Source: Planctomycetes bacterium MalM25 (GTDB lineage: Bacteria > Planctomycetota > Planctomycetia > Pirellulales > Lacipirellulaceae). Taken from it: a DNA stretch of 64,000 nucleotides. The stretch lies in NCBI GenBank assembly GCA_007745835.1, contig CP036424.1, forward strand, positions 3,149,968 through 3,213,967, given 5' to 3'. The translations under genes were made by a program, and so were the position numbers. Under the pieces are notes generated by a model. It did not search any database and was not told where the DNA came from. It saw only the letters and a list, made by a program, of their open reading frames with translations. Below, piece after piece: positions 1 through 64,000 of the stretch; the first letter of the stretch is position 1; the number at the start of each line of letters is the position of its first letter.

Positions 1-284
1 TTGCGCTCCGGGATGCTGCTCTGGTCGATGTCGAAACCGTGCAGGCCGTTTGTCATGCCCGCGACGACGACCCATTGCCCGTTGTGCTCGCCGGCGGCGA
101 ACGAGTGCAGGCTCGGCATCGACGCGGCGCCCATATCGTACTGGCGCAGTTCCACCGCGTACGGCAGTTCTCCGCCGACAATCACGGGGGTGACCGTGTC
201 GGTCTGATTGGCGGCCGGGGCAATCCCCGCGAGCACCGCCAGCAGAGCGCCGACTTGCAGCGAGCGCGTAAGACGATCAGCCAT
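1..284 (-). CDS. Secreted protein of unknown function, N-terminal fragment cut by the window edge
   Basis: The minus-strand frame opens at ATG 284 and stays open to the edge, giving 94 residues. A GGAAAG ribosome-binding site sits just upstream. The protein starts MADRLTRSLQVGALLAVLAG and reaches an Ala-rich region, which is a typical Sec signal peptide with likely cleavage near residue 25. After it come short beta-like stretches, including QWVVVAGMTNGLHGFD, which has the rhythm of a propeller blade (inference). It precedes no other gene on its strand and lies 57 bp downstream of the PEP-CTERM gene on the same strand. The C-terminus is missing, so a PEP-CTERM anchor or dockerin cannot be checked. 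I do not recognise the family with certainty. Confidence 0.7.
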   Translation of the reverse strand, partial: MADRLTRSLQVGALLAVLAGIAPAANQTDTVTPVIVGGELPYAVELRQYDMGAASMPSLHSFAAGEHNGQWVVVAGMTNGLHGFDIDQSSIPER

Positions 285-341
285 CTTGCTTTCCAAGGTG
301 TGCATGCGATCTCGATCGAGGGGCGTACGGTGTGAAGCGGA

Positions 342-1034
342 TCAATGGACAAACGAACGACGGCAGAACACCCCGCCAAGCACCAAGGCGGCCGCCACCA
401 AGGACGACGGCTCGGGAACGCCAACGGCGCGGATGTTGTCGAGTCCGATTGAGGCGGCAATCACTTCGCCCTGCAGCCCCCCCGTGCCACCAAAGCTGAC
501 GGTCGGGAGTCCAACACTCGATATCAAGCGCACACGCCCTACACTCCTAGCTACGGCGGAGAAATCACTCAGTCCCGCGCCGACGCGTGTCATCGCGTCG
601 GCGGCAATCGAGAACGCTACTGAGGTCCACGCACTGTTGGCTCCGAGAAAGACAGGCTCTGTGGAGACAAACCAGGTCGTGCCATCGGCGATCCCCAAAC
701 GAAGCGAAAGGTCCGTATCTCCAGCGTTGAGGGCTTCCGCGCTGATAGCGGCCACGCCGGACGCAAGGTAATCACCTCCCCATTGATTGCCAGGACCCTC
801 GTTAGGAATCACCATCCGTGAGTTCGGGCCACCGAAGCCGTTCGACTCGTAGGCGAGGTACCTGTCGCCAGCGAGCTGCGGGCCGCCATCCGCGGTGACC
901 AGCAAAGACTGGGTGCCCGCCCCCCACCCCGCTGTAGCGCCGTCCTGAAAATCATCGACTTGGCCGATCGTGACCGCCAAGGCCGGCGAGCAGAGTGTCG
1001 TGAGCAACATGAGGCCAGGTACCGTGCGAAGCAT
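342..1034 (-). CDS. PEP-CTERM sorting-domain protein, secreted, 230 aa
   Basis: A signal peptide is visible (MLRTVPGLMLLTTLCSPALA). The body is a beta-rich sandwich starting at IGQVDDFQDGATAGWG, resembling the carbohydrate-binding-like domains found in many PEP-CTERM proteins. The last 25 residues are a PEP-CTERM signal: VPEPSSL, a hydrophobic segment, then CRRSF. By family knowledge such proteins are exported by Sec and then processed by an exosortase that recognises the PEP box. No exosortase gene lies in this window. There is no dockerin repeat, unlike the larger PEP-CTERM proteins further on. The role is unknown. It lies 57 bp upstream of the truncated secreted protein on the same strand and may be co-transcribed with it. 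Confidence 0.85.
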   Translation of the reverse strand: MLRTVPGLMLLTTLCSPALAVTIGQVDDFQDGATAGWGAGTQSLLVTADGGPQLAGDRYLAYESNGFGGPNSRMVIPNEGPGNQWGGDYLASGVAAISAEALNAGDTDLSLRLGIADGTTWFVSTEPVFLGANSAWTSVAFSIAADAMTRVGAGLSDFSAVARSVGRVRLISSVGLPTVSFGGTGGLQGEVIAASIGLDNIRAVGVPEPSSLVAAALVLGGVFCRRSFVH

Positions 1035-1310
1035 CGTTCATTCCGTGCTGGGGTGATGAGCGGCGACAGCGGCATGGCCACTGAAAGGGAGAACCAACCA
1101 TGCACTCGGAGAAAGAGCGCAAGATGCCCGTCCAAATAATGACCCCATCTCAAGTGAGAGGGGGCGGGACGAACCGGGTTACCACGCCGCCATTAGACGG
1201 GGGACCATCAAAGTAGGGAGGCCTAGGAGTGAGGCTTCATTATGGTTGTGGCTTTCCCCACGACAACCTCCGGCCACACAATTTCCTAGCTCATTTGCGG
1301 CGTATCCATC
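1035..1310. other. Gene-free spacer between a PEP-CTERM gene and the clpC terminator
   Basis: This spacer holds the upstream region of the minus-strand PEP-CTERM gene. I see no convincing open frame, no tRNA-like cloverleaf and no long inverted repeat other than the terminator that follows at 1311. It is somewhat less GC-rich than the coding DNA around it. A promoter for the PEP-CTERM gene should be here, but no clear -35/-10 pair stands out. Confidence 0.5.
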
Positions 1311-1344
1311 AAAAAAGGACGGGCCGTGTCACCACGGCCCGTCC
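1311..1344 (-). terminator. Rho-independent terminator of clpC
   Basis: Read on the minus strand this is a perfect 12-bp stem (GGACGGGCCGTG with its complement), a four-base loop and then six T residues. It begins 28 bp after the clpC stop codon. The strength and position make it a confident intrinsic terminator for clpC. Confidence 0.88.
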
Positions 1345-1371
1345 AGCAAAAGACTGTCTGTGAGCTGAGGC

Positions 1372-3960
<2,589 letters not shown>

Positions 3961-4134
3961 GCTCTACTCCGTGTCGTTAGCGGGCCCGGCGGCGCGCTGA
4001 GGGTTGGGTCGTTTCAGCTCGGCGGGCCGGGGTGGCCCGTGCCGGGTCGCTTCGCGGGGAAAGTCGGTTCGTGGGGATGCTGTCTTTGCGTCGTATTGTA
4101 GGCGTTTGTTCGCTTCGCCACCAAGCGGGCGTTT

Positions 4135-4833
4135 TTAGGCCGCCGGTCGCTCCTCCCGTCGGGACTCCGCCGAGGCGATCGGCAGGATGACCGGCGGTTG
4201 GTCCTCTTCGCTCGGTTGGGTCGCTCCTTCGGGGGTCTCTCCGGGCGGGGCGAGCACGTCCTCGATCCGCCGGCGTTCGTCTCGCAGCTCGTGGCGCCAG
4301 CCGGCGGCCGCGTCGAGCCGCTCCAGCCGCCGCAGCAGCCGCTCCGCTTGCCGCAGGCGTCCCGAGCTTCGCAGCACGCTCACCAGCCAGAATCGCGCCT
4401 CGAAATCGTCGCGGTCGGCTCGGATCGCGGCGCGGAGCGGGCGTTCGGCGTCGAGCCAATCGCCACGCAGATAACTGGTTTGAGCCTGCCGGAGCAGGGC
4501 GTCGTTGGCGTTCTCCTCGGGGTCGCTCGGGTTTTCGGTGGTTTGTTGGTTCTCGGCCGCTTCGCGCTCCGCAGCCAGCCGCCGCAGCTCGCCGCGGGTC
4601 TCCCACAGGGCGGCGATCCACAGGCCGAGCGCGGTGACCGCACATGCAAACTTAAGCCGCGATTCCAGCCACGCCGGCCAGACCAGCGTCGCGAGAACCA
4701 GCACGTTCAGCAGGACCGAGAAGGCCAGCGCCAACGTCAGCCCGGCGAGGGAGCCACGCACCCATAAATGCGGCAACCCGGGCCACAAGTAGGCGGCCCA
4801 GTGCAGGCGGCGGCGGGAGGGGCGACGCGGCAA
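4135..4833 (-). CDS. Membrane protein with a TPR-like domain, 232 aa
   Basis: The N-terminal part has a basic stretch, then two or three hydrophobic segments between about residues 12 and 75 (around LTLALAFSVLLNVLVLATLV and the following FACAVTALGLWIAALW). After an acidic linker comes a TPR-like helical pair (LLRQAQTSYLRGDWLDAERP and FEARFWLVSVLRSSGRLRQA), where paired helices of about 34 residues carry the usual small and aromatic positions. The C-tail is disordered and Pro/Glu-rich. The start is a TTG at 4833 with AGGA upstream. It lies upstream of clpC on the same strand with a 174-bp gap. The function is unknown; a scaffold role for membrane protein assembly is only a guess. Confidence 0.75.
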   Translation of the reverse strand: MPRRPSRRRLHWAAYLWPGLPHLWVRGSLAGLTLALAFSVLLNVLVLATLVWPAWLESRLKFACAVTALGLWIAALWETRGELRRLAAEREAAENQQTTENPSDPEENANDALLRQAQTSYLRGDWLDAERPLRAAIRADRDDFEARFWLVSVLRSSGRLRQAERLLRRLERLDAAAGWRHELRDERRRIEDVLAPPGETPEGATQPSEEDQPPVILPIASAESRREERPAA

Positions 4834-5157
4834 AAGACCGTCCTATAGCGGGGTCGCGAGGCTCGGGTGAGCCGACGGCGTGAGTAAACAGGAAGCAAAC
4901 CGCGGGGCGCATTCGGCCGATCGAACCGATTCGCCCCCATCTGCGGGCGGCGCGGAGTGTATCGGTCGGCTCGACTGTCAACAAGACAAACCCTGCTATC
5001 ATGGAGAGTTACGGCGATTCCCGGGCGCCAGCAACGCCCGAGGAATCCTGCTCCAGTTTTCTTGCCGTCACGGGCGTCCGTAGCGCCCTATCAAGCCGCA
5101 AACCCGCCAGATTGGCAGCCCACCCCCTCGTTTGGCTGCTTTATTAGCCCTCCGCCG
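4834..5157. other. Divergent spacer between the TPR membrane gene and thiE
   Basis: This 324-bp stretch should contain both divergent promoters. A TATCAT box near 4996 could be a -10 element for thiE, with only a weak -35. A short hairpin (CGGGCG, 7-base loop, CGCCCG) follows near 5029. I looked for a TPP riboswitch, which is common upstream of thiamine genes, and did not see its conserved CUGAGA segment. No open frame here looks coding. Confidence 0.45.
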
Positions 5158-6216
5158 ATGCCTAACCCCTCCAGCGGCGTGACCCGGTTGATCGACGCCT
5201 CGCTCAATCGGGCGAGTGAGGGCGCACGCGTCGTCGAGGACTACGCCCGGTTTGTGCTAAACGACGCCCACCTCTCGCGGCTCGCCAAGGAACTGCGGCA
5301 CGAGCTTTCAACGGCGGGCGGGGCGATCCCGATGGATCAACGGCTCGCGGCTCGCGACACGCCTGGCGATGTCGGGACCGTGATCTCAACCGACTCCGAG
5401 GCTCAGCGCGCCAACGCCGGTGAGGTCTGCCTCGCGAGCCTCGGGCGGCTGCAGGAGGCGCTCCGCTCGCTCGAAGAGTACGGCAAGACGATCGATCCGG
5501 CCCTCGGGGCGGCGTTCGAGGGGCTCCGCTACCGCGCTTACACCTTGGCGAAGGGGCTCGGGGCGACCCAGCGAGGGCAGGAACGCCTCGGCTCGGCGCG
5601 GCTCTACGTCCTGATCGACGGGGGCGAATCGCCCGTGGCGTTCAACGCCAACGTCGAATCCCTCGCCTCGGCGGGAGCGGACGTCCTTCAACTGCGCGAC
5701 AAGCGGCTCAGCGATCGCGACCTCGTCGAGCGCGCCCGGGCGCTCGCCACGATCTGCCGCCGGCGGGGGGTGGTCTCGATCGTCAACGACCGAGCCGACC
5801 TCGCCCTCGCCGCGGGGGCAGATGGGGTTCACGTCGGTCAGGACGAGCTCTCGGTTGCGGATGCTCGGGCGGTCGTCGGGCCCGGAGCGATCGTCGGCGT
5901 CTCGACGCACGCGATCGAGCAAGCCCGCGCGGCCGTGCTCGCGGGCGCCGATTATCTGGGTGTCGGGCCGACGTTCCCCTCGCCAACCAAGTCGTTCGAC
6001 GCCTTCCCGGGGCTCGACTACGTCCGCCAGGTCGCCGCGGAGATCGCCCTGCCCGCGTTCGCGATTGGCGGGATCCGGGCGGATAATCTGGGGGAGGTGA
6101 CGGCTGCGGGCGCGACGCGCGTCGCCGTCAGCTCGGCCGTGACCACCGCCGTCGATCCCGCCTCAGCCGTTAGCGAGCTGAAAGAGCGTCTCGGCGAGGG
6201 CGATCCCAACGGCTAA
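5158..6216 (+). CDS. thiE: Thiamine phosphate synthase with N-terminal ThiD2-type domain
   Basis: The 352-residue product is a fusion. Residues 1 to about 140 match the ThiD2-like domain (RLIDASLNRASEGARVVEDY, then RDTPGDVGT and ANAGEVCLASLGRLQEALRS), a family linked to HMP-phosphate kinase activity. The remainder is a ThiE TIM barrel: VLIDGG, QLRDKRLSDRDL, VNDRADLALAAGADGVHVGQ, GVSTHA, DYLGVGPTFPSPTK and AIGGI. ThiE joins HMP-pyrophosphate to thiazole phosphate to make thiamine phosphate. An upstream in-frame start exists at 4957, but the conserved domain begins at the ATG chosen here and the extra 67 residues are of low complexity. No other thiamine gene is nearby. Confidence 0.93.
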   Translation: MPNPSSGVTRLIDASLNRASEGARVVEDYARFVLNDAHLSRLAKELRHELSTAGGAIPMDQRLAARDTPGDVGTVISTDSEAQRANAGEVCLASLGRLQEALRSLEEYGKTIDPALGAAFEGLRYRAYTLAKGLGATQRGQERLGSARLYVLIDGGESPVAFNANVESLASAGADVLQLRDKRLSDRDLVERARALATICRRRGVVSIVNDRADLALAAGADGVHVGQDELSVADARAVVGPGAIVGVSTHAIEQARAAVLAGADYLGVGPTFPSPTKSFDAFPGLDYVRQVAAEIALPAFAIGGIRADNLGEVTAAGATRVAVSSAVTTAVDPASAVSELKERLGEGDPNG

Positions 6217-6295
6217 GATCCTGGCTCTGGTCGCTCCCTGACGGTCGCGGCTCTGCGATTTCCTGCCTACCGCCCTCTGCTTACTGCCTACTTCC

Positions 6296-7378
6296 ATGCT
6301 CCACGCGATCATCATGGCCGGCGGCTCCGGCACCCGGTTCTGGCCCGCCAGCCGCCGAGCGACCCCGAAGCAGTTGCTCTCGCTCGTGGGCGATGAGTCG
6401 ATGATCGCGCAGACGGCGGCCCGCTTCGGCGAGCTGGCCCCGCCTGAACGGCGGATGGTGGTCACGAACCAGCGCCTGGTCGACGCCTGCCGCGAGCAGC
6501 TGCCCGACCTGCCCACCGCGTCGATTGTCGGCGAGCCGTGCAAACGGGACACGGCGCCCTGCATCGGGCTTGCCGCGCTCTTGGTGACCAAAGTCGCTGG
6601 CGACCCGGACGCGACGATGCTCGTCTGCCCCGCCGACCACGTGATCCCCGACACCGCGGCGTTCCAGTCGGCCGTCAAGCAGGCGATGGCGCTCGTCGAT
6701 GAGGAGCCTTCGCGGATCGTCACGTTCGGCATCAAGCCGACCTACCCGGCGGAGATCTTCGGTTACATCCAGGCGGGCGAGCCCCTGAAGAGCGACGGCG
6801 CTCCGGCTTATCAAGTCGAGCAGTTCCGCGAGAAGCCCGACGCCGCCACGGCGACCGAGTACCTCGCCTCGGGGAGCTTCTACTGGAACAGCGGCATCTT
6901 CGTCTGGCGGGCCTCGACGATCCTCGACGCGCTCCGCGAACGCCAGCCGGAAACGCTTGCTCACCTCGAAAAGATCGTCGACGCTTGGGGGCAACCGGGC
7001 GGCGACGAGGTCTTCGAGAAGGAATTCGCCGCCATCGACGGCGTGTCGATCGACTACGCCGTCATGGAGCATGCCACGAACGTCGCCGTGATCGAGGCGC
7101 CCTTCGAGTGGGACGACCTGGGCGGCTGGCAATCGCTCCCCCGCCGGCTGGGCGAGGATGCGGCCGGCAACACGATCGTCGGCAAGCACCTCGGACTGAA
7201 CACCAAGGGCTCGATCGTCCGGACCAACGATGAGCACCTCGTCGTCACTCTCGGCTGCGAAGACCTGATCGTCGTTCACACGGAAGGGGCGACCCTGGTC
7301 GCTAACAAGCACGACGAAGAGAGTATCCGCAAGATCGTGAAGCAGCTCGAAGAGCTCGGCTGGGAAGAGCACCTCTAG
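6296..7378 (+). CDS. manC: Mannose-1-phosphate guanylyltransferase
   Basis: This 360-residue nucleotidyltransferase makes GDP-mannose from mannose-1-phosphate and GTP. The N-terminus has the signature MAGGSGTRFWPASRRATPKQ. Other matches are VCPADHVI, EIFGYIQAG, VEQFREKPD, FYWNSGIFVWRA and the metal and substrate region FEWDDLGGWQSL near the C-terminus. It has the short form, without the fused C-terminal isomerase domain of long ManC proteins, consistent with a separate manA at 48.9 kb. It follows thiE by 79 bp on the same strand. GDP-mannose would feed polysaccharide or glycolipid synthesis. Confidence 0.95.
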   Translation: MLHAIIMAGGSGTRFWPASRRATPKQLLSLVGDESMIAQTAARFGELAPPERRMVVTNQRLVDACREQLPDLPTASIVGEPCKRDTAPCIGLAALLVTKVAGDPDATMLVCPADHVIPDTAAFQSAVKQAMALVDEEPSRIVTFGIKPTYPAEIFGYIQAGEPLKSDGAPAYQVEQFREKPDAATATEYLASGSFYWNSGIFVWRASTILDALRERQPETLAHLEKIVDAWGQPGGDEVFEKEFAAIDGVSIDYAVMEHATNVAVIEAPFEWDDLGGWQSLPRRLGEDAAGNTIVGKHLGLNTKGSIVRTNDEHLVVTLGCEDLIVVHTEGATLVANKHDEESIRKIVKQLEELGWEEHL

Positions 7379-7442
7379 TGACACTGAACTAGTTAGCTCA
7401 TGGCTGCGAACCTCATCAACGCCTACATTGCGAGTTCTATTC

Positions 7443-7538
7443 ATGTCTTTCACATCGATGATCAGCATAGGTCTCTGCCTGTTCTTCGTTTGGCTCCTCA
7501 TCGCCGCAGCCAAAAAGAAAAAAGGTGGAGATGACTGA
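7443..7538 (+). CDS. 31-residue single-pass membrane peptide overlapping ruvX
   Basis: ATG 7443 opens a 31-codon frame: MSFTSMISIGL, a hydrophobic stretch CLFFVWLLIAAA, then KKKKGGDD and TGA at 7536-7538. This is the classic layout of a small membrane protein with a positive cytoplasmic tail. The stop overlaps the ruvX start (ATG 7531) by 8 bp, and its Lys/Gly codons form the GGTGGAG that serves as the ruvX ribosome-binding site, so translational coupling is likely (inference). The peptide lacks an obvious ribosome-binding site of its own. It is too short for confident homology, but organisation and composition support it as real. Confidence 0.55.
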   Translation: MSFTSMISIGLCLFFVWLLIAAAKKKKGGDD

Positions 7539-7995
7539 CCAGGGGCCCAAGCGTGGCCGCATCGGCGGCGTCGATTACGGCACGGTCCGCATCGGAGTGG
7601 CGATCGGCGACCTCGAGGTCGGCATGGCCTCGCCGCTGGAGAACTACACGCGCCGCAGCGAACGGCTCGACGCGAAGTACTTCGAGACCCTCGCCCGCGA
7701 GGAGCGCCTCGTCCGCTGGGTGGTCGGCCTGCCGGTGCACCTCGACGGGGGCGAGAGCCAGAAGTCGCAGGAAGCCCGCGCCTTCGGAAAGTGGCTCACC
7801 GAGAAGACGGGCGTGCCGGTCGAGTTCTTCGACGAGCGCTACACCTCGTCGCAGGCCGAGGAGATCCTCCAGGGCGCCAACCTCACCAAGAAACGCCGCA
7901 AAGCGCGACTCGACGCCCTCGCCGCGCAGATCATGCTGACGGCTTACCTCGAAAGCGGCGCAAAGGGGCAGGACGATCCGGGCGGGATCGAGTGA
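7531..7995 (+). CDS. ruvX: Putative Holliday junction resolvase / pre-16S rRNA nuclease (RuvX/YqgF)
   Basis: The 154-residue RNase-H-fold nuclease starts near GGVDYGTVRIGVAIGD, which holds the first catalytic Asp. WVVGLPVHLDGGES follows, then FFDERYTSSQAEEIL, and the last acidic position is in RLDALAAQIMLTAYLES. Family members process the 5' end of 16S rRNA and are often annotated as Holliday junction resolvases. I chose ATG 7531, with GGTGGAG directly before it, over the in-frame GTG 7525. It overlaps the small membrane peptide by 8 bp. Confidence 0.93.
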   Translation: MTDQGPKRGRIGGVDYGTVRIGVAIGDLEVGMASPLENYTRRSERLDAKYFETLAREERLVRWVVGLPVHLDGGESQKSQEARAFGKWLTEKTGVPVEFFDERYTSSQAEEILQGANLTKKRRKARLDALAAQIMLTAYLESGAKGQDDPGGIE

Positions 7996-8116
7996 GTCAT
8001 CAGCCCACCCTCGGCCGAACCGAGTCTTTCATCCGGCCCCGCCGAACGCCCGCACGGTTCGTTTGAAAGCTCACCATGCGGAGTTGGTCTGCTGGTAACC
8101 TGGGGCTGGTCGCCCG

Positions 8117-8872
8117 ATGGCGACTCTCATTCTGCCTCATCTTCTCCTCGCCCCGAGGGCTCTCGCCTTGATCCCCATCAAGCCCCTGTTTCTTTCTTCT
8201 ATCGCCGGCACGACGCTCTTGCTCGCAACGGTGGGGACGGCATCAGAAAACAGCGTTGTGATCGAAGCGGAAGACTTTGCGACCTCGACGAGTTGGACAA
8301 CTGTGGTTGACTCCAGCGCCTCGGGCGGGGTGTACGCGACCGTCGCGGTGAACACGCTCTCGGATCGTACGCTCACGCCTGCCAGCTACAACGTCGAAAC
8401 GCCCGCGGCTGGCACGTACTACCTGTACGCCCGCGCCTACGCGCCCACGTACGAACCGCGGCGCAATCTCTTCATGCCGGACCAGAACGACAGCTTCTTC
8501 ATCTTCGATGGGTTCAACGGGGCGCCCGACCTGAGCCTGCCCGCTAACGATGAGCGGGTCAACGAATTCTTCCCCGACGACGTGATGGGCGCCGATCAGT
8601 GGGGCTGGCTCAACGCTTCGGCGGGCATCAGCGTCGAGAAGGGCGCCACGATCGACTCGCCCGAGTACAAGTACGTGTCAGCCGCCCCCGGCGTGGAGAC
8701 CCTCAACATCGCGGGGCGGGAAGATGACACGCGGATCGACGTGTTCGTCTTGAGTCTCGACGCCAGCTTGACGGCTTCCGAACTGAACGCCCTGGTCGGC
8801 CTAGTCCCCGAGCCGAGCTCGGCGGCCCTTCTGCTAACAAGCGTCCTCGGGATGTTCCGCCGAAAGCGTTAG
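8117..8872 (+). CDS. PEP-CTERM protein with a CBM-like domain, 251 aa
   Basis: After a hydrophobic leader (around FLSSIAGTTLLLATVGTAS) the mature part starts VVIEAEDFATSTSWTTVVDS, which resembles the start of family 6/35-like carbohydrate-binding modules (EAEDF, then SGGVYATV and YYLYARAY). The end is a PEP-CTERM signal: VPEPSSA, a hydrophobic segment, then RRKR. Sugar binding is inferred from the fold resemblance only. The start is uncertain: ATG 8117 gives a leader with a long N-terminal extension, while TTG 8168 gives a more normal signal peptide. It converges with the GH16 gene, with only 35 bp between the stops. Confidence 0.83.
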   Translation: MATLILPHLLLAPRALALIPIKPLFLSSIAGTTLLLATVGTASENSVVIEAEDFATSTSWTTVVDSSASGGVYATVAVNTLSDRTLTPASYNVETPAAGTYYLYARAYAPTYEPRRNLFMPDQNDSFFIFDGFNGAPDLSLPANDERVNEFFPDDVMGADQWGWLNASAGISVEKGATIDSPEYKYVSAAPGVETLNIAGREDDTRIDVFVLSLDASLTASELNALVGLVPEPSSAALLLTSVLGMFRRKR

Positions 8873-8907
8873 GGCCCCTCCGAAAGAAGCGGCTCTCGGG
8901 TCGCTCT

Positions 8908-10491
8908 TCAAGCAAGGCGGCGCGAGCAGCCAACCATAAAACTGGCAGCCATCAGCACCACAATCGACGCCGGTTCGGGGACGGCCGCTGAGCTGACCGA
9001 CGCCGTCGCGCCGTAGTTGGCCGCCCACAGGTCGTAGCCCGCTTGGCCCTCGACGTGTGCGTCGCCGTCACGCCAGACGGCGTAGTCCGCGGCGTCGACC
9101 ACACCGTCGAAGTTGTAGTCGCCGGCCAAGACCTCTTCGAGGACGAGCGAGGCGGAGTCGATCCAGATGGCGCCGTTGTCGTTGTCGGTCTGGTCGAAGA
9201 GGAACGAGAGGCGTGCCTCCACGGCTCCGTCCGGGGCGATCGCCTCGAGCGTGTGGTCGAGCCAAGCGTTCTGAGCGGACGACCCGTCGTGGATGAGCTG
9301 GGAGACCTCGCCCAAGAAGTCGTTCGACCCGGAGGCGGCGCCGAAAGAGCTGAAGAACTCGATCCGCATCGTCACTTCGTTGTCCTTGCCGAAGAGCGTG
9401 TCCCACGAAGGGGTCTGCGAGCTCGTTCCGGCGCGCACCAGCACGCCCTCCGTGATCGCGACGCCCTGCGAAACGCCCGACGTGTTCGGACCGCCGGTGA
9501 ACTGTCCAAAGACCTTCAGGGCGTGCGTGCCGTCGTTCACGAGGCTGTCGCTGGCCGTGACGTTCCCGATCGTGTTGCCGAACACGTCCCACCCATCGAG
9601 CGACCCACCGTTGTCATCGAAGCCCGGGTTGATGAGCAGGTTCACGCCGTAATCGGGATCGGTCGATTGCTGCCAGACCCGCACGTAATCGACCAGCATG
9701 GTTTGGGGCCACACGGTGGTCGCGTCCGGATCGCCACCGAAGAACCCACCGACCGCCACGTTGAGGATGAGGTTCTTGGTCGTCTCGAAGATCGGCCGGT
9801 TGGGCCGCTCCTCAACGGTGAGATGCAGCACATCGTCGACGTAGTAGCGGATGGTGGTCTCGTCCCACTCGGCGGCGTAAGTGTGGTAGCCGGCGTGGAA
9901 GTCGACCGGCTGGCCTCCCTCGGTCGCGGTGTGCTCGTGGAAGGTGTACCGGTGGTCGTCGCAGCACGGGCCTGGGTTCGTTTGCCAGTGGTAGGCGCTG
10001 GAAACCAACGTCGGCTGGCTGCCACGGTTCTCCAGGATGTCGATCTCGCCCCCCTGAGGCCAAGGGACGTGGTTCGAGTTCAACCAGAAGGCGGGCCACA
10101 TCCCTTGCGAGGTCGGCAGATCGATCCGCGCTTCAAACCTTCCAACGCCGAACAGATCTCTCGACGTCACAAGGCCCGATTGATACGCCTTGCCTTCGCG
10201 CGGCGTGTCGATCGCGGTGATTTGCAGGGCGCCGTCCGCGACGGCGACTTGGTCTGGGTGGTAGTACTGCTTCTCGTCGTTGAAGCTGTCCCGGCGATCA
10301 AGGGCTTCCCACTTCTGCGTGTCGAGTGAGTTCCCGTCGAACTCGTCGTTCCAAGAGAGATCCCATCCGGGGAGGTGGGGGACCTGAGCCGAAGCCATCG
10401 GCATGCTGAAGAACGTCACCCCCAGCGCCAGCAACGTGCCGATCAGACAGGGGCGATAACGCGACGGAGTTAGGGAGTTCTGCCGTGACAA
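8908..10491 (-). CDS. Secreted GH16 beta-glucanase with dockerin-like repeat and PEP-CTERM anchor
   Basis: The 527-residue protein has a signal peptide (to about 35, ending MASAQ). A GH16 catalytic domain spans about 40-275 with the active-site motif EIDILE (Glu149 nucleophile, Asp151, Glu154 acid/base) preceded by GMWPAFWLN. GH16 enzymes cut beta-1,3 or mixed glucans, such as laminarin, or some galactans. A second beta-sandwich (about 285-450, GFDDNGGSLDGWDVFG onwards) resembles a carbohydrate-binding domain. Then comes a dockerin-type repeat (GDYNFDGVVDAADYAVWRD with partner half DLWAANYGA) and a PEP-CTERM end (VPEPASI, hydrophobic, SRR). The preferred substrate cannot be read from the sequence. 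Confidence 0.95.
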   Translation of the reverse strand: MSRQNSLTPSRYRPCLIGTLLALGVTFFSMPMASAQVPHLPGWDLSWNDEFDGNSLDTQKWEALDRRDSFNDEKQYYHPDQVAVADGALQITAIDTPREGKAYQSGLVTSRDLFGVGRFEARIDLPTSQGMWPAFWLNSNHVPWPQGGEIDILENRGSQPTLVSSAYHWQTNPGPCCDDHRYTFHEHTATEGGQPVDFHAGYHTYAAEWDETTIRYYVDDVLHLTVEERPNRPIFETTKNLILNVAVGGFFGGDPDATTVWPQTMLVDYVRVWQQSTDPDYGVNLLINPGFDDNGGSLDGWDVFGNTIGNVTASDSLVNDGTHALKVFGQFTGGPNTSGVSQGVAITEGVLVRAGTSSQTPSWDTLFGKDNEVTMRIEFFSSFGAASGSNDFLGEVSQLIHDGSSAQNAWLDHTLEAIAPDGAVEARLSFLFDQTDNDNGAIWIDSASLVLEEVLAGDYNFDGVVDAADYAVWRDGDAHVEGQAGYDLWAANYGATASVSSAAVPEPASIVVLMAASFMVGCSRRLA

Positions 10492-10706
10492 GAGAATCGA
10501 TTCCGTCGGAAAGACTTAACGAGAAGGGCGATCGGAAACAGTTCCGTCGCGAAGCGGTTCCGCTCGTCATTCTAACCGACGGCTTCGAATTGGCATGCTG
10601 ATCGAGGAAGTTACTATCCGCATTTTTTAGAATAGGCCACCCGCTTCGTGAGAACGCCAACACGGGTAACTGTTCACTGCACTTGGCTACCCGGTGTTAC
10701 TCGGTG

Positions 10707-12026
10707 CTACTCGCTTTGCACGCCGCTTCCCAGGCAGTAGAGGTGCTCTTGCCGGTTGTCGCCCTCCCACGACGCGACGCGCAGGTAGAGCCGGCCGCCG
10801 CACAACGCGGGCGAGGCCAGGGTCTCTTCGCCGAGTCGGTTGCTGGCGACCTCGTCGTACTTCTCGGCCGTCGCGCGGAAGACGAGCATCTCGCCCGACG
10901 CTTTCTGCGCGTAGATCCGATCGTCGCAGAGTATCGGCGAAGCGCTGAACGACCCGCCGACGCGCTGCTTCCACCGCTCTTCGCCCGTCAAGCAGTCCCA
11001 GCAGTAGATGATCCCCTTGTCGCTGGTCCCGTACAGTTCATTGCCGACCACCAAGAGAGACGGTTCGTAGATCTTCGTCCGGTTGCTCCACAGGACCTCC
11101 CCGGAACCATCGGCCCGCACCGCGAGGGTCTGCCGGCCCGGGTGACCGCCGCTGGCGAAGACCAGGTTGTCGCTCCAGACCATCGTGCCGCAAGTCGCTT
11201 CGGAGGTCCCTCGACAGGACCAGTTCTCCTCGCCGGTCGCCGGGTCGTAGCTGACGATCTGGTCGTCTCCGCTGATGAGCAGCTGGTCGCTTCCCGCGAC
11301 CCGGGCGACCACCGGCGACGAGTAGGTGCTGCTCATCGACCGCTTCTTGCGCCAAGCGATATCACCCGTCTCACGGCCGACGGCCGCGAGGTACCCGCCC
11401 CCCCAGTTGTCTGCGGCGAAGATGACGTAGGGGCCGTGCAACGCCGGCGACGGGGCGTAGCCGAACTTGGAACTGAACGCGCCGAGCTCCTTCTGCCACA
11501 CGATCTCCCCTTCGAGGTCCACCGCCGAGGCGATGATCGAATCGGAATTGAGGTGCGCGATGTAGACCCGCTCGCCATCGCACACGACGGTGCCGTTGGC
11601 GTCGGTCGCTTTCTGATGGACATCGCGGGCGGCGGGGAACCCGCCCTCGTGCAGCGTCGTGCGCCAGAGCTCCTCGCCCGTCGCCCGATCGTACGCCACG
11701 ACCAGTTGCCGTTCTTCGCTCTCCTCGGCGGTGCTCAGGAAGATCAGGTCGCCGACCACCACGGGCGAAGCGTGGCCGCGGCCCGGGACGGGCACCTTCC
11801 ACACGACGTTCTCGGTCTCCGACCAGCTGCTGGGAGGTGGTGGTGAGGCTGTCTCCCCGTTCCGCATCGGACCACGCCACCCGGGCCAGTCATCCGCCCC
11901 CGGCTCGTAGGCCGCCAGAACCGAGGGGGCGCCCGACACCTGAATCTCTTCCACCGCAACCGAACGGCCGCAGCCCGAACAAGCGAGACCGGCGACGAAC
12001 AGCAAGGTCGTGGAACGGATGGTCAT
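10707..12026 (-). CDS. PQQ-like beta-propeller lipoprotein-type secreted protein
   Basis: I placed the start at ATG 12026 (MTIRSTTLLFVAGLACSGCG), which gives a signal sequence ending at an SGC that may be a lipobox. The 439-residue product then shows WPGWRGPMRNGE, a conserved opening of planctomycete PQQ-repeat proteins, and repeated blades of the type VVAYDRATGEELWRT, AVDLEGEIVWQKEL, AVGRETGDIAWRK and SYDPATGEENWS. These are typical of the eight-bladed fold shared by BamB and quinoprotein dehydrogenases. No dehydrogenase catalytic Asp or heme motif is evident, so it is probably a non-enzymatic or uncharacterised relative. The upstream in-frame start at 12140 was rejected because it precedes the signal peptide by 38 non-hydrophobic residues. 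Confidence 0.88.
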   Translation of the reverse strand: MTIRSTTLLFVAGLACSGCGRSVAVEEIQVSGAPSVLAAYEPGADDWPGWRGPMRNGETASPPPPSSWSETENVVWKVPVPGRGHASPVVVGDLIFLSTAEESEERQLVVAYDRATGEELWRTTLHEGGFPAARDVHQKATDANGTVVCDGERVYIAHLNSDSIIASAVDLEGEIVWQKELGAFSSKFGYAPSPALHGPYVIFAADNWGGGYLAAVGRETGDIAWRKKRSMSSTYSSPVVARVAGSDQLLISGDDQIVSYDPATGEENWSCRGTSEATCGTMVWSDNLVFASGGHPGRQTLAVRADGSGEVLWSNRTKIYEPSLLVVGNELYGTSDKGIIYCWDCLTGEERWKQRVGGSFSASPILCDDRIYAQKASGEMLVFRATAEKYDEVASNRLGEETLASPALCGGRLYLRVASWEGDNRQEHLYCLGSGVQSE

Positions 12027-12217
12027 GCGATCTCGACTCGTTTGAGGAAGGTTCAACTCAGTAACCCTGCTGGCGGCACAGGGCGCCGCCGGATCTTGCG
12101 ATTCTCTCACGCGACGAGCGGAACGCCACGCCGCCGCCAAGGGCCGCCCGGAGTCATCCAGCGTCCCATCCGCTATCGTAGGGGCTGACGCGTTTCAATA
12201 AGTGATGGTTTCTCACG

Positions 12218-13075
12218 ATGGCGACCCGATTGATCTTCGGCTGCGGCTACCTCGGACGCCGCGTCGCGCAGCGCTGGGCGGCGGCGGGCGACACGGTTTT
12301 CGCGGCGACTCGCAGCGAGGCGACCGGGAGGGCGTTCGCCGAACAGGGGCTCCAACCACGGATCGCCGACGTGACGCGGCCCGAGTCGCTGACCGACCTG
12401 CCAGCCGTGGACACGCTGGTGTACGCCGTCGGCTACGACCGGTCCGCCGAGCCGAGCATCCACGAGGTCTACGCCGAGGGGCTGCGGAACGTGCTGGCGG
12501 CGGCTTCAACTAGCGTACAGCGAGCGATCTACATCAGCACCACGGGTGTCTACGGCGATGCGGGGGGCGATTGGGTCCACGAACAGACCCCCTCTGCCCC
12601 GGCACGCGACGGCGGCAAGGCGTCGCTCGCGGCGGAGCGGGTCCTGGCCGAGAGCGCGTGGGGCGACCGCTCCGTGGCGCTGCGGATGGCCGGGCTCTAC
12701 GGCCCCGACCGGATCCCCTATCTCAAGCAACTGAGGGCGGGAGAGCCGATCGCGGCCCCCAGCGAGGGTTGGCTCAACCTGATCCACATCGACGACGCGG
12801 CGACCGCCGTGCTGGCCTCCGCCGAGGCGAGCGACCCGCCCCCGCTGGTCAACGTGAGCGATGGCGCCCCGCCACAACGGGGGGATTACTACGCCGAGGT
12901 CGCCCGGCAGATTGGGGCCCCGCCCCCCCGCTTCGTCGAGCCGGCCGCCGACTCGCCCCGGGCGGCCCGGGCGGCGGCGAACAAGCGGGTCGGAAACAGG
13001 CTGCTGGTCGAGCGATTGGGCGTTTCCCTGGCTTATCCGACTTATCGGGAAGGCGTTGCGGCGGCGTTGGGATAA
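12218..13075 (+). CDS. NAD(P)-dependent epimerase/dehydratase-like SDR protein
   Basis: The 285-residue protein has a Rossmann nucleotide-binding motif at the extreme N-terminus (FGCGYLGRR, residues 7-15), then [13 protein letters not shown] and [10 protein letters not shown]. These match the atypical SDRs of the YeeZ type, which are often annotated as NAD-dependent epimerases. The usual catalytic YxxxK is not clear in the expected place ([12 protein letters not shown]), so catalysis is uncertain. It is transcribed away from the PQQ-propeller gene, with 191 bp between the two starts, and lies 79 bp upstream of the metallo-beta-lactamase-fold gene on the same strand. Confidence 0.88.
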
Positions 13076-13154
13076 CGGTTGGTTGCGGGAGAGGACCGGC
13101 CGTCCGTATGATTTGTCCTCCAGCCGCTGCCGATTCCCCCTGCCCCGCCTGAAG

Positions 13155-13937
13155 ATGCTGTCGCGTACGCCCCTATTCCCGAACGTCATCGAGCTGAACC
13201 ACCAGGCCCGCCGGCGGGTGACGTGCAGCGTTTACCTGATCTACGACGAGTCGGCGTGGACGCTGATCGACATCGGCTACGAGGACGCCGTCGACGAGGT
13301 GCTGGAACTCATCCGGCAGCTCGATTTCCCGTTCAGCAAGTGCGCTGGGCTCATCGGCTCGCACGCCGACGTCGATCACGTGCAGGGCCTCGCCAAGGCG
13401 AAGCAGATCCTCAAGACCGACGTCATCTGCCACCCGATCGCCGCCAAGAAGCTCGAAGCGGGCGACCGGATCGCCACCTTCGCCCACATCGAGGCGCTCG
13501 GCATCGACCTGCCGATGCCCCCGATGAAGTGCGAGCGGCGGGTCACCGACGGCGACAAGATCCAGGTCGGCGGCCTCGAATTGGAGGTCTGGCACACACC
13601 GGGGCACACCGACGGGCAGCTCTCGTTCCGGATGGGCGACCTGCTCTTCTCGGGCGACAACCTGTTCCGTGACGGCTCCGTCGGCGTGATCGACGCCCAC
13701 CACGGCAGCAGCATCCCCGACTTCATCAAGTCGCTCGAGCGGATCCGCGACTCGGACGTGAAATGGCTGCTGCCCAGCCACGGGCCCGTCTTCCGCAAGG
13801 AGAACGCCGTCGTGCAAGCGACGATCGACCGGCTGACAGGGTACCTGCAGCTGGCCGACTTCGGCCCCTGCGCCACGGGCTGGCCCCTCATGCGTGAGTG
13901 GGAAGCCGAGCTGGTCGAAGGCAAGACGCCCGAGTGA
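13155..13937 (+). CDS. Metallo-beta-lactamase-fold hydrolase
   Basis: The 260-residue protein starts at ATG 13155 ([20 protein letters not shown]). It contains the metal-binding motif SHADVDH (residues 69-75), [20 protein letters not shown] with the third His, FSGDNLF with the bridging Asp, and LLPSHGPV with the last His. This is the glyoxalase II/MBL-like group of hydrolases. The substrate cannot be told from the sequence. An earlier in-frame start at 12861 would overlap the SDR gene in another frame and is unlikely. It is followed after 119 bp by the thioredoxin-fold gene. Confidence 0.92.
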
Positions 13938-14056
13938 CGCCCCCACCGGGCCGCAACTCGGGTTACAATCCAGACAGCACACGAGCCCCCCACTGGCGGC
14001 CCTCGGAACGGCCGCCCGCGGAGTCCTACTCCCCTCCTCAGCTCAGGAACAGAGGC

Positions 14057-15079
14057 ATGTCCCGTCTGGCCCCCCGCGTCGCCGGCTTGGCGGCGGTGTT
14101 CGCCCTTGGCGCTTCGGCCGCGTTGGCCCAGGGCTACGACTCCGAAGACGAAACGATCACGCTGCCGAGCGACCCCCGGCTGTGGCACAACTCGCCCCCG
14201 TTGTCGCTCGACTCGCTCGAAGGGAAAGGCGTCGTCTTCTACTTCTTCGAAGAAGAAAGCCCCGCCGTCGCGCAGCAGTGGCCCTCCCTGCTCGCCCAGG
14301 CCAAGACGTACGAGGGGAAGCCGATCCTCTTTGTCGGGGTGAACTCGGGTTCGGATCCTCGGGTGCTCAAACGCTACCTAGCCAGCTACCGCGTGAACTG
14401 GCCCGTGATCCACGACTACGACAGGTCGCTCGAGAGCGCCATGGGGCTGCCCAAGCTCTCGACCGCCACGAACGTCTTCGCGGTGACCTACCTCTCGGGA
14501 GAGGGCACGCGGGGCGACGGCAAGGGCGCCGACTTCGCCGCCACGGCCGAGGCGGCCCTCAAAGGGGCTTCGTGGAAGGTCGATCCCGCCGCCATCCCCC
14601 GCCCCCTGATGTCGGCGTGGCGGGACGTTGAACTGGGCGATTACAAGAGACCGGCCCGGGCACTGAACCGCGCCGCCAAGACGAAGGACGAAAGCGAGAA
14701 AACGGCCGCCGACCAGCTGCTCTCGGTCATCGAAAAGGAGGCCACGGCGGTCGCCACCCAGGCGGCCGAAGCGCTCAAGTCGAACGACAACTGGGCCGCC
14801 TACAAGCACCTGGACACCATGCTGCAACGCTTCGACGGCTACGAGTTCCCCATCCTGGAACGCGCCGAGACGAAGCACGATGAACTCGCCAAGACCGACC
14901 CCATCAAAGACGAACTCTCCGCCGCCAAGCTGCTCAACAAGGCGGTCGCGACCGGATCGAAGGGAACCCCCAGCGCCGTGAAGCGGGCCAAGGGCGTGCT
15001 GCGACGGCTCATCGCCGACCACCCCTCCTCCGAAGCGGCCGCGAAGGCGCAAGAGTACCTCGCCACGCTAGACGGCTGA
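14057..15079 (+). CDS. Secreted thioredoxin-fold protein lacking the CxxC motif
   Basis: The product is 340 residues from ATG 14057, with a signal peptide ending ASAALAQ. Residues about 45-160 look like a TlpA/AhpC-type thioredoxin fold (GVVFYFFEEESPAVAQQWPS, ILFVGVNSGSD, YRVNWPVIHDYD). At the position where TlpA has WCxxC there is FEEESPA, so no redox Cys pair exists and normal thiol chemistry is unlikely. The second half is helical, charged and Lys/Ala-rich, with a TPR-like end (AKGVLRRLIADHPSSEAAAK). The role may be structural (inference). It has its own strong terminator downstream. Confidence 0.82.
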   Translation: MSRLAPRVAGLAAVFALGASAALAQGYDSEDETITLPSDPRLWHNSPPLSLDSLEGKGVVFYFFEEESPAVAQQWPSLLAQAKTYEGKPILFVGVNSGSDPRVLKRYLASYRVNWPVIHDYDRSLESAMGLPKLSTATNVFAVTYLSGEGTRGDGKGADFAATAEAALKGASWKVDPAAIPRPLMSAWRDVELGDYKRPARALNRAAKTKDESEKTAADQLLSVIEKEATAVATQAAEALKSNDNWAAYKHLDTMLQRFDGYEFPILERAETKHDELAKTDPIKDELSAAKLLNKAVATGSKGTPSAVKRAKGVLRRLIADHPSSEAAAKAQEYLATLDG

Positions 15080-15102
15080 GGCGAGCTTCCCCACCGAGAA
15101 CG

Positions 15103-15140
15103 AAAAAAGAGCCCCGCGTCATTCGGCGCGGGGCTCTTTT
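15103..15140 (+). terminator. Bidirectional-looking rho-independent terminator
   Basis: An 11-bp stem (AGAGCCCCGCG and its complement) with an eight-base loop is followed by TTTT and preceded by AAAAAA. It sits 23 bp after the stop of the thioredoxin-fold gene, so it ends that transcript. The A tract on the other side could also end minus-strand transcription from the convergent gene at 15376. Confidence 0.85.
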
Positions 15141-15162
15141 GTTTGCTTGCGCGCGTCACGTC

Positions 15163-15252
15163 TTGTAGGAGGCGTCACCGACGCCGATTCCGCTCGGTCA
15201 GCTCGCGACGGCTAACAGCACGTGATCGGCGTCGGAGACGCCTCTTATTACA
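15163..15252 (-). repeat. Family-1 palindromic element, copy A (inverted orientation)
   Basis: The ends are TGTAGGAGGCGTC-type inverted arms around a variable core of about 45 bases. The whole copy can fold into one long imperfect hairpin. Core comparison (ACCG-TATCGG and TAGCCG on the other strand) shows that copy A lies in the opposite orientation to copies B-E. It sits between two convergent genes. It has no open frame. Confidence 0.85.
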
Positions 15253-15275
15253 GGTCGGCTCAGACAACAGCATCA

Positions 15276-15402
15276 GCGGGCTTCAAAACACGTCGAGCAC
15301 GAAGTGGTGGCCCGAGTGCGGCGTTGCTAGGCGGCTCGGCTTGGCTCACACCAAGACCTCGCTCGCACGCGGGCTTCAAAACACGTCGAGCACGAAGTGG
15401 TG
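15276..15402. repeat. 34-bp direct repeat of a gene 3' end
   Basis: A 34-base stretch at 15276-15309 is repeated exactly at 15369-15402, 93 bases on. The second copy holds the real 3' end (codons for HHFVLDVF and the stop) of the minus-strand secreted-protein gene. The first is a free-standing copy of that tail. Similarity continues with small differences for about nine bases on one side. The spacing is a multiple of three, fitting a small tandem duplication or a stop-proximal rearrangement. Confidence 0.85.
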
Positions 15403-15696
15403 CCCGGAGTGGAACTTGCGCGAGCTCGGATAGTAGTTGTGCCAGCGCTTGTTGTAGACCGGGATCCGCATCTCGGGCGGATAGCGGTGGTACAGGCTGT
15501 CGGCGCTGCGATAGTACTCGCTGCCCCAGTAGTTCTGCGGGTAATAGACGTACGGGTAGTGGTAGAAGCGTTCCCAGTCGGTGCTGGTGTACGAACCACT
15601 GAACTGCCGGCCGTACCCGTTCTGGGCCTCGGCCTGGCTGCCGAACGTCGCCAGGGCGGCCGTCACCACGGCCGCGCACATGAGCTTGCGGATCAT
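15376..15696 (-). CDS. Short secreted Tyr/His-rich protein, 106 aa
   Basis: A clear signal peptide (MIRKLMCAAVVTAALATF, likely cleaved after QAEA) precedes an 80-residue mature domain rich in Tyr, His and Arg: FYHYPYVYYPQNYWG, LYHRYPPEMRIPVYNKRWHN and a closing HHFVLDVF. I recall this pattern as conserved in planctomycetes, but have no function for it. It has no cysteine in the mature part and no anchor, so it is probably periplasmic. The last codons are duplicated just downstream (see repeat). Confidence 0.82.
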   Translation of the reverse strand: MIRKLMCAAVVTAALATFGSQAEAQNGYGRQFSGSYTSTDWERFYHYPYVYYPQNYWGSEYYRSADSLYHRYPPEMRIPVYNKRWHNYYPSSRKFHSGHHFVLDVF

Positions 15697-15956
15697 CTCT
15701 CGTATTCCCCCCCGGAAGCGACGTCGGGCGTCGCGTGATTCGGACCGCTACGCACCGCGTGCGGCTCCGTCAAAGGGATGATCGGCCGCCCGCACAGCCC
15801 GCATTGAGAGAAAAACCGGCGTGACCCGAACTCGCCACCCACGGGTGGGAGGCTACGCCTCGGTGGGCCAACGCCTATAGACTGTTGCTTCCGAGGCCCG
15901 ATATCGGGCTCGCCCCTCCCCGCTTCCCGCCCCCACCGATCCCCGCCCCGCCCGCT

Positions 15957-17027
15957 ATGGCCGACCCGCAGCAAGCCCGTTCCGTCGTTGAATCGTTCCC
16001 CGATCCCGAGACCGGCCGCCCCCTGGGGACGCTCGACCAGGTCCGCGCGGTCGAGGCCGACGGCGAGGGCGTGCGCGTCGAGATCGGCCTCACCAGCTGG
16101 GCCGCGCCCCTGCGCGACGAGACCCTCGCCGCGCTGCGCGACAAGCTGGTGAGCGAGTGCGGTCTCGACACAAGCCAATGCCACGTGGAGGCGACCACCC
16201 ACGACCGCCCCGCTGAGAAGCTGGGGCAAATAGGTTTAACAGCGAAGAGCGTGATCGCCGTCGGCAGCGGCAAGGGGGGCGTTGGCAAGAGCACCATCGC
16301 GGCGTCGATCGCCATGGGCCTCCGCAACGCGGGCAGCAAGGTCGGCCTGATGGACGCGGACGTCTACGGACCGAGCGTGCCCCACCTGTTCGATATCCAA
16401 GAGAAGCCGACCGCCGTCGAGAAGCGGCTGCAACCGATCGAGAAGGACGGCCTCCGCTTCATGAGCATGGGGCTGCTGGTCCCCGCCGACCAAGCGGTCG
16501 TGTGGCGTGGCCCGATGCTGCACGGCGCCGTCACGCAGATGCTGCGCGACACCGACTGGGGCGACCTCGACTACCTCATCATCGACATGCCGCCGGGCAC
16601 GGGCGACATCGCGCTGACGCTATCACAGCTGCTGCCGCTCACCGGCTCGGTCGTCGTCTGCACGCCTCAGGACGTCGCGCTCATCGACGCGGTCAAGGCG
16701 ATCGCCATGTTCCGCAAGGTGAAGATCCCGGTTCTGGGAGTCGTCGAGAACATGAGCTACTTCCTCTGCCCGGACAACGGCGTGCGTTACGACATCTTCG
16801 GCAACGGGGGCGCCAAGGCGAAGGCGCAGGAGATGGGCGTGCCCTTCCTCGGCGAAGCGCCAATCAACATCGACCTCCGCCGCCGCGGCGACGACGGCCG
16901 CATGGCGACCGCCTACGACGACCCGGCGATCGCCGACCACCTGTGGGAGATCACCCGGGGCGTGGTGCGGCAGACGATCGCCGCGCGGGGCGGCAAGCCG
17001 ACGACGCCCTCGCTGCCGGTGCTCTGA
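15957..17027 (+). CDS. apbC: Mrp/ApbC/NBP35-type iron-sulfur carrier ATPase
   Basis: The 356-residue product has an N-terminal DUF59/MIP18-like domain (residues about 1-95) and a P-loop ATPase with the deviant Walker A GKGGVGKS. DADVYGPSVPHLF, DYLIIDMPPGTGD and VVENMSYFLCPDNG follow. Mrp proteins bind and transfer Fe-S clusters. The usual C-terminal CxxC pair that holds the bridging cluster is not complete here: only one Cys (in FLCPDNG) is present. I chose ATG 15957, where the DUF59 part starts, rather than the proline-rich upstream start. Confidence 0.93.
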   Translation: MADPQQARSVVESFPDPETGRPLGTLDQVRAVEADGEGVRVEIGLTSWAAPLRDETLAALRDKLVSECGLDTSQCHVEATTHDRPAEKLGQIGLTAKSVIAVGSGKGGVGKSTIAASIAMGLRNAGSKVGLMDADVYGPSVPHLFDIQEKPTAVEKRLQPIEKDGLRFMSMGLLVPADQAVVWRGPMLHGAVTQMLRDTDWGDLDYLIIDMPPGTGDIALTLSQLLPLTGSVVVCTPQDVALIDAVKAIAMFRKVKIPVLGVVENMSYFLCPDNGVRYDIFGNGGAKAKAQEMGVPFLGEAPINIDLRRRGDDGRMATAYDDPAIADHLWEITRGVVRQTIAARGGKPTTPSLPVL

Positions 17028-17087
17028 GCCCCGCGCGGGAGGGCCCGCCCAAAGCCTATTTTTTCAGGGCTTTCGGGCCGCTAGCAT

Positions 17088-17125
17088 AAAAAAGCCGTGC
17101 GATCCCGAGGGATCGCACGGCTTTT
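17088..17125. terminator. Bidirectional rho-independent terminator
   Basis: A perfect 13-bp stem (GCCGTGCGATCCC with its complement) around a GA turn has AAAAAA on the left and TTTT on the right. It lies between apbC on the plus strand and the Lys-rich gene on the minus strand, which converge here. It can therefore end both transcripts. Confidence 0.9.
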
Positions 17126-17152
17126 CGTCATGATCGTTGTGAAGGTTGGGGC

Positions 17153-17455
17153 TCAGCGCTTCTTCTTGCGACGAACCTTCTTCTTGGCCTTCTTCTTGGC
17201 CGCCTTCTTCTTCACCTTCTTCTTGGCGACTTTCTTCTTCGCCTTCTTCTTGGTGGTCTTCTTCTTTTTGGCGGTCTTCTTCTTGGCCTTCTTTTTGGCC
17301 TTCTTCTTCTTGGTGGTCTTCTTCTTCGCGGCCTTCTTCTTCACCTTCTTCTTCTTGGTGGTCTTCTTCTTGGCCGCCTTCTTCTTGACCTTGCGCTTCA
17401 CTTTCTTCTTGGCCACCTTCTTCTTGGCCACCTTCTTCTTCTTCTTTTTCGCCAC
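17153..17455 (-). CDS. Lysine-rich histone-H1-like DNA-binding protein, 100 aa
   Basis: Almost the whole protein consists of Lys with Ala, Val, Thr and Arg, in short repeated units such as AAKKKTTKKKK and AKKKVAKKK. This matches the C-terminal tails of histone H1 and the bacterial Hc1/AlgP-like proteins, which bind DNA and condense it. That role is inferred from composition. An AGGAGG ribosome-binding site at 17462-17467 stands six bases before GTG 17455, so this start is better than the TTG at 17470, which would lie on the binding site itself. The gene is a nearly pure purine/pyrimidine strand-asymmetric tract. It has its own upstream region and a shared terminator. Confidence 0.8.
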   Translation of the reverse strand: MAKKKKKKVAKKKVAKKKVKRKVKKKAAKKKTTKKKKVKKKAAKKKTTKKKKAKKKAKKKTAKKKKTTKKKAKKKVAKKKVKKKAAKKKAKKKVRRKKKR

Positions 17456-17831
17456 GTTCTTCCTCCTCAAAACGAGTCGCGGTGATCGAGCGGCTGCGCA
17501 GACAAGGTTTGGGCAGCTCTCATCACCCGCATTGAAACGAGCCGCTCTTCCGCAGCGACTCTACGCAACCGACTGAGCCTGCGATCACAACGCCGTCCGG
17601 TTGGCTTCGTCGCGATGGATGACGACAACGCAGAACGTTGAGACCCTCCATGCGACTCAGCAAACCGGGCAAGTCACTGCGTTCGCGTTGACCTTATCGG
17701 CTGCACCTGCGTTGCTACTGTAAGCATTACTCCAAGCGCCGCAACACGTTTTTCGAAAAACCTAGCGCGAATCTTCCGCGCTCATCGCTTCTATGCGCGC
17801 TCAACAACGTTGCTCGAGCGCTCGAAGCGCG
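17456..17831. other. Gene-free spacer upstream of the lysine-rich gene
   Basis: This 376-bp spacer separates two minus-strand genes. It is less GC-rich than its neighbours and has no convincing open frame. A perfect 14-bp palindrome (GTTTTTCGAAAAAC) lies at 17748-17761 and could be an operator or a weak terminator for the site-2 protease operon. The promoter of the lysine-rich gene should be here, but I see no strong -35/-10 pair. Confidence 0.5.
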
Positions 17832-18512
17832 TCACCAACCGCCGCGCGACGCGCGGTACTGTTGCAACGTCTCGTAGCTTTGGTAAGCGAGCATGCCGAA
17901 GAGCGCCGCGTTCCATAACGAACGCGTGATCACGAAGAGAACAACACCAACCAACGCGGCGCAAAGCATTGAAACCCATAAAGATACGCGGATTCCGGTC
18001 GCGGGCGGCATCAGCACCGTGAACAGCTCACGCGCGACGCGACCACCATCGAGCGGCCAGATCGGAGCCAAGTTGATGACGCCCCACGCGATGTTGATCA
18101 GCAGCAGAGCGTTCAAGAAGAACGCACCAAGCCGCGCGTTCGGGGGTCCAACGAACTCGAGCGCTGCCCAAACCATGCCCGCTAAAAAAAATCCGGCAAA
18201 TGGTCCCGCTAAAGAGATCAAAACCTGCCGCCACCACCCGTCATGCACTCCCGGCGCCGAAGCCAACCCGCCGAAAGCGTACAGCGTGATCGAAGGACGC
18301 CCGCCGAACGCGCGCTGCACGAAGGCGTGCCCCAACTCGTGAACCACGATCGAAACGAGCACCGCCGCGACGAAGACGACCGCGCCGTCGAGCGGGTACT
18401 GGCTCGCCAAGAAGAGCGCCACCACCCAAAAGAAGGGCGTGATCCGCACCGGGATGCCGAAGAGCTGGAAGCTCAGGTCGTAAGGCGAGGGCGCCGAGCT
18501 GGCGAAGAGCAT
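17832..18512 (-). CDS. Site-2 protease family intramembrane metalloprotease
   Basis: The 226-residue polytopic protein has the zinc motif HELGH (residues 58-62) inside a hydrophobic helix and NLAPIWPLDGG (147-157), which supplies the third zinc ligand Asp. These define the M50 (SpoIVFB-like) intramembrane protease family. Four to six membrane segments are visible. The substrate is unknown. It starts six bases after the lpxB stop codon, so both are likely one transcript, though I know of no functional link. There is no PDZ or CBS domain, so this is the short version. Confidence 0.92.
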   Translation of the reverse strand: MLFASSAPSPYDLSFQLFGIPVRITPFFWVVALFLASQYPLDGAVVFVAAVLVSIVVHELGHAFVQRAFGGRPSITLYAFGGLASAPGVHDGWWRQVLISLAGPFAGFFLAGMVWAALEFVGPPNARLGAFFLNALLLINIAWGVINLAPIWPLDGGRVARELFTVLMPPATGIRVSLWVSMLCAALVGVVLFVITRSLWNAALFGMLAYQSYETLQQYRASRGGW

Positions 18513-18518
18513 CGCGGA

Positions 18519-19751
18519 TCAGGCGGCCTGACGGCCCGCTCCCGGGGTGACTTGCAGTTCTCGCAGCACGTACGCCGCGGCCCGTTCCGAGGCGCCCGGC
18601 GTGTCGACCCGCCGACGCAGCTCCTCCATGCGGGCGATCAGATCGGCGCGGGCGTCGTCGTTGGTGAGCCACTCGACGGCGTGGTCCGCGAGGCGATCGG
18701 AGCAATCGGAGTAGGTCAGGTACTCGGGCATCAGCGCGTGGGCGTCGTCGGGTGAGTCGGGATCGTAGACGCCCACCTTCTCCGGGAACAGTTTCGGCGC
18801 GGTCAGCAGGTTGACCAGCGTGATGTAAGGCACGCGTCGGAAATAGCTCTGCGCCAGGTAGAGCAGTCGCGAGGTCTTGTAGACGATCGCCGTCGGCTTC
18901 GCGTGGTGCAGCAGTTCGAGCGACACCGAACCGGAAACCGCCAGGCAGCACGTGGCCGACTCGATCACCTCGGGAGTCTGTCCGACGCAGACCGAGGGCC
19001 CCTCGGTCTTGATGAGCCCCGCGTCGTCGATCATGCGGAGGATCCCCTCGGCGTGGGCCGGCTTGAACGCGGCGACGACGAAACGGGCCTTCGGAACTCG
19101 GGCGCGGATCTTCTTCATCGCGTTGAGCAGCGTGCCGAAGTTCGCTTTGACCTCCTGCGTCCGCGAGCCGGGCAGGAGCGCGACCAACGGGCGCTCGTCA
19201 TCGCTCAGGCGTTCGAGCGCCGCCTCGTCGAGTCGCCGGCTGTTGAGTTCGTCGAAGTAGGGATGCCCGACGTACGTGGCGTTCACGCCCCGCTCGCGGA
19301 GCCAGGGCTCCTCGAACGGCAGCTTGCAGAGCCCGTGATCGACATCGCGGCGGAGCTTCTTCACACGCCAGGACGCCCAGCCCCACACTTGGGGCGTGCC
19401 GTAGTAGAAGACCGGCACGCCGCGTTTCTTCGCGTGCCGGGCGATGTGCCAGTTGAAGCCCGGGAAGTCGATCAGCACCACCGCGTCGGGCCGCTGCTCG
19501 TCGAAGATCCGCGCCGCCCGCGAAGAGAGCTTGAAGAACTGCGGCAGCTTCCAGAAGACCTGCAAGAAGCCCATCACGGCGAGCGTGGTCAGGTCGTAAT
19601 GCAGCTCGGCGCCCGCCTTACGCATGCGGGGCCCGCCGTAGCCGACGCAACGGATCGTCTCCCCCGAACCGGCTTGCAGAGCGCGGATCAGGTTCGCCCC
19701 GTGCAGGTCGCCGCTCGGTTCGCCGACCGAGAAGAAGATTGTCTTCGCCAT
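18519..19751 (-). CDS. lpxB: Lipid-A-disaccharide synthase
   Basis: The 410-residue GT-B glycosyltransferase condenses UDP-2,3-diacylglucosamine with lipid X to give the lipid A disaccharide. It acts at the inner membrane face. Signatures seen are FFSVGEPSGDLHGANLI at the N-terminus, VGYGGPRM, LIDFPGFNWHIARHAKKRGV, YYGTPQVWGW, YVGHPYFDEL and the C-terminal region with LLPGSRTQEVK and AVSGSVSLELLHH. The presence of the gene indicates LPS synthesis. Other lpx genes are not in this window. Confidence 0.96.
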   Translation of the reverse strand: MAKTIFFSVGEPSGDLHGANLIRALQAGSGETIRCVGYGGPRMRKAGAELHYDLTTLAVMGFLQVFWKLPQFFKLSSRAARIFDEQRPDAVVLIDFPGFNWHIARHAKKRGVPVFYYGTPQVWGWASWRVKKLRRDVDHGLCKLPFEEPWLRERGVNATYVGHPYFDELNSRRLDEAALERLSDDERPLVALLPGSRTQEVKANFGTLLNAMKKIRARVPKARFVVAAFKPAHAEGILRMIDDAGLIKTEGPSVCVGQTPEVIESATCCLAVSGSVSLELLHHAKPTAIVYKTSRLLYLAQSYFRRVPYITLVNLLTAPKLFPEKVGVYDPDSPDDAHALMPEYLTYSDCSDRLADHAVEWLTNDDARADLIARMEELRRRVDTPGASERAAAYVLRELQVTPGAGRQAA

Positions 19752-19968
19752 CCGTGGTCACCGCGTGGTGGTTTGCGTAAGTAGCGCAAGCGCGGCGGGA
19801 GTGTGGCAGAACGGGCGGGGCGACGCAGCCCCAGTTAGGGGGCCGGATCTCGGGCCTCCCCTGAGTCGCTAGCGACCCGCTCTGAATTGTTGGAAGCGAG
19901 CCACCCTCTCGACCCCCTAAACCCGCGGTTTGAGCGGGTGGCCAAAGAAAAAAATGGACACGGGCCGC

Positions 19969-21351
19969 CTAGCCCGCATGGCGGGGCTCGGCGAGCAGCA
20001 GCGTCTGTGCGCCCGCCGCGAGGATCACCACCGCCCCCAGGGCGAAGACCGGTGCGCAACCGATGACGCCCACCAGCGCCCCCACCAGCGGCGAGCCAAT
20101 GATCACCGGCCACGCCAGGCACATGCCGACGGCGCTCACGTAACGCGGGTGCTCCTCGCGCGGAGCCAGCTCGAGCGTGTAGTTGATCAGCATCTTGATC
20201 GTCACGGGCGTGAAGCCGAGCGGCAGGAAGACGATCCAGAACCAGCCGGCGCTCACCTCGGGGGCGAGCCAGCCGAGCGCCGCCGCGGTGAGGGGCGCCA
20301 GCGCGGCGCCGATCACACAGAACCGGACCGCCGCCCGGTTGCCCAGGCGATCGGCCATCGGGCCGGTGAACAGGCTCAGCACGGCGACCGCGAGGTGCTG
20401 CGTGACGGTCCACACCATCAGCGACGACGTGTCGAACGCGGCGCCGCCGCTCGCCTCGGCAAGCTCGCGCGCCAGAGCCTGGTAGTGCGGGAAGAGGGTG
20501 AAGGTCGCACTGAACAGCAGGGCGACGATCGCCACGCGGCGGTAGGGGCCCGGGGCGAACGCCAGGGTCGACGCGTCCCACAGCCGACGCCAGGCGGGCG
20601 TCGACTCCTCTTGGAAGTCGTCCCCCTTCTCGCGCACGGCGAGCATCGTCACGCTCGCCAGCGCGAAGCAGACCGCCGGCGCGGCGAACAGCCAGGTGAA
20701 GCCGCCGTCGGGCAGCCGCAGCCACTGCGGCATCAGCCACCAAGCGGCGGCGATGGCGATCGGCGCCCCGACGAACACGCCCGCCGCGAACAGCCGCCCG
20801 CGCCGCTGCGGCCGGATCAGCTTGCCGCCGATCGAGTGGATCGCCAACTGGTTGAGCCCCGTCAGCGTGAAGAAGACCGCGTAGGCCGCCAAGAAGAAGT
20901 AAGGCATCCAGCCGGCCGGCTCACCGTTGGCGTCGCGCCACACGCCGCTTGCCCACACGATCGACAGCACCGCGAAGGGGATCGCCATGCCGAAGGTCGA
21001 CAGGCAGACCGCCCAGCGCTTCTGCGGCATCAGCTTGAGCGACCGCGCGAACAACGCGGGCGGAACGCTGAAGCCGAGCCGGTTGAAGACCATCAACGAG
21101 CCGCGCAGCGTGGCGTCGCCGCCGATGGCGTCCATGAAGAACGGCATCACGATGCTCTCGGTCTTGAAGACCCAACCGACCCGCATGAGCACCTGGTGCA
21201 GGGCGAGCCAGACGAAGTTGCGGGGCTCGTTCTCGTGCGTCTCCTCGCAGGGGAGCGGCACGCTCTCGGTCTGCGGCAGGTCGCTCCCCAAGCCGAGCAC
21301 CGCTTCGTCCGACGACGGTCGGGCGGCGGACTCGTCGAGGGTCGAGGACAT
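19969..21351 (-). CDS. MFS transporter
   Basis: The 460-residue protein shows about twelve hydrophobic segments in two halves. Each half has family-like positions, for instance RRGRLFAAGVFVG before the middle loop and GPMADRLGNRAAV, a variant of the MFS loop-2/3 motif GxLaDRxGrr, in the second half. The substrate is not identifiable. The start at ATG 21351 avoids an Arg/Ser-rich upstream extension that the longer frame would add. It has no close neighbours on its strand: lpxB lies 217 bp downstream, and upstream is a palindromic element followed by the CYTH gene. Confidence 0.85.
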   Translation of the reverse strand: MSSTLDESAARPSSDEAVLGLGSDLPQTESVPLPCEETHENEPRNFVWLALHQVLMRVGWVFKTESIVMPFFMDAIGGDATLRGSLMVFNRLGFSVPPALFARSLKLMPQKRWAVCLSTFGMAIPFAVLSIVWASGVWRDANGEPAGWMPYFFLAAYAVFFTLTGLNQLAIHSIGGKLIRPQRRGRLFAAGVFVGAPIAIAAAWWLMPQWLRLPDGGFTWLFAAPAVCFALASVTMLAVREKGDDFQEESTPAWRRLWDASTLAFAPGPYRRVAIVALLFSATFTLFPHYQALARELAEASGGAAFDTSSLMVWTVTQHLAVAVLSLFTGPMADRLGNRAAVRFCVIGAALAPLTAAALGWLAPEVSAGWFWIVFLPLGFTPVTIKMLINYTLELAPREEHPRYVSAVGMCLAWPVIIGSPLVGALVGVIGCAPVFALGAVVILAAGAQTLLLAEPRHAG

Positions 21352-21463
21352 ACGGCGCAGGCGGGAGGGAGGGCGCGGGCGGGAGCCCCACTGTACGCGA
21401 GCCGAGGGCCAACGAGAACGGTGGGGCGATCGCAAGGACCGGCCGCAACGACCTGAGGTTCTA

Positions 21464-21553
21464 CTGTGGGAGGCGTCTCCGACGCCGATAACGCGTGGCG
21501 AGCCGTTGCGGCTGGCGTACCGTTATCGGCGTCGGGAGACGCCTCCCACAGGA
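21464..21553 (+). repeat. Family-1 palindromic element, copy B
   Basis: Inverted arms begin CTGTGGGAGGCGTCTCC. The inner stem continues as GATAACG opposite CGTTATC, making this the best-paired copy. It lies between the MFS start and the CYTH stop. It has no open frame of its own. Confidence 0.88.
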
Positions 21554-21575
21554 AAGGGCGACCGAGGGCGCAAGA

Positions 21576-22142
21576 TCAGTCGGCTGCCGCCGACGGCTCG
21601 GGGCCATCGGCTAACAACATGCCGAGGTAGCTGCGGGGCTCCGGTTCGGTTAGCCCCAACTCGCTCGCGAGCGCGACGACGGCCGCCTCGGCCGCGTCGC
21701 GGGTGGCGTCGTCGGCGAGCGTCTCGACTTCGGCAAAGCTGCCGAGCCCTTCGACCTCGTCGATCGTCAGCTCGAACGCGCGACCCTCGCGTTCCAAGAG
21801 GAACGGCGTGCGGCGTTTGGTGACCGTCGCCACGGGGCGGAAGCCGAGCTTCACGAGCACCTCGCCCCAACCGTCCGCCGTGCCGTCGGCGAGGGGGAGC
21901 TCCAGCTCGAAGCGAGTCTTCGCGAGGCCCCCCTGCTTCGGTCCTTTATAGGTGACCACCGCCTCGCCCCCGACCGTCCGCACCCGCAGCGCCTCGTCGG
22001 TCTGGGCGAAGTCGCGGGCGGGGTGGTTATAGTACGCGTCCGACTGCGTCACCGCTTCCTGAGCCCCGGCGCCAAGCTCCGCGAGCCGCTGACGGAAGGC
22101 TTCCGGGTTGGGCAACGCAAACTTCAGTTCGACTTCGAGCAT
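21576..22142 (-). CDS. CYTH-domain phosphatase/adenylate cyclase (CyaB-like)
   Basis: The 188-residue product starts at ATG 22142 and opens with the CYTH signature MLEVELKF (ExExK at residues 2-6). DAYYNHPARDFAQTDEALRVR, VTYKGP and FELTIDEVEGLGSFAEVET follow; the charged residues line the beta-tunnel that binds triphosphate. Members are class IV adenylate cyclases or thiamine or inorganic triphosphatases, and sequence alone cannot separate them. The longer in-frame start at 22214 adds 24 unrelated residues. The C-terminus ends in a short Ala/Glu tail. Confidence 0.92.
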   Translation of the reverse strand: MLEVELKFALPNPEAFRQRLAELGAGAQEAVTQSDAYYNHPARDFAQTDEALRVRTVGGEAVVTYKGPKQGGLAKTRFELELPLADGTADGWGEVLVKLGFRPVATVTKRRTPFLLEREGRAFELTIDEVEGLGSFAEVETLADDATRDAAEAAVVALASELGLTEPEPRSYLGMLLADGPEPSAAAD

Positions 22143-22208
22143 CAGGACCGGCCTCGCAGCAGATAGAACCGAGCCGTCGGCGGCAGCCGACGGATGACCG
22201 AAGAAGAG

Positions 22209-22234
22209 AACCACAAAGGCACGAAGGGCACAAC
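22209..22234 (+). repeat. Partial arm of a tandem CACGAAGG-type repeat
   Basis: An ACCACAAAGGCACGAAGGGC-type stretch matches one arm of the ACCACAGAG-type inverted repeat near 26.6 kb, and is only half of a pair here. It lies just before the start of the gene at 22241. Short and imperfect, so moderate confidence. Confidence 0.5.
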
Positions 22235-22240
22235 GGCGCG

Positions 22241-23068
22241 ATGCGATTCGGAACGTTTAGAGAATGGTTCAGGATGGCATTCTGGGTCACTGTATGCCTT
22301 AGCTTGGTGTTCTATGTCTTGCCCTGGGTAGAGAGTTACTTTGGCAAAGACGCTATTGAGCCTGCCCTAACCATCATCCTCGTATCCATGCTCGTCATCG
22401 CGACGGTCAACGCGAACCGTTCGGGCTTTCTCGGATCGAAGCTGCGGCTTTCTCTTCTGGATTTGATCGTCGTCACCACCACCATAGCGCTGTACTGCAC
22501 TGCATTCAGTTTGGCGTCGCCATTCGAGTGGCCCCGGACGAGCGGCCTCTTCCAGGGCCTGATAGGCTGGTGGGTAGCCGCGTTCGTGTATCGACTTGTT
22601 GGCAACCACCTCTATTTCACGGAACGTTGGAGCAATCCTGGAGCTTACTTGCAACAACTCGTTCCGGCACGCTTCGTCCCAAGAGACCACTTAATCATTG
22701 CCAGCGCCCTACTGCTGCTCGTCGTCATCCTAAAGCAGCTCCAAGGCGGAGAGGCTTTCACTTGGGTGTTCTTGATCCTGATTGGCGCCGCCATCCGAGC
22801 CCACCTCATCGCCTACGAACGGACCGCGATTTGGCAGAATTCTGATGCCGTGCGCCTACTGAGCAAATGGTGGTGCTGGGAGGATGGCAACTTACGCCTC
22901 ATCCGGGATCGTGCAGCAACACGATTGGCGCCCTCTGATGGCAGCAAGAACCTGCCCGCTAGCTGGTGGCCCCTTGTTCCGGATGGATGTGTCTCGCAGT
23001 TAGAAGAGGTTCTCGCCTCGAAACGAAAGCCAAAGAGCAGCCATCGGCGAACAAGTACCAGTAAGTGA
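22241..23068 (+). CDS. Polytopic membrane protein of unknown function, 275 aa
   Basis: The frame starts at ATG 22241 and codes for about five or six hydrophobic segments: FWVTVCLSLVFYVLPWV, ALTIILVSMLVIATV, LLDLIVVTTTIALYCTAFSL, HLIIASALLLLVVIL and TWVFLILIGAAIRAHLIAY. The C-terminal 80 residues are soluble and charged. Codon use is less GC-biased than in all neighbours, which is visible by eye, so recent acquisition or relaxed selection is possible (inference). The next gene begins seven bases after its stop codon, so they form a pair. I do not recognise the family. An arm of a dispersed repeat lies just upstream. Confidence 0.72.
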   Translation: MRFGTFREWFRMAFWVTVCLSLVFYVLPWVESYFGKDAIEPALTIILVSMLVIATVNANRSGFLGSKLRLSLLDLIVVTTTIALYCTAFSLASPFEWPRTSGLFQGLIGWWVAAFVYRLVGNHLYFTERWSNPGAYLQQLVPARFVPRDHLIIASALLLLVVILKQLQGGEAFTWVFLILIGAAIRAHLIAYERTAIWQNSDAVRLLSKWWCWEDGNLRLIRDRAATRLAPSDGSKNLPASWWPLVPDGCVSQLEEVLASKRKPKSSHRRTSTSK

Positions 23069-23075
23069 GCAGGCG

Positions 23076-23663
23076 ATGCGATGCGGAATCCGTGACCTGA
23101 TGCTGGCGACGACCCTCGTGGCGATCTACGCGGCCGGGTTCGCTCACCTCGCCCGGCTCGGCGGTCAGCCGGTACGGTTCCATGAGATGCTGGGTGGGTT
23201 GGTCATGGTAAGCACCATGGGGGCGACCGTCCTTTGGCTGGGACGCCGTTCGTATCGGCGGGCGGGCGAGCCACTCGTGGCTTGGCGATCAGCCAATTGG
23301 TGGGCGCCACACACGATGTTCCTCTTAATGTTCGCCGGCTACCTCGGCTTGTGCACGTGGCGAGGCTCCACGCTCGGGATCATTTTTCCGCTCATGATGG
23401 CGTTCCAACAGTTTGCATTCTTGTTCCACCAACGCATTCAGCTTAGCCGAGAGGGGCTGTTGCTAGGCCTGGCGTTCATCCCTTGGGACGAGTGCAAGCT
23501 TGTCCCCGTAGAAGGGGTGGCACACTTCGAGTTATCCACGACAGGACGCCTTTTCCCTCCGCGGTGGCCGATCAAGAAGCAAAGACTCGCCGTGCCCGCC
23601 GAAGTGCATGAAGCGGTTCTCGAGGCGCTCGCGGAGATTCGGGGAGACGGTCCGATCCCGTGA
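23076..23663 (+). CDS. Membrane protein of unknown function, 195 aa
   Basis: The N-terminus (IRDLMLATTLVAIYAAGFAH) matches a leader motif common in planctomycete membrane proteins. Three or four hydrophobic segments follow (LGGLVMVSTMGATVLWL, HTMFLLMFAGYLGLCTW and IIFPLMMAFQQFAFLF). The end is a soluble region with SREGLLLGLAFIPWDECKLV and a beta-rich stretch, which looks like a PH-like or DUF5673-type cytoplasmic tail (tentative). It directly follows the 275-residue membrane protein, and both likely belong to one transcript. ATG 23081 is an alternative start in another frame and is not used. The function is unknown. Confidence 0.72.
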   Translation: MRCGIRDLMLATTLVAIYAAGFAHLARLGGQPVRFHEMLGGLVMVSTMGATVLWLGRRSYRRAGEPLVAWRSANWWAPHTMFLLMFAGYLGLCTWRGSTLGIIFPLMMAFQQFAFLFHQRIQLSREGLLLGLAFIPWDECKLVPVEGVAHFELSTTGRLFPPRWPIKKQRLAVPAEVHEAVLEALAEIRGDGPIP

Positions 23664-23673
23664 CTTGCGTCTC

Positions 23674-25152
23674 TCACCGCAGGTAGGTCGCCCCGTCGAT
23701 GGCGACGCCCTCCGGCGCCCGCTCCGCGACGCCCGCCGCGTCGAGCGCCCAGAGGGGGCTGATCTCGATCGGCGTGTCATCCGGCGTGGAAACGCCGGCA
23801 GCATTTAGCCAGCGGCGATACTGGTCGCTCAGGAAACGCTGCACGTACTCGGGCGTGTCCTTCGGCGCGCCGGGGGCATTCTTCAGCGGCGCGAAGATCT
23901 CCTCCTCGGCGTACTCGACGACGATCGGCCGCTCCGCCTGGGGCAGCAGGTCGAAGATGAACCGCTCGAACTTCAGGGCGTTGTTCTCGGTCGGCGTGAC
24001 CGGCTCGCCCGCTCCGTCCTCTTCAAACGGCACGTCCACTTCAAACGGGAGGTGTGAGACCTTCTTCTTCGCGATGTGGAACGGCAACGCGTCCTTCAGA
24101 GAAAGCATCCGCTCCAGGAAAGCCACGCCGAAGACGTGCACCGCGATGCTGCCCGCCCAGTACTTGAGGCCGCCCGCTTCGTCCTTCACTTCCGCGACGT
24201 CCTCCGGGAAGTCGCTGTACTCGATGACGCAGAGCTTGCCGTCGACCATCACGAAGTTGCCGAGCTTCTCGCCGGGCGTCTCCTTCGCGACGGCGACGCT
24301 CGTCAGCTCGCTCTGGGCGCCCAGGTGGTAGCCGAGCAGCTCGGCGTCGCCGATCGGGACGAGCGGGTTGTCGACTTGCAGGTAGAACAGGTTCTCGACA
24401 CCCCGCCGCCGCATGTGGTCGATCGCGCCCTCGCCGTGCTGCGCGCCCGGCTGCTGGCTCTTGAAGGTCGCGAGCGCCGCGATCGTGCCGCCGTGGCCAT
24501 CGGGCGAAAGGAAGAGGCGGCCCGGCTCGGCGAGCAGCAGCTTGCCGGTCGCCCTATCGACCGCGGGCATCGTCCCCTGGCAGAAGATGAAGAGATCGTC
24601 GTCCGCGAGGCCGAAGTTGTCGTTGGCGGCGAGGAACTCGATTGTGTCCTCGTGCGTGACGGGGCTGGTCATCAGGTAGACGGGCACGCCGACGCCGTGC
24701 CGCTTGGCGAGCGCGACCGCCTTCTCCAAGTGGATCTGGAAGAGGGTCGCGTCGGAGACCGGGCCGACCGGGTACATCCCCTTCGGCTTGTCGAAGCCGA
24801 GGCGGCTCCCCTGGCCGCCGGCGACCAGCAGGACGCCGACCTTGCCCGCGTTGAGAGCGGCCTTGCCTTGCTCGCGGGCCGCGTCGGGCGTGACGCCAAG
24901 TCCCCCGCCCTGCTCCGCCTCGCGATCGGTTAGCCGCATGGCGACCGGCGGCTCCGCCCGGCGGGCGGCGGCGTGCCAGTCGGGCTGATCGACTTCGCCG
25001 GCGAACAGCGACGCGAGTTCGTCGAGGTCGATCGCCCCCAGCTGGGCGGCGAGCGTCTGCCGCTCGGACTCGGACAGCTTGTCCCAATGGGCCAGGACGT
25101 GCGATTGGTCGTGCTTGGCGAGGCGGTCTGCGAGCTCGGTCGGGGCGGGCAT
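23674..25152 (-). CDS. UDP-sugar pyrophosphorylase (UDPGP/UAP1 family)
   Basis: The 492-residue protein belongs to the eukaryote-like UDP-N-acetylhexosamine pyrophosphorylase group: [20 protein letters not shown] binds the nucleotide. [37 protein letters not shown] and [11 protein letters not shown]-like stretches follow (here [14 protein letters not shown]). These enzymes use UTP and a sugar-1-phosphate to give a UDP-sugar. Substrate (glucose, GlcNAc or other) is not certain. The start at ATG 25152 follows an N-terminal extension, free of homology, that the longer frame would include. Likely role: precursor supply for polysaccharide or LPS. Confidence 0.92.
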
Positions 25153-25255
25153 GGCCGGAGCGGGAGTTCGAGGAGGGTTCTTGGCCGGAAGGCCAGTAGT
25201 TTCGCACAACGGGCCCCGACGGGAAGTCCTCTTCCCGAGCCCCCGCCCTAGCCCG

Positions 25256-25285
25256 TTGCGACTCCGGGCGCTTGCCGGGTATGCT
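25256..25285 (+). promoter_or_regulatory. Possible sigma-70-type promoter of metK
   Basis: TTGCGA at 25256-25261 and TATGCT at 25280-25285 are separated by 18 bases. They stand about 80 bases before the metK GTG start. The match is fair, not strong. Confidence 0.4.
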
Positions 25286-25366
25286 TCTGGATTACCAATC
25301 CACCGCGGGCCGCAACCGCCGGCCCGCCACTCTCGCGTCCGCAGCGATTCGACAGGAGACCTCCCC

Positions 25367-26590
<1,224 letters not shown>

Positions 26591-26693
26591 TTCACCACAG
26601 AGATCACCGAGGACACGGAGGAAGCGTCGGGGCCTTTGGTCCCGGCCTTCCTTTTTTCTTTCCCTCTGTGCTCTCTGTGCCCTCCGTGGTGAA
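26591..26693. repeat. Inverted repeat with 31-base imperfect arms between metK and ispF
   Basis: The left arm (26591-26621, TTCACCACAGAGATCACC and on) and right arm (26663-26693) are imperfect complements built from ACCACAGAG/CACGGAG units. The middle has a smaller hairpin (GGGGCC with GGTCCC). Similar ACCACGGAGG-type units are dispersed in many bacterial genomes. The right arm ends four bases before the ispF start codon. Confidence 0.8.
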
Positions 26694-26697
26694 TCTC

Positions 26698-27189
26698 ATG
26701 AATCAACGCATCGGCCTCGGCGAGGATCGGCACCGGCTCGATGAGCCCGGCACGGGGCCCCTGCGGTTGGGGGGGATCGACGTGCCGCACGAACGCGGCC
26801 TCGTCGGGCACTCCGACGCCGACGTGCTGCTGCACGCCATCACCGACGCGCTGCTCGGCGCCGTCGGCGATCACGACATCGGCGAGCTCTTCCCCAACGA
26901 CGACGCGGCGAACGCCGGCCGCGACTCGGCCGATTTCCTCCGCCGGGCGCACCAACTCGTCCAAGACGCCGGCTACGAGCTGGCGAACCTCGACTGTGTG
27001 GTCCATGCGCAGCGCCCGAAGCTGCTGCCCTACAAGGACGCCATGCGGCAGCGGATCGCGGAGATCCTCGACGTCCCCGCCGGCGACATCGGACTCAAGG
27101 CGAAGACGGGCGAGAGCGTCGGCCCGATCGGCCGCGAAGAGGCGATCGACGCCCGCTGCGTGGCGCTCGTGGTGAGAGCAGAGGCTTAG
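26698..27189 (+). CDS. ispF: 2-C-methyl-D-erythritol 2,4-cyclodiphosphate synthase
   Basis: The 163-residue enzyme of the non-mevalonate isoprenoid pathway converts the CDP-ME 2-phosphate to the cyclodiphosphate. It has GLGEDRHRL (metal ligands Asp and His), GHSDADVLLHAITDALLGA, GDHDIGELFPN, VVHAQRPKL and KAKTGESVGPIGREEAI. The family trimer's active site uses these. The start at ATG 26698 lies directly after the inverted-repeat arm, and no separate good ribosome-binding site is seen. No ispD is adjacent. Confidence 0.96.
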   Translation: MNQRIGLGEDRHRLDEPGTGPLRLGGIDVPHERGLVGHSDADVLLHAITDALLGAVGDHDIGELFPNDDAANAGRDSADFLRRAHQLVQDAGYELANLDCVVHAQRPKLLPYKDAMRQRIAEILDVPAGDIGLKAKTGESVGPIGREEAIDARCVALVVRAEA

Positions 27190-27199
27190 GCCTTGAGCT

Positions 27200-27502
27200 C
27201 TACTTCAGGTCGATACGGAATCCACCGATCAGACCCGCCACGAAGTTGTAGAGCAGAGCCATCAAGGCGCCGCCAATGAAACCCATAACGGGGTACATGA
27301 TGGCCATCATGATCGCCATCACGATCGCGAATCCCGCCTCGGGCCCCCCCTGCATGGCCGGGCCAATGAAGAACAGGGGGGCTAAGATAAGAGCCAGAAT
27401 CGCGTACATCAGTCCGAGCACTTTGCCCGCTTGAAGCGGGTGAATGTACTCGAACTCGATCGTCGTCCCGCGCTGCGGCTTCTCGGTGTTCTCTTCGCTC
27501 AT
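27200..27502 (-). CDS. Small membrane protein, 100 aa, resembling DUF3566
   Basis: MSEENTEKPQRGTTIEFEYI forms a short charged N-terminus with a beta-like strand, then two hydrophobic hairpins (VLGLMYAILALILAPLFFIG and GFAIVMAIMMAIMYPVMGFIGG) and LYNFVAGLIGGFRIDL at the end. The end pattern LYN-(V/L)AG-(L/W)-GG is typical of DUF3566-like membrane proteins and their planctomycete relatives. Function unknown. It converges with ispF, with 10 bp between the stops. A very long open frame runs through on the same strand in the same phase but is a shadow of cysS. Confidence 0.78.
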   Translation of the reverse strand: MSEENTEKPQRGTTIEFEYIHPLQAGKVLGLMYAILALILAPLFFIGPAMQGGPEAGFAIVMAIMMAIMYPVMGFIGGALMALLYNFVAGLIGGFRIDLK

Positions 27503-27709
27503 GATCCTTATTTCTCCGGATTGGCAGGGCGTCGATGGGAAGCTACCGCCCGACACCAAGCCGGGCAACGGAGATTGCTGGCTAGCCGATCTTTCCAGAA
27601 CCGCCCCAAAGGCCGTACCCTTACGGTTTGCCAAAGGGGCGTCGCGCCGCGGTCGAGACGACGCGGCTCCCGCCCAGATAATCCGCAATTCGAAAATCCC
27701 TGATCCGCA

Positions 27710-29458
<1,749 letters not shown>

Positions 29459-29483
29459 TCCAACTTGAAAGAGTAGACGCCAC

Positions 29484-29681
29484 ATGCGGTACAAGATCTC
29501 ACTCGAACGCTCCGACGAAGGCGTCGCCGCTTCGGTCCTCGGCCTGCCAGGGTGTCACTCCCAAGGCGCCGACGAGTCGGAAGCGATCGCTAGCATCCGC
29601 GAAGCGATCCAAGAGTACCTCGCCGTTCAGAACGAGCTCTGGTCCGAACGCGAGACGCTCGAAGTTGAAGTGGAGGCGTAG
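29484..29681 (+). CDS. hicB: HicB-family antitoxin
   Basis: The 65-residue protein has the HicB partial RNase-H-like fold: MRYKISLERSDEGVAASVLG, then LPGCHSQGADESEAIASIRE, which is the diagnostic LPGC-SQG-T-EEA pattern. It neutralises the HicA toxin and usually represses its own operon. There is no C-terminal DNA-binding domain, so this is the short type. hicB comes before hicA here, the reverse of the common order. It starts 25 bases after cysS ends. Confidence 0.92.
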   Translation: MRYKISLERSDEGVAASVLGLPGCHSQGADESEAIASIREAIQEYLAVQNELWSERETLEVEVEA

Positions 29682-29700
29682 GCTTGCCGAAACTCCCGGG

Positions 29701-29895
29701 GTGAATCACAAGGACGCGATCCGTGCCCTTGAGAAATCCGACTTCGTGGTTGCCCGCGAAGGCAAGCACACCGTCATGACCGATGGCGCTCGCATCCTCA
29801 CCATCCCGCGACACAACCCGATCAACGCCCACACAATGGGCGCAATCGTCCGTGACGCAGGACTCACGAACGAAGTGTTCCGCAAGCTCCTGTAA
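29701..29895 (+). CDS. hicA: HicA-family toxin, possibly with a 5' frameshift scar
   Basis: The visible frame gives 64 residues from GTG 29701: NHKDAIRALEKSDFVVAREGKH, then RILTIPRHNPINAHTMGAIVRDAGL. That is the HicA double-stranded RNA-binding-like fold with the catalytic His at residue 23 (GKH). HicA cleaves mRNA. The family start reads M-P-K-L-P-G-V; here a TTG at 29684, well placed behind GGAGG, encodes LPKLPG in the neighbouring frame and then hits TGA after GGG. One extra G in the four-G run would restore the full family start. So the gene is either shortened with a poor GTG start, or frameshifted. Confidence 0.85.
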   Translation: MNHKDAIRALEKSDFVVAREGKHTVMTDGARILTIPRHNPINAHTMGAIVRDAGLTNEVFRKLL

Positions 29896-29906
29896 TCCCT
29901 CCGCTC

Positions 29907-30431
29907 ATGCGTATCCTCGGCGTTGACCCCGGCTTGAACATCACCGGCTACGGTGTGGTCGACGCGTCGCGCGACGGGGTGCGGCTCGTCGAGGCGGGCG
30001 TCGTGCGGGGGACGAAGGGCGCCTCGCTGGCGAAGCGCGTCGGCGAGATCCACGCGGGCATCGCCGAGGTGGTCGAGGCCCTCCGGCCCGAGGCGGTCGC
30101 CGTCGAGGAGCTCTACTCGCACTACGAGCGCGTGAAGACCTCGATCCTCATGGGCCACGCCCGCGGCGTGATCGTGCTGGCGGCCGAGCAGGCGGGCCTG
30201 CCGGTGAGCCACTACGCGGCGACCCAGATCAAACGGATCCTGACCGGCGCCGGCCGCGCGCCGAAGGACCAGATGCAGCTCGCCATCCAACGCGAGCTCT
30301 CCCTCGCCGCGCCGCCCGACCCGCCCGACGTCGCTGATGCGCTCGCCATCGCGCTGACGCACTGGCACCTGGGTTGCCGTCTGCCGGCGCTCGGCGTCAC
30401 CACCGCGGGCGAAGCCATGGACATCGACTAG
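29907..30431 (+). CDS. ruvC: Crossover junction endodeoxyribonuclease RuvC
   Basis: The 174-residue Holliday-junction resolvase has GVDPGLNITGYGVVD with the first catalytic Asp (residue 7), VAVEELYS with the catalytic Glu, and PPDVADALAIALTH with the last acidic pair. It starts 11 bases after hicA and lies 66 bases before ruvA. The toxin-antitoxin pair is thus inserted between cysS and the ruv genes on the same strand. ruvB is separated by 3.4 kb. Confidence 0.96.
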   Translation: MRILGVDPGLNITGYGVVDASRDGVRLVEAGVVRGTKGASLAKRVGEIHAGIAEVVEALRPEAVAVEELYSHYERVKTSILMGHARGVIVLAAEQAGLPVSHYAATQIKRILTGAGRAPKDQMQLAIQRELSLAAPPDPPDVADALAIALTHWHLGCRLPALGVTTAGEAMDID

Positions 30432-30496
30432 CCAAACGCCCTCAACCGCCGGCGGTTGAGATCGACTCGCTAATCAACTTCTATACGAGAAGCCCC

Positions 30497-31126
30497 TTGA
30501 TCACCAAAATCACCGGCCGCGTCGTCGCGGCCGCCGGCGACGTGGCCACGCTCGCCGCCGGGCCGTTTGAGTACGAAGTCCTCATCCCCGAGTTCGCCCG
30601 CCGGCGTCTGACGGGGCTGATCGGCGAGGAGGCCTCGCTGCACACGCTCGAGTACCTCGAGGGCGACCCGTCGCGCGGCAAGCTCACGCCCCGACTGGTC
30701 GGCTTCACCGCGGCGGTCGAGCGTGAGTTCTTTGAGATGTTCTGCAGCGTCGATGGCGTCGGCGTGCGGAAAGCCTTGCGCGCCATGGTGCGGCCGGTCG
30801 AAGAGCTGGCGAGCCTGATCGAGGATCAGGACGCCAAGGGGCTCTCGGGCTTGCCCGGCGTCGGCCCGGCGACCGCCGAGCGGATCATCGCCAAGCTCCG
30901 CCGCAAAGCGGCCAAGTTCGCCCTCCTAGTCGCCCGCGACGACGCGGCCGCCGGCGGCGAGATCGAGCGCGACCTGCTGAGCGAGGCGTTCGAGGTGCTC
31001 CGCACCCTCGGCCACAGCGAGGCGGACGCCCGCCGGCTGATCGACGGCGTCGCCACAACCACCAAGAAGAAGTTCAAAGACGTCGAAACGCTGTTGCACG
31101 CCGTTTACGAGCAGAAAAACGGCTAA
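30497..31126 (+). CDS. ruvA: Holliday junction branch migration protein RuvA
   Basis: The 209-residue product has the RuvA OB-fold start ITKITGRVV, a double helix-hairpin-helix part (FEMFCSVDGVGVRKALRAM and LSGLPGVGPATAERIIAKL) and a C-terminal three-helix domain that contacts RuvB (EAFEVLRTLGHSEADARRLI). The start is a TTG at 30497. RuvA tetramers bind the four-way junction and load the RuvB motor. It is followed by a weak promoter and an SHD1 protein. Confidence 0.94.
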   Translation: MITKITGRVVAAAGDVATLAAGPFEYEVLIPEFARRRLTGLIGEEASLHTLEYLEGDPSRGKLTPRLVGFTAAVEREFFEMFCSVDGVGVRKALRAMVRPVEELASLIEDQDAKGLSGLPGVGPATAERIIAKLRRKAAKFALLVARDDAAAGGEIERDLLSEAFEVLRTLGHSEADARRLIDGVATTTKKKFKDVETLLHAVYEQKNG

Positions 31127-31138
31127 AATGGTCTGAGT

Positions 31139-31167
31139 TTGTCCGACCGCGCGGGGCGTGTTAGGAT
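31139..31167 (+). promoter_or_regulatory. Possible promoter of the SHD1-domain gene
   Basis: TTGTCC at 31139-31144 and TAGGAT at 31162-31167 are 17 bases apart, about 80 bases before the start of the SHD1 gene. Fair match only. It would make that gene independent of ruvA. Confidence 0.35.
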
Positions 31168-31245
31168 CGCTGGCGGAACTTAGCAGAGGACTCACGCCGG
31201 ACCGAGGCGTCCGGCACTTCGATCCCACCCCCAACAGGTGGTGCG

Positions 31246-32604
31246 ATGGGTCCGCTTTTCACTTGCCGATCGGCGCCGCTGCTCTCGTTAGCGGTGGCCG
31301 CCGCGTCGTGGTTGCTGGCCCCCCCCGCCCTGGGGCGGGTCTGGACCAACACCGAGGGCCAGACCCTCGAGGCCGAGTTCGTCCGCCTACGCGGCCGCGA
31401 CGCGTTGCTCAAGACCGAGGAACGCACCATCACCGCGCCGATCAACCGCTTGGCCCAAGAGGACCAGGATTGGATCGAGCGTTACCGTGAGCTGACCCGC
31501 TCGCGCGAGTGGGGCAAGCCGGGCGCCGAGCCGGTGCGTGGCCAGTTCTTTGGGGCCAAGAACGGCAAGGTCCGTCTGAAGCACGGCAGCAAAGTCCTGA
31601 TGCTGCCCTACGACCAGATCGGCGAGGAAGACTGGCGGCAGGTCGAGCAGGCGCTCAAGCACCTGGAGCAAGAGATCCCCGAGGACCTGCTCACCTTCAA
31701 GCCGGCGGCCCCGGCCCCTAGCGAAAGAGTCGACCTCGACGCGGCGATCGAGCGGACCTGGACCGACGCGAAGGGGCGGGAGATCGTCGCGAAGTACCTC
31801 GGGGTCTCCGGCCCGAAGGTGCGGCTCTGGATGCGTGACAAGGAGTTCGTCGTCCCTCTCGCACGGTTCAGCGATGCCGACCGCAGCTGGGTCGCACGCC
31901 AGAACCTCGCTTCGCTCACGGGGAGTTTTCAGAAAGCGATGTCGGCCGCGGGCCAAGTCGCCATGCGGGCGCAGATGAACGCCGCCGGCCCCCCGCCGGG
32001 AGCGTTCGGCCCGGCGTCGGGCGGACCGCCGAGGCCTCAAGCCCGTCCCGACGCGCCCCGCCCCGAGTGGCAAGAGGGCGGCTACGAAGTCCCACCCGGC
32101 GCGCCCCCACGGCCTCAGCCGCGGCGCGAAGTCGATCCGAGCAAGCCGCCAACGTCGCCCCCGCCGGCGACCCCAGTCGAAGCGATCGCGGTCGCCCCGA
32201 CGACCGACACGCCGCCGACGCCGCTAGCCGACGCAGTCGTCGAATCACCTGCCCCGACGACGCCACGTATCCAACACTTCGATGAACTATCGGATGAAGA
32301 GTACGACGCTCTGCTCGACAAGGCTTTCGCCTCCTATCCTCCTATTGACTATGACGATCCCTACGCCGAGGTCTACTGTGACCACTGCGAGGGCGAGTAC
32401 GTCACCCCCGAAGGGTACACTTACGGTGACCCATGCCCGCTGTGCGGTCTGGCACTCAATCGAGACGAACTCTACATCTACTCGGTAGAGGATGAAGCCT
32501 ACTCTCGGCCGTGGTACCTCCAGCGGTGGGCCCGGCGGATCATCATCACCTTGGTGATCGCGGGCATCGGAACGGCGGTTAAGCTAGGCATGGGCGGCGA
32601 GTAA
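31246..32604 (+). CDS. Secreted or membrane SHD1-repeat protein with zinc ribbon
   Basis: The 452-residue protein starts with a signal-like segment (to about 30). SHD1 repeats follow: the first, RVWTNTEGQTLEAEFVRLRG, ends at about residue 80. A degenerate second one starts near EPVRGQFFGAKNGKVRLKH, and the third, RTWTDAKGREIVAKYLGVSG, spans about 170-222. A long Pro-rich disordered region follows, then a CxxC...CxxC zinc ribbon (YCDHC and DPCPLC) and a hydrophobic tail (IIITLVIAGIGTAV). SHD1 modules are known in eukaryotes as protein-binding domains, and are abundant in planctomycetes. Topology is odd: a zinc ribbon after a signal peptide would lie outside the cytoplasm unless the leader is an anchor. 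The role is unknown. Confidence 0.85.
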   Translation: MGPLFTCRSAPLLSLAVAAASWLLAPPALGRVWTNTEGQTLEAEFVRLRGRDALLKTEERTITAPINRLAQEDQDWIERYRELTRSREWGKPGAEPVRGQFFGAKNGKVRLKHGSKVLMLPYDQIGEEDWRQVEQALKHLEQEIPEDLLTFKPAAPAPSERVDLDAAIERTWTDAKGREIVAKYLGVSGPKVRLWMRDKEFVVPLARFSDADRSWVARQNLASLTGSFQKAMSAAGQVAMRAQMNAAGPPPGAFGPASGGPPRPQARPDAPRPEWQEGGYEVPPGAPPRPQPRREVDPSKPPTSPPPATPVEAIAVAPTTDTPPTPLADAVVESPAPTTPRIQHFDELSDEEYDALLDKAFASYPPIDYDDPYAEVYCDHCEGEYVTPEGYTYGDPCPLCGLALNRDELYIYSVEDEAYSRPWYLQRWARRIIITLVIAGIGTAVKLGMGGE

Positions 32605-32679
32605 GCAAGCCCCGTTCGATGGCGACCCGGTTCGCGGCTGCGCTTGGCCCGATTGGTTGGGCCTGCTAGGACGGGGGGA

Positions 32680-33600
32680 ATGTCCACCGAACCCGCCCCC
32701 CGCCGCACGAACCTTGCGTTGCGCGTCTTGCGCCTCGTCGCGGTGGCTTATCTCTTGGTCCTGCTGCTGATGACGATGCTGGAGCGCTACCTCGTCTACC
32801 CGGCCCCGCCCCTGTCGCGTGGGGATTGGGCGCCCGCGGGGGACGACTACGAGGACGTCTGGATCGACGTGCCCGCGCTCAAGCCTTCCGGCGAACCGAC
32901 GCGCGTGCACGGCTGGTACTTCGATCACCCCGAGCCGCTCGACGCGGTCCTCTACTGCCACGGGAACGGCGAGGACATCACGTTCAATCTCGACCTGGCC
33001 CGACACCTGCGTGACGAGCTCGAAGCCGCCGTGCTGCTGTTCGACTACCGCGGCTACGGCAAGAGCGTCGGCAAGCCGCACGAGGCGGGGCTCGTCGCCG
33101 ACGGCCTGGCGGCGCAGCGCTGGCTTGCGGAGCGGACCGCGCGCACGCCCGACCAGACCGTGGTGATCGGCCGCTCCCTCGGGGGCGGGGTCGCCACGGC
33201 GATCGCCGCCGAGCAAGGCGCGCAGGCGCTCGTCTTGCAGAGCACCTTCTCGCGGATGACCGACGCCGCCGCGTCGCACTACCCCTGGCTGCCGGTCCGC
33301 TGGATCATGCAGAACCGCTACGACTCGCTCGCGCGCCTCGCCGCTTACGACGGCCCGGTCCTCATCAGCCACGGCGACTGGGACGAGGTCATCCCCTACG
33401 AGCAGGGGGTGCGGCTCTTTGACACAGCGCCGGGAAAGAAGCGATTCGTAGAATTGCCCGGCCGATCCCACAATCAGCCACAACCGGGCAGCTACTACCC
33501 GGTGCTCCAAGAGTTCCTTGCGGAGAGCCGAATCCCGCTAGCTGATACCGCGTTGAACGGCGAAGCGACGCCCTCGCCAGCGGCCAACCCCAACGAATAA
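32680..33600 (+). CDS. Alpha/beta hydrolase with N-terminal membrane anchor
   Basis: The 306-residue product has an N-terminal hydrophobic helix (LRVLRLVAVAYLLVLLLMTM). Then comes an alpha/beta-hydrolase domain of the YqkD/BEM46 type: YCHGNGEDI, LLFDYRGYGKSVGKP, the nucleophile elbow GRSLGGG (Ser), a later Asp in GDWDEVIP and the His in GRSHNQPQPG. Anchoring to the inner membrane and esterase activity are inferred. It is followed 187 bases later by a paralogue without the anchor. The start is ATG 32680 with GGGGGGA just upstream. Confidence 0.9.
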   Translation: MSTEPAPRRTNLALRVLRLVAVAYLLVLLLMTMLERYLVYPAPPLSRGDWAPAGDDYEDVWIDVPALKPSGEPTRVHGWYFDHPEPLDAVLYCHGNGEDITFNLDLARHLRDELEAAVLLFDYRGYGKSVGKPHEAGLVADGLAAQRWLAERTARTPDQTVVIGRSLGGGVATAIAAEQGAQALVLQSTFSRMTDAAASHYPWLPVRWIMQNRYDSLARLAAYDGPVLISHGDWDEVIPYEQGVRLFDTAPGKKRFVELPGRSHNQPQPGSYYPVLQEFLAESRIPLADTALNGEATPSPAANPNE

Positions 33601-33787
33601 CGAGCGTTTGAATCCTGCCTTGCGCACGCTCCCTAACGGGGGCGCCCCGCCCGCAGCCACGCCCTACCGTGAGCCCCGGCACATTCGGGCTCGCCGAACG
33701 GCGAACGATCCCCCGCCCTGCCCCGTAGCAGCAGGATCTCCCGCCGGAACCGGGAGGGGAACGTCGCCCAAGAGAAGACACTTACCC

Positions 33788-34591
33788 GTGATTATCAGCA
33801 CCCTCGAGCGGACGCTCGTGTACCCGGCGCCCCCCTTCGGGCGGGGCAACTGGAAGACGACTTGGATCGATCGCGAAGACGTCCGCTTCGCCTCGCGCGG
33901 TCCGGGGCGTGAATCGGTCACGCTGCACGGTTGGTACTGTCCGCACCCGGATCCGAAGCACGTCGTCCTCTACTCGCACGGTCAGAGCGAGCACGTCGCG
34001 AGCCTGGTCAACGTGGCGGCCCGCTTGCAGGAGTCGCTCGACGCCAGCGTCCTGCTGTACGACTACCGCGGCTACGGCAAGAGCTCCGGCTGGCCGACCG
34101 AGGCGGGCTGCCTCGCCGACGGCCTCGCCGCCCAGCAGTGGCTCGCCGAGCGGACCGGCCTGCTGCCCGAGCAGATCGTCCTCGCGGGGCGTTCGCTCGG
34201 CGGGGCGGTGAGCGTGGCCGTCACCGCCGAACGGGGCGCCAAGGCGCTCGTCTTGGAAAGCACCTTCGGCCGGCTGACCGACGTCGCCGCGTACAAGTTC
34301 CCCTGGGCTCCGGTCCGCCGCGTGATGAATGAGCGCTACGACTCGATCGAGCGCATCGGCCGCTACGAGGGCCCGCTGCTGCAGCTGCACGGCACGCGCG
34401 ATCGCATCGTCCGCGCCAAGTTCGCCCGCGACCTGTTCCGGGCGAGCCCCAGCCGGCAGAAGAAATTCCTCGTCCACCGCGGAGGCCAACACCACGACGC
34501 CCCGCCGCTCGGCTTCTATTCCAAGATGGCCGAGTTCCTCGCCGAGCACACCGAGCCGACCCCGGGTCGGTCACGGAGGGTGGCTGGGTAG
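33788..34591 (+). CDS. Alpha/beta hydrolase, paralogue without anchor
   Basis: The product is 267 residues if it starts at GTG 33788 (VIISTLERTLVYPAPPFGRG). It closely parallels its upstream neighbour: LVYPAPP, YSHGQSEH, LLYDYRGYGKSSGWP, GRSLGGAV (Ser nucleophile), TRDRIV (Asp region) and GGQHHDAPPLGFYS with the His. It lacks the hydrophobic anchor of the first copy. A much longer frame begins at 33608, but its extra residues are Pro/Arg-rich and have no counterpart. This is a tandem duplication with loss or change of localisation. A nested palindromic element follows it. Confidence 0.85.
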   Translation: MIISTLERTLVYPAPPFGRGNWKTTWIDREDVRFASRGPGRESVTLHGWYCPHPDPKHVVLYSHGQSEHVASLVNVAARLQESLDASVLLYDYRGYGKSSGWPTEAGCLADGLAAQQWLAERTGLLPEQIVLAGRSLGGAVSVAVTAERGAKALVLESTFGRLTDVAAYKFPWAPVRRVMNERYDSIERIGRYEGPLLQLHGTRDRIVRAKFARDLFRASPSRQKKFLVHRGGQHHDAPPLGFYSKMAEFLAEHTEPTPGRSRRVAG

Positions 34592-34597
34592 TGGCCG

Positions 34598-34768
34598 GTG
34601 GCCAGTCGTCAGTGGCCAGTCGTCAGTGGCCAGATGGCGAGCCGACGACGCGAGTCGTCGGAGAGAATCACCAAGCACACTCTCGCAGCACTCCCCCGAC
34701 TCGCGTCGGGGGCTCGCCGTCATACGGCTAGGCGAACCACCTATCACTGGCTACTGACGACTGGCCAC
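34598..34768. repeat. Nested palindromic element upstream of ruvB
   Basis: The outer arms are 23 bases (34598-34620 and 34746-34768) with one mismatch, built on GTGGCCAGTCGTCAGT. Inside, a 14-base unit is tandemly repeated at 34600-34627. Two further hairpins lie within: CCGACGACGCGAGTCGTCGG (34642-34661) and CCCCCGACTCGCGTCGGGGG (34692-34711). It fills the gap between the hydrolase and ruvB and carries no open frame. Confidence 0.85.
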
Positions 34769-34857
34769 GGACCACTCTTCCCCCCTGCCCTCCGCGGTTT
34801 GTCCGCGGGCTGCTAAACTACTGGCCCACCCGCTCCGCAGCGCCAGGAGGGCCAGCC

Positions 34858-35955
34858 GTGCCTCGCGAAACGATCCTCACCGCCGACGACTCCGGGGACG
34901 AGCCCCTCGGGTCGGGCCCTGCGCCGGAATCCGCCGGGCCTCCCCCTCCGAAGGCGGAGACCACGACGGCCGAAGACATCGCGCTGCGTCCCAAGCGGAT
35001 CCGCGACATCATCGGCCAGCGCGACGTCTGCGAGCGGATCGAGATCGCCGTCTCGGCGGCCGCGCGCCGCAAGGAGCCGCTCGGGCACGTGCTGCTCGAC
35101 GGGCCCCCGGGGCTCGGCAAGACGACCTTCGCGACCTGCATCCCGCGCGAGCTCGACGTCAGCCTCCAGATCGCCAGCGGCGCGGCGCTCGCCGCGCCCA
35201 AGGACCTGCTCCCCTACCTCACCAACGCGGAGGAGGGCTCCGTCCTCTTCATCGACGAGATCCACCGGCTGCCCAAGGCGGTCGAGGAGTTCATGTACCC
35301 GGCGATGGAGGACTTCCGGGTCGACATCACGCTCGGCGAGGGGGTCAACGCGCGCACCGTCAACATGAAGCTCCGCCCGATGACGATCATCGGCGCCACC
35401 ACCCGCAGCGGCATGCTCTCCGCGCCGCTCCGCGACCGCTTCCCCGTCCGCGAGCACCTCGACTTCTACACGATCGGCGAGCTCACGAAGATCATTACGA
35501 TCAACGCGGCGAAGCTCGGCCTGCCGATCGACGCGGACGCCGCCGGCAAGGTCGCGCTCGCCAGCCGCGGCACGCCGCGCATCGCGAACAACCACCTGCG
35601 CTGGGTCCGCGACTACGCCCAAAGCCGCGCCGACGGCGAGGCGACCCTCCCCGTAACCGACGACGCCCTCACGATGCGCGGCGTCGACCAGAAGGGGCTC
35701 GACTCGCAGGACCGCCGCTACCTGGAGACGATCGAGCGCGTCTTCCACGGCGGCCCGGCGGGCGTCGAGGCGATCGCCCACACGATGAACCTGCCGCCCG
35801 ACACGCTGACCGACGAGGTCGAGCCGTTCCTGCTGCGCAGTGAGTTCGTCGTCCGCACCCCAAGAGGTCGCAAGCTCACACCCAAGGCATACGAGCACCT
35901 CGGCAAAGCGCCCCCGGCCGAGCTGGAAGAAGAGGCGGGGCCGTCGCTTTTTTGA
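34858..35955 (+). CDS. ruvB: Holliday junction branch migration DNA helicase RuvB
   Basis: The 365-residue AAA+ motor has the Walker A motif DGPPGLGKTT (81-90), Walker B VLFIDEIHRL, the sensor-1 region GATTRSGML and the arginine-finger stretch SAPLRDRFPV. The C-terminal winged helix ends with FVVRTPRGRKLTPKAYEHLG. An AGGAGG site stands before GTG 34858. The first 40 residues are Asp/Pro-rich and longer than in most RuvB. It drives branch migration with RuvA, whose gene is 3.7 kb upstream. Palindromic hairpins flank this gene on both sides. Confidence 0.97.
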   Translation: MPRETILTADDSGDEPLGSGPAPESAGPPPPKAETTTAEDIALRPKRIRDIIGQRDVCERIEIAVSAAARRKEPLGHVLLDGPPGLGKTTFATCIPRELDVSLQIASGAALAAPKDLLPYLTNAEEGSVLFIDEIHRLPKAVEEFMYPAMEDFRVDITLGEGVNARTVNMKLRPMTIIGATTRSGMLSAPLRDRFPVREHLDFYTIGELTKIITINAAKLGLPIDADAAGKVALASRGTPRIANNHLRWVRDYAQSRADGEATLPVTDDALTMRGVDQKGLDSQDRRYLETIERVFHGGPAGVEAIAHTMNLPPDTLTDEVEPFLLRSEFVVRTPRGRKLTPKAYEHLGKAPPAELEEEAGPSLF

Positions 35956-36012
35956 GTGGGCAGAGGGCAGTAGAGCAGTTGGTACCCTCTCTACGCGCGA
36001 GTTGACGACGAG

Positions 36013-36032
36013 CCCCCGACGTAAGTCGGGGG
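36013..36032. repeat. CCCCCGAC-type hairpin downstream of ruvB
   Basis: CCCCCGACGTAAGTCGGGGG forms a perfect 8-bp stem with a four-base loop. It is near-identical in type to one of the inner hairpins of the element upstream of ruvB. It lacks a T tract, so it is not a typical intrinsic terminator. Confidence 0.7.
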
Positions 36033-36153
36033 TGCCCCAAGAGAAGGCTCCGACGTTTGATTTCTTTGTATTGCCTTCCGCGTGACATCCGATCTACGGT
36101 ACGGCCCTATCTGGAGCGGCGCCTCCTTCAATCCACCTGGACCGGGTCTCGGG

Positions 36154-38058
36154 ATGTCCTTCAAGACGAACTGCCTTTCAGCACTTCTCACGGCCGCTTG
36201 CGCCACCTCCCTTGCAGGAGGGCCCATCCCCGCGGTCGATCTGCCGTCGGTGGTCCCGGATTCGGTCCGCGACCGGGTCGCTCGCGAGTTGGCCTCCACA
36301 CGCGACACGCTTAGTTGGGCAGTCCATCCGTTCCGCGGCGAGTTCCACGGGCTGGGCAACCCTGCCGCAGGGTCCAGCCGCGCGCACGACCTCTCGGCGA
36401 ACGGCCGCGTCGTCGTTGGCGCCGACCGCGGCGACTTGGGCGGCAGCCAAGCGTTCGTCTGGTCGCCCTGGACGGGGCGTGCTCATTACGACATGGGCCC
36501 CGGCGACACGGTGGCGACCGCGATCTCCGCCGACGGGGTCAATGTCGCGGGCAATGCGGGGAACAACGCTTTCCGCTGGTCGCTCGCTGGCGGTGAATCG
36601 TTGCCACCGGTTCTTGGCAGTCAACGCGACGCGGCGGCGATCTCAGGAAACGGCGGCGTGGTGGTTGGGTCAATCACCCCCGACCCGCCGGAGTTCTATC
36701 CTTGGATCGACACACCGATCTTCCTCAATTCGGACGACGCAGCGACTTTCGGCGGGATCGAGAGCACAGGCGTTGTTCAAGTTGCGCAAGGGAAAAACGC
36801 CTATCGCTGGTCGAAGACGACTAGTAGTCAACAGCTGCCGCCTCAGCCGACCTATTTCAATCATACCGCCGCTGATGTTTCAGCAGATGGAGAGACCGTG
36901 CTCGGCAACGGAGGCCGGCTCTACTACCTTTCCTTTCCGGGCTCTTTGACACAAACCGTTGAGCCCATCCTCTGGCGCAACAACGAGCCATCGCTTCTGG
37001 GTGGGCTGTACGACTTGGATAGCTTAGTCGCCGACGACTTATCAGGCTCGGGCTCGAGTGACTGGGTTGTCTACCCGATCACAAACAGCGTGACCCAATC
37101 AACGACAGCCACGGCGATCTCAGCCGACGGGACCACCGTCGTTGGCAACAACCTTTTCTCTCGATTCTCATTCTTCACCGACGCCTTTTTTCCCACAAAG
37201 AACGAAGCCGTGCTCTGGCGTGAAGGGACCGGTTGGATCTCACTCGACTCCCGCGTGCGACTTGCGGATGATCTGAATCGGTTCTTACCCGGCTCTTCGG
37301 CTACCGATGTCTCCGGCGATGGCTCGATCGTGATCGGCCGGTCACAGGAGTATGTAACCAGTCAAGTTATTGCCAATATCGGTGCCGTCTCTTTTGGCAA
37401 CCTTGTCGAAACCCCCTTCCTCTGGGACGAGCAGCGCGGCATGCGTGACCTCGCCGAGGTCTTTCAGTTCGACTACGGCCTCGACCTGGGCGACTGGAGA
37501 CTCGGCGAAGCGACCGCCATCAGCGACGACGGCTCGACGATCATCGGCAACGGGACCAACCCCGCGGGTGAGCAAGAGGCGTGGCGGGCCGTGCTCAATC
37601 GTGAGACGCCCGACGGCGACCTCGACTTCGACGGCGACGTCGACCAGCACGACTACGCCGCGCTGAAGGCGAACCTCGGGCTCAGTTCGGAATCCTCGGC
37701 CGTCTACTACGCCGACGGCGACCTGAACGCGGACGGCCTCGTCGACGCGGCGGACTCGATGGCGATGCTCGGCCTGTACGAACACCGCGACCGGGGCGAC
37801 TTCAACGCCGACGGCTTGGTCGATCTCATCGACTACACCGTGTGGCGGGACCACTTCGGTGAGATCGCCCGCGGCGTGGCCGACGGCAACGGCGACGGCC
37901 GCGTCGATCACGCCGACCTCGCCGTCTGGCGAGCGAACTTCGGCGACGCGGTCGCAACGCTGGTCGCGCACCAGACGCCCGAACCGACCTCGCTCGTCGG
38001 GGGAGTGCTGGGCCTGCTGATCATGGCGGCGATCGGCCGGCGGGACAGCGGGCGCTGA
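36154..38058 (+). CDS. HAF-repeat, dockerin-containing PEP-CTERM protein (paralogue 1)
   Basis: The 634-residue product starts MSFKTNCLSALLTAACATSL, a signal peptide. The middle has several HAF-type repeats, with the refrain AISADGTTVVGNN and FRWSLAGGESLPP. These extracellular beta repeats are known from autotransporter-like proteins. Just before the anchor come three EF-hand-like dockerin halves: GDLNADGLVDAADS, GDFNADGLVDLIDYTVW and NGDGRVDHADLAVWRANFG. It ends with TPEPTSL, a hydrophobic stretch and GRRDSGR, a PEP-CTERM signal. The later paralogue at 41.3 kb shares FLWDE-RGMR and DYGLDL-WRLGE-TAISDDG. Role unknown. Confidence 0.88.
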   Translation: MSFKTNCLSALLTAACATSLAGGPIPAVDLPSVVPDSVRDRVARELASTRDTLSWAVHPFRGEFHGLGNPAAGSSRAHDLSANGRVVVGADRGDLGGSQAFVWSPWTGRAHYDMGPGDTVATAISADGVNVAGNAGNNAFRWSLAGGESLPPVLGSQRDAAAISGNGGVVVGSITPDPPEFYPWIDTPIFLNSDDAATFGGIESTGVVQVAQGKNAYRWSKTTSSQQLPPQPTYFNHTAADVSADGETVLGNGGRLYYLSFPGSLTQTVEPILWRNNEPSLLGGLYDLDSLVADDLSGSGSSDWVVYPITNSVTQSTTATAISADGTTVVGNNLFSRFSFFTDAFFPTKNEAVLWREGTGWISLDSRVRLADDLNRFLPGSSATDVSGDGSIVIGRSQEYVTSQVIANIGAVSFGNLVETPFLWDEQRGMRDLAEVFQFDYGLDLGDWRLGEATAISDDGSTIIGNGTNPAGEQEAWRAVLNRETPDGDLDFDGDVDQHDYAALKANLGLSSESSAVYYADGDLNADGLVDAADSMAMLGLYEHRDRGDFNADGLVDLIDYTVWRDHFGEIARGVADGNGDGRVDHADLAVWRANFGDAVATLVAHQTPEPTSLVGGVLGLLIMAAIGRRDSGR

Positions 38059-38079
38059 GGGGCTCCTTCGCCCTTTTTT
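38059..38079 (+). terminator. Weak hairpin plus T tract after the first HAF gene
   Basis: A GGGGC stem with GCCC around a short loop is followed by TTTTTT directly after the stop codon. The stem is only four to five pairs, so confidence is low. Confidence 0.4.
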
Positions 38080-38178
38080 CACGGAAAACCGTGGCCCTCC
38101 GGGGTGGCCTCCCGGTAGGATCACCGGCGGAGCAGAGGTTGTCGCAGCCCGTCTCGTCTCACGACCGAGGATCGCGCT

Positions 38179-41100
38179 ATGCGCCGCCGACTCACCTTCA
38201 CCCTGCTGCTGTTTGCGCTTCACTCGTCGCACTCCCTGGCTCAGACCATCGACTGGACGGGCGGGGGGCCGACCGACCAGTGGGACGATAAGCCCAACTG
38301 GACCGCCAACAACATCCCCGACGCGGCCGGCGAGACGGCGCAGTTCAACGTCGCCGGGGGCTTCCCGGTCGAGCTGCCCGGCGACTTCACGATCGACGAC
38401 CTGATCTCGCTGAGCGGCCTGCCCCAGCTGAGGCCGTCGGCGGGCGTGAACCCGACACTCACCGTGAGCGACGACCTGCTCGCCACCGGCGGCGGCTTCT
38501 ACCTGAGCACGACAAACGATGAGAAGTTCACCGTCGAGGTGAACGACGCGCTGCGCATCGACGGCGGCGGCTCCTTCACGGCCGATACCAGCGGAGGAGC
38601 TGGCGGGTTGGTGTCGATCCTCATCGACGGCCTCCGCTTGGGAGACATCGGGTCGGGCTCGGGCGATCTGAATCTCATCGGCCCCAACTCGACGCTCGAC
38701 CAAACCGGCCTCACGACCATCAACCTCGGCCAGGATGGGCCGGCTCAGTTCACGCTGAGCGATGGAGCGCGGGCGACGTTCGCCGCGCCGATCGGCATGG
38801 CGAACCTTGCCAGCGGGGCGACCAGCGCGAACGTGCTGGTCGAGTCCGGGTCGCGGCTCAACCTGAACTCGCTGCAGCTGACCACCCTCGGCTTCTTCGC
38901 AGGCGTGAGCGCCGACCTGACCGTGACCGGGTCGTCGTCGGTCGCGGACCTGTCCGGCTTGCTGACGATCGGCGGCTCTTCGTCGGCGACCGCAACGGTC
39001 AACGTGTCGAACAACGGCCGCCTCGACGTGGGCGGGGCGACGACCGTCAACACCAACGGCATCCTGACCATCGACAGCGGCGGCTCCTTCATCGCTCGGA
39101 GCGGGCTCGACGCCACGACCGCCGGCGTGGTCGATGTGCAGAACGGCACGCTGCTGGTGGAGAACGGCTCTTTCCGCCCCCTCGGCGCGAGCAGCGCGTA
39201 CGTCCTCGATGGCGACGCCGCCCCCGCCGACACCGCCAAGGTGACCGTCGGCGCGGGGGCGACCTTCTCGCCGGGTGGGACCACCAGGATCGGGAACGCG
39301 GCCGGGGGCACGCTCGAAGCGGCCGCCGGCGGCGAGATCGACCTGGGCTTTGTCGAGGTCGGCGGCCAAGCGGGCTCGGCAGGCGCGTTGATCGCCACCG
39401 GATCGGAGACCGTGTTCAACACGTTCGCGGTCGAAGTCGGTCGCCAGGGGTCCGGCTCGTTGCTCGTCGAGGAGGGCGGCAAGTTCGAGTACCTCCGGAT
39501 TGAGGTCGCCACCGCCGCCGGCGGCGACGGCGCGATCACGGTCACCGGGCCGGGATCGCGGCTGGTCCGCGACCCGAACGGCAACTCCGCGACACTCATC
39601 CTCGGCTATCGGGACGACGGTAGCCTGGAGGTCCTCGACCAGGGACGGGTCGAATCCAGCACGATGCAAGTCGGCCGAATCGGCTCGACGGGCGACGTGA
39701 ATGTCCTGGTCGATGGCGTGGGCAGCGTGCTAGCCGTCGGCTCACTATCCAGCAGCGAAGTCAACTCCGCGACGGTGACGGCCTCGAACGGCGGATTCAT
39801 CGACGTGGCGGGCGCCTCGGAAATCGGCGACGGGGTCGTCGTCTCCGTCACCGGCGGCGGGTCCTTCGAAACCGGCTCGTTCGTCGACGAGGGGGGGCGG
39901 TTCCAACTCCTCAACGGCGACCTGACGGTGACCAGCGCGTCTCGCACGTTGCTGGTGGAACCGGTTGGCCCGACGGTCGACGGCGTCCGGATCGAGCTTC
40001 ACCCGTCCTTCTCCACCGCCTCGCCGACTCAGCTCACCTCGTCGCACGCCATCGACATGGCGGGCGACATCATCGTGCTGCCGGGGGCTTTTTTCGACAT
40101 CGCTGGCGGCACGCTCTCGGGAGAAGACCTGTCCCTCGGCGCCGGCGCCAGCCTCCGGGTGCGGTCCTCGGCGAATGTGACAACGCATGGTTCCTTCAAC
40201 ATGGCGCTCGGTTCCGCCGCCGAGTTCGATGAGGACGCCACCCTCGGAGACGCGACAGCCGTCAACGGCGTCACGATCGCCGGTGAGATCGACACCGGCG
40301 CCAACACGCTGACGCTTGAAGACGCCAACGATGTCGTGTTCGACTCCGGCGCGCTCGTCGCGTTCCCCGCGAGCACGTCCCTCTCGGGCGAGGTGGCGGC
40401 CGCCAACGGCGCGACGATCGACTTCGGCGCCAACTTCACAGGCCACGGCCAGATCACTTCGCCCGACGATCCGATAAAACCCGTCATCAACAACGGCCAC
40501 CTAGCCGGCGACTCGATCGCGCGGCCGATCACGCTCACCGGCTACGTGAAGGGCGTCGGCACGTGCGACAACTGTGTGATCACCGGCACCGACGCCCCCG
40601 GCTTCTCGCCCGCCACCGTGATCCGCGGCAGCGTCGCCTACCGGGGCACGCTGGAGATCGAGATCGGCGGGACCGGCTCGGGCGACTTCGACCGGCTCGA
40701 GCACCTGCTCGGCGCCGGGGTCATCGACCTGGGCGGAGAGCTCTCGGTTGAATTGATCGATGGCTACACGCCGAGCGCCGGTGATGAGTTCCTGTTCATG
40801 ACTTCAAACGGGGGGGTCTTCAATACGTTCGACACCATCGACCTGCCCGAAGGGGCCGGCGGGCTGTCGTGGGACCTCCAATACGGCGAGACCATCGTCG
40901 CCCTCGTGGTCGAGGGCGTGGCGGGCGATTACAACTACGACGGCCTCGTCGATGCCGCCGACTACACGGTGTGGCGCGACACGCTCGGCCAGGCGGGCGC
41001 GGGCCTCGCCGCCGACGGCGACAACAACGGAGTCGTCGAGCAGGCCGATTACGCCATCTGGCAAGCGAACTACGGCGCCACCGCCGCCTCGCTAGCCACC

Positions 41101-41196
41101 ACCGTGCCCGAGCCGAGCGGGGCGATCCTGGCCCTGGTGGGGGGCCTAGGCCTGTGGCGGAGCCGCACGCATCGCCTTCTCAAAAATATCTCTTGA
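38179..41196 (+). CDS. Giant beta-rich autotransporter-like PEP-CTERM protein, 1005 aa
   Basis: After a signal peptide (MRRRLTFTLLLFALHSSHSLA) the product opens IDWTGGGPTDQWDDKPNW, the start of many planctomycete autotransporter-associated proteins. The body is made of irregular 15-25-residue beta units rich in Gly, Ser, Thr and Asn (VNVSNNGRLDVGGATTVN, LTIDSGGSF), consistent with a right-handed beta-helix. A YRGTLEIEIGGTGSGDFDRL segment is a PEP-CTERM associated C-terminal domain. Dockerin-like repeats (GDYNYDGLVDAADYTVWRD; DNNGVVEQADYAIWQANYG) and VPEPSGA plus a hydrophobic stretch end it. Surface-exposed structural or adhesive role is inferred. Confidence 0.88.
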   Translation: MRRRLTFTLLLFALHSSHSLAQTIDWTGGGPTDQWDDKPNWTANNIPDAAGETAQFNVAGGFPVELPGDFTIDDLISLSGLPQLRPSAGVNPTLTVSDDLLATGGGFYLSTTNDEKFTVEVNDALRIDGGGSFTADTSGGAGGLVSILIDGLRLGDIGSGSGDLNLIGPNSTLDQTGLTTINLGQDGPAQFTLSDGARATFAAPIGMANLASGATSANVLVESGSRLNLNSLQLTTLGFFAGVSADLTVTGSSSVADLSGLLTIGGSSSATATVNVSNNGRLDVGGATTVNTNGILTIDSGGSFIARSGLDATTAGVVDVQNGTLLVENGSFRPLGASSAYVLDGDAAPADTAKVTVGAGATFSPGGTTRIGNAAGGTLEAAAGGEIDLGFVEVGGQAGSAGALIATGSETVFNTFAVEVGRQGSGSLLVEEGGKFEYLRIEVATAAGGDGAITVTGPGSRLVRDPNGNSATLILGYRDDGSLEVLDQGRVESSTMQVGRIGSTGDVNVLVDGVGSVLAVGSLSSSEVNSATVTASNGGFIDVAGASEIGDGVVVSVTGGGSFETGSFVDEGGRFQLLNGDLTVTSASRTLLVEPVGPTVDGVRIELHPSFSTASPTQLTSSHAIDMAGDIIVLPGAFFDIAGGTLSGEDLSLGAGASLRVRSSANVTTHGSFNMALGSAAEFDEDATLGDATAVNGVTIAGEIDTGANTLTLEDANDVVFDSGALVAFPASTSLSGEVAAANGATIDFGANFTGHGQITSPDDPIKPVINNGHLAGDSIARPITLTGYVKGVGTCDNCVITGTDAPGFSPATVIRGSVAYRGTLEIEIGGTGSGDFDRLEHLLGAGVIDLGGELSVELIDGYTPSAGDEFLFMTSNGGVFNTFDTIDLPEGAGGLSWDLQYGETIVALVVEGVAGDYNYDGLVDAADYTVWRDTLGQAGAGLAADGDNNGVVEQADYAIWQANYGATAASLATTVPEPSGAILALVGGLGLWRSRTHRLLKNIS

Positions 41197-41197
41197 T

Positions 41198-41214
41198 CCG
41201 GAGGGGCCCTCCGG
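41198..41214. repeat. 17-bp perfect palindrome
   Basis: CCGGAGGGGCCCTCCGG overlaps the spacer of a possible TTGATC/TACAAC promoter for the HAF gene at 41264. It could be an operator or part of a weak terminator of the preceding gene. No T tract. Confidence 0.5.
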
Positions 41215-41263
41215 TACAACATCGGGGGAGCAAGCAGGGGCATCTGTTTTGCGGAGGCGTATC

Positions 41264-43384
41264 GTGTTCTCTCTTCTTTCCGCCGCGCGGGTTCGCGTGG
41301 CGATGGCTGCCTGCCTCGTCGTCTCGGCGGCAGGCTCTCTGACCCAATCGGCCCGAGCCTTCGAGCTCCCTTGGTGGATCGACTCGATCGAGGTCACCTC
41401 GCCCAGCACGCCGCTAGGCATCGGGGCGGTCACCCTCAACGGCACGTGGATCGACACCGGCGCGCCCGACGCGATCGGGCACTCGGTCCGCGACGGGGCG
41501 TTGCACCTGAGCGTCTCGGCGCCGGGGCTGAACGTCCCCACCGGCGACGCGCTCACCCCCTGGTCGCTGACCGAAGAGTTCGGTCCGCTCGATCCCTTCG
41601 CCGGCCCGGGAGGCGTCAACGAGATCTTCGGGTCGGTCTGGTCGGTCGATCCACGCGACCGGAGCGTGCGCGAGCGGGTCTCCGGGCCCGACTTCCTCGG
41701 CTGGATCATCCCCCCGCCCCGCGGTTCGTTCGAGGGGCTCGGCACGGGGCAGGAGTACGTCTCCGCGGCTTACGACGTGTCGGCCGACGGCCGCGTCGTC
41801 TCGGGCGCGAACCACCTGGCGCCGAACGTGAACGGCTTGATCACGAGCGAAGCCTTCGCCTGGACCCCCGAAACGGGGCGCACCACGATCGGCCTCCTGC
41901 CCGGCGGGATCCCCGGCGGCAGTCGCGCGCTGGGCGTCAGCGCCGACGGCAACTACCTGGCGGGCGTCTCCACGAGTGGCGCCGAGCCGAGCGTCCCCCA
42001 GGAGGCCTTCCGCTGGTCGCTGGGCGGCGGCATGGAAGGGCTCGGCGTGATCAACGACTTCTCCTCGACCAGCGAGGCCCGTGCCATCTCGCGCAACGGC
42101 GCCGTCGTCGTCGGTGTCGACGACTTCTTCCCGCCGCTCGGCGCGCCGGGCGTGTTCGACTTCCGCCGCGCGTTCCGTTACACGGACGAAGCGGGGATGC
42201 AGGACCTCGGCACGCTGCCCCAGTACGGCGAGCGTTCGACTTCCGAGGCGGTGGATGTCTCCGCGAACGGCCGGGTCGTCGTCGGCACGGCGTTCCGCGA
42301 CGCCCAACCGGACGATCCCTTCTTCCCGATCGACCTGGCCCAGCCCTTCCGCTGGGTACCCCTCGACGGCATGCAAGGCCTGGGGAACCTGCCGCGGTTC
42401 TTCCCCGCCATCTTCCCGACTCCGCAGCAGATGACCCTCGCCAACGCGGTCTCCGCCGACGGCGAGACGGTGGTCGGCGTCGATCGCGTGGTGACGCCGG
42501 CGTTCGTCGATAGCCTCGATCCCTACTTCCAAGAGAGCGCCGTCCTCTGGACACGCGAGGCGGGATGGGTCGATCTCGGCCAGCTCCGCCTCGTCCCCGG
42601 TCCCGAGCAAGTCGCCGCCGAGGCGGTGGATGTCTCCGGCGAGGGAGAGATCGTCGTCGGCCAGGCGCTGGTCGTCGCGACCGACGCGGCCAATGACGAC
42701 TACCTCGACAGCGAGCCCGACGCTTTCGGGCGCGTGAAGGTCCCCTTCATCTGGGATGAGGAGCGTGGCATGCGCCCGCTCGCCCGGGTGCTCGCGGGCG
42801 ACTTCGGCCTCGACCTGGAGGGCTGGCGGCTCGGCGAAGTGACCGCCATCAGCGACGACGGCACGACCGTCGTCGGCACGGGCCGCAACCCGAACGGGCT
42901 GCAAGAGGCTTGGCGCGCGGTCATGCACCGCAACTCGCGCCCCGGCGACGCCGACTTCGACGGCGACGTCGACCGCCACGACCACGCCACGCTGATGGAG
43001 CACCTCGGCCTGTCGAGCGAATCGCACGAGCTCTACTACGCCGACGGCGATTTCGACGCCGACGGCGCCGTCGGCGAGGGCGACCTCGCGCTGCTGCTCG
43101 CCAACTACGACGGCCGTCACCTCGGCGACTTCAACGCCGACGGCGTGGTCGACGCCGCCGACTACACCGTCTGGCGTGACCACCAGGGCCTGGAGACGGG
43201 CGTCGCCGATAGCAACGGCGACGGACGCGCCTCGGGCGATGACCTCGCCGCCTGGCGAGCGAACTACGGCCGAGAGCTCAACGCCACGGGCCTCGCGCTG
43301 GCCGTGCCCGAGCCGGCTGGCCTGCTGCTCGTGGTGCTTGGCTTGATGTCCCAAGCCGGACGCGGCTCTCGACGAAATCGCTAA
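41264..43384 (+). CDS. HAF-repeat, dockerin-containing PEP-CTERM protein (paralogue 2)
   Basis: GGAGG at 41253-41257 precedes GTG 41264, which starts MFSLLSAARVRVAMAACLVV, a signal peptide; the TTG at 41249 overlaps the ribosome-binding site. The 706-residue body repeats the HAF pattern (SADGRVVSG, GLGVINDFSSTSEARAISRN, VSADGETVVGVDR). The C-terminal part matches the first paralogue: FIWDEERGMRPLARV and DFGLDLEGWRLGEVTAISDD. Three dockerin-like halves are followed by VPEPAGL, a hydrophobic stretch and RGSRRNR. It has diverged more at its N-terminus than in the last third. Role unknown. Confidence 0.88.
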   Translation: MFSLLSAARVRVAMAACLVVSAAGSLTQSARAFELPWWIDSIEVTSPSTPLGIGAVTLNGTWIDTGAPDAIGHSVRDGALHLSVSAPGLNVPTGDALTPWSLTEEFGPLDPFAGPGGVNEIFGSVWSVDPRDRSVRERVSGPDFLGWIIPPPRGSFEGLGTGQEYVSAAYDVSADGRVVSGANHLAPNVNGLITSEAFAWTPETGRTTIGLLPGGIPGGSRALGVSADGNYLAGVSTSGAEPSVPQEAFRWSLGGGMEGLGVINDFSSTSEARAISRNGAVVVGVDDFFPPLGAPGVFDFRRAFRYTDEAGMQDLGTLPQYGERSTSEAVDVSANGRVVVGTAFRDAQPDDPFFPIDLAQPFRWVPLDGMQGLGNLPRFFPAIFPTPQQMTLANAVSADGETVVGVDRVVTPAFVDSLDPYFQESAVLWTREAGWVDLGQLRLVPGPEQVAAEAVDVSGEGEIVVGQALVVATDAANDDYLDSEPDAFGRVKVPFIWDEERGMRPLARVLAGDFGLDLEGWRLGEVTAISDDGTTVVGTGRNPNGLQEAWRAVMHRNSRPGDADFDGDVDRHDHATLMEHLGLSSESHELYYADGDFDADGAVGEGDLALLLANYDGRHLGDFNADGVVDAADYTVWRDHQGLETGVADSNGDGRASGDDLAAWRANYGRELNATGLALAVPEPAGLLLVVLGLMSQAGRGSRRNR

Positions 43385-43411
43385 TCCGCGGCTTTGGCTT
43401 CGCTCCCAATC

Positions 43412-43475
43412 CGGGAGGGCGAGGCTCCCGCCGAGCCGCGATCGCGTTCGGCTCAGCAGGAGCTTCGCCCTCCCG
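43412..43475. repeat. Palindromic element with 27-base arms
   Basis: The arms 43412-43438 and 43449-43475 (CGGGAGGGCGAGGCTCCC type) are complementary with four mismatches, several of them G:U in RNA. A ten-base loop separates them. It lies just after the second HAF gene and is followed by GTTTTCTC, so it may act as a terminator. Confidence 0.8.
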
Positions 43476-43496
43476 TTTTCTCTAGGGCGCCGAATG

Positions 43497-43525
43497 CTGT
43501 CCGCTTTTTCCGTGGCGACTATACT
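43497..43525 (+). promoter_or_regulatory. Possible promoter of the GH30 gene
   Basis: CTGTCC at 43497-43502 and TATACT at 43520-43525 are 17 bases apart, about 100 bases upstream of the GH30 start. The -35 is one base from the TTGTCC seen before the SHD1 gene. Weak evidence. Confidence 0.35.
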
Positions 43526-43623
43526 GAGTAGTCACCCGCCGATCCGACCTACTCGCCTGCTGCGGAGGCACTTCGGGCCCGCGAAGCAACCTCGGCCGGA
43601 CCTCAACTTTTCCCTCCGGCTCG

Positions 43624-45849
43624 ATGCTGAACACGCGAAACTGGCCGGTCCTCTTGGCCGCCGCGATGCTCCTCTCCGCCGCGGCGCCGGCGCCGGGGGT
43701 CAATGTCTGGATCACTTCGGGCGACCAATCGCGGCTCTTCGCCCAGCAACCGGATATCGTCTTTGGCCCCGGCGGCGGGAACACGATCACGATCGACCCA
43801 ACCGATCGCTATCAAACGATGGAGGGCTACGGCGCGGCGGTGACCAACTCGTCGGCCTCCCTGCTGCAGAACCAGCTTAGCGTCGGCCAGCGCGAGCGGT
43901 TGATGGATGATCTCTTCTCGCCCACGGAGGGGGCGGGCTTGAACTACCTGCGGCTGGCGATCGGGGCGTCCGACTTCACCGCCGACGGCTTCTACACCTA
44001 CAACGACCTGCCGGCCGGTCAGACCGACGGGCCGCAGAGCAACTTCTCCCTCGATCCGGACCGGGCGACCATCCTGCCCAGCCTGGACGACGCCCGCGCG
44101 GTCAACCCGGCGATCCGGCTCATGGGCTCTCCCTGGAGCGCCCCCGCCTGGATGAAGACGAGCGGGTCGCTGATCGGCGGCGGCCTGGCGCCGCAATGGC
44201 GGGGCTCCTACGCGACCTACCTGCGCAAGTTCGCCGAGGCCTACGCGGCCGAGGGGCACCCGATCGACTCGCTGACCCTCCAGAACGAGCCGCTCTTCAC
44301 GCCGGGGGACTACCCCGGCATGGCGATGTCCGCCGTGGAGCAGATCGACCTGGTGAAGAACTACGTCGGCCCCACGTTCGCCGCCTCGAGGCTCGACACC
44401 AAGCTCATCGCGTACGATCACAACTGGGACAACACGGCCTACCCGATCGAGGTGCTGAACGACGCGGGCGCACGCCAGCACCTGGCCGGGACCGCGTTCC
44501 ACGGCTACGCCGGCGACGTCTCCGCCCAGTCCACGGTGCGCGACGCGCACCCCGACAAGGCGATCTACTTCACCGAGATCACCGGCGGCGACTTCGCGCC
44601 CGATTTCGAGAACAACTTGGTGTGGTACGCGCGGAACCTGCTGATCGGCGGCGCGCGCAACTGGGGCTCAACGGTCATGCTCTGGAACCTCGCGCTCGAC
44701 GAGAACAGCGGCCCGCACCAGGGGGGCTGCAACGACTGCCGGGGCGTCGTCACGATCGACTCGGCGAGCGGCGCCATCACGCACAACGAAGAGTTCTACT
44801 CCCTCGCCCACGCCAGCCGGTTCGTCCAACCGGGCGCGACCCGCATCGGATCGAACTCGCTGGACAACCTGCTGGAGACGGTCGCTTTCGAGAACCCCGA
44901 CGGCTCGCGCGCGCTCCTCGTGCTCAACCCGACCGGCTCGACGCAACCGCTACGGGTCGTCGACGGCGGCGATCGCTTCGTCCACGACGTCCCCGCCCGC
45001 AGCCTCGCCACGTTCACCTGGACCGAGGACGACCGGGCCGACTTCGATAACGGCGGGTTCGAATCGGGCGGTTTCCACACCACCGGCGGATCGCTCGACG
45101 GCTGGCAGGCGTGGGGCGTGACGGGCGACAACGTCGCGGTGACCGACGCGGACGCCTTCCAGAGCGACAACGCGCTCCGCCTCACCGAGCCCGATGGCTT
45201 CGGCGGCTTCTCGGGCGTCTCGCAGGGGATCAGCGTCGAGGGGGGCGATCGCTTGGTCGCCGACGCCAGCGTGCTGCTGCCGCAAACCGGCTCCCTCGCG
45301 GGCACGGGCAACCAACTCTTCATGAAGGTCGAGTACTACAGCGTTTACGGCGGCGGTTTCCAATCGCCCGAGTACCTCGGCCAGTCGGAGATCGTCGCCG
45401 GGGGGGGCCAAACGCCAACGGGCGTCTGGCTGCCCCACCAGATCGACAGCGTCGCGCCGGCGGGCGCCGCCGAGGCGAGGCTCGTCTTCACCTACGCGAG
45501 GAACCAGAACGACGTGGGGGCGGTACTGATCGACAACGTCGGATTCCGCCTCGTCGAGCCGCTCGCGGGCGACTTCAACGCCGACGGGGTCGTCAATGCG
45601 GCCGACTACACCGTGTGGCGGGACGGTTTGGGCTCCACGCACACCGCCGGGGATTACGACCTCTGGCACGCAAACTACGGGGCGACTGCTCCGCCCCTCG
45701 CGGCGACGATCCCCGAGCCGACCGCCGTGTGGCTTCTGCTCGCGTTATCGATCGCTCCGCGTCTTAAGGGCTGCTCAAGCCAGCGGCCGGCTCACCAGAC
45801 GAGCTTCGTCGCGTCGAAGACGGGGCCCTCGACGCACGTCCGCTTGTAG
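43624..45849 (+). CDS. Secreted GH30-type glycoside hydrolase with dockerin repeat and PEP-CTERM
   Basis: The 741-residue protein has a signal peptide (MLNTRNWPVLLAAAMLLSAA) and a GH30-like catalytic barrel with MEGYGAAVTNSSASLL, NYLRLAIGASDF, MGSPWSAPAWMKT, LTLQNEPLF (acid/base Glu222) and YFTEITGG (nucleophile Glu318). GH30 covers glucosylceramidases, beta-1,6-glucanases and xylanases; the substrate is not clear. A beta-sandwich (GGSLDGWQAWGVTGDNV) resembles that of the GH16 protein. Dockerin-like halves and IPEPTAV plus hydrophobic stretch then appear, but the frame continues 23 residues past the usual end into the convergent pyrK gene. Confidence 0.92.
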   Translation: MLNTRNWPVLLAAAMLLSAAAPAPGVNVWITSGDQSRLFAQQPDIVFGPGGGNTITIDPTDRYQTMEGYGAAVTNSSASLLQNQLSVGQRERLMDDLFSPTEGAGLNYLRLAIGASDFTADGFYTYNDLPAGQTDGPQSNFSLDPDRATILPSLDDARAVNPAIRLMGSPWSAPAWMKTSGSLIGGGLAPQWRGSYATYLRKFAEAYAAEGHPIDSLTLQNEPLFTPGDYPGMAMSAVEQIDLVKNYVGPTFAASRLDTKLIAYDHNWDNTAYPIEVLNDAGARQHLAGTAFHGYAGDVSAQSTVRDAHPDKAIYFTEITGGDFAPDFENNLVWYARNLLIGGARNWGSTVMLWNLALDENSGPHQGGCNDCRGVVTIDSASGAITHNEEFYSLAHASRFVQPGATRIGSNSLDNLLETVAFENPDGSRALLVLNPTGSTQPLRVVDGGDRFVHDVPARSLATFTWTEDDRADFDNGGFESGGFHTTGGSLDGWQAWGVTGDNVAVTDADAFQSDNALRLTEPDGFGGFSGVSQGISVEGGDRLVADASVLLPQTGSLAGTGNQLFMKVEYYSVYGGGFQSPEYLGQSEIVAGGGQTPTGVWLPHQIDSVAPAGAAEARLVFTYARNQNDVGAVLIDNVGFRLVEPLAGDFNADGVVNAADYTVWRDGLGSTHTAGDYDLWHANYGATAPPLAATIPEPTAVWLLLALSIAPRLKGCSSQRPAHQTSFVASKTGPSTHVRL

Positions 45850-46730
45850 TCCCACTCGCCGTCGGGCTGGACGACTTTCGCCACGCAGCTGAAGCAGATG
45901 CCCAGGCCGCAAGCCATCGGCGTCTCGAGCGAGGCGTCGCACGCCACGCCGGCGGCGGCGGCCATCTCCGCGACCGCTTGCATCATCGGCTCGGGCCCGC
46001 ACGTGGCGACCTTACGCGACGCGCCCGCCGTCTCGTCGAGGGTTTGGCGGAGCAGGTCGGTCACCAGGCCGTGGTGGCCGATCGAGCCGTCGTCGCTCGC
46101 GACCCGCAGGTCGATGCCCGCCGAACGGAAGTCGTCCGCGCCGGCCAGGCGGCCCGCGTTGCGGACGCCGTAGCAGAGCGTGACGCGTTTGGCCTGAAGC
46201 GGCGTCCGCGCGGAGACCCCTCCTACCGCCTCATCCTCTTGGCCATAAACGGCGCCGCCGAGCGCCTCGCGACCGCACGCCAGGAAGGGCGTCTGACCGA
46301 CGCCGCCGGCGACGAGGATCAGGTGGTCGAGCCCGTCGTCATCAGGCCCGTCGCCATCAGGCCCGGCGCCGCCCCCCTCGAAGCCGTTGCCCAGCGGCCC
46401 CCACACTTCGACCCGGTCGCCCGGCTGGCGCGTGGCGAGGGCGGTGGTCAGCTTGCCGTGGACGAGGTAAACGACATCGACCGCCGTGCGGTCCTCGGAG
46501 AGGTCGTACATGGCGAACGCCCGGCCGAGCAGCGGGTCGTCGATCCCCGCGAGGCGGACCATGACGAACTGCCCGGGCGTGATCCGCCGGGCGAGGTCGG
46601 GCGCCTCGAAGCGGAGGCGGTAGGTCGCGTCGGCGATCCGCACGTTCTCGACGATCGGCGCGGCGACGAAGCTCGACCCGTCGGCGTAGTGCTTCGCGTG
46701 CAGCGGCGTTTGATCGAGTTGGCAATCCAT
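45792..46730 (-). CDS. pyrK: Dihydroorotate dehydrogenase electron transfer subunit
   Basis: The 312-residue flavoprotein carries FAD and a [2Fe-2S] cluster. FAD-domain motifs are FVMVRLAGIDDPLLGRAFAM and VWGPLGNGF. The NAD region has LILVAGGVGQTPFL. The cluster ligands are in MACGLGICFSCVAK and KRTCVEGPVFDA (four Cys). It passes electrons to PyrD in pyrimidine synthesis. It overlaps the GH30 gene tail-to-tail by 58 bp. Its start has GAGAGAAGC right before the ATG. A variable Gly/Asp-rich insertion (GGGAGPDGDGPDDDGLD) sits in the middle. Confidence 0.95.
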   Translation of the reverse strand: MDCQLDQTPLHAKHYADGSSFVAAPIVENVRIADATYRLRFEAPDLARRITPGQFVMVRLAGIDDPLLGRAFAMYDLSEDRTAVDVVYLVHGKLTTALATRQPGDRVEVWGPLGNGFEGGGAGPDGDGPDDDGLDHLILVAGGVGQTPFLACGREALGGAVYGQEDEAVGGVSARTPLQAKRVTLCYGVRNAGRLAGADDFRSAGIDLRVASDDGSIGHHGLVTDLLRQTLDETAGASRKVATCGPEPMMQAVAEMAAAAGVACDASLETPMACGLGICFSCVAKVVQPDGEWDYKRTCVEGPVFDATKLVW

Positions 46731-46765
46731 GCTTCTCTCCCTCTCCCCTGGGGCGATCCCATGTC

Positions 46766-47866
46766 CTAACGCTTACGGCCCATCTTGCGCTGGGTCGGTT
46801 TGCCGCCGCCAGTGGGCTTCTTCTTGGTCGGCTTCTTCGCCGCGGGTTTCGCCGCCACGAAGTCGTCGTCGGCGCCGATGACGCTCCGCCCCCCCGCGGG
46901 TCGGGCGGTCTTCTTCTTCGTTTTGTGCGGCGGGCTCTTCCGCTTGGCGCCGGCGGCCTTGGGCTTGGACTTCTTCTCGGGCTTCGCTTCGGCGGCGGCG
47001 CGGAGGGCGGTGATCTCCTCGCGCGTGAGCGGGCGGTACGCGCCGGCGGGCATCTCGCCCAGGCGGACGGGGCCGACCGCGATCCGCTGCAGCTTCTGCA
47101 CCTTGTGGCCGACGCGGGCCAGCACGCGGCGGATCTCACGGTTGCGTCCCTCGTCGAGCACGACCTCGAGGACGGTCGAAGCCTTCTTGCGTGACTTGAC
47201 CTTCACGTTCGAGAAGGCGACGCGTCCCTCGTCCAGGTAAACGCCCTTGCGGACCTGAGCGATTGCCTCTTGCGTGGGCAGGCCGGCGACCTGCACGTGG
47301 TACAGCTTCTCGACCCCGTGACGCGGGTGGGTGAGCTTGTTGGCGAGGTCGCCGTCGTTGGTCAGCAGGATCAGCCCCTCGCTCGACATGTCGAGGCGGC
47401 CGACGTTGAACACGCGGCCGGCGCTGGGCGGGATGAGGTCGGTCACGCGCTGCCGGCCCGAGGGGTCGCGCGCCGTGCAGACGACGCCCTCCGGCTTGTT
47501 CACGGCGAAGTAGACCCGCTTGGGCTGCTTGAGCGCCTCGCCATCGACCTCGATCGCCTGCGTGTCGGGATCGACCCGGGCGCCCAGCTCGCTGACGATC
47601 TGGCCATCGACTTTGACGCGGCCCTCGACGATCAGCTCCTCGCACTCCCGCCGGCTCGCGACGCCCGCGGCGGCGAGCACCTTCTGCAGGCGTTCGCCCG
47701 CGTCGGCCGGCGCGATCCTCGCCGGGCCGCCCCGACCGGGGCTCCGCTTGCGGGGCTTCCGCTTCGGCGCGGCGCCGTGGCCGGGCGTCTTGCGGGGGCC
47801 CTTCTTCTTGGCGGTCTTTTTGCCGGCGCCGGCCCGGGTGGGTCGCTTGGCGGACTTCTTGGCCAT
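46766..47866 (-). CDS. Pseudouridine synthase of the RsuA/RluB family with lysine-rich tails
   Basis: The 366-residue product has an S4 RNA-binding domain (ERLQKVLAAAGVASRRECEE) and a RsuA/RluB catalytic domain with FNVGRLDMSSEGLILLTNDG (catalytic Asp) and EGRNREIRRVLARVGHKV. It makes pseudouridine in ribosomal RNA, probably 23S rRNA as in RluB, though the exact site is not certain. The N-terminal 50 residues and C-terminal 90 residues are Lys/Arg/Pro-rich and disordered, resembling the histone-H1-like protein at 17.2 kb. It lies 35 bases upstream of pyrK on the same strand. Confidence 0.93.
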   Translation of the reverse strand: MAKKSAKRPTRAGAGKKTAKKKGPRKTPGHGAAPKRKPRKRSPGRGGPARIAPADAGERLQKVLAAAGVASRRECEELIVEGRVKVDGQIVSELGARVDPDTQAIEVDGEALKQPKRVYFAVNKPEGVVCTARDPSGRQRVTDLIPPSAGRVFNVGRLDMSSEGLILLTNDGDLANKLTHPRHGVEKLYHVQVAGLPTQEAIAQVRKGVYLDEGRVAFSNVKVKSRKKASTVLEVVLDEGRNREIRRVLARVGHKVQKLQRIAVGPVRLGEMPAGAYRPLTREEITALRAAAEAKPEKKSKPKAAGAKRKSPPHKTKKKTARPAGGRSVIGADDDFVAAKPAAKKPTKKKPTGGGKPTQRKMGRKR

Positions 47867-47926
47867 CGGGGGGCGACCGGGGCGGAGTGGGAGGCGGGTG
47901 GGAGCCCCCCATCTTAGTCCGGTGGA

Positions 47927-48334
47927 TCAGCGATCCGTAGGGGCTGGATCGGATAACTCGGGTTCAAGGTCCGGCTCAGCCAGGCTGACCGGCTCCCCGT
48001 CGGCTTCGACTCGGAACCCCTCTTCATCGATCGTGATCAAGACCCTCTCCACGCCACTCCCCAGCTCGGCGGGGGGCCCGCCGTTGAGCGTGATCGCCTC
48101 GGGGGTCACGACAAACGTTAGGCGGTCCTTGATCACGGTGACCCGCGGATCGCTTCCGAGGCTCGGCGAGATCGAGGAGACCTTGCTCCTCACGCTGGAG
48201 ACGCACTCCACCGCGAGGACAGTCCCGTCAGCCCTTGGGATCTGTGAAGCCAGATGCTCACGATGGTAACTGGCATAGCAGCCCACAACGGAGACCAGCC
48301 AACCGAGAACGACCGCACGATGCGTCATGTTCAC
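47927..48334 (-). CDS. Hypothetical lipoprotein-like protein, 135 aa
   Basis: MNMTHRAVVLGWLVSVVGC provides a possible lipoprotein signal ending at Cys19. The rest is a small charged domain with beta-strand-like parts (VTVIKDRLTFVVTPEAITLN, VERVLITIDEEGFRVEADGE). No known family was recognised. Codon use is ordinary. A start at the second Met (48328) is equally likely. It sits alone, 60 bases upstream of the pseudouridine synthase gene on the same strand. Moderate confidence that it is real. Confidence 0.6.
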   Translation of the reverse strand: MNMTHRAVVLGWLVSVVGCYASYHREHLASQIPRADGTVLAVECVSSVRSKVSSISPSLGSDPRVTVIKDRLTFVVTPEAITLNGGPPAELGSGVERVLITIDEEGFRVEADGEPVSLAEPDLEPELSDPAPTDR

Positions 48335-48444
48335 ATCAGCCCCTTAGAGAGAATCCGAAGACTTAGGCACGCAATGACAGCGCACCCCCTACGTGATTCG
48401 GCAACGGGAGTTCTCCCTTGGCAAGAATCCAGCAATACCGCGAA

Positions 48445-48717
48445 TCACCGCGGCGGGGGCGCCATGCCGGGCGCGATCGGCCGGAGGCCGCGGCCACGGG
48501 CGACTTCGGGCACCGGCTGCTGGTAGCCGCGGGGGCGACCGCCGACGATCTCCGGCGCCACGTCGGGCATCGGGTAGGGGTCGTGGAAGATCGCGTCGTA
48601 CCGCTGCGTCGCCGCGTTGCCGGGATCAAAGAGCCGCGGCTTGCGCACGTTCGGGCCACAGCCGACCAGCAGCGGCGCGGCGAGGGCGAGCGACAGGAGC
48701 GGGCGCAGGGGGAGCAT
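48445..48717 (-). CDS. Short planctomycete-type lipoprotein, 90 aa
   Basis: From ATG 48717 the product has a signal (MLPLRPLLSLALAAPLLVGC) with a lipobox Cys at residue 20, then a conserved-looking stretch NVRKPRLFDPGNAATQRYDA, then DVAPEIVGGRPRGYQQPVPE. I remember this stretch as widely shared by planctomycetes, without a function. The tail is Pro/Arg-rich. A longer frame (to 48801) is in phase but lies before the signal. Role unknown; probably membrane-attached. Confidence 0.78.
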   Translation of the reverse strand: MLPLRPLLSLALAAPLLVGCGPNVRKPRLFDPGNAATQRYDAIFHDPYPMPDVAPEIVGGRPRGYQQPVPEVARGRGLRPIAPGMAPPPR

Positions 48718-48772
48718 CCGCGGAGGGTAGCAGGACGGTTCACCCATCCCTACGCCAATCAGGAGCCACCTG

Positions 48773-48818
48773 CAGCATGCAACTAACCTGTGGGACAGCA
48801 CGCAACTAACCTGTGGGA
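48773..48818. repeat. 23-bp tandem direct repeat abutting palindromic copy C
   Basis: A 23-base unit at 48773-48795 (ending CAACTAACCTGTGGGA) is repeated at 48796-48818 with one mismatch. The second unit's CTGTGGGA is the first part of the family-1 copy C. This may be a trace of imprecise insertion or slippage. Confidence 0.75.
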
Positions 48819-48900
48819 GGCGTCTCCCGACGCCGATGACGCGCTGCTAGCCGCCTTGCGCTGACAAACCGGTATCGGCGTCGGGAGACGCCTCCCACAG
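48811..48900 (+). repeat. Family-1 palindromic element, copy C
   Basis: Inverted ends CTGTGGGAGGCGTC and their complement enclose a core almost identical to copy E (one base different over about 45). It lies between the short lipoprotein gene and manA. Confidence 0.88.
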
Positions 48901-48937
48901 CATGCCGCCCCTCACAACATGCTGTTTGTCAGCGGGC

Positions 48938-49912
48938 CTACGGCAACTGCATGCGGATCAGCTGGCTCGCTTCATCCGCTTCGAACGACGCCGCCGGGCA
49001 GGATGCTGGCAGCAGTAGCGTCGTGCCGGCCCGCATCAGCTCGCGGAACCCCTCGCCGTGCAGCTCTCCCGCGCCCGACACGAGCGAGACGATCGCGAAA
49101 CCGCCGGCGCGATCGACCGCGACCCCCTCCCCCGCCCCGACCGACGCCCGGTCGAACAGGAACTTGTCGCAAGCGACCAGCCGCTCCCAACCGCCCGAGA
49201 GGGGCTCGGGCGCCTGCGGGCCGACCGGGCCACGCTCGTAGTCGGAGACCGTCAGCGACTCTTCGATGTGCAGCGGGCGGGGCTGGCCGTCCTTGCCGAC
49301 GCGGTTCCAGTCGAACAGCCGGAACGTCGTGTTGCTCGCCTGTTGGATCTCGGCGATGACCAACCCGGCGCCGAGCGCGTGGACCGTGCCCGCCGGGATG
49401 AAGACGCAGTCGCCCGGCGCCGGCTCGAAGGCGTTGAGGCAGCGATCGGACTCGCCCGCTTGAATCGCGTCGGCCAGCTGCTGGCGATCGACGCCCGCCT
49501 TCAGTCCCGAGTAGATCAGGCTGCCCGGCTCGGCGGCGATGACGAGCCACGCCTCGGTCTTGCCCAGGTCGGGCGGCGTCTGCTTGGACGCTTGCTGGTC
49601 GTTCGGGTGGACCTGAACGGAGAGCGTCTTCTGCGCGTCGAGGTACTTGAATAGCAGCGGGAAGCGATCGGGGATCGCGCGCTTCCCATAAAGGTCGGCG
49701 GGGAACTCCTGGGCGAGCTCGCCGAGGGTCTTGCCCGCTAGCGGGCCGTTCTCGACGACGCTCTGCCCGTCCGGGTGATCGACCACCTCCCAGCTCTCGG
49801 CGTAGGTCTCCCCCTCGCCCAGCGGTTTGCCGAGCAACGACCCGAGTCGGCGGCCTCCCCACAGGTATTCCTGGAGGATCGGGCGGAGGCGGAGCGGGTA
49901 ATCGAGCGCCAT
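48938..49912 (-). CDS. manA: Mannose-6-phosphate isomerase, class I
   Basis: The 324-residue cupin enzyme interconverts fructose-6-phosphate and mannose-6-phosphate. The zinc ligands are Gln100 and His102 (SVQVHPND), Glu120 (GKTEAW) and the His in PAGTVHALG. LQEYLWGG at the N-terminus and LFDWNRVGKDGQPRPLHIEE are typical of bacterial class I members. With the guanylyltransferase at 6.3 kb it would supply GDP-mannose. It is flanked by copies C and D of the family-1 palindrome on either side. Confidence 0.96.
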   Translation of the reverse strand: MALDYPLRLRPILQEYLWGGRRLGSLLGKPLGEGETYAESWEVVDHPDGQSVVENGPLAGKTLGELAQEFPADLYGKRAIPDRFPLLFKYLDAQKTLSVQVHPNDQQASKQTPPDLGKTEAWLVIAAEPGSLIYSGLKAGVDRQQLADAIQAGESDRCLNAFEPAPGDCVFIPAGTVHALGAGLVIAEIQQASNTTFRLFDWNRVGKDGQPRPLHIEESLTVSDYERGPVGPQAPEPLSGGWERLVACDKFLFDRASVGAGEGVAVDRAGGFAIVSLVSGAGELHGEGFRELMRAGTTLLLPASCPAASFEADEASQLIRMQLP

Positions 49913-49980
49913 CGGGGAGTATCCTGACTGAACTGCGGTCTGCCGAGTGTAAGCTAGGGTTCTAAGGCAATCCGAACCGT

Positions 49981-50066
49981 TGTAGGAGGCGTCTCCGACG
50001 CCGATGACGCGTTGCCAGCCGTCTGGGAGCTGGCAGACCGCTATCGGCGTCGGAGACGCCTCCTAC
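49981..50066 (+). repeat. Family-1 palindromic element, copy D
   Basis: Inverted arms TGTAGGAGGCGTCTCCGACG and complement surround a core with an additional inner stem (GCCAGC and GCTGGC). It lies in the divergent spacer between manA and tatC. Confidence 0.88.
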
Positions 50067-50181
50067 CGTTTGCTGATCTTAGGTCGTTGCGTCACTTTGC
50101 CCCGCGTTGTGGGCCGAGCGACCGGCGGCTATTATCGCGCCGCGACGCCGCCCCGCCACCCACCGCCCGCACCCGCGCTCC

Positions 50182-51171
50182 GTGAAACGCCTGTCCAACG
50201 CCGATCCGCTGGAAGACTCGAAGATGTCTTTCGGCGAGCACCTGGAGGAGCTGCGCTCGGCCCTCTGGAAGGCGGTGATCGCGCTCTTCCTGGGGTTCTT
50301 GGTCGGGCTGCTGCTGGGCAACCACTTCATCGAGTTCGTGAAAGCGCCGCTCGTCGAGACGCTCAACCAGCTCGACCAGCAACGGGGTGAGAACGACTAC
50401 GCCCAAGAGAACGGCAAGGCGAGCGAGAGCGACAAGCACTTCACCAAAGAGGGCTACGTCCGAGAGCGGTTCATCCTCGACCCGCAATCGCTTATCGAGA
50501 CGCTCCGCGGTGTCGGCGTGAGCATCGAGCCTCCCGAGGAGCTGCCCGAGCAGATGGACCTGTGGGTCTGGCGCCCCGCGGATCAGCAGCAGCTGATCGC
50601 GATCGGCGTGCAGGACGTGTTCACCGTCTACATCAAGGCGTCGCTCGTCGTGGGCGCCGTGCTCGCGAGCCCGTTCATCTTCTACTTCCTGTGGTCGTTC
50701 GTCGGGGCGGGGCTGTACCCGCACGAGAAGCGATACGTTCACATCTTCTTGCCGTTCAGCATCGGCCTCTTCCTGCTGGGGGCGACCGCGGCGTTCTACA
50801 TCGTGCTGAAGTACGTGCTGGTCTTCCTGCTCGGGTTCAACGAGTGGCTCGGCATCGAGGCGATGCCCCGCATCAACGAGTGGCTCGGCTTCGTGCTGAT
50901 CCTGCCGGTGATGTTCGGCTTGGCGTTCCAGCTGCCGCTGGTGATGCTGTTCCTCGATCGGATCGGCGTCGTCACCACCAAGATGTACGTCGAGTACTGG
51001 CGCTACGCGGTGCTGATCATCTTCATCCTGTCGACGATCCTCACCCCCGCCGACCCGCAGAGCCTGCTCGCCATGGCGGGCTTCCTCACGCCGCTCTACT
51101 TTGGCGGCATCTTGCTCTGCAAGTACCTGCCGAAGGGCCAGGCGTCCTTCGCCGAGCGGCTGGATAGCTAA
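50182..51171 (+). CDS. tatC: Twin-arginine translocase subunit TatC
   Basis: The 329-residue membrane protein is the Tat receptor for RR-signal proteins. The start motif SNADPLEDSKMSFGEHLEEL holds the invariant HLEELR region. Six membrane segments are visible, including the first IALFLGFLVGLLLG and the later VVGAVLASPFIFYFLWSFV. The loop between helix 1 and helix 2 is about 95 residues, roughly twice that of E. coli TatC. GTG 50182 includes the planctomycete-type DPLEDS stretch; the ATG at 50224 is the alternative start. No tatA gene is adjacent. Confidence 0.93.
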   Translation: MKRLSNADPLEDSKMSFGEHLEELRSALWKAVIALFLGFLVGLLLGNHFIEFVKAPLVETLNQLDQQRGENDYAQENGKASESDKHFTKEGYVRERFILDPQSLIETLRGVGVSIEPPEELPEQMDLWVWRPADQQQLIAIGVQDVFTVYIKASLVVGAVLASPFIFYFLWSFVGAGLYPHEKRYVHIFLPFSIGLFLLGATAAFYIVLKYVLVFLLGFNEWLGIEAMPRINEWLGFVLILPVMFGLAFQLPLVMLFLDRIGVVTTKMYVEYWRYAVLIIFILSTILTPADPQSLLAMAGFLTPLYFGGILLCKYLPKGQASFAERLDS

Positions 51172-51232
51172 GCAAACCGAGGACGTTCGCAGCCGCAGAA
51201 ACGACGAGCTGCGCCCGTCAGGAAGCCGCGAA

Positions 51233-51613
51233 TCAGTCTGCTTGTGTGGCTACCTCCTCCCCATCGATTGAGAGACAACGCTCCATCACCGTGACTTCCC
51301 TGCCGGCGAGATCCAGGCGTAGTAAACCGGGCTTTAGAGTGTCGTCGTAGAAGGCAACGGTCGCTACTTCTGCGGGGATTTCCTCACGCGTGAGACGGGT
51401 GATGTCCCGCGGGATCGTGCTCCCTTCAAGCAAGGCTGAGTAGGCTGGAGCCACTGCGCCTTCAACGTAAAACTCGATGGCGACGCCGTCAGGGGTGTTG
51501 CGAGCTGACACCTCCCAAGCGGGCTGCAGAGCTATCCATAGGAGGGGGCCCCATAGCCAGGCCGTCGATACCAACAGGACGGCCGCAATCCGAAAGAGAT
51601 GCTTAGGACGCAT
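51233..51613 (-). CDS. Hypothetical membrane-anchored protein, 126 aa
   Basis: The N-terminus has a hydrophobic helix (FRIAAVLLVSTAWLWGPLLWIAL) followed by a small, mostly beta-like soluble domain of about 90 residues with charged strands (VAIEFYVEGAVAPAYSAL, VTVMERCLSIDGEEV). No family was recognised. Its start is one base after the stop of the secreted hydrolase-like gene, so they are co-transcribed and perhaps act together (inference). Confidence 0.7.
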   Translation of the reverse strand: MRPKHLFRIAAVLLVSTAWLWGPLLWIALQPAWEVSARNTPDGVAIEFYVEGAVAPAYSALLEGSTIPRDITRLTREEIPAEVATVAFYDDTLKPGLLRLDLAGREVTVMERCLSIDGEEVATQAD

Positions 51614-51614
51614 T

Positions 51615-52598
51615 TCAATCCAACCGCCGCTGCGTCCACTCGTACTCGGGCTCGGCGAGGCGTTCGTTCAGGAAGCGGACGATCATCGCCTCGCCGTTGC
51701 GGCCCGCTTGCTTGAGCCAGCGCGTCCCCTGCAAGCGCGATTTGCCCGGCGCGCTAATCACCGTCCGCTCCGGCGCGGGCTGGCCCTCCACCGCCTCGGG
51801 GACCGGCGGACGGGCCTTCTCCAGCTGGCGAACGATCCGCTCGGCGTCGTTGGCGGCGCTCTTGAGTTGGTCGCCGTACGTGACCAGCACGGCGACTTGG
51901 CTCTGCACGCCCGGCTGACGCAGAGCGGCGAGCATCTCCAGGCCGAGTTGCTTCCACGGGGGCGACACCAGGATCAGCGCCTTCACGTCGCGGCCCTGCT
52001 TGCCCCGGTTCAGCTGCGGCACGGCCCAGTCGACCGCCGCCGCGTTGGTGGCGACCAGCGCGCCGAAGCCGACGCCGAGGTAACACAAGCGGTTGAGGTT
52101 CAGCTCGCCCGCGTCGTTCTTATCGACCAGGTACTGCCGGACCGCCTCCATGTCGAGCTTGACCATCGCGGCCGTGTCGGAGGGGGTGATGCGGGCGCCG
52201 CGGCGTTGAACGACCTCCCCGCTAGCAAGCCGCACCCGCGTGCTGTCTCCCTGCCCTCGCAAGGCGACCGTCATGACCGACATCGGGGGGCGCGCCTCCT
52301 CGTTGTCAGAGAACTGCAGCGCCAACGCCAGCCGGTTAAACACCCGCGGCGATTCGCCCTCGTCGGCCAGCATCACCACGATCGGCGTGTCGCGGCCGGC
52401 GTCGTCGGCGGCGAAAAACGTGCCCGTGAGCAGAACCCCGTCCTTCGTCGTGAGTTCAATAGGTACCGGGTCCGTCGGATCGGCCGGCGCCTCCGCCAGT
52501 TCGGATTGCCCCCACGCGGGCGGAGCCAGCAGGAGACCCAAGATCGCGAGAAACACGGTCCGGAAGGCGAAAAGCGGTCCGATCGGCGAACGGGGCAT
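51615..52598 (-). CDS. Secreted alpha/beta-hydrolase-like protein, 327 aa
   Basis: A signal peptide (FRTVFLAILGLLLAPPAWGQ) is followed by an alpha/beta-hydrolase-like fold (PIVVMLADEGESPRVFNRLA, MTVALRGQGDS, LCYLGVGFGALVATNAAAVD at the position of the nucleophile elbow). The usual GxSxG Ser is replaced: the elbow is GVGFGA, so normal serine hydrolase activity is doubtful. A helical, charged C-terminus ends with EAMIVRFLNERL. It is upstream of the 126-residue membrane protein in one transcript. Confidence 0.78.
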   Translation of the reverse strand: MPRSPIGPLFAFRTVFLAILGLLLAPPAWGQSELAEAPADPTDPVPIELTTKDGVLLTGTFFAADDAGRDTPIVVMLADEGESPRVFNRLALALQFSDNEEARPPMSVMTVALRGQGDSTRVRLASGEVVQRRGARITPSDTAAMVKLDMEAVRQYLVDKNDAGELNLNRLCYLGVGFGALVATNAAAVDWAVPQLNRGKQGRDVKALILVSPPWKQLGLEMLAALRQPGVQSQVAVLVTYGDQLKSAANDAERIVRQLEKARPPVPEAVEGQPAPERTVISAPGKSRLQGTRWLKQAGRNGEAMIVRFLNERLAEPEYEWTQRRLD

Positions 52599-52759
52599 GG
52601 CGGTGCGGGGCGTCGGAGACGGGCGAAAAAGGGCTTTCCCAAGTATAGTTGAGACAGCCGAACCGATTGCAGTCTACTAGTGGCCTCGGCGGGCCGCCCC
52701 TCGCGGGCCGGCTCCCACCACGACAGGAAGAGGCGAACAGGCAAAGCAAGCCCCACGGC

Positions 52760-54715
52760 ATGGAAACCAATCCCGAGACCGACGACAAGCCGCGTTCGTG
52801 GCGCCAAAGGATCGCCGACCGTTTCGGCGAACCGGTCGCGTGGCTCACGAGCCTGGCGGCGCACGCCGGCGCGCTCGTGCTGCTGGCGATGCTGACGAGG
52901 CTCACGCCGCTCGATCAGGCGCCGCTGCTCTTCTCGTCGCCGCCGCCCGAGACGCCCGAGCAGCTCGACGAGGCGTTCCGCGTCTCCGAGGAGCTGTCGG
53001 TCGACATCGGAGCCCTCTCCGACGGCGGCGCCGGCGACGCCGCGGCCGCCGCCCCGCTCGAAGCGGTGATGACCGAGGTCTCGCTCGACCTCGAGGCGGT
53101 GACCGACCTGGGCCAGCTGCCGACGCTCGAAGCGGCCAACCCGTTGCTCACCTCGCCCAACCCGGACGCCAACCTCGTGGTGCGGGGCGTGGGCGCCGTC
53201 GGCACGACCGGCAGCAGCGGAGCGGTCGATCGCCTGACGGGCGAGATCCTCAACTCGCTCGAGCAACGCCCGACCGTCGTCGTCTGGTTGTTCGATCGCT
53301 CGGGGAGCCTGAGCGGCCAGCGCGAGGAAGTGGTCGAGCGTTTCGACCGAGTTTACGAAGAGCTCGGCGTGGCAGTGGACGCCTCCGCCGATGACGAGGA
53401 CGCCCCGTTGCTCACAACGGTCGCCGCGTTTGGCGCGGGGGTCGAGTTCATGACCGAGCAGCCGACGGCCGACGTCGACGCCATCAAGGCGGCCGTCCGC
53501 GCCATCGAGCCCGACGAGGGGGGCGTCGAAAACGTCTTCAGCGCCGTGCTCGAAGCGGTCGAACGCCACAAACGGTACCGCCTCCGCAAGCCGCGGCACA
53601 ACGTGATGCTGGTCGTGCTCACCGACGAGTCGGGCGACGACCTGGGCCGGCTCGACCGCGCGGTCGATACGTGCCGCAAGATGCAGACGCCCGTCTACGT
53701 GGTCGGCTCGCCGGCGCCCTTCGGACGCCTGGAGTCGTACGTGCGCTACGTCGACCCCGATCCGAACTTCGATCAACGCCCGCAGTACCTCGCCGTGCGG
53801 CAGGGCCCCGAGTCGCTGATGCCCGAGCGGCTGCGGCTCGGGTACTTCGGCGCGGGCGACTTCAACGGGCCAACGCTCGACTCGGGCTTCGGGCCATACG
53901 GCCTGACGCGGCTCGCCTCGGAAACGGGCGGCTTCTTCATCGCGGTGCACCCGTTCCGCGTCGACGCCGGCCGCGCCCGCCGCCGGGGCGACGCGCAGAT
54001 GGTCGCCAACCTCGATTACTTCTTCGACCAGCGGCTGATGCGGCGTTACCGGCCGGACTACGTCACCACGCGCGAGTACCAGCTACGCCTGAATAAGAAC
54101 CGCGCCCGCAAGGCGCTCGTCGAAGCGGCCGCGCTGAGCTGGACGGCGCCCCTGGAGAACATCCGCCGCGACTTCCCGAAGCTCGACGACGCCGAGTTCG
54201 CCCAAACGCTCTCGACCGCGCAGCGCGCGGCCGCGATCCTCGAGCCCCGGCTCGAGCAGCTGGTCTCGACCCTCAAGCGAGGCGAGAACGATCGGCCCAA
54301 GCTCGACTCGCCCCGCTGGGAAGCCGGCTTCGACCTCGCGATGGGGCGGGCGCTGGCAACCAAGGTCCGCGCCGAGGGCTACAACGCGATGCTCGCCCTC
54401 GCCAAGCAGGGCATGGAGTTCACCGCCGAGGAGCGGGACACCTGGGTCATCACCCCGTCGGACGAGGTCACGACCGGCAGCCGCGCGCAGAGCGAAGCGA
54501 AGCTCGCGACCGAGTACCTCAGCCGCGTGGTCGAGGACCACGAGGGGACGCCCTGGGCGCTGCTCGCCCAACGCGAGCTGAACCGCCCGCTCGGCTGGGA
54601 GTGGCGTGACGAGTTCCGCAATCTGGCCGAACGCCGCGAGCGCCAGCGGAACAACAACCGGCCCCGCCCCGAACGGCCCGAGCCGAAACCGAGGCGACCG
54701 CCGCCCAAACTCTGA
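52760..54715 (+). CDS. Membrane-anchored von Willebrand factor A domain protein, 651 aa
   Basis: A hydrophobic helix (WLTSLAAHAGALVLLAMLT) follows 27 charged residues, so the protein is likely anchored with the rest outside. A vWA domain starts near residue 172 (PTVVVWLFDRSGSLSG) with the MIDAS DxSxS at 179-183, then VMLVVLTDESGDDLGRLD. The later part is long, helical and Arg/Asp-rich with a proline-rich C-tail. It is a planctomycete-type vWA protein with unknown partner; it may bind metal-dependent ligands (family knowledge). It is divergent from the secreted hydrolase gene, with 161 bp between. Confidence 0.88.
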   Translation: METNPETDDKPRSWRQRIADRFGEPVAWLTSLAAHAGALVLLAMLTRLTPLDQAPLLFSSPPPETPEQLDEAFRVSEELSVDIGALSDGGAGDAAAAAPLEAVMTEVSLDLEAVTDLGQLPTLEAANPLLTSPNPDANLVVRGVGAVGTTGSSGAVDRLTGEILNSLEQRPTVVVWLFDRSGSLSGQREEVVERFDRVYEELGVAVDASADDEDAPLLTTVAAFGAGVEFMTEQPTADVDAIKAAVRAIEPDEGGVENVFSAVLEAVERHKRYRLRKPRHNVMLVVLTDESGDDLGRLDRAVDTCRKMQTPVYVVGSPAPFGRLESYVRYVDPDPNFDQRPQYLAVRQGPESLMPERLRLGYFGAGDFNGPTLDSGFGPYGLTRLASETGGFFIAVHPFRVDAGRARRRGDAQMVANLDYFFDQRLMRRYRPDYVTTREYQLRLNKNRARKALVEAAALSWTAPLENIRRDFPKLDDAEFAQTLSTAQRAAAILEPRLEQLVSTLKRGENDRPKLDSPRWEAGFDLAMGRALATKVRAEGYNAMLALAKQGMEFTAEERDTWVITPSDEVTTGSRAQSEAKLATEYLSRVVEDHEGTPWALLAQRELNRPLGWEWRDEFRNLAERRERQRNNNRPRPERPEPKPRRPPPKL

Positions 54716-55024
54716 GGAGATCGGGGGATCGTTTAGCCACTGGGTGGCCTCGGGGATGAGGTCTGGCCGCCGGCGGGATGGCTTCTCGATTGCAGGGGAT
54801 GGGGGGGATGCCAACTCGGTTCTGCAAACCGAATGGCTAAGCAAACGCGTTGGATGTGAACGGGCGGAGCGCTCCGCTTGTTCACGTCAAACGGGATGGC
54901 GTCGCCGATCGATGATCAGCGCCGAGTTGGCATCCCCCTATCCCCAGCGAGGGAGTGTCGACGCCATCGGCAGCTTGAACGCATCTCCGCCGCCAACCCA
55001 CGCAAGGGCTATCCCCCCATCTCC
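54716..55024. other. Gene-free spacer holding a nested palindromic element
   Basis: This 309-bp stretch lies between the plus-strand vWA gene and the minus-strand gene at 55025. Its main content is the nested palindrome at 54795-54945. I see no coding frame that looks real. Confidence 0.6.
54795..54945. repeat. Nested palindromic element
   Basis: The outer arms (54795-54819, GGGGATGGGGGGGATGCCAA and on; 54922-54945) pair over about 24 bases. Inside are CGGTTCTGCAAACCG (54817-54831) and a 30-base inner palindrome at 54856-54885 (GTGAACGGGCGGAGCGCTCC and on, to GTTCAC). It carries no open frame. Confidence 0.82.
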
Positions 55025-55681
55025 TCAGCGGTTGGCCAAGGCGTCCATGGCGAAGTCTTCGTGCCGCGGGTGCTTGTAGTAGTTGCGGGCGACCTTCTCG
55101 GAGAGGATGCCAACGAACTCCTTCTGGAACTGCGAGACCGCCTTGTCCTGCACGGCGATGCCGCTGTGGACCGGGAAGAGGACCTCGCCCAGCTCGCTCT
55201 TCCAGACGAGCTTGGCGTTCTCGTTCATGTCGTAGGTGCTGACGGTCACATCGGCGTTGCCTTGGTAGACGGTCTTGCCCTTGAACAGCTCGAAGTGGCC
55301 CAGCTCGATGTGGACCACCATATCGGCGCCGACCGCTCGGCCGAGCTCTTCGTAGTCGTCCGTGTCGTTCTCATCGACCCACTGGTCGACCTTGCTCTGC
55401 TTGACGACCTCGACCTTCGGCACGTTCATCTCGAGCAGGTCGCTGACCTGCTTGGCGATCATCTGCGACGCGCCGGCGTGGCGGAACTCGTGCGACGCGG
55501 GCGGGCGGCAGAAGACGACCACCTTCTTCTCGTCGAGCGCCTCGCACTCGGGGTCGACCAGGTCGCCCCCGTCGATCATGTACTGGGCGGTCGCGATCAT
55601 CAGCCCGGGGTGGCACCCGGTCGACACCATCAGCAGGAAGGCGGCGAGGACGAATCCGGTCCGAGAAGCGTTGCGATCCAT
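55025..55681 (-). CDS. Conserved planctomycete-type lipoprotein, 218 aa
   Basis: A signal with lipobox is seen (VLAAFLLMVSTGC, Cys near residue 23). The mature domain has CRPPASHEFRHAGASQMIAK, then VEVVKQSKVDQWVDENDTDD and ADMVVHIELGHFELFKG, alternating strands and helices that resemble FlgT- or curli-CsgG-like lipoprotein folds (tentative). No catalytic motif was recognised. It is convergent with the vWA gene and upstream of it lies a 148-bp gap to xseA. The function is unknown. Confidence 0.8.
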   Translation of the reverse strand: MDRNASRTGFVLAAFLLMVSTGCHPGLMIATAQYMIDGGDLVDPECEALDEKKVVVFCRPPASHEFRHAGASQMIAKQVSDLLEMNVPKVEVVKQSKVDQWVDENDTDDYEELGRAVGADMVVHIELGHFELFKGKTVYQGNADVTVSTYDMNENAKLVWKSELGEVLFPVHSGIAVQDKAVSQFQKEFVGILSEKVARNYYKHPRHEDFAMDALANR

Positions 55682-55829
55682 CGCGATTTCGCTCGGTTGG
55701 TAGCGTAGTAGAACCCCCGCGCCGCTGCGCAGGGCGGCGGGAGGTTAGCGACCCCTCCGAGACCACGCAATGCCACCAGAACGATGCCGAGCCCCAGCCG
55801 CCAGCGAACGCGAAGACGCTAGCAAGACT

Positions 55830-57062
55830 TCAACGATCGCCGGTTGATTCGACCGTGCTGATAATCTCGCCCTCGGCAACCCGGGTCGTCAGCCGATCGC
55901 CGACCTGCACGCCCTCCGCCGAGCGGACGACGCGGCCCTTCTTGTCGGTCGTCAGGCTGTAACCCCGCTCCAGCACGCCCAGCGGGCTCAGCGTGTCGAG
56001 CTTCCCCGCCACCGCCGCCAGGTCGGAACGGCCCCGTTCCATCAGCCGACGGACGGCCCGATGGCTCGCGCGGTCGAGTTCGTCCAGTCGCCGGGCGGCG
56101 TCTTGCAGCATCGCGTGCGGGCGCTGCATCGGGCGGGCGAGGGCGAGGCGCTCGACCCGCTGCCGCTCCGCCGCGATCCGCCGGCGGGCGCCGCCGTGAA
56201 GCCGCTGGCCCACGGCGCGGACGCGGTCGAGCAGCTCGTCGGCCGACGGGGCAACGCGCTCCGCCGCCTCGCTCGGCGTGAGCGCGCGGACGTCGGCCGC
56301 CAGGTCGGCGAGCGTCACGTCGATCTCGTGCCCCACGGCGGAGATCGTCGGGACCTTCGAGGCCGCGATCGCCCGCACGACCGGTTCCTCGTTGAAGCAC
56401 CACAAGTCCTCGAGGCTGCCGCCGCCTCGGCCGATTACCAACGCGTCTAGCCGCGGCTTGAGTCGGTTGGCCTGCTGGATGCCCGCGGCGATCTCGGCGG
56501 CGGCGCCCTCCCCCTGCACGCGGGCCGGGATCACCAGCACGTCGACGCCCCGCCAACGGCGCCCGAGCACCTGCAAGAAATCCCGCACCGCCGCGCCCGT
56601 CGGGCTCGTCACGAAGCCGATCCGCCGCGGGAACGTCGGCAGGGGGCGTTTGCGGTCGCGGTCGAACAGCCCCTCGGCGGCGAGCTTGTCCCGCAGCTTC
56701 TGCAGCGCGAGCTCCAGCGCCCCCACGCCGCGCGGCTGCGCCTGGTTCACCACCAGTTGGTAGCTGCCCCGCGGGGCGTAGACGTCGAGGTGGCCGTGGC
56801 AGACGAGCTCGAGCCCGTCGTGCAAGTTAAACCGCATCCGCGACGCGGAGCCACGCCAGATGACGGCCCGGACCTGCGCGGCGTCGTCCTTCAGGGTGAA
56901 GTAGCAGTGCCCCGACTGGGGACGCGAGAAGTTCGACACCTCGCCGGCGACCCACACGTCGCGGAAGCCCCCTTCGAGCGTCCCCTTGATCTGCTCGGTC
57001 AACGCGGCGACCGAGAGCGGCTCGGCGCCCTCGGCGTTGGGTTGGGGGGTAGCGCGTGGCAC
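55830..57062 (-). CDS. xseA: Exodeoxyribonuclease VII large subunit
   Basis: The 410-residue subunit has an N-terminal OB fold (DVWVAGEVSNFSRPQSGHCY, then FTLKDDAAQVRAVIW) and the catalytic domain with LPTFPRRIGFVTSPTGAA, VIGRGGGSLEDLWCFNEEPV and AVGHEIDVTLADLAADVRA. The family hydrolyses single-stranded DNA. The C-terminal coiled domain is Arg-rich, ending with SPLGVLERGYSL. An AGGAGG site precedes GTG 57062. The small subunit gene xseB is not seen in the window. Confidence 0.95.
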   Translation of the reverse strand: MPRATPQPNAEGAEPLSVAALTEQIKGTLEGGFRDVWVAGEVSNFSRPQSGHCYFTLKDDAAQVRAVIWRGSASRMRFNLHDGLELVCHGHLDVYAPRGSYQLVVNQAQPRGVGALELALQKLRDKLAAEGLFDRDRKRPLPTFPRRIGFVTSPTGAAVRDFLQVLGRRWRGVDVLVIPARVQGEGAAAEIAAGIQQANRLKPRLDALVIGRGGGSLEDLWCFNEEPVVRAIAASKVPTISAVGHEIDVTLADLAADVRALTPSEAAERVAPSADELLDRVRAVGQRLHGGARRRIAAERQRVERLALARPMQRPHAMLQDAARRLDELDRASHRAVRRLMERGRSDLAAVAGKLDTLSPLGVLERGYSLTTDKKGRVVRSAEGVQVGDRLTTRVAEGEIISTVESTGDR

Positions 57063-57149
57063 GTTGGATCCTCCTGACAGGGTTCGTATTGTGCCCCGAA
57101 GCCCGAGGCAACAACAGCCTCACCTCAGCGGATGCTCTACCGATTGTTA

Positions 57150-57229
57150 CAGCCGGGGGCGGCAGCCCCCGGATTCGCGCGAATCCCTTGAGGGTTCGTG
57201 TTCGGGGGGGGGCTGCCGCCCCCGGCTGA
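57150..57229. repeat. GCCGGGGGCGGCAGCCCCCGG-type inverted repeat
   Basis: The left arm (from 57150, CAGCCGGGGGCGGCAGCCCC) and the right arm (to 57229) are complementary for about 22 bases around a short central spacer of about 35 bases. Each arm is also itself partly palindromic (GGGGGC and GCCCCC). It lies upstream of xseA and downstream of nothing obvious. Confidence 0.8.
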
Positions 57230-57260
57230 GATCCCTCGCGAGTGGTGAACTAATCGTGGC

Positions 57261-58004
57261 TCACGCAGCGCGGCGCGGCGTGGACGGGGCCGCTTTGCGT
57301 TCCCTCGGCCGTTCGCGCCGGCAGGGCTTCGCGTCGGGGCGCGAGCGGCCGGTGGCGGCCCATGCCTCGGCCTCGTCGGTGAGGCGGTTCATCGTCTGTT
57401 CGATTTCGAGCCGCCGAACTTCGAGCGCCGCGCGGTCGAGCCCCGCGGCGACCGGCAGCTCCTCGCCGAGGAGCATCCGCCCCGTGGTGAAGGGGCGCGG
57501 CACGGCGAAGCGGTCCCAGGTGGGCGTGCGCCAGCAGCGGTCGTAAGCGACCACGATGGGGACGATCGGCAGGCCGAGCTTCGACGCCAGGTAAACCGGC
57601 CCCGGCGCCAGTTGGCGACGCGGCCCGCGCGGCCCGTCGGGCGTCATCACGAGGTGCTGCTGCTCGCCCCGCGCCGCGAGCTGCCGCAGCGCCGCCACGC
57701 CGCCACGGTTGGTCGATCCCCGCACGCAGTCGAAGCCGGACGCGTCGGCGATCGCCTGGAGGACGTCGGCGTCGCGGTGGCGGCTGACGAGGATCGCCAC
57801 GTTCGCGTCGGGGCGCAAGTAAACCGGCGCCAGCAGGTACTCGTGCCAGACGAGGTAGATCCGCGGCCCTCCCTCTTGCCGCACCGGATCGAGCGACTCG
57901 TCGAGGTAGACCGCCTCGTAGCGGAGCGTGCTCATCCACGCGCGTACGAAGCCGGCGAACCGCCGGCCGAAGAAGCCTCGCATGCCTCGGACTTTGATCT
58001 TCAT
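57261..58004 (-). CDS. DUF374-type lysophospholipid acyltransferase-like protein
   Basis: The product is 247 residues from ATG 58004 (MKIKVRGMRGFFGRRFAGFV). It has LVWHEYLLAPV, SRHRDADVLQAIADASGFDC, VRGSTNRGGVAALRQL and TPDGPRGPRRQLAPG. These are the DUF374 motifs, a family related to lipid A lauroyl/myristoyl-like acyltransferases. A role in lipid A or lysophospholipid acylation is inferred. The tail is Arg-rich. A longer frame begins at 58064 but adds no homologous residues. Confidence 0.9.
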   Translation of the reverse strand: MKIKVRGMRGFFGRRFAGFVRAWMSTLRYEAVYLDESLDPVRQEGGPRIYLVWHEYLLAPVYLRPDANVAILVSRHRDADVLQAIADASGFDCVRGSTNRGGVAALRQLAARGEQQHLVMTPDGPRGPRRQLAPGPVYLASKLGLPIVPIVVAYDRCWRTPTWDRFAVPRPFTTGRMLLGEELPVAAGLDRAALEVRRLEIEQTMNRLTDEAEAWAATGRSRPDAKPCRRERPRERKAAPSTPRRAA

Positions 58005-58134
58005 CGCGTTGACCGAAACCCGAAATCTGTTCCGAGGCGCACCCACACGACCGCCTCCCCCCAACTAACTACCGAATCGGTGGGAGCTGGCGGAATAGCG
58101 ATCTAGTTGCCTCCAGCCGTAGCAGCCAACTCGA

Positions 58135-58222
58135 TGTGGGAGGCGTCTCCCGACGCCGATGACGCGTTGCTAGCCGCCTTGCGCTGACAAACCGGTATCG
58201 GCGTCGGGAGACGCCTCCCACA
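58135..58222 (+). repeat. Family-1 palindromic element, copy E
   Basis: TGTGGGAGGCGTCTCCCGACG and its complement flank a core nearly identical to copy C. It lies between the DUF374 gene and dapF. This pair of copies is the most similar in the window, suggesting the most recent duplication. Confidence 0.88.
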
Positions 58223-58238
58223 GAGAAATGCTAGCTAG

Positions 58239-59147
58239 CTAGCTATTTGGCGCTGAATCGGGCCACTCGCCGGCAAAGACCTCGACCGCGGGCCCGGTCA
58301 TCAGCACGTGGCCGTCCGACTCGCGCCACGCGAGGTCGAGCTCGCCGCCGAGCAGTTCGATGGTCAGCTCGCGCTCGGCGCGGCCCGTGAGCACGGCGGC
58401 GACGGCCACGGCGCAGGCGCCGCTGCCGCAGGCGAGCGTCTCGCCGGCGCCCCGCTCCCAGGTCCGTTGCATCAGCCGGGTCGGCGACAGGGGGGCGACG
58501 AACTCGACGTTCGTCCGCTCGGGGAACGCGGGGTGGGTCTCCAGCTGCGGGCCCATCGAGGTGACCAGCGCGTCGTCCGCCGGCTCGTCGAGGAACAGCA
58601 CGCAGTGCGGGTTGCCCATCGACAGGACCGAGACCTCGACCTCGCCGCCGCCGAGCGGCGCCATCACCCGCCGCAGGTCGCCCTCGGCGCCAGCCGGTAG
58701 GAGGCAAGGGACTTGCTCCGGCGTGAAGATCGGTGAGCCGAGGTCCGCCTCGACACGGGTGATCGACCCGCCGGGCTCTTCGGCGAAGGTCCGCATCGCG
58801 ACCGGCGTGTCGGCCGAGCGGACCACCAGCGGCTCGCCCGCCGGGTGCGCGCCCGATTCGACCAGCCGCTTGCCAACGCAACGCAACGCGTTGCCGCACA
58901 TGCCAGAGTACGACCCGTCCGGGTTGTACATACGCATCTCGAAATGGGCGTCGGAGCCGTCGCGGGTCTCCGGCAGGATCAGCACGAACCCGTCCGCCCC
59001 GACGCCGAACCGGCGGTCGCACGTCGCGCGGGCGAGGGGCGCGGCCTCCTCGACCGGCGCGGTCGCGTAGCGCTCGGCCAGCTCGCCCGTCATGGCGTCG
59101 ACCACGACGTAGTCGTTGCCGCAGCCGTGCATTTTGAGGAAACGCAT
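58239..59147 (-). CDS. dapF: Diaminopimelate epimerase
   Basis: The 302-residue enzyme converts LL- to meso-diaminopimelate for peptidoglycan and lysine. The two catalytic Cys are visible in GMCGNALRC (Cys84) and TLACGSGACAV. FLKMHGCGNDYVVVDA at the N-terminus and SMGNPHCVLFLD are also typical. The need for this enzyme indicates that lysine or peptidoglycan precursors are made here. It is separated from the neighbouring DUF374 gene by palindrome E. Confidence 0.96.
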   Translation of the reverse strand: MRFLKMHGCGNDYVVVDAMTGELAERYATAPVEEAAPLARATCDRRFGVGADGFVLILPETRDGSDAHFEMRMYNPDGSYSGMCGNALRCVGKRLVESGAHPAGEPLVVRSADTPVAMRTFAEEPGGSITRVEADLGSPIFTPEQVPCLLPAGAEGDLRRVMAPLGGGEVEVSVLSMGNPHCVLFLDEPADDALVTSMGPQLETHPAFPERTNVEFVAPLSPTRLMQRTWERGAGETLACGSGACAVAVAAVLTGRAERELTIELLGGELDLAWRESDGHVLMTGPAVEVFAGEWPDSAPNS

Positions 59148-59177
59148 AGGGGGTCGATCGCTGGCGGAGACGGGGCG

Positions 59178-59498
59178 TCAGGCGATCAAGTCGAGCCGAT
59201 TGTCGTCGTCGCCGGGAGGGGGGGCCGCCTCGGCGGGGGCCTGCTCCTCTTCGGACGCCTTCTCGGGCTCATCGGTTCGCTCCCACAGCCGGCGGCCGTC
59301 GGCGTCGCGGTCGGAGGCCTCGCTGTCGCCCTCCGCCTGGCCGACGCCGGACGATTTCTCGGCGCGGAGGTCGAGCTCGTCCGCCTTGTCCTGGGCGGCC
59401 GCCTCGCGGGCTGAGCGCTCTTCGCTGGTTCCCTTGGTCTGTGACAGCGGCGATCCGGCGACGCTGCCAACGATTCCGCCTAACGGCCCCATGCTCAT
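59178..59498 (-). CDS. Acidic, disordered planctomycete-type protein, 106 aa
   Basis: MSMGPLGGIVGSVAGSPLSQ is followed by TKGTSEERSAREAAAQDKAD and ASDRDADGRRLWERTDEPEK; the rest is Glu/Ala/Asp-rich. Patterns such as SPLSQ-KG---ER and RDADGRR-WE are, as I recall, shared by planctomycetes, with no function known. There is no signal peptide or membrane helix. It is 30 bases upstream of dapF on the same strand. Confidence 0.72.
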   Translation of the reverse strand: MSMGPLGGIVGSVAGSPLSQTKGTSEERSAREAAAQDKADELDLRAEKSSGVGQAEGDSEASDRDADGRRLWERTDEPEKASEEEQAPAEAAPPPGDDDNRLDLIA

Positions 59499-59581
59499 GA
59501 TCGGCTCCGGGGTTAACGGTTGGGGATCGCTCTGGGGTGCGGGCTCGGGGTGGTGAGTGCGTGTTGGGTTAGTGTGCTGGG

Positions 59582-62500
59582 TTAGTAACGACGGGCGGGC
59601 ACGGGGGGCGACGGCACGCCGGCGGTTTCGCGCGGCCCGAAGTCGCCCTGCAGTTGCTCGAGCACGTTGCTCACCGCCGGCAGCATCTCGCGGGTGATCG
59701 AGGGGCTGTTGATCGGGCCGTGCACGTGCAGCCGCATGAGTTGCTCGCTCGCCGAGCTGACGAACGAACGGAGCAACGGGATCGTCCCCTCGTTGCGCCC
59801 CACGAGGCTCGCGAACGACATGTCGACGTCGCGGCCCGGCGTGGCGCGGCCTTTGCCGTACAGGCTGACCGCGTCGCCCAGCAGGTTGAACTTCTCGAAC
59901 TGGATATCCTCGCCCTCGATCGTGAACTTCGTGTCGAGCTGGTTGAACGCCGTGTTGTCGGGGGTGCGGTTGCGGAGGTACTTGAGCAGGCTCAGGAAGA
60001 AGGGGAGCTCGTAGAGGTCGGCGTCGTTGACGATCATCTCGCCCGCGCCGGTCAGGCCGTAGGTCGTCGCGCCCGAGCCACGCAGCTCAAGACGGCCGTC
60101 GAGGCTGCCTTGCAGGGTCTCCGGCCGGCCGAGCCACTCGGAAGACAACCGACGCACGTCGACGCCCGCCATGCCAATCGCTAGGCCGTAGCGCTGCTGG
60201 CCGCCGTGGCGGACCCAACTGGTAAGCCGGACATCGCCGCCGTACGCCTTGGCGGTGACGGGGCGGGGCTCGGTGGTCTTGAGCTTGCGTGCGGCGCCCT
60301 CGCCGAGGAAACAATCGGTCTGGTCGACCCAGAGGGGGCCGCGGATGTTGGTGAGCTGCAGGTCGTTCCAGAAAAGCGAGTCGAGGTCGAGCTCGCCCGC
60401 GGTCGTGCCCTGCACGCCGTCGCTCGCGCCGCTCAGCCGGACGACGCCCGAGATGCCCTCGAGCGGCACACCCGAGCTGATCGCCGCCTGGTGGCAGTTG
60501 AGCCCCATCCGCCAGCGGGCGGTGACCGCGCTGGTGGGGCCGGCGGTCTGCTTCACTTCGAGCCGGCTGTCGAACAGATCGATCCCGCCACGCGGCTGGA
60601 GGTCCTCGATCGCGCTGCGCAGCCCCGCGGGGGCGGCGAGCAGGAACTCGCGGTTGAACTCCAGGCGGTCGGCGTGCAGCCCCTGCAAGTCGAGCTTCCA
60701 CCCGCCGCCCGGTTGCGACTCCCACGAGCCGTCGGTCGCGTAATTGGTGCGGCCGTGCGACGCGCGGACGTTGCGCATCGCGAGCAGGCCGCTCGCCCAC
60801 TCGAAGTCGCCGTCGAGCCGCTCCAGGCGGTAGCGATAGTTGCTCTCGGACAGCGGGGGTTCGATCGTCAGGTTGCGTTGGTGCGGGCGCATCGTGAGGC
60901 GCACGGCCGGCTCGCCTTGCCCCGCCGAACGCGTGATGTCCGCGACGAAGTCGATCTGCCCGCGCGGCCGCAGCGTGGTCCACGCGGCCTGCGGGTCGGG
61001 ACGGAGCGCGTCGTAGAGCGTCTGGTCGAGCGGCGTCGCCTCGCCGGTGAGGCGGAGGTCGAATCGGCAGCCCCCTTCGATCTGATCGAGCGATCCCTTG
61101 CCCGACACGACCGTGCGGCCGCGTGTGTCGCGGCTGCGGAGTTCGTAGAAGTCCCATTTCTTGCCGCGCTGCTGCACCCAACCGGTGACTCCGCTGAGCG
61201 GGTAGGGGAAGTCGTCGTAGTTGATGCGGCAATCGACCAACCGGAGGTTGAGCGCGAGGTCGGGTTCGTGTCTCTCGGGGTCCAGCCGCTCGGCGCGCCA
61301 ACGGACGTCGATCCGCCCGGCGGGGTGGAGCTTGTGGATGAAATCGCGAGCGCCCTCCTCGGGGACGGCGTTCACGAGCCGATCGCTGATCGGCACGCCT
61401 GTGCCCTGCACATCGATCCAGCCCAGGGGCATCAAGGGGCGGGGCTGCGAGGGGTCGCGTGGCTTGCCGACCTCTTTCAAATCGCCGGTGATGGTGATCG
61501 GGGCGCCGTCGGCCAGCGCGTTGAGGTTCAGATCGATCCGCGAGCCGCGCGTCTTGGGGGCGACGATCGGCTCGTTCGAAACGCCGCCGTTAACGCGGAG
61601 CGTCCCGGTGCCACCAACCAATCGGTAGGGGAACTTTTCGCGGTCCTCGAACGACGCGTCACGCAGCGTGACGGTCGCCCGCGGCGCCCAGCGGACGCCG
61701 TCGTAGCCGACCTCCACCTCGACGTCGGCGCGGCCGCGCGGGCGGAAGCGATCCCAAGCCCGGGCGGCTTCGGCGGGGAGCAGCGAAGCGGGTGTCGACG
61801 CCAGGTCGTACTCCTCGACGCGCCCCCGCACCGCGAGCGGTGCGAACAGAGACCAGCCGGTGCGTCGGCCGGCCAGGCGGACACGCGAGTCGCCCCAGCG
61901 GGCGGAGCCGCTGTCGATGCGCAGACCGTCCGGGTCGGCGGCGCCGGTCAGTTCGACCTCGGTCACCGGACGCTCGACGCCCGGCAGGCGGCAGCGCCCC
62001 TGCGCGACCGAGAACGCCGCGTCCCACACGAGCGGCGACCCAACGCCGGACGAGACGACCGAGCCGGACGCCGACAGCCGACCGCTCACCGGCAGCGGCG
62101 GCGCGCGGCGTGAGCTGTAGCGGTTGATCGCGGCAAACAGTTTGTTCGTGACCTCGAGCCCCTCGGCGCGGTACTTGAAGTCGTAGGCGGAGCCGTCTTC
62201 GGCCGCCTCGCCACGCAGCTCCAGCTTGCCGGCGAGGGTGTTGGTGGAAGCGACCGTGATCGCCATGCGCCCCGGCGTGTCGGCCGAGGGGGCGACGATC
62301 GCGTTCACGTGGCGCAGGCCGATCGTGTGCTCGGGGGAGCCCCGCTCGGTCGCCAGCAGGATGGTCGCGTCGCGCAGCTCGATCGTGGGGGGCCGATCGC
62401 CGCTGGTCGGCGGCGGCTTCAGCCGAGCAAGGTTCCACGTCCCGTCGCGCATCTTGGTCGCCGCGAACCGGGGGGTCTTCGCGATAACGCGACGCACCGT

Positions 62501-62800
62501 CGGTTTGCCACGGAGCAGCGCGCGGAGATCGAAGTCCCCTTCGACGACCAGCTCCTCGACTTGCAGCACACCCCGCGCTGAGCCGCCCGCGGTCTCTTCG
62601 ACGATCTGCACGTCGTGCATCGTGACGCCCCGCCCCGGCACGAAGCGCGCGTCGCCCACGTGCGCCCGGAAGGGCTGGCAGTAGCGGTTGAGCGCCGTCT
62701 CGCAGAGGCGGTGCGCCTCGTCGTCGATGCGGAAGTAGAGGAACGTGCCCAGCGCAATCGCCAGCAACACCGCCAGCGTGATCACGCCGCGGAAGACCAC
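59582..62800 (-). CDS. Giant AsmA-like membrane-anchored protein, 1072 aa
   Basis: The start at GTG 62800 gives a single N-terminal anchor (GVITLAVLLAIALGTFLYF) with the rest outside. The body is a long run of beta strands with helices only at the ends, including VTMHDVQIVEETAGGSARGV and LDGRLELRGSGATTYGLTGA, which fit the AsmA/TamB/YhdP type of bridge proteins that carry lipids between membranes (inference). The C-terminal third shows DVDMSFASLVGRNEGTIPLL, the AsmA-like end region. It lies upstream of the acidic protein and dapF on the same strand. Confidence 0.85.
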   Translation of the reverse strand: MVFRGVITLAVLLAIALGTFLYFRIDDEAHRLCETALNRYCQPFRAHVGDARFVPGRGVTMHDVQIVEETAGGSARGVLQVEELVVEGDFDLRALLRGKPTVRRVIAKTPRFAATKMRDGTWNLARLKPPPTSGDRPPTIELRDATILLATERGSPEHTIGLRHVNAIVAPSADTPGRMAITVASTNTLAGKLELRGEAAEDGSAYDFKYRAEGLEVTNKLFAAINRYSSRRAPPLPVSGRLSASGSVVSSGVGSPLVWDAAFSVAQGRCRLPGVERPVTEVELTGAADPDGLRIDSGSARWGDSRVRLAGRRTGWSLFAPLAVRGRVEEYDLASTPASLLPAEAARAWDRFRPRGRADVEVEVGYDGVRWAPRATVTLRDASFEDREKFPYRLVGGTGTLRVNGGVSNEPIVAPKTRGSRIDLNLNALADGAPITITGDLKEVGKPRDPSQPRPLMPLGWIDVQGTGVPISDRLVNAVPEEGARDFIHKLHPAGRIDVRWRAERLDPERHEPDLALNLRLVDCRINYDDFPYPLSGVTGWVQQRGKKWDFYELRSRDTRGRTVVSGKGSLDQIEGGCRFDLRLTGEATPLDQTLYDALRPDPQAAWTTLRPRGQIDFVADITRSAGQGEPAVRLTMRPHQRNLTIEPPLSESNYRYRLERLDGDFEWASGLLAMRNVRASHGRTNYATDGSWESQPGGGWKLDLQGLHADRLEFNREFLLAAPAGLRSAIEDLQPRGGIDLFDSRLEVKQTAGPTSAVTARWRMGLNCHQAAISSGVPLEGISGVVRLSGASDGVQGTTAGELDLDSLFWNDLQLTNIRGPLWVDQTDCFLGEGAARKLKTTEPRPVTAKAYGGDVRLTSWVRHGGQQRYGLAIGMAGVDVRRLSSEWLGRPETLQGSLDGRLELRGSGATTYGLTGAGEMIVNDADLYELPFFLSLLKYLRNRTPDNTAFNQLDTKFTIEGEDIQFEKFNLLGDAVSLYGKGRATPGRDVDMSFASLVGRNEGTIPLLRSFVSSASEQLMRLHVHGPINSPSITREMLPAVSNVLEQLQGDFGPRETAGVPSPPVPARRY

Positions 62801-62957
62801 CCAACACGTGTTGACCAGCCGGCTGAAAATTGTGGGAGTCCATTCCTCTAGCGCAGAGCGGGCCGACTCAGCGATCCTTCGCCGAGGAGATTCGTGCCCG
62901 CAGGGGGATATTGGTCGGTTTCGACCGCGTGCAGGGTGGCCGCCAATCCAAATAGGG

Positions 62958-63986
62958 TCAACACGAACCGGGGCTTTCCGAAGACGCTAGCACGAGACAA
63001 CCGTCGCGAGATTCGGCCCGCACCCCGCCCGGGAAGACCTCCGCGGCGAAGGGGGCCGCTAGCGTCGCCAGCTCGCCGAGCCGGCGCCAGGCGGCGGCGG
63101 TCATCGCCCCTTCGGGCCACCCGGCCCGCCACCACGCGAGACGGATGGCGGCGGTCACGAGGCCCGGGGGCTCGTCGGCTAGCCGACGCGAGTCAAACCG
63201 CCAGCCGGTCGCTTCGCGCAACGCGGCCTCACCGAGCAAGCGGTCGGCGAGGGCCTCCAGGGTGTCGGACGCCTCGGCGGCGTGGTCGGCCAGGCCGGCC
63301 AGGTTCGCCCGGGCGGCGGGCACGCGTTCTTCGAGCTGCGGCAGCACTTGGTTCCGCAACCAATTGCGGGTGTGGACGTCCGCGGCGTTGGTGGCGTCTT
63401 CGCGGTGCGGCTGATCGATCGACCTTAGATAGGCCTCGACCTCGCTGCGGCGGACCGAAAGGAGGGGGCGAACCAGGGTGCAGGCCTCGGTGAGGGGCGC
63501 CGTCGGCCGGATGCCCGCCAGGCCGCGGACGCCCGATCCCCGCAAGGCGCGGAAAAGGACGGTCTCCGCCTGATCGTCGGCCGTGTGCCCGGTGGCGAGG
63601 TAGCGGGCGCCGGCGTCTTGAATGGCCTGGCGGAAGAACGACCGGCGTTCGTCCCGGAGTTGCTGCTCGCTGCGGGCGCCGCTCTGGCTCGAAAGCCCCG
63701 TGATCGAGTCCCACCCCAGGGTGTTGGCCAGTTCGGAGACCCATAGGGAGTCCCCTGTGGAGGCTTCGGAGCGGGCCCGGTGGTTGTAGTGCAGCACGAA
63801 AAGCCGCCCCCGCCCGCCCGCCTCGTCCTTCAGAGCGTGCAGCCCCCGCAACATCGCGACGCTGTCCGCCCCCCCCGAAACCGCGACGGCGACGTTCACG
63901 TCGCGCCAAACCGCGGGGGGCCAGGCGGCGCGGACTCGCTGATCCAGGTCATCGGCAGGCGGTGTTGCGGACGCCCTATCTTGCAT
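62958..63986 (-). CDS. tilS: tRNA(Ile)-lysidine synthetase
   Basis: The 342-residue N-type ATP pyrophosphatase modifies the C34 wobble base of tRNA-Ile (CAU). It has the PP-loop SGGADS (residues 37-42), FVLHYNHRAR, ATGHTADDQAETVLFRALRG and GSGVRGLAGIRP. The C-terminal TilS domain is present but short. The start is ATG 63986, 14 bases from the window edge. It has a 157-bp gap to the AsmA-like gene on the same strand. Confidence 0.95.
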   Translation of the reverse strand: MQDRASATPPADDLDQRVRAAWPPAVWRDVNVAVAVSGGADSVAMLRGLHALKDEAGGRGRLFVLHYNHRARSEASTGDSLWVSELANTLGWDSITGLSSQSGARSEQQLRDERRSFFRQAIQDAGARYLATGHTADDQAETVLFRALRGSGVRGLAGIRPTAPLTEACTLVRPLLSVRRSEVEAYLRSIDQPHREDATNAADVHTRNWLRNQVLPQLEERVPAARANLAGLADHAAEASDTLEALADRLLGEAALREATGWRFDSRRLADEPPGLVTAAIRLAWWRAGWPEGAMTAAAWRRLGELATLAAPFAAEVFPGGVRAESRDGCLVLASSESPGSC

Positions 63987-64000
63987 CGTGCCAAGAGTTT

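Follow-up and report, generated by a model that had tools for sequence, protein, structure and literature searches.

The window analysed here, a stretch of 64,000 nucleotides from the genome of Planctomycetes bacterium MalM25, contains four neighbouring genes whose products carry a double address at the C-terminus, a dockerin and a PEP-CTERM tail. Two questions arise from this arrangement: do such genes form a unit of their own, and to what would the dockerin attach the proteins bearing it?

Gene content of the region

The four ORFs lie on one strand (36082-45849) and are listed below together with a GH16 gene of the same window.

36082..38058, + strand: P1, HAF-like secreted protein, tandem dockerins and PEP-CTERM; start probably at 36154, by eye
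37615..37782, + strand: P1, first dockerin-like module, divergent
37795..37944, + strand: P1, second dockerin; the recognition half, LIDYTVWRD, comes first
37978..38055, + strand: P1, PEP-CTERM tail (TPEP, hydrophobic, RR); Pfam 11.9 bits, below cut-off
38179..41196, + strand: P2, 1005 aa, T5SS/PEP-CTERM-associated repeats, one dockerin, PEP-CTERM
40924..41076, + strand: P2, dockerin, order AB, AADYTVWRD
41107..41193, + strand: P2, PEP-CTERM tail, VPEP (sequence, by eye)
41249..43384, + strand: P3, paralogue of P1 with HAF repeats, two dockerins in tandem, PEP-CTERM
42944..43111, + strand: P3, first dockerin-like module
43124..43270, + strand: P3, second dockerin, order AB, AADYTVWRD
43307..43381, + strand: P3, PEP-CTERM tail, VPEP; Pfam 14.8 bits, below cut-off
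43624..45849, + strand: P4, GH30 enzyme (TIM barrel and beta-sandwich), half-dockerin, PEP-CTERM
45568..45681, + strand: P4, half-dockerin, one calcium loop with AADYTVWRD, loop 2 lost, helix 2 kept
45712..45780, + strand: P4, PEP-CTERM tail, IPEP, end approximate (sequence, by eye)
8908..10491, - strand: GH16 protein, half-dockerin and PEP-CTERM, layout as in P1-P4 (PF00722, 5.4e-22)
9055..9123, - strand: GH16 protein, half-dockerin, first loop and helix
8917..8985, - strand: GH16 protein, PEP-CTERM; 18.7 bits, below cut-off

In line with the first-pass annotation, each of the four products ends in a dockerin or half-dockerin followed by a PEP-CTERM, the C-terminal order being dockerin, 10-12 residues, [VTI]PEP, a hydrophobic stretch, and Arg. 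The PEP motif, hydrophobic stretch, and basic end are evident by sequence in P1-P4 and in the GH16 protein; the Pfam PEP-CTERM model places P1, P3, and the GH16 protein under its cut-off and does not report P2 and P4. With the dockerin model PF00404 (cut-off 22.9 bits) P1 (45.6) and P3 (39.7) score above, and P2 (16.4) and P4 (12.8) below. A single calcium loop is present in P4 and in the GH16 protein; in the latter, too, loop 2 is lost and its helix retained.

P1 and P3 are indeed paralogues (42% identity across 623 aligned columns) flanking P2, but P2, whose repeats match TIGR04393 (3.7e-12), is not the giant it was taken for. Of the two genes described as HAF, P3 passes the HAF model and P1 does not (16.6 vs 22.65). 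Relatives of P3 with 59-64% identity occur in the family genomes G263, G093, G204, and G066, G117 has two adjoining weaker matches (43-49%), and none was found by a scan of named genomes. The identification of P4 as a GH30 enzyme (PF02055, 2.5e-32; best NCBIfam model endo-1,6-beta-glucanase, 343.5 bits vs a cut-off of 700) and of the GH16 protein near 9 kb was confirmed.

Genome-wide occurrence of the double address

The genome of 4.72 Mb, assembled in one contig, contains at least 139 dockerin-bearing frames (counted within the stretches fetched), and at least 112 of them also carry a PEP-CTERM, usually about 10 residues behind the dockerin (a linker of 6-16 residues in 83/95). At E<=3.3e-5 the lineage dockerin profile finds at least 149 dockerin places, the dockerin totals being a lower bound based on 150 scored of 277 first-look candidates. 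A special 10-kb island, as proposed earlier, is rejected: when 139 genes are placed at random, an equally dense stretch arises in 32% of 2000 simulations, and four dockerin genes within 10 kb are also found near 2.04 Mb. Overall, dockerin genes do cluster, with 17 windows containing at least three vs 4.9 expected. The four genes are a sample of a genome-wide system and not its unit.

The cargo of the dockerin proteins scanned is mixed and comprises glycosidases, proteases, dehydrogenases, and a cyclophilin (Pfam and NCBIfam scans), so it does not consist mainly of plant-polysaccharide enzymes as in a cellulosome. Among the 96 shortest of the 139 frames, most of the cargo families listed (25 of 49 in Pfam) were met once, NCBIfam giving a similar picture, and a PF00404 match at E<=1e-4 was found in 13 of these 96. 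A dockerin of this kind is missing from as many as 95 of the 150 PEP-CTERM places listed, with at least one misfiled among them (at 3011165), so that PEP-CTERM does not depend on the dockerin. Small proteins of this sort, with PEP-CTERM and no dockerin, were considered as possible receptors by inspection of their sequences. Twelve proteins with a complete C-terminus have no PEP-CTERM and together contain 13 full dockerins. A second protein class has an acidic C-terminal tail.

Exosortase and the search for a cohesin

A check of the genome for the two partners expected from the double address gave opposite results. One exosortase is encoded (C1:359684-360688, at 0.36 Mb; PF09721 151.6 bits, TIGR02602 121 bits vs a cut-off of 105.55) within an exopolysaccharide locus, next to EpsI-like, polysaccharide-export-like, and tyrosine-autokinase genes. 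It scores below the cut-off for the XrtD (VPLPA) subtype (TIGR04152, 147.9 bits vs 400). An exosortase is present in 28/28 family genomes.

No cohesin was detected by either profile used. The best place for Pfam PF00963 reaches 13.1 bits vs a cut-off of 24.1 and, lying in a DUF11/CARDB protein, was discarded; the planctomycete cohesin profile (A1, 12 rows) has no match at E<=1 in this genome (G000). Consequently, profile searches reveal no cellulosome scaffoldin with cohesins, and a cohesin-fold receptor too divergent for profiles would escape them. At E<=1e-3 cohesins are found in 34/248 genomes of the class and, with the lineage profile, in 4/28 of the family, as well as in 0/4 sampled genomes of the genus, where the best value is 0.66, in G156. 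In the family, they are carried by a large cadherin-like protein in G066 and a large beta-helix protein in G093, the latter also having a weak dockerin of its own.

One conserved half in the dockerin

The P2 module is predicted to have the dockerin fold, in which a helix follows each of two calcium loops (AlphaFold2, pLDDT >90 over the module). Its model superimposes on the solved dockerin 2y3n_B with Z 10.0 and rmsd 1.6 over 57 residues; among the matches listed in the fold search, it is the only one above Z 8, and all are dockerin entries except one calcium sensor (E 4.4). The sequence profile of the lineage dockerins retrieves solved dockerins as well.

The 119 full dockerins (118 distinct) fall into the orders AB (80), BA (30), AA (2), and none (7), where A is a half with the near-invariant helix AADYTVWRD. 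Thus, exactly one half of this type is present in 110/119, in the first place in 80 and in the second in 30. The second dockerin of P1, with 3/5 face positions matched, belongs to the class 'none' at the strict threshold. At positions 10, 11, 14, 17, and 18 the conservation is 96, 87, 93, 96, and 100% in half A by a leave-one-out procedure, which is not fully independent, the A class being defined with the same positions; setting the class by position 18 alone, likewise not fully independent, gives the same picture. In half B the respective values are 17, 38, 17, 34, and 22%, with an entropy of 2.7-3.3 bits. Conservation at the core positions 1, 12, and 16 extends to both halves, and the calcium ligands are well retained in half A. 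The exclusivity of the A half per dockerin is supported by a Fisher p of 3e-19, a value that overstates independence because paralogues share ancestry. A single A half is likewise present in each of the 13 full dockerins of the 12 proteins devoid of PEP-CTERM (7 BA, 6 AB).

The pair of positions 10/11 is already known to govern cohesin specificity (PMC8063739), and single-binding-mode dockerins have already been described (PMC5429695); what is new here is the conservation of the dockerin face on one half in either order. On sequence grounds, it would be the signature of single-binding-mode dockerins for one common, lineage-specific receptor overlooked by current annotation.

Lineage-specific codes

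Another code, G-x-D-F-L-x-W-Q-R, occupies the face positions in five genomes of four other genera. When a half is labelled by at least three of G10, F13, L14, Q17, and R18, positions picked by eye, 47/48 dockerins of the five genomes have exactly one labelled half, in both orders, and the higher-scoring half has G10 in 98%, L14 in 100%, Q17 in 100%, and R18 in 83%. The Aeoliella code is [LIM]ADYxxWRN. The MalM25 code is met in four other genomes, where 26/38 dockerins have exactly one A half, six have two, and six none (3/5); in a scan of named genomes, 48/74 full modules, many of them from other lineages, fit neither order of it. Exceptions to the genus code are found among the HAF relatives: position 10 is I in G156, of the same genus, and P1 has LI at 10/11. 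The dockerin code of G093, which has a cohesin, is like that of its congener G263, with no cohesin match, and the code of cohesin-bearing G261 is like that of its congener G260 (best cohesin E 0.63); the presence of a cohesin therefore does not alter the code.

Comparison with known systems

With cellulosomal type I/II dockerins (PF00404; 2y3n, 1ohz) the module shares the two loop-helix calcium motifs, the predicted fold, the recognition positions 10/11 (PMC8063739), and pseudo-symmetry, but here the cargo is mixed, no cohesin or scaffoldin is detected, and the conserved face is on one half in either position. The Ruminococcus flavefaciens set of 222-223 dockerins is similar in its genome scale and, as far as described in PMC5429695 and PMC2930009, in its asymmetric halves, one binding face, and truncated dockerins; however, Ruminococcus has known cohesins, while none were found here and the same face appears in the first or second half. 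The PEP tail and the one EpsH-type exosortase, whose exopolysaccharide locus also holds EpsI-like, export-like, and kinase genes, correspond to the PEP-CTERM/exosortase system of PMC1569441 (TIGR02602), the difference being a dockerin directly ahead of the tail on more than 100 proteins. No paper combining dockerin and PEP-CTERM was found in the literature searched.

Planctomycete non-cellulosomal dockerins were proposed for surface assembly in the Planctosome of Nemodlikiaceae (PMC6461901), a model which, as presented there, needs cohesin-bearing anchor and adaptor proteins, whereas cohesins were not found here. Anaerobic methane-oxidising archaea also have many dockerins and exosortase-family genes, but are rich in cohesins (80 vs 149 dockerin entries in one table column of PMC5244752); according to the same source, dockerin function outside cellulosomes is largely unknown.

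A model of display and its alternatives

The attachment of these proteins, suggested when the region was first described, is not supported in its known cohesin form; the conservation strongly suggests that some common partner recognises the dockerin. We lean towards a genome-wide display system of single-binding-mode dockerins, one common receptor, and exosortase-processed PEP-CTERM tails. Proteins of very different function would be exported, most dockerin-bearers ending in a dockerin, about 10 residues, and a PEP-CTERM tail; the single exosortase would cut the tail and thereby release the proteins to the surface of the cell or to the exopolysaccharide. Half A would present its fixed helix face to the receptor and half B merely complete the fold, and A could stand first or second because the module is pseudo-symmetric. 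The receptor, either a cohesin-fold domain beyond the present profiles or an unrelated protein, would vary between lineages and the face would change with it, judging by the dockerins sampled per genome. A more far-reaching version can be offered tentatively: Lacipirellulaceae might possess docking of cellulosome scale without cohesins, in which much of the secreted proteome is tagged for a single receptor, unrelated or unrecognised, whose code and that of the dockerin face were switched together between genera.

The family is cultivable, and a genome with more than 100 proteins sharing one conserved face, with codes distinct between genera and mostly no cohesin, offers both a clean bait with which to seek the missing partner and a clean control of specificity. 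Such a system could explain how these planctomycetes keep mixed enzymes on the surface or in the matrix, and the AB/BA arrangement is a natural test of whether dockerin pseudo-symmetry makes either half usable.

It is unlikely that the dockerin is a calcium-folded spacer or folding checkpoint ahead of PEP-CTERM, with no partner. The short linker, the retained calcium ligands of half A, and the lack of cohesins in profile searches agree with it, but it predicts neither conservation of the five positions on one half in either place, nor the same face in PEP-CTERM-less proteins, nor lineage-specific codes. Still less probable is a canonical cohesin missed because the genome, estimated as 95% complete, lacks it or the domain is truncated: related planctomycetes of the class and family do have cohesins, but the genome is one contig, the sampled genomes of the genus have none at E<=1e-3, and cohesin-bearing genomes share their code with match-less congeners. 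Reading of the A face not by a surface receptor but by the exosortase or another component of the export machinery would suit the position of PEP-CTERM directly after the dockerin and the ubiquity of exosortase in the family; we regard it as quite improbable, as the face is also found on the 12 proteins without the tail and most of the listed PEP-CTERM places have no such dockerin. Least probable of all, homotypic matrix chains, with the A face of one dockerin bound to the B half of another molecule, would accord with the single A half, more than 100 encoded copies, and no other known partner, but the B half is more variable than a fixed A face would allow in a partner.

Codon identity at the face residues of half A is slightly above the expectation from codon usage at A10 (0.44 vs 0.38), A11 (0.46 vs 0.38), T14 (0.48 vs 0.40), R17 (0.30 vs 0.27), and D18 (0.78 vs 0.63). 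For most half-A codons identity is higher than usage predicts, V8 (0.65 vs 0.41) and D18 being examples, and some cassettes may have spread recently.

Island genes and their C-termini

The stretch 36082-45849 is occupied by four ORFs in the same direction, P1 to P4, listed here with a further dockerin gene of the window:

36082-38058, +, P1, paralogue of P3
38179-41196, +, P2, with T5SS/PEP-CTERM-associated repeats
41249-43384, +, P3, with HAF repeats
43624-45849, +, P4, GH30 enzyme
8908-10491, -, GH16 protein with a reduced dockerin

The first-pass annotation had placed a dockerin before the PEP-CTERM sorting tail in these four neighbouring genes, and the arrangement is real: all four C-termini run in the order dockerin, 10-12 residues, PEP, hydrophobic stretch, arginine. 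Putative N-terminal signal peptides were recognised by eye in P1-P4. The proposed HAF pair stands as a paralogous pair (P1 and P3, 42% identity), but the NCBIfam cut-off for HAF repeats is passed by P3 only. For P4 the closest solved structure is a glucosylceramidase entry, and its best NCBIfam model, endo-1,6-beta-glucanase, scores below that model's cut-off. P1 and P3 each carry a tandem pair of dockerin modules, while in P4 and the GH16 protein the second calcium loop is gone and the helix of that half retained. In an AlphaFold2 model of the P2 C-terminus, based on an alignment of 41 sequences from the window and named genomes, pLDDT exceeds 90 in the dockerin and drops to <50 for the greater part of the PEP tail. 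The sole Foldseek match of this model at E≤0.001 was 2y3n_B, which gave Z 10.0 in the follow-up structural comparison (other dockerin entries, 3.3-6.8).

Upstream of the island lie two tandem alpha/beta-hydrolase-like ORFs (32644-34591; the first matches PF12146, the second was recognised by eye) and, immediately before P1, a RuvB-like Holliday junction helicase (34858-35955; PF05496, 3.4e-61). The window also encodes two small dockerin-less PEP-CTERM proteins, at 345-1034 (-) and 8117-8872 (+), of a kind numerous across the genome.

Dockerins across the genome

The genome is a single contig of 4,723,830 bases (C1), with the window at C1:3149968-3213967. Pfam dockerin matched 32 places at E≤1e-3, and profile A2, built from 32 modules of this genome, three of them from the window, matched at least 149 at E≤3.3e-5 (best 150 of 277 candidates scored). 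Within the genome stretches retrieved, 139 frames bear dockerins; the island reported earlier is a real observation, but its local framing is beside the point, the set being genome-wide. Four dockerin genes within 10 kb occur in the island and at one other place.

The C-termini of the 139 frames were labelled by script as PEP-CTERM (115, three of them incomplete, leaving 112), long tail (18, six of which have a PEP or PEP-like motif), incomplete (5) and other (1). Where a frame has both a complete final dockerin and a PEP motif (95 frames), the linker from dockerin to PEP has a median of 10 residues and measures 6-16 in 83. PEP-CTERM is more frequent than dockerin, with at least 150 places, at least 55 of which follow a dockerin of this set. 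The cargo, scanned in the 96 shortest frames, is mixed: glycosidases of families 10, 16, 25, 26, and 113, and also trypsin, matrixin, glucose dehydrogenase, MauG, cyclophilin, and endonuclease. One 501-aa frame (L242, C1:3683900-3688200) has three tandem modules ahead of PEP-CTERM. The dockerin modules of L068 and L069, two large proteins encoded at distant loci, match in every residue, a sign of recent duplication.

One conserved face per dockerin

Half A, the dockerin half with the near-invariant helix AADYTVWRD, was defined by at least four of A10, A11, T/S14, R17, and D18 after alignment to the profile, half B being the other half. The 119 full modules (118 distinct) comprise 80 with A first, 30 with A second, two with two A halves, and seven with neither, two of which look A-like by eye (the second module of P1, LIDYTVWRD, and one in L245, MIDYTIWRD). 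Independence of the halves would predict 22 modules with two A halves (82 x 32/119). Leave-one-out conservation at positions 10, 11, 14, 17, and 18 is 96, 87, 93, 96, and 100% in half A and 17, 38, 17, 34, and 22% in half B; positions 1, 12, and 16 are conserved in both alike. Since the two halves belong to one gene, half B serves as an internal clock, against which the A-half residues appear to be held by selection. Codon identity is near the usage expectation at A10 (0.44 vs 0.38), A11 (0.46 vs 0.38), T14 (0.48 vs 0.40), V15 (0.35 vs 0.41), and R17 (0.30 vs 0.27), and above it at V8 (0.65 vs 0.41) and D18 (0.78 vs 0.63). In dockerins, positions 17 and 18 are cohesin contacts. Specificity classically resides in the residue pair 10/11 (PMC8063739), and a dockerin with a single binding face has its key residues at positions 11 and 15 in the numbering of PMC5429695.

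Lineage codes and the docking partner

The helix sequence at the recognition positions, here called the code, was compared in two samples: 60 dockerin stretches drawn by Pfam rank from seven genomes, each of a different other genus, and 30 loci of two genomes with cohesin, together with two longer stretches. Two codes were found across both samples. AADY/FTVWRD occurs in genomes G078, G263, G135, and G093, where exactly one A half, taken at three of the five residues, is present in 26 of 38 dockerins, two in six, and none in six. GxDFLxWQR occurs in G121, G248, G251, G260, and G261, with exactly one coded half in 47 of 48 dockerins. Aeoliella straminimaris has [LIM]ADYxxWRN at nine loci with a full or nearly full module. 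Among HAF relatives, position 10 is L in G204 and G066 and A in G263 and G093, the exceptions being G156 (I) and P1 itself. The family genome G261 has at least 116 Pfam dockerin matches (best 150 of 379 candidates scored) vs 32 in the window's genome on the same count.

Both partners proposed by the first-pass annotation were sought. Exosortase, the inferred processing enzyme of PEP-CTERM, was found as a single gene (C1:359684-360688), with EpsI-like (28.5 bits vs a cut-off of 42.8), polysaccharide-export-like (below cut-offs), and tyrosine-autokinase (TIGR01007, 122.3 vs 108.05) neighbours, and is present in 28/28 family genomes examined. Cohesin, the known dockerin partner, gave no Pfam match above cut-off in the window's genome and none with a lineage profile built from 12 planctomycete cohesins, which at E≤1e-3 matched four of 28 family genomes and none of the four of its own genus. 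Across the class, 34 of 248 genomes have cohesin at E≤1e-3 and at least 128 have dockerin (up to 25 best candidates scored per genome). G093 and G261 have cohesin, while their congeners G263 and G260 have none at E≤1e-3. Because congeners with and without a cohesin match agree in code (G093 with G263, G261 with G260), the cohesins of G093 and G261 do not set it.

The earlier idea of a surface partner is strengthened as a suggestion by the conservation of the A face, which predicts a docking partner common to the genome and lineage-specific, though not a recognisable cohesin. Support came in an unexpected form, from a conserved dockerin face and not from a cohesin gene.

In the literature searched, which lay largely outside subscription papers, nothing was found that treats dockerin and PEP-CTERM together, no paper joins the two with Planctomycetes, and the word dockerin is absent among the matches listed for Lacipirellulaceae genera; dockerin and exosortase appear together in work on methanotrophic archaea (PMC5244752), and a planctosome has been proposed for Nemodlikiaceae (PMC6461901).

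Dockerin proteins without PEP-CTERM

Twelve frames have a complete C-terminus, no PEP-CTERM, and a mostly acidic tail, 325 residues long in one and 97-130 in the others:

L053, L054, L057, L060, L063, L066, L200, L205, L206, L222, L223, L227

Their 13 dockerins have exactly one A half each (seven second, six first); judged by sequence, the A face is independent of the PEP tail. An LE.R.LL-like motif is present in all eight frames whose N-terminus was reachable (four by pattern, four by eye), and PF07595 (Planctomycete extracellular) matched one of four proteins scanned, below cut-off. Stretches of the type ALLLL or LLLIxE occur in many of the 12, and the long acidic tail may be a second C-terminal address. 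L063 (C1:4687574 onward) is porphyranase-like (PF18206, PF18040), with a LEPRQLL start, a dockerin with A second, and an acidic tail.
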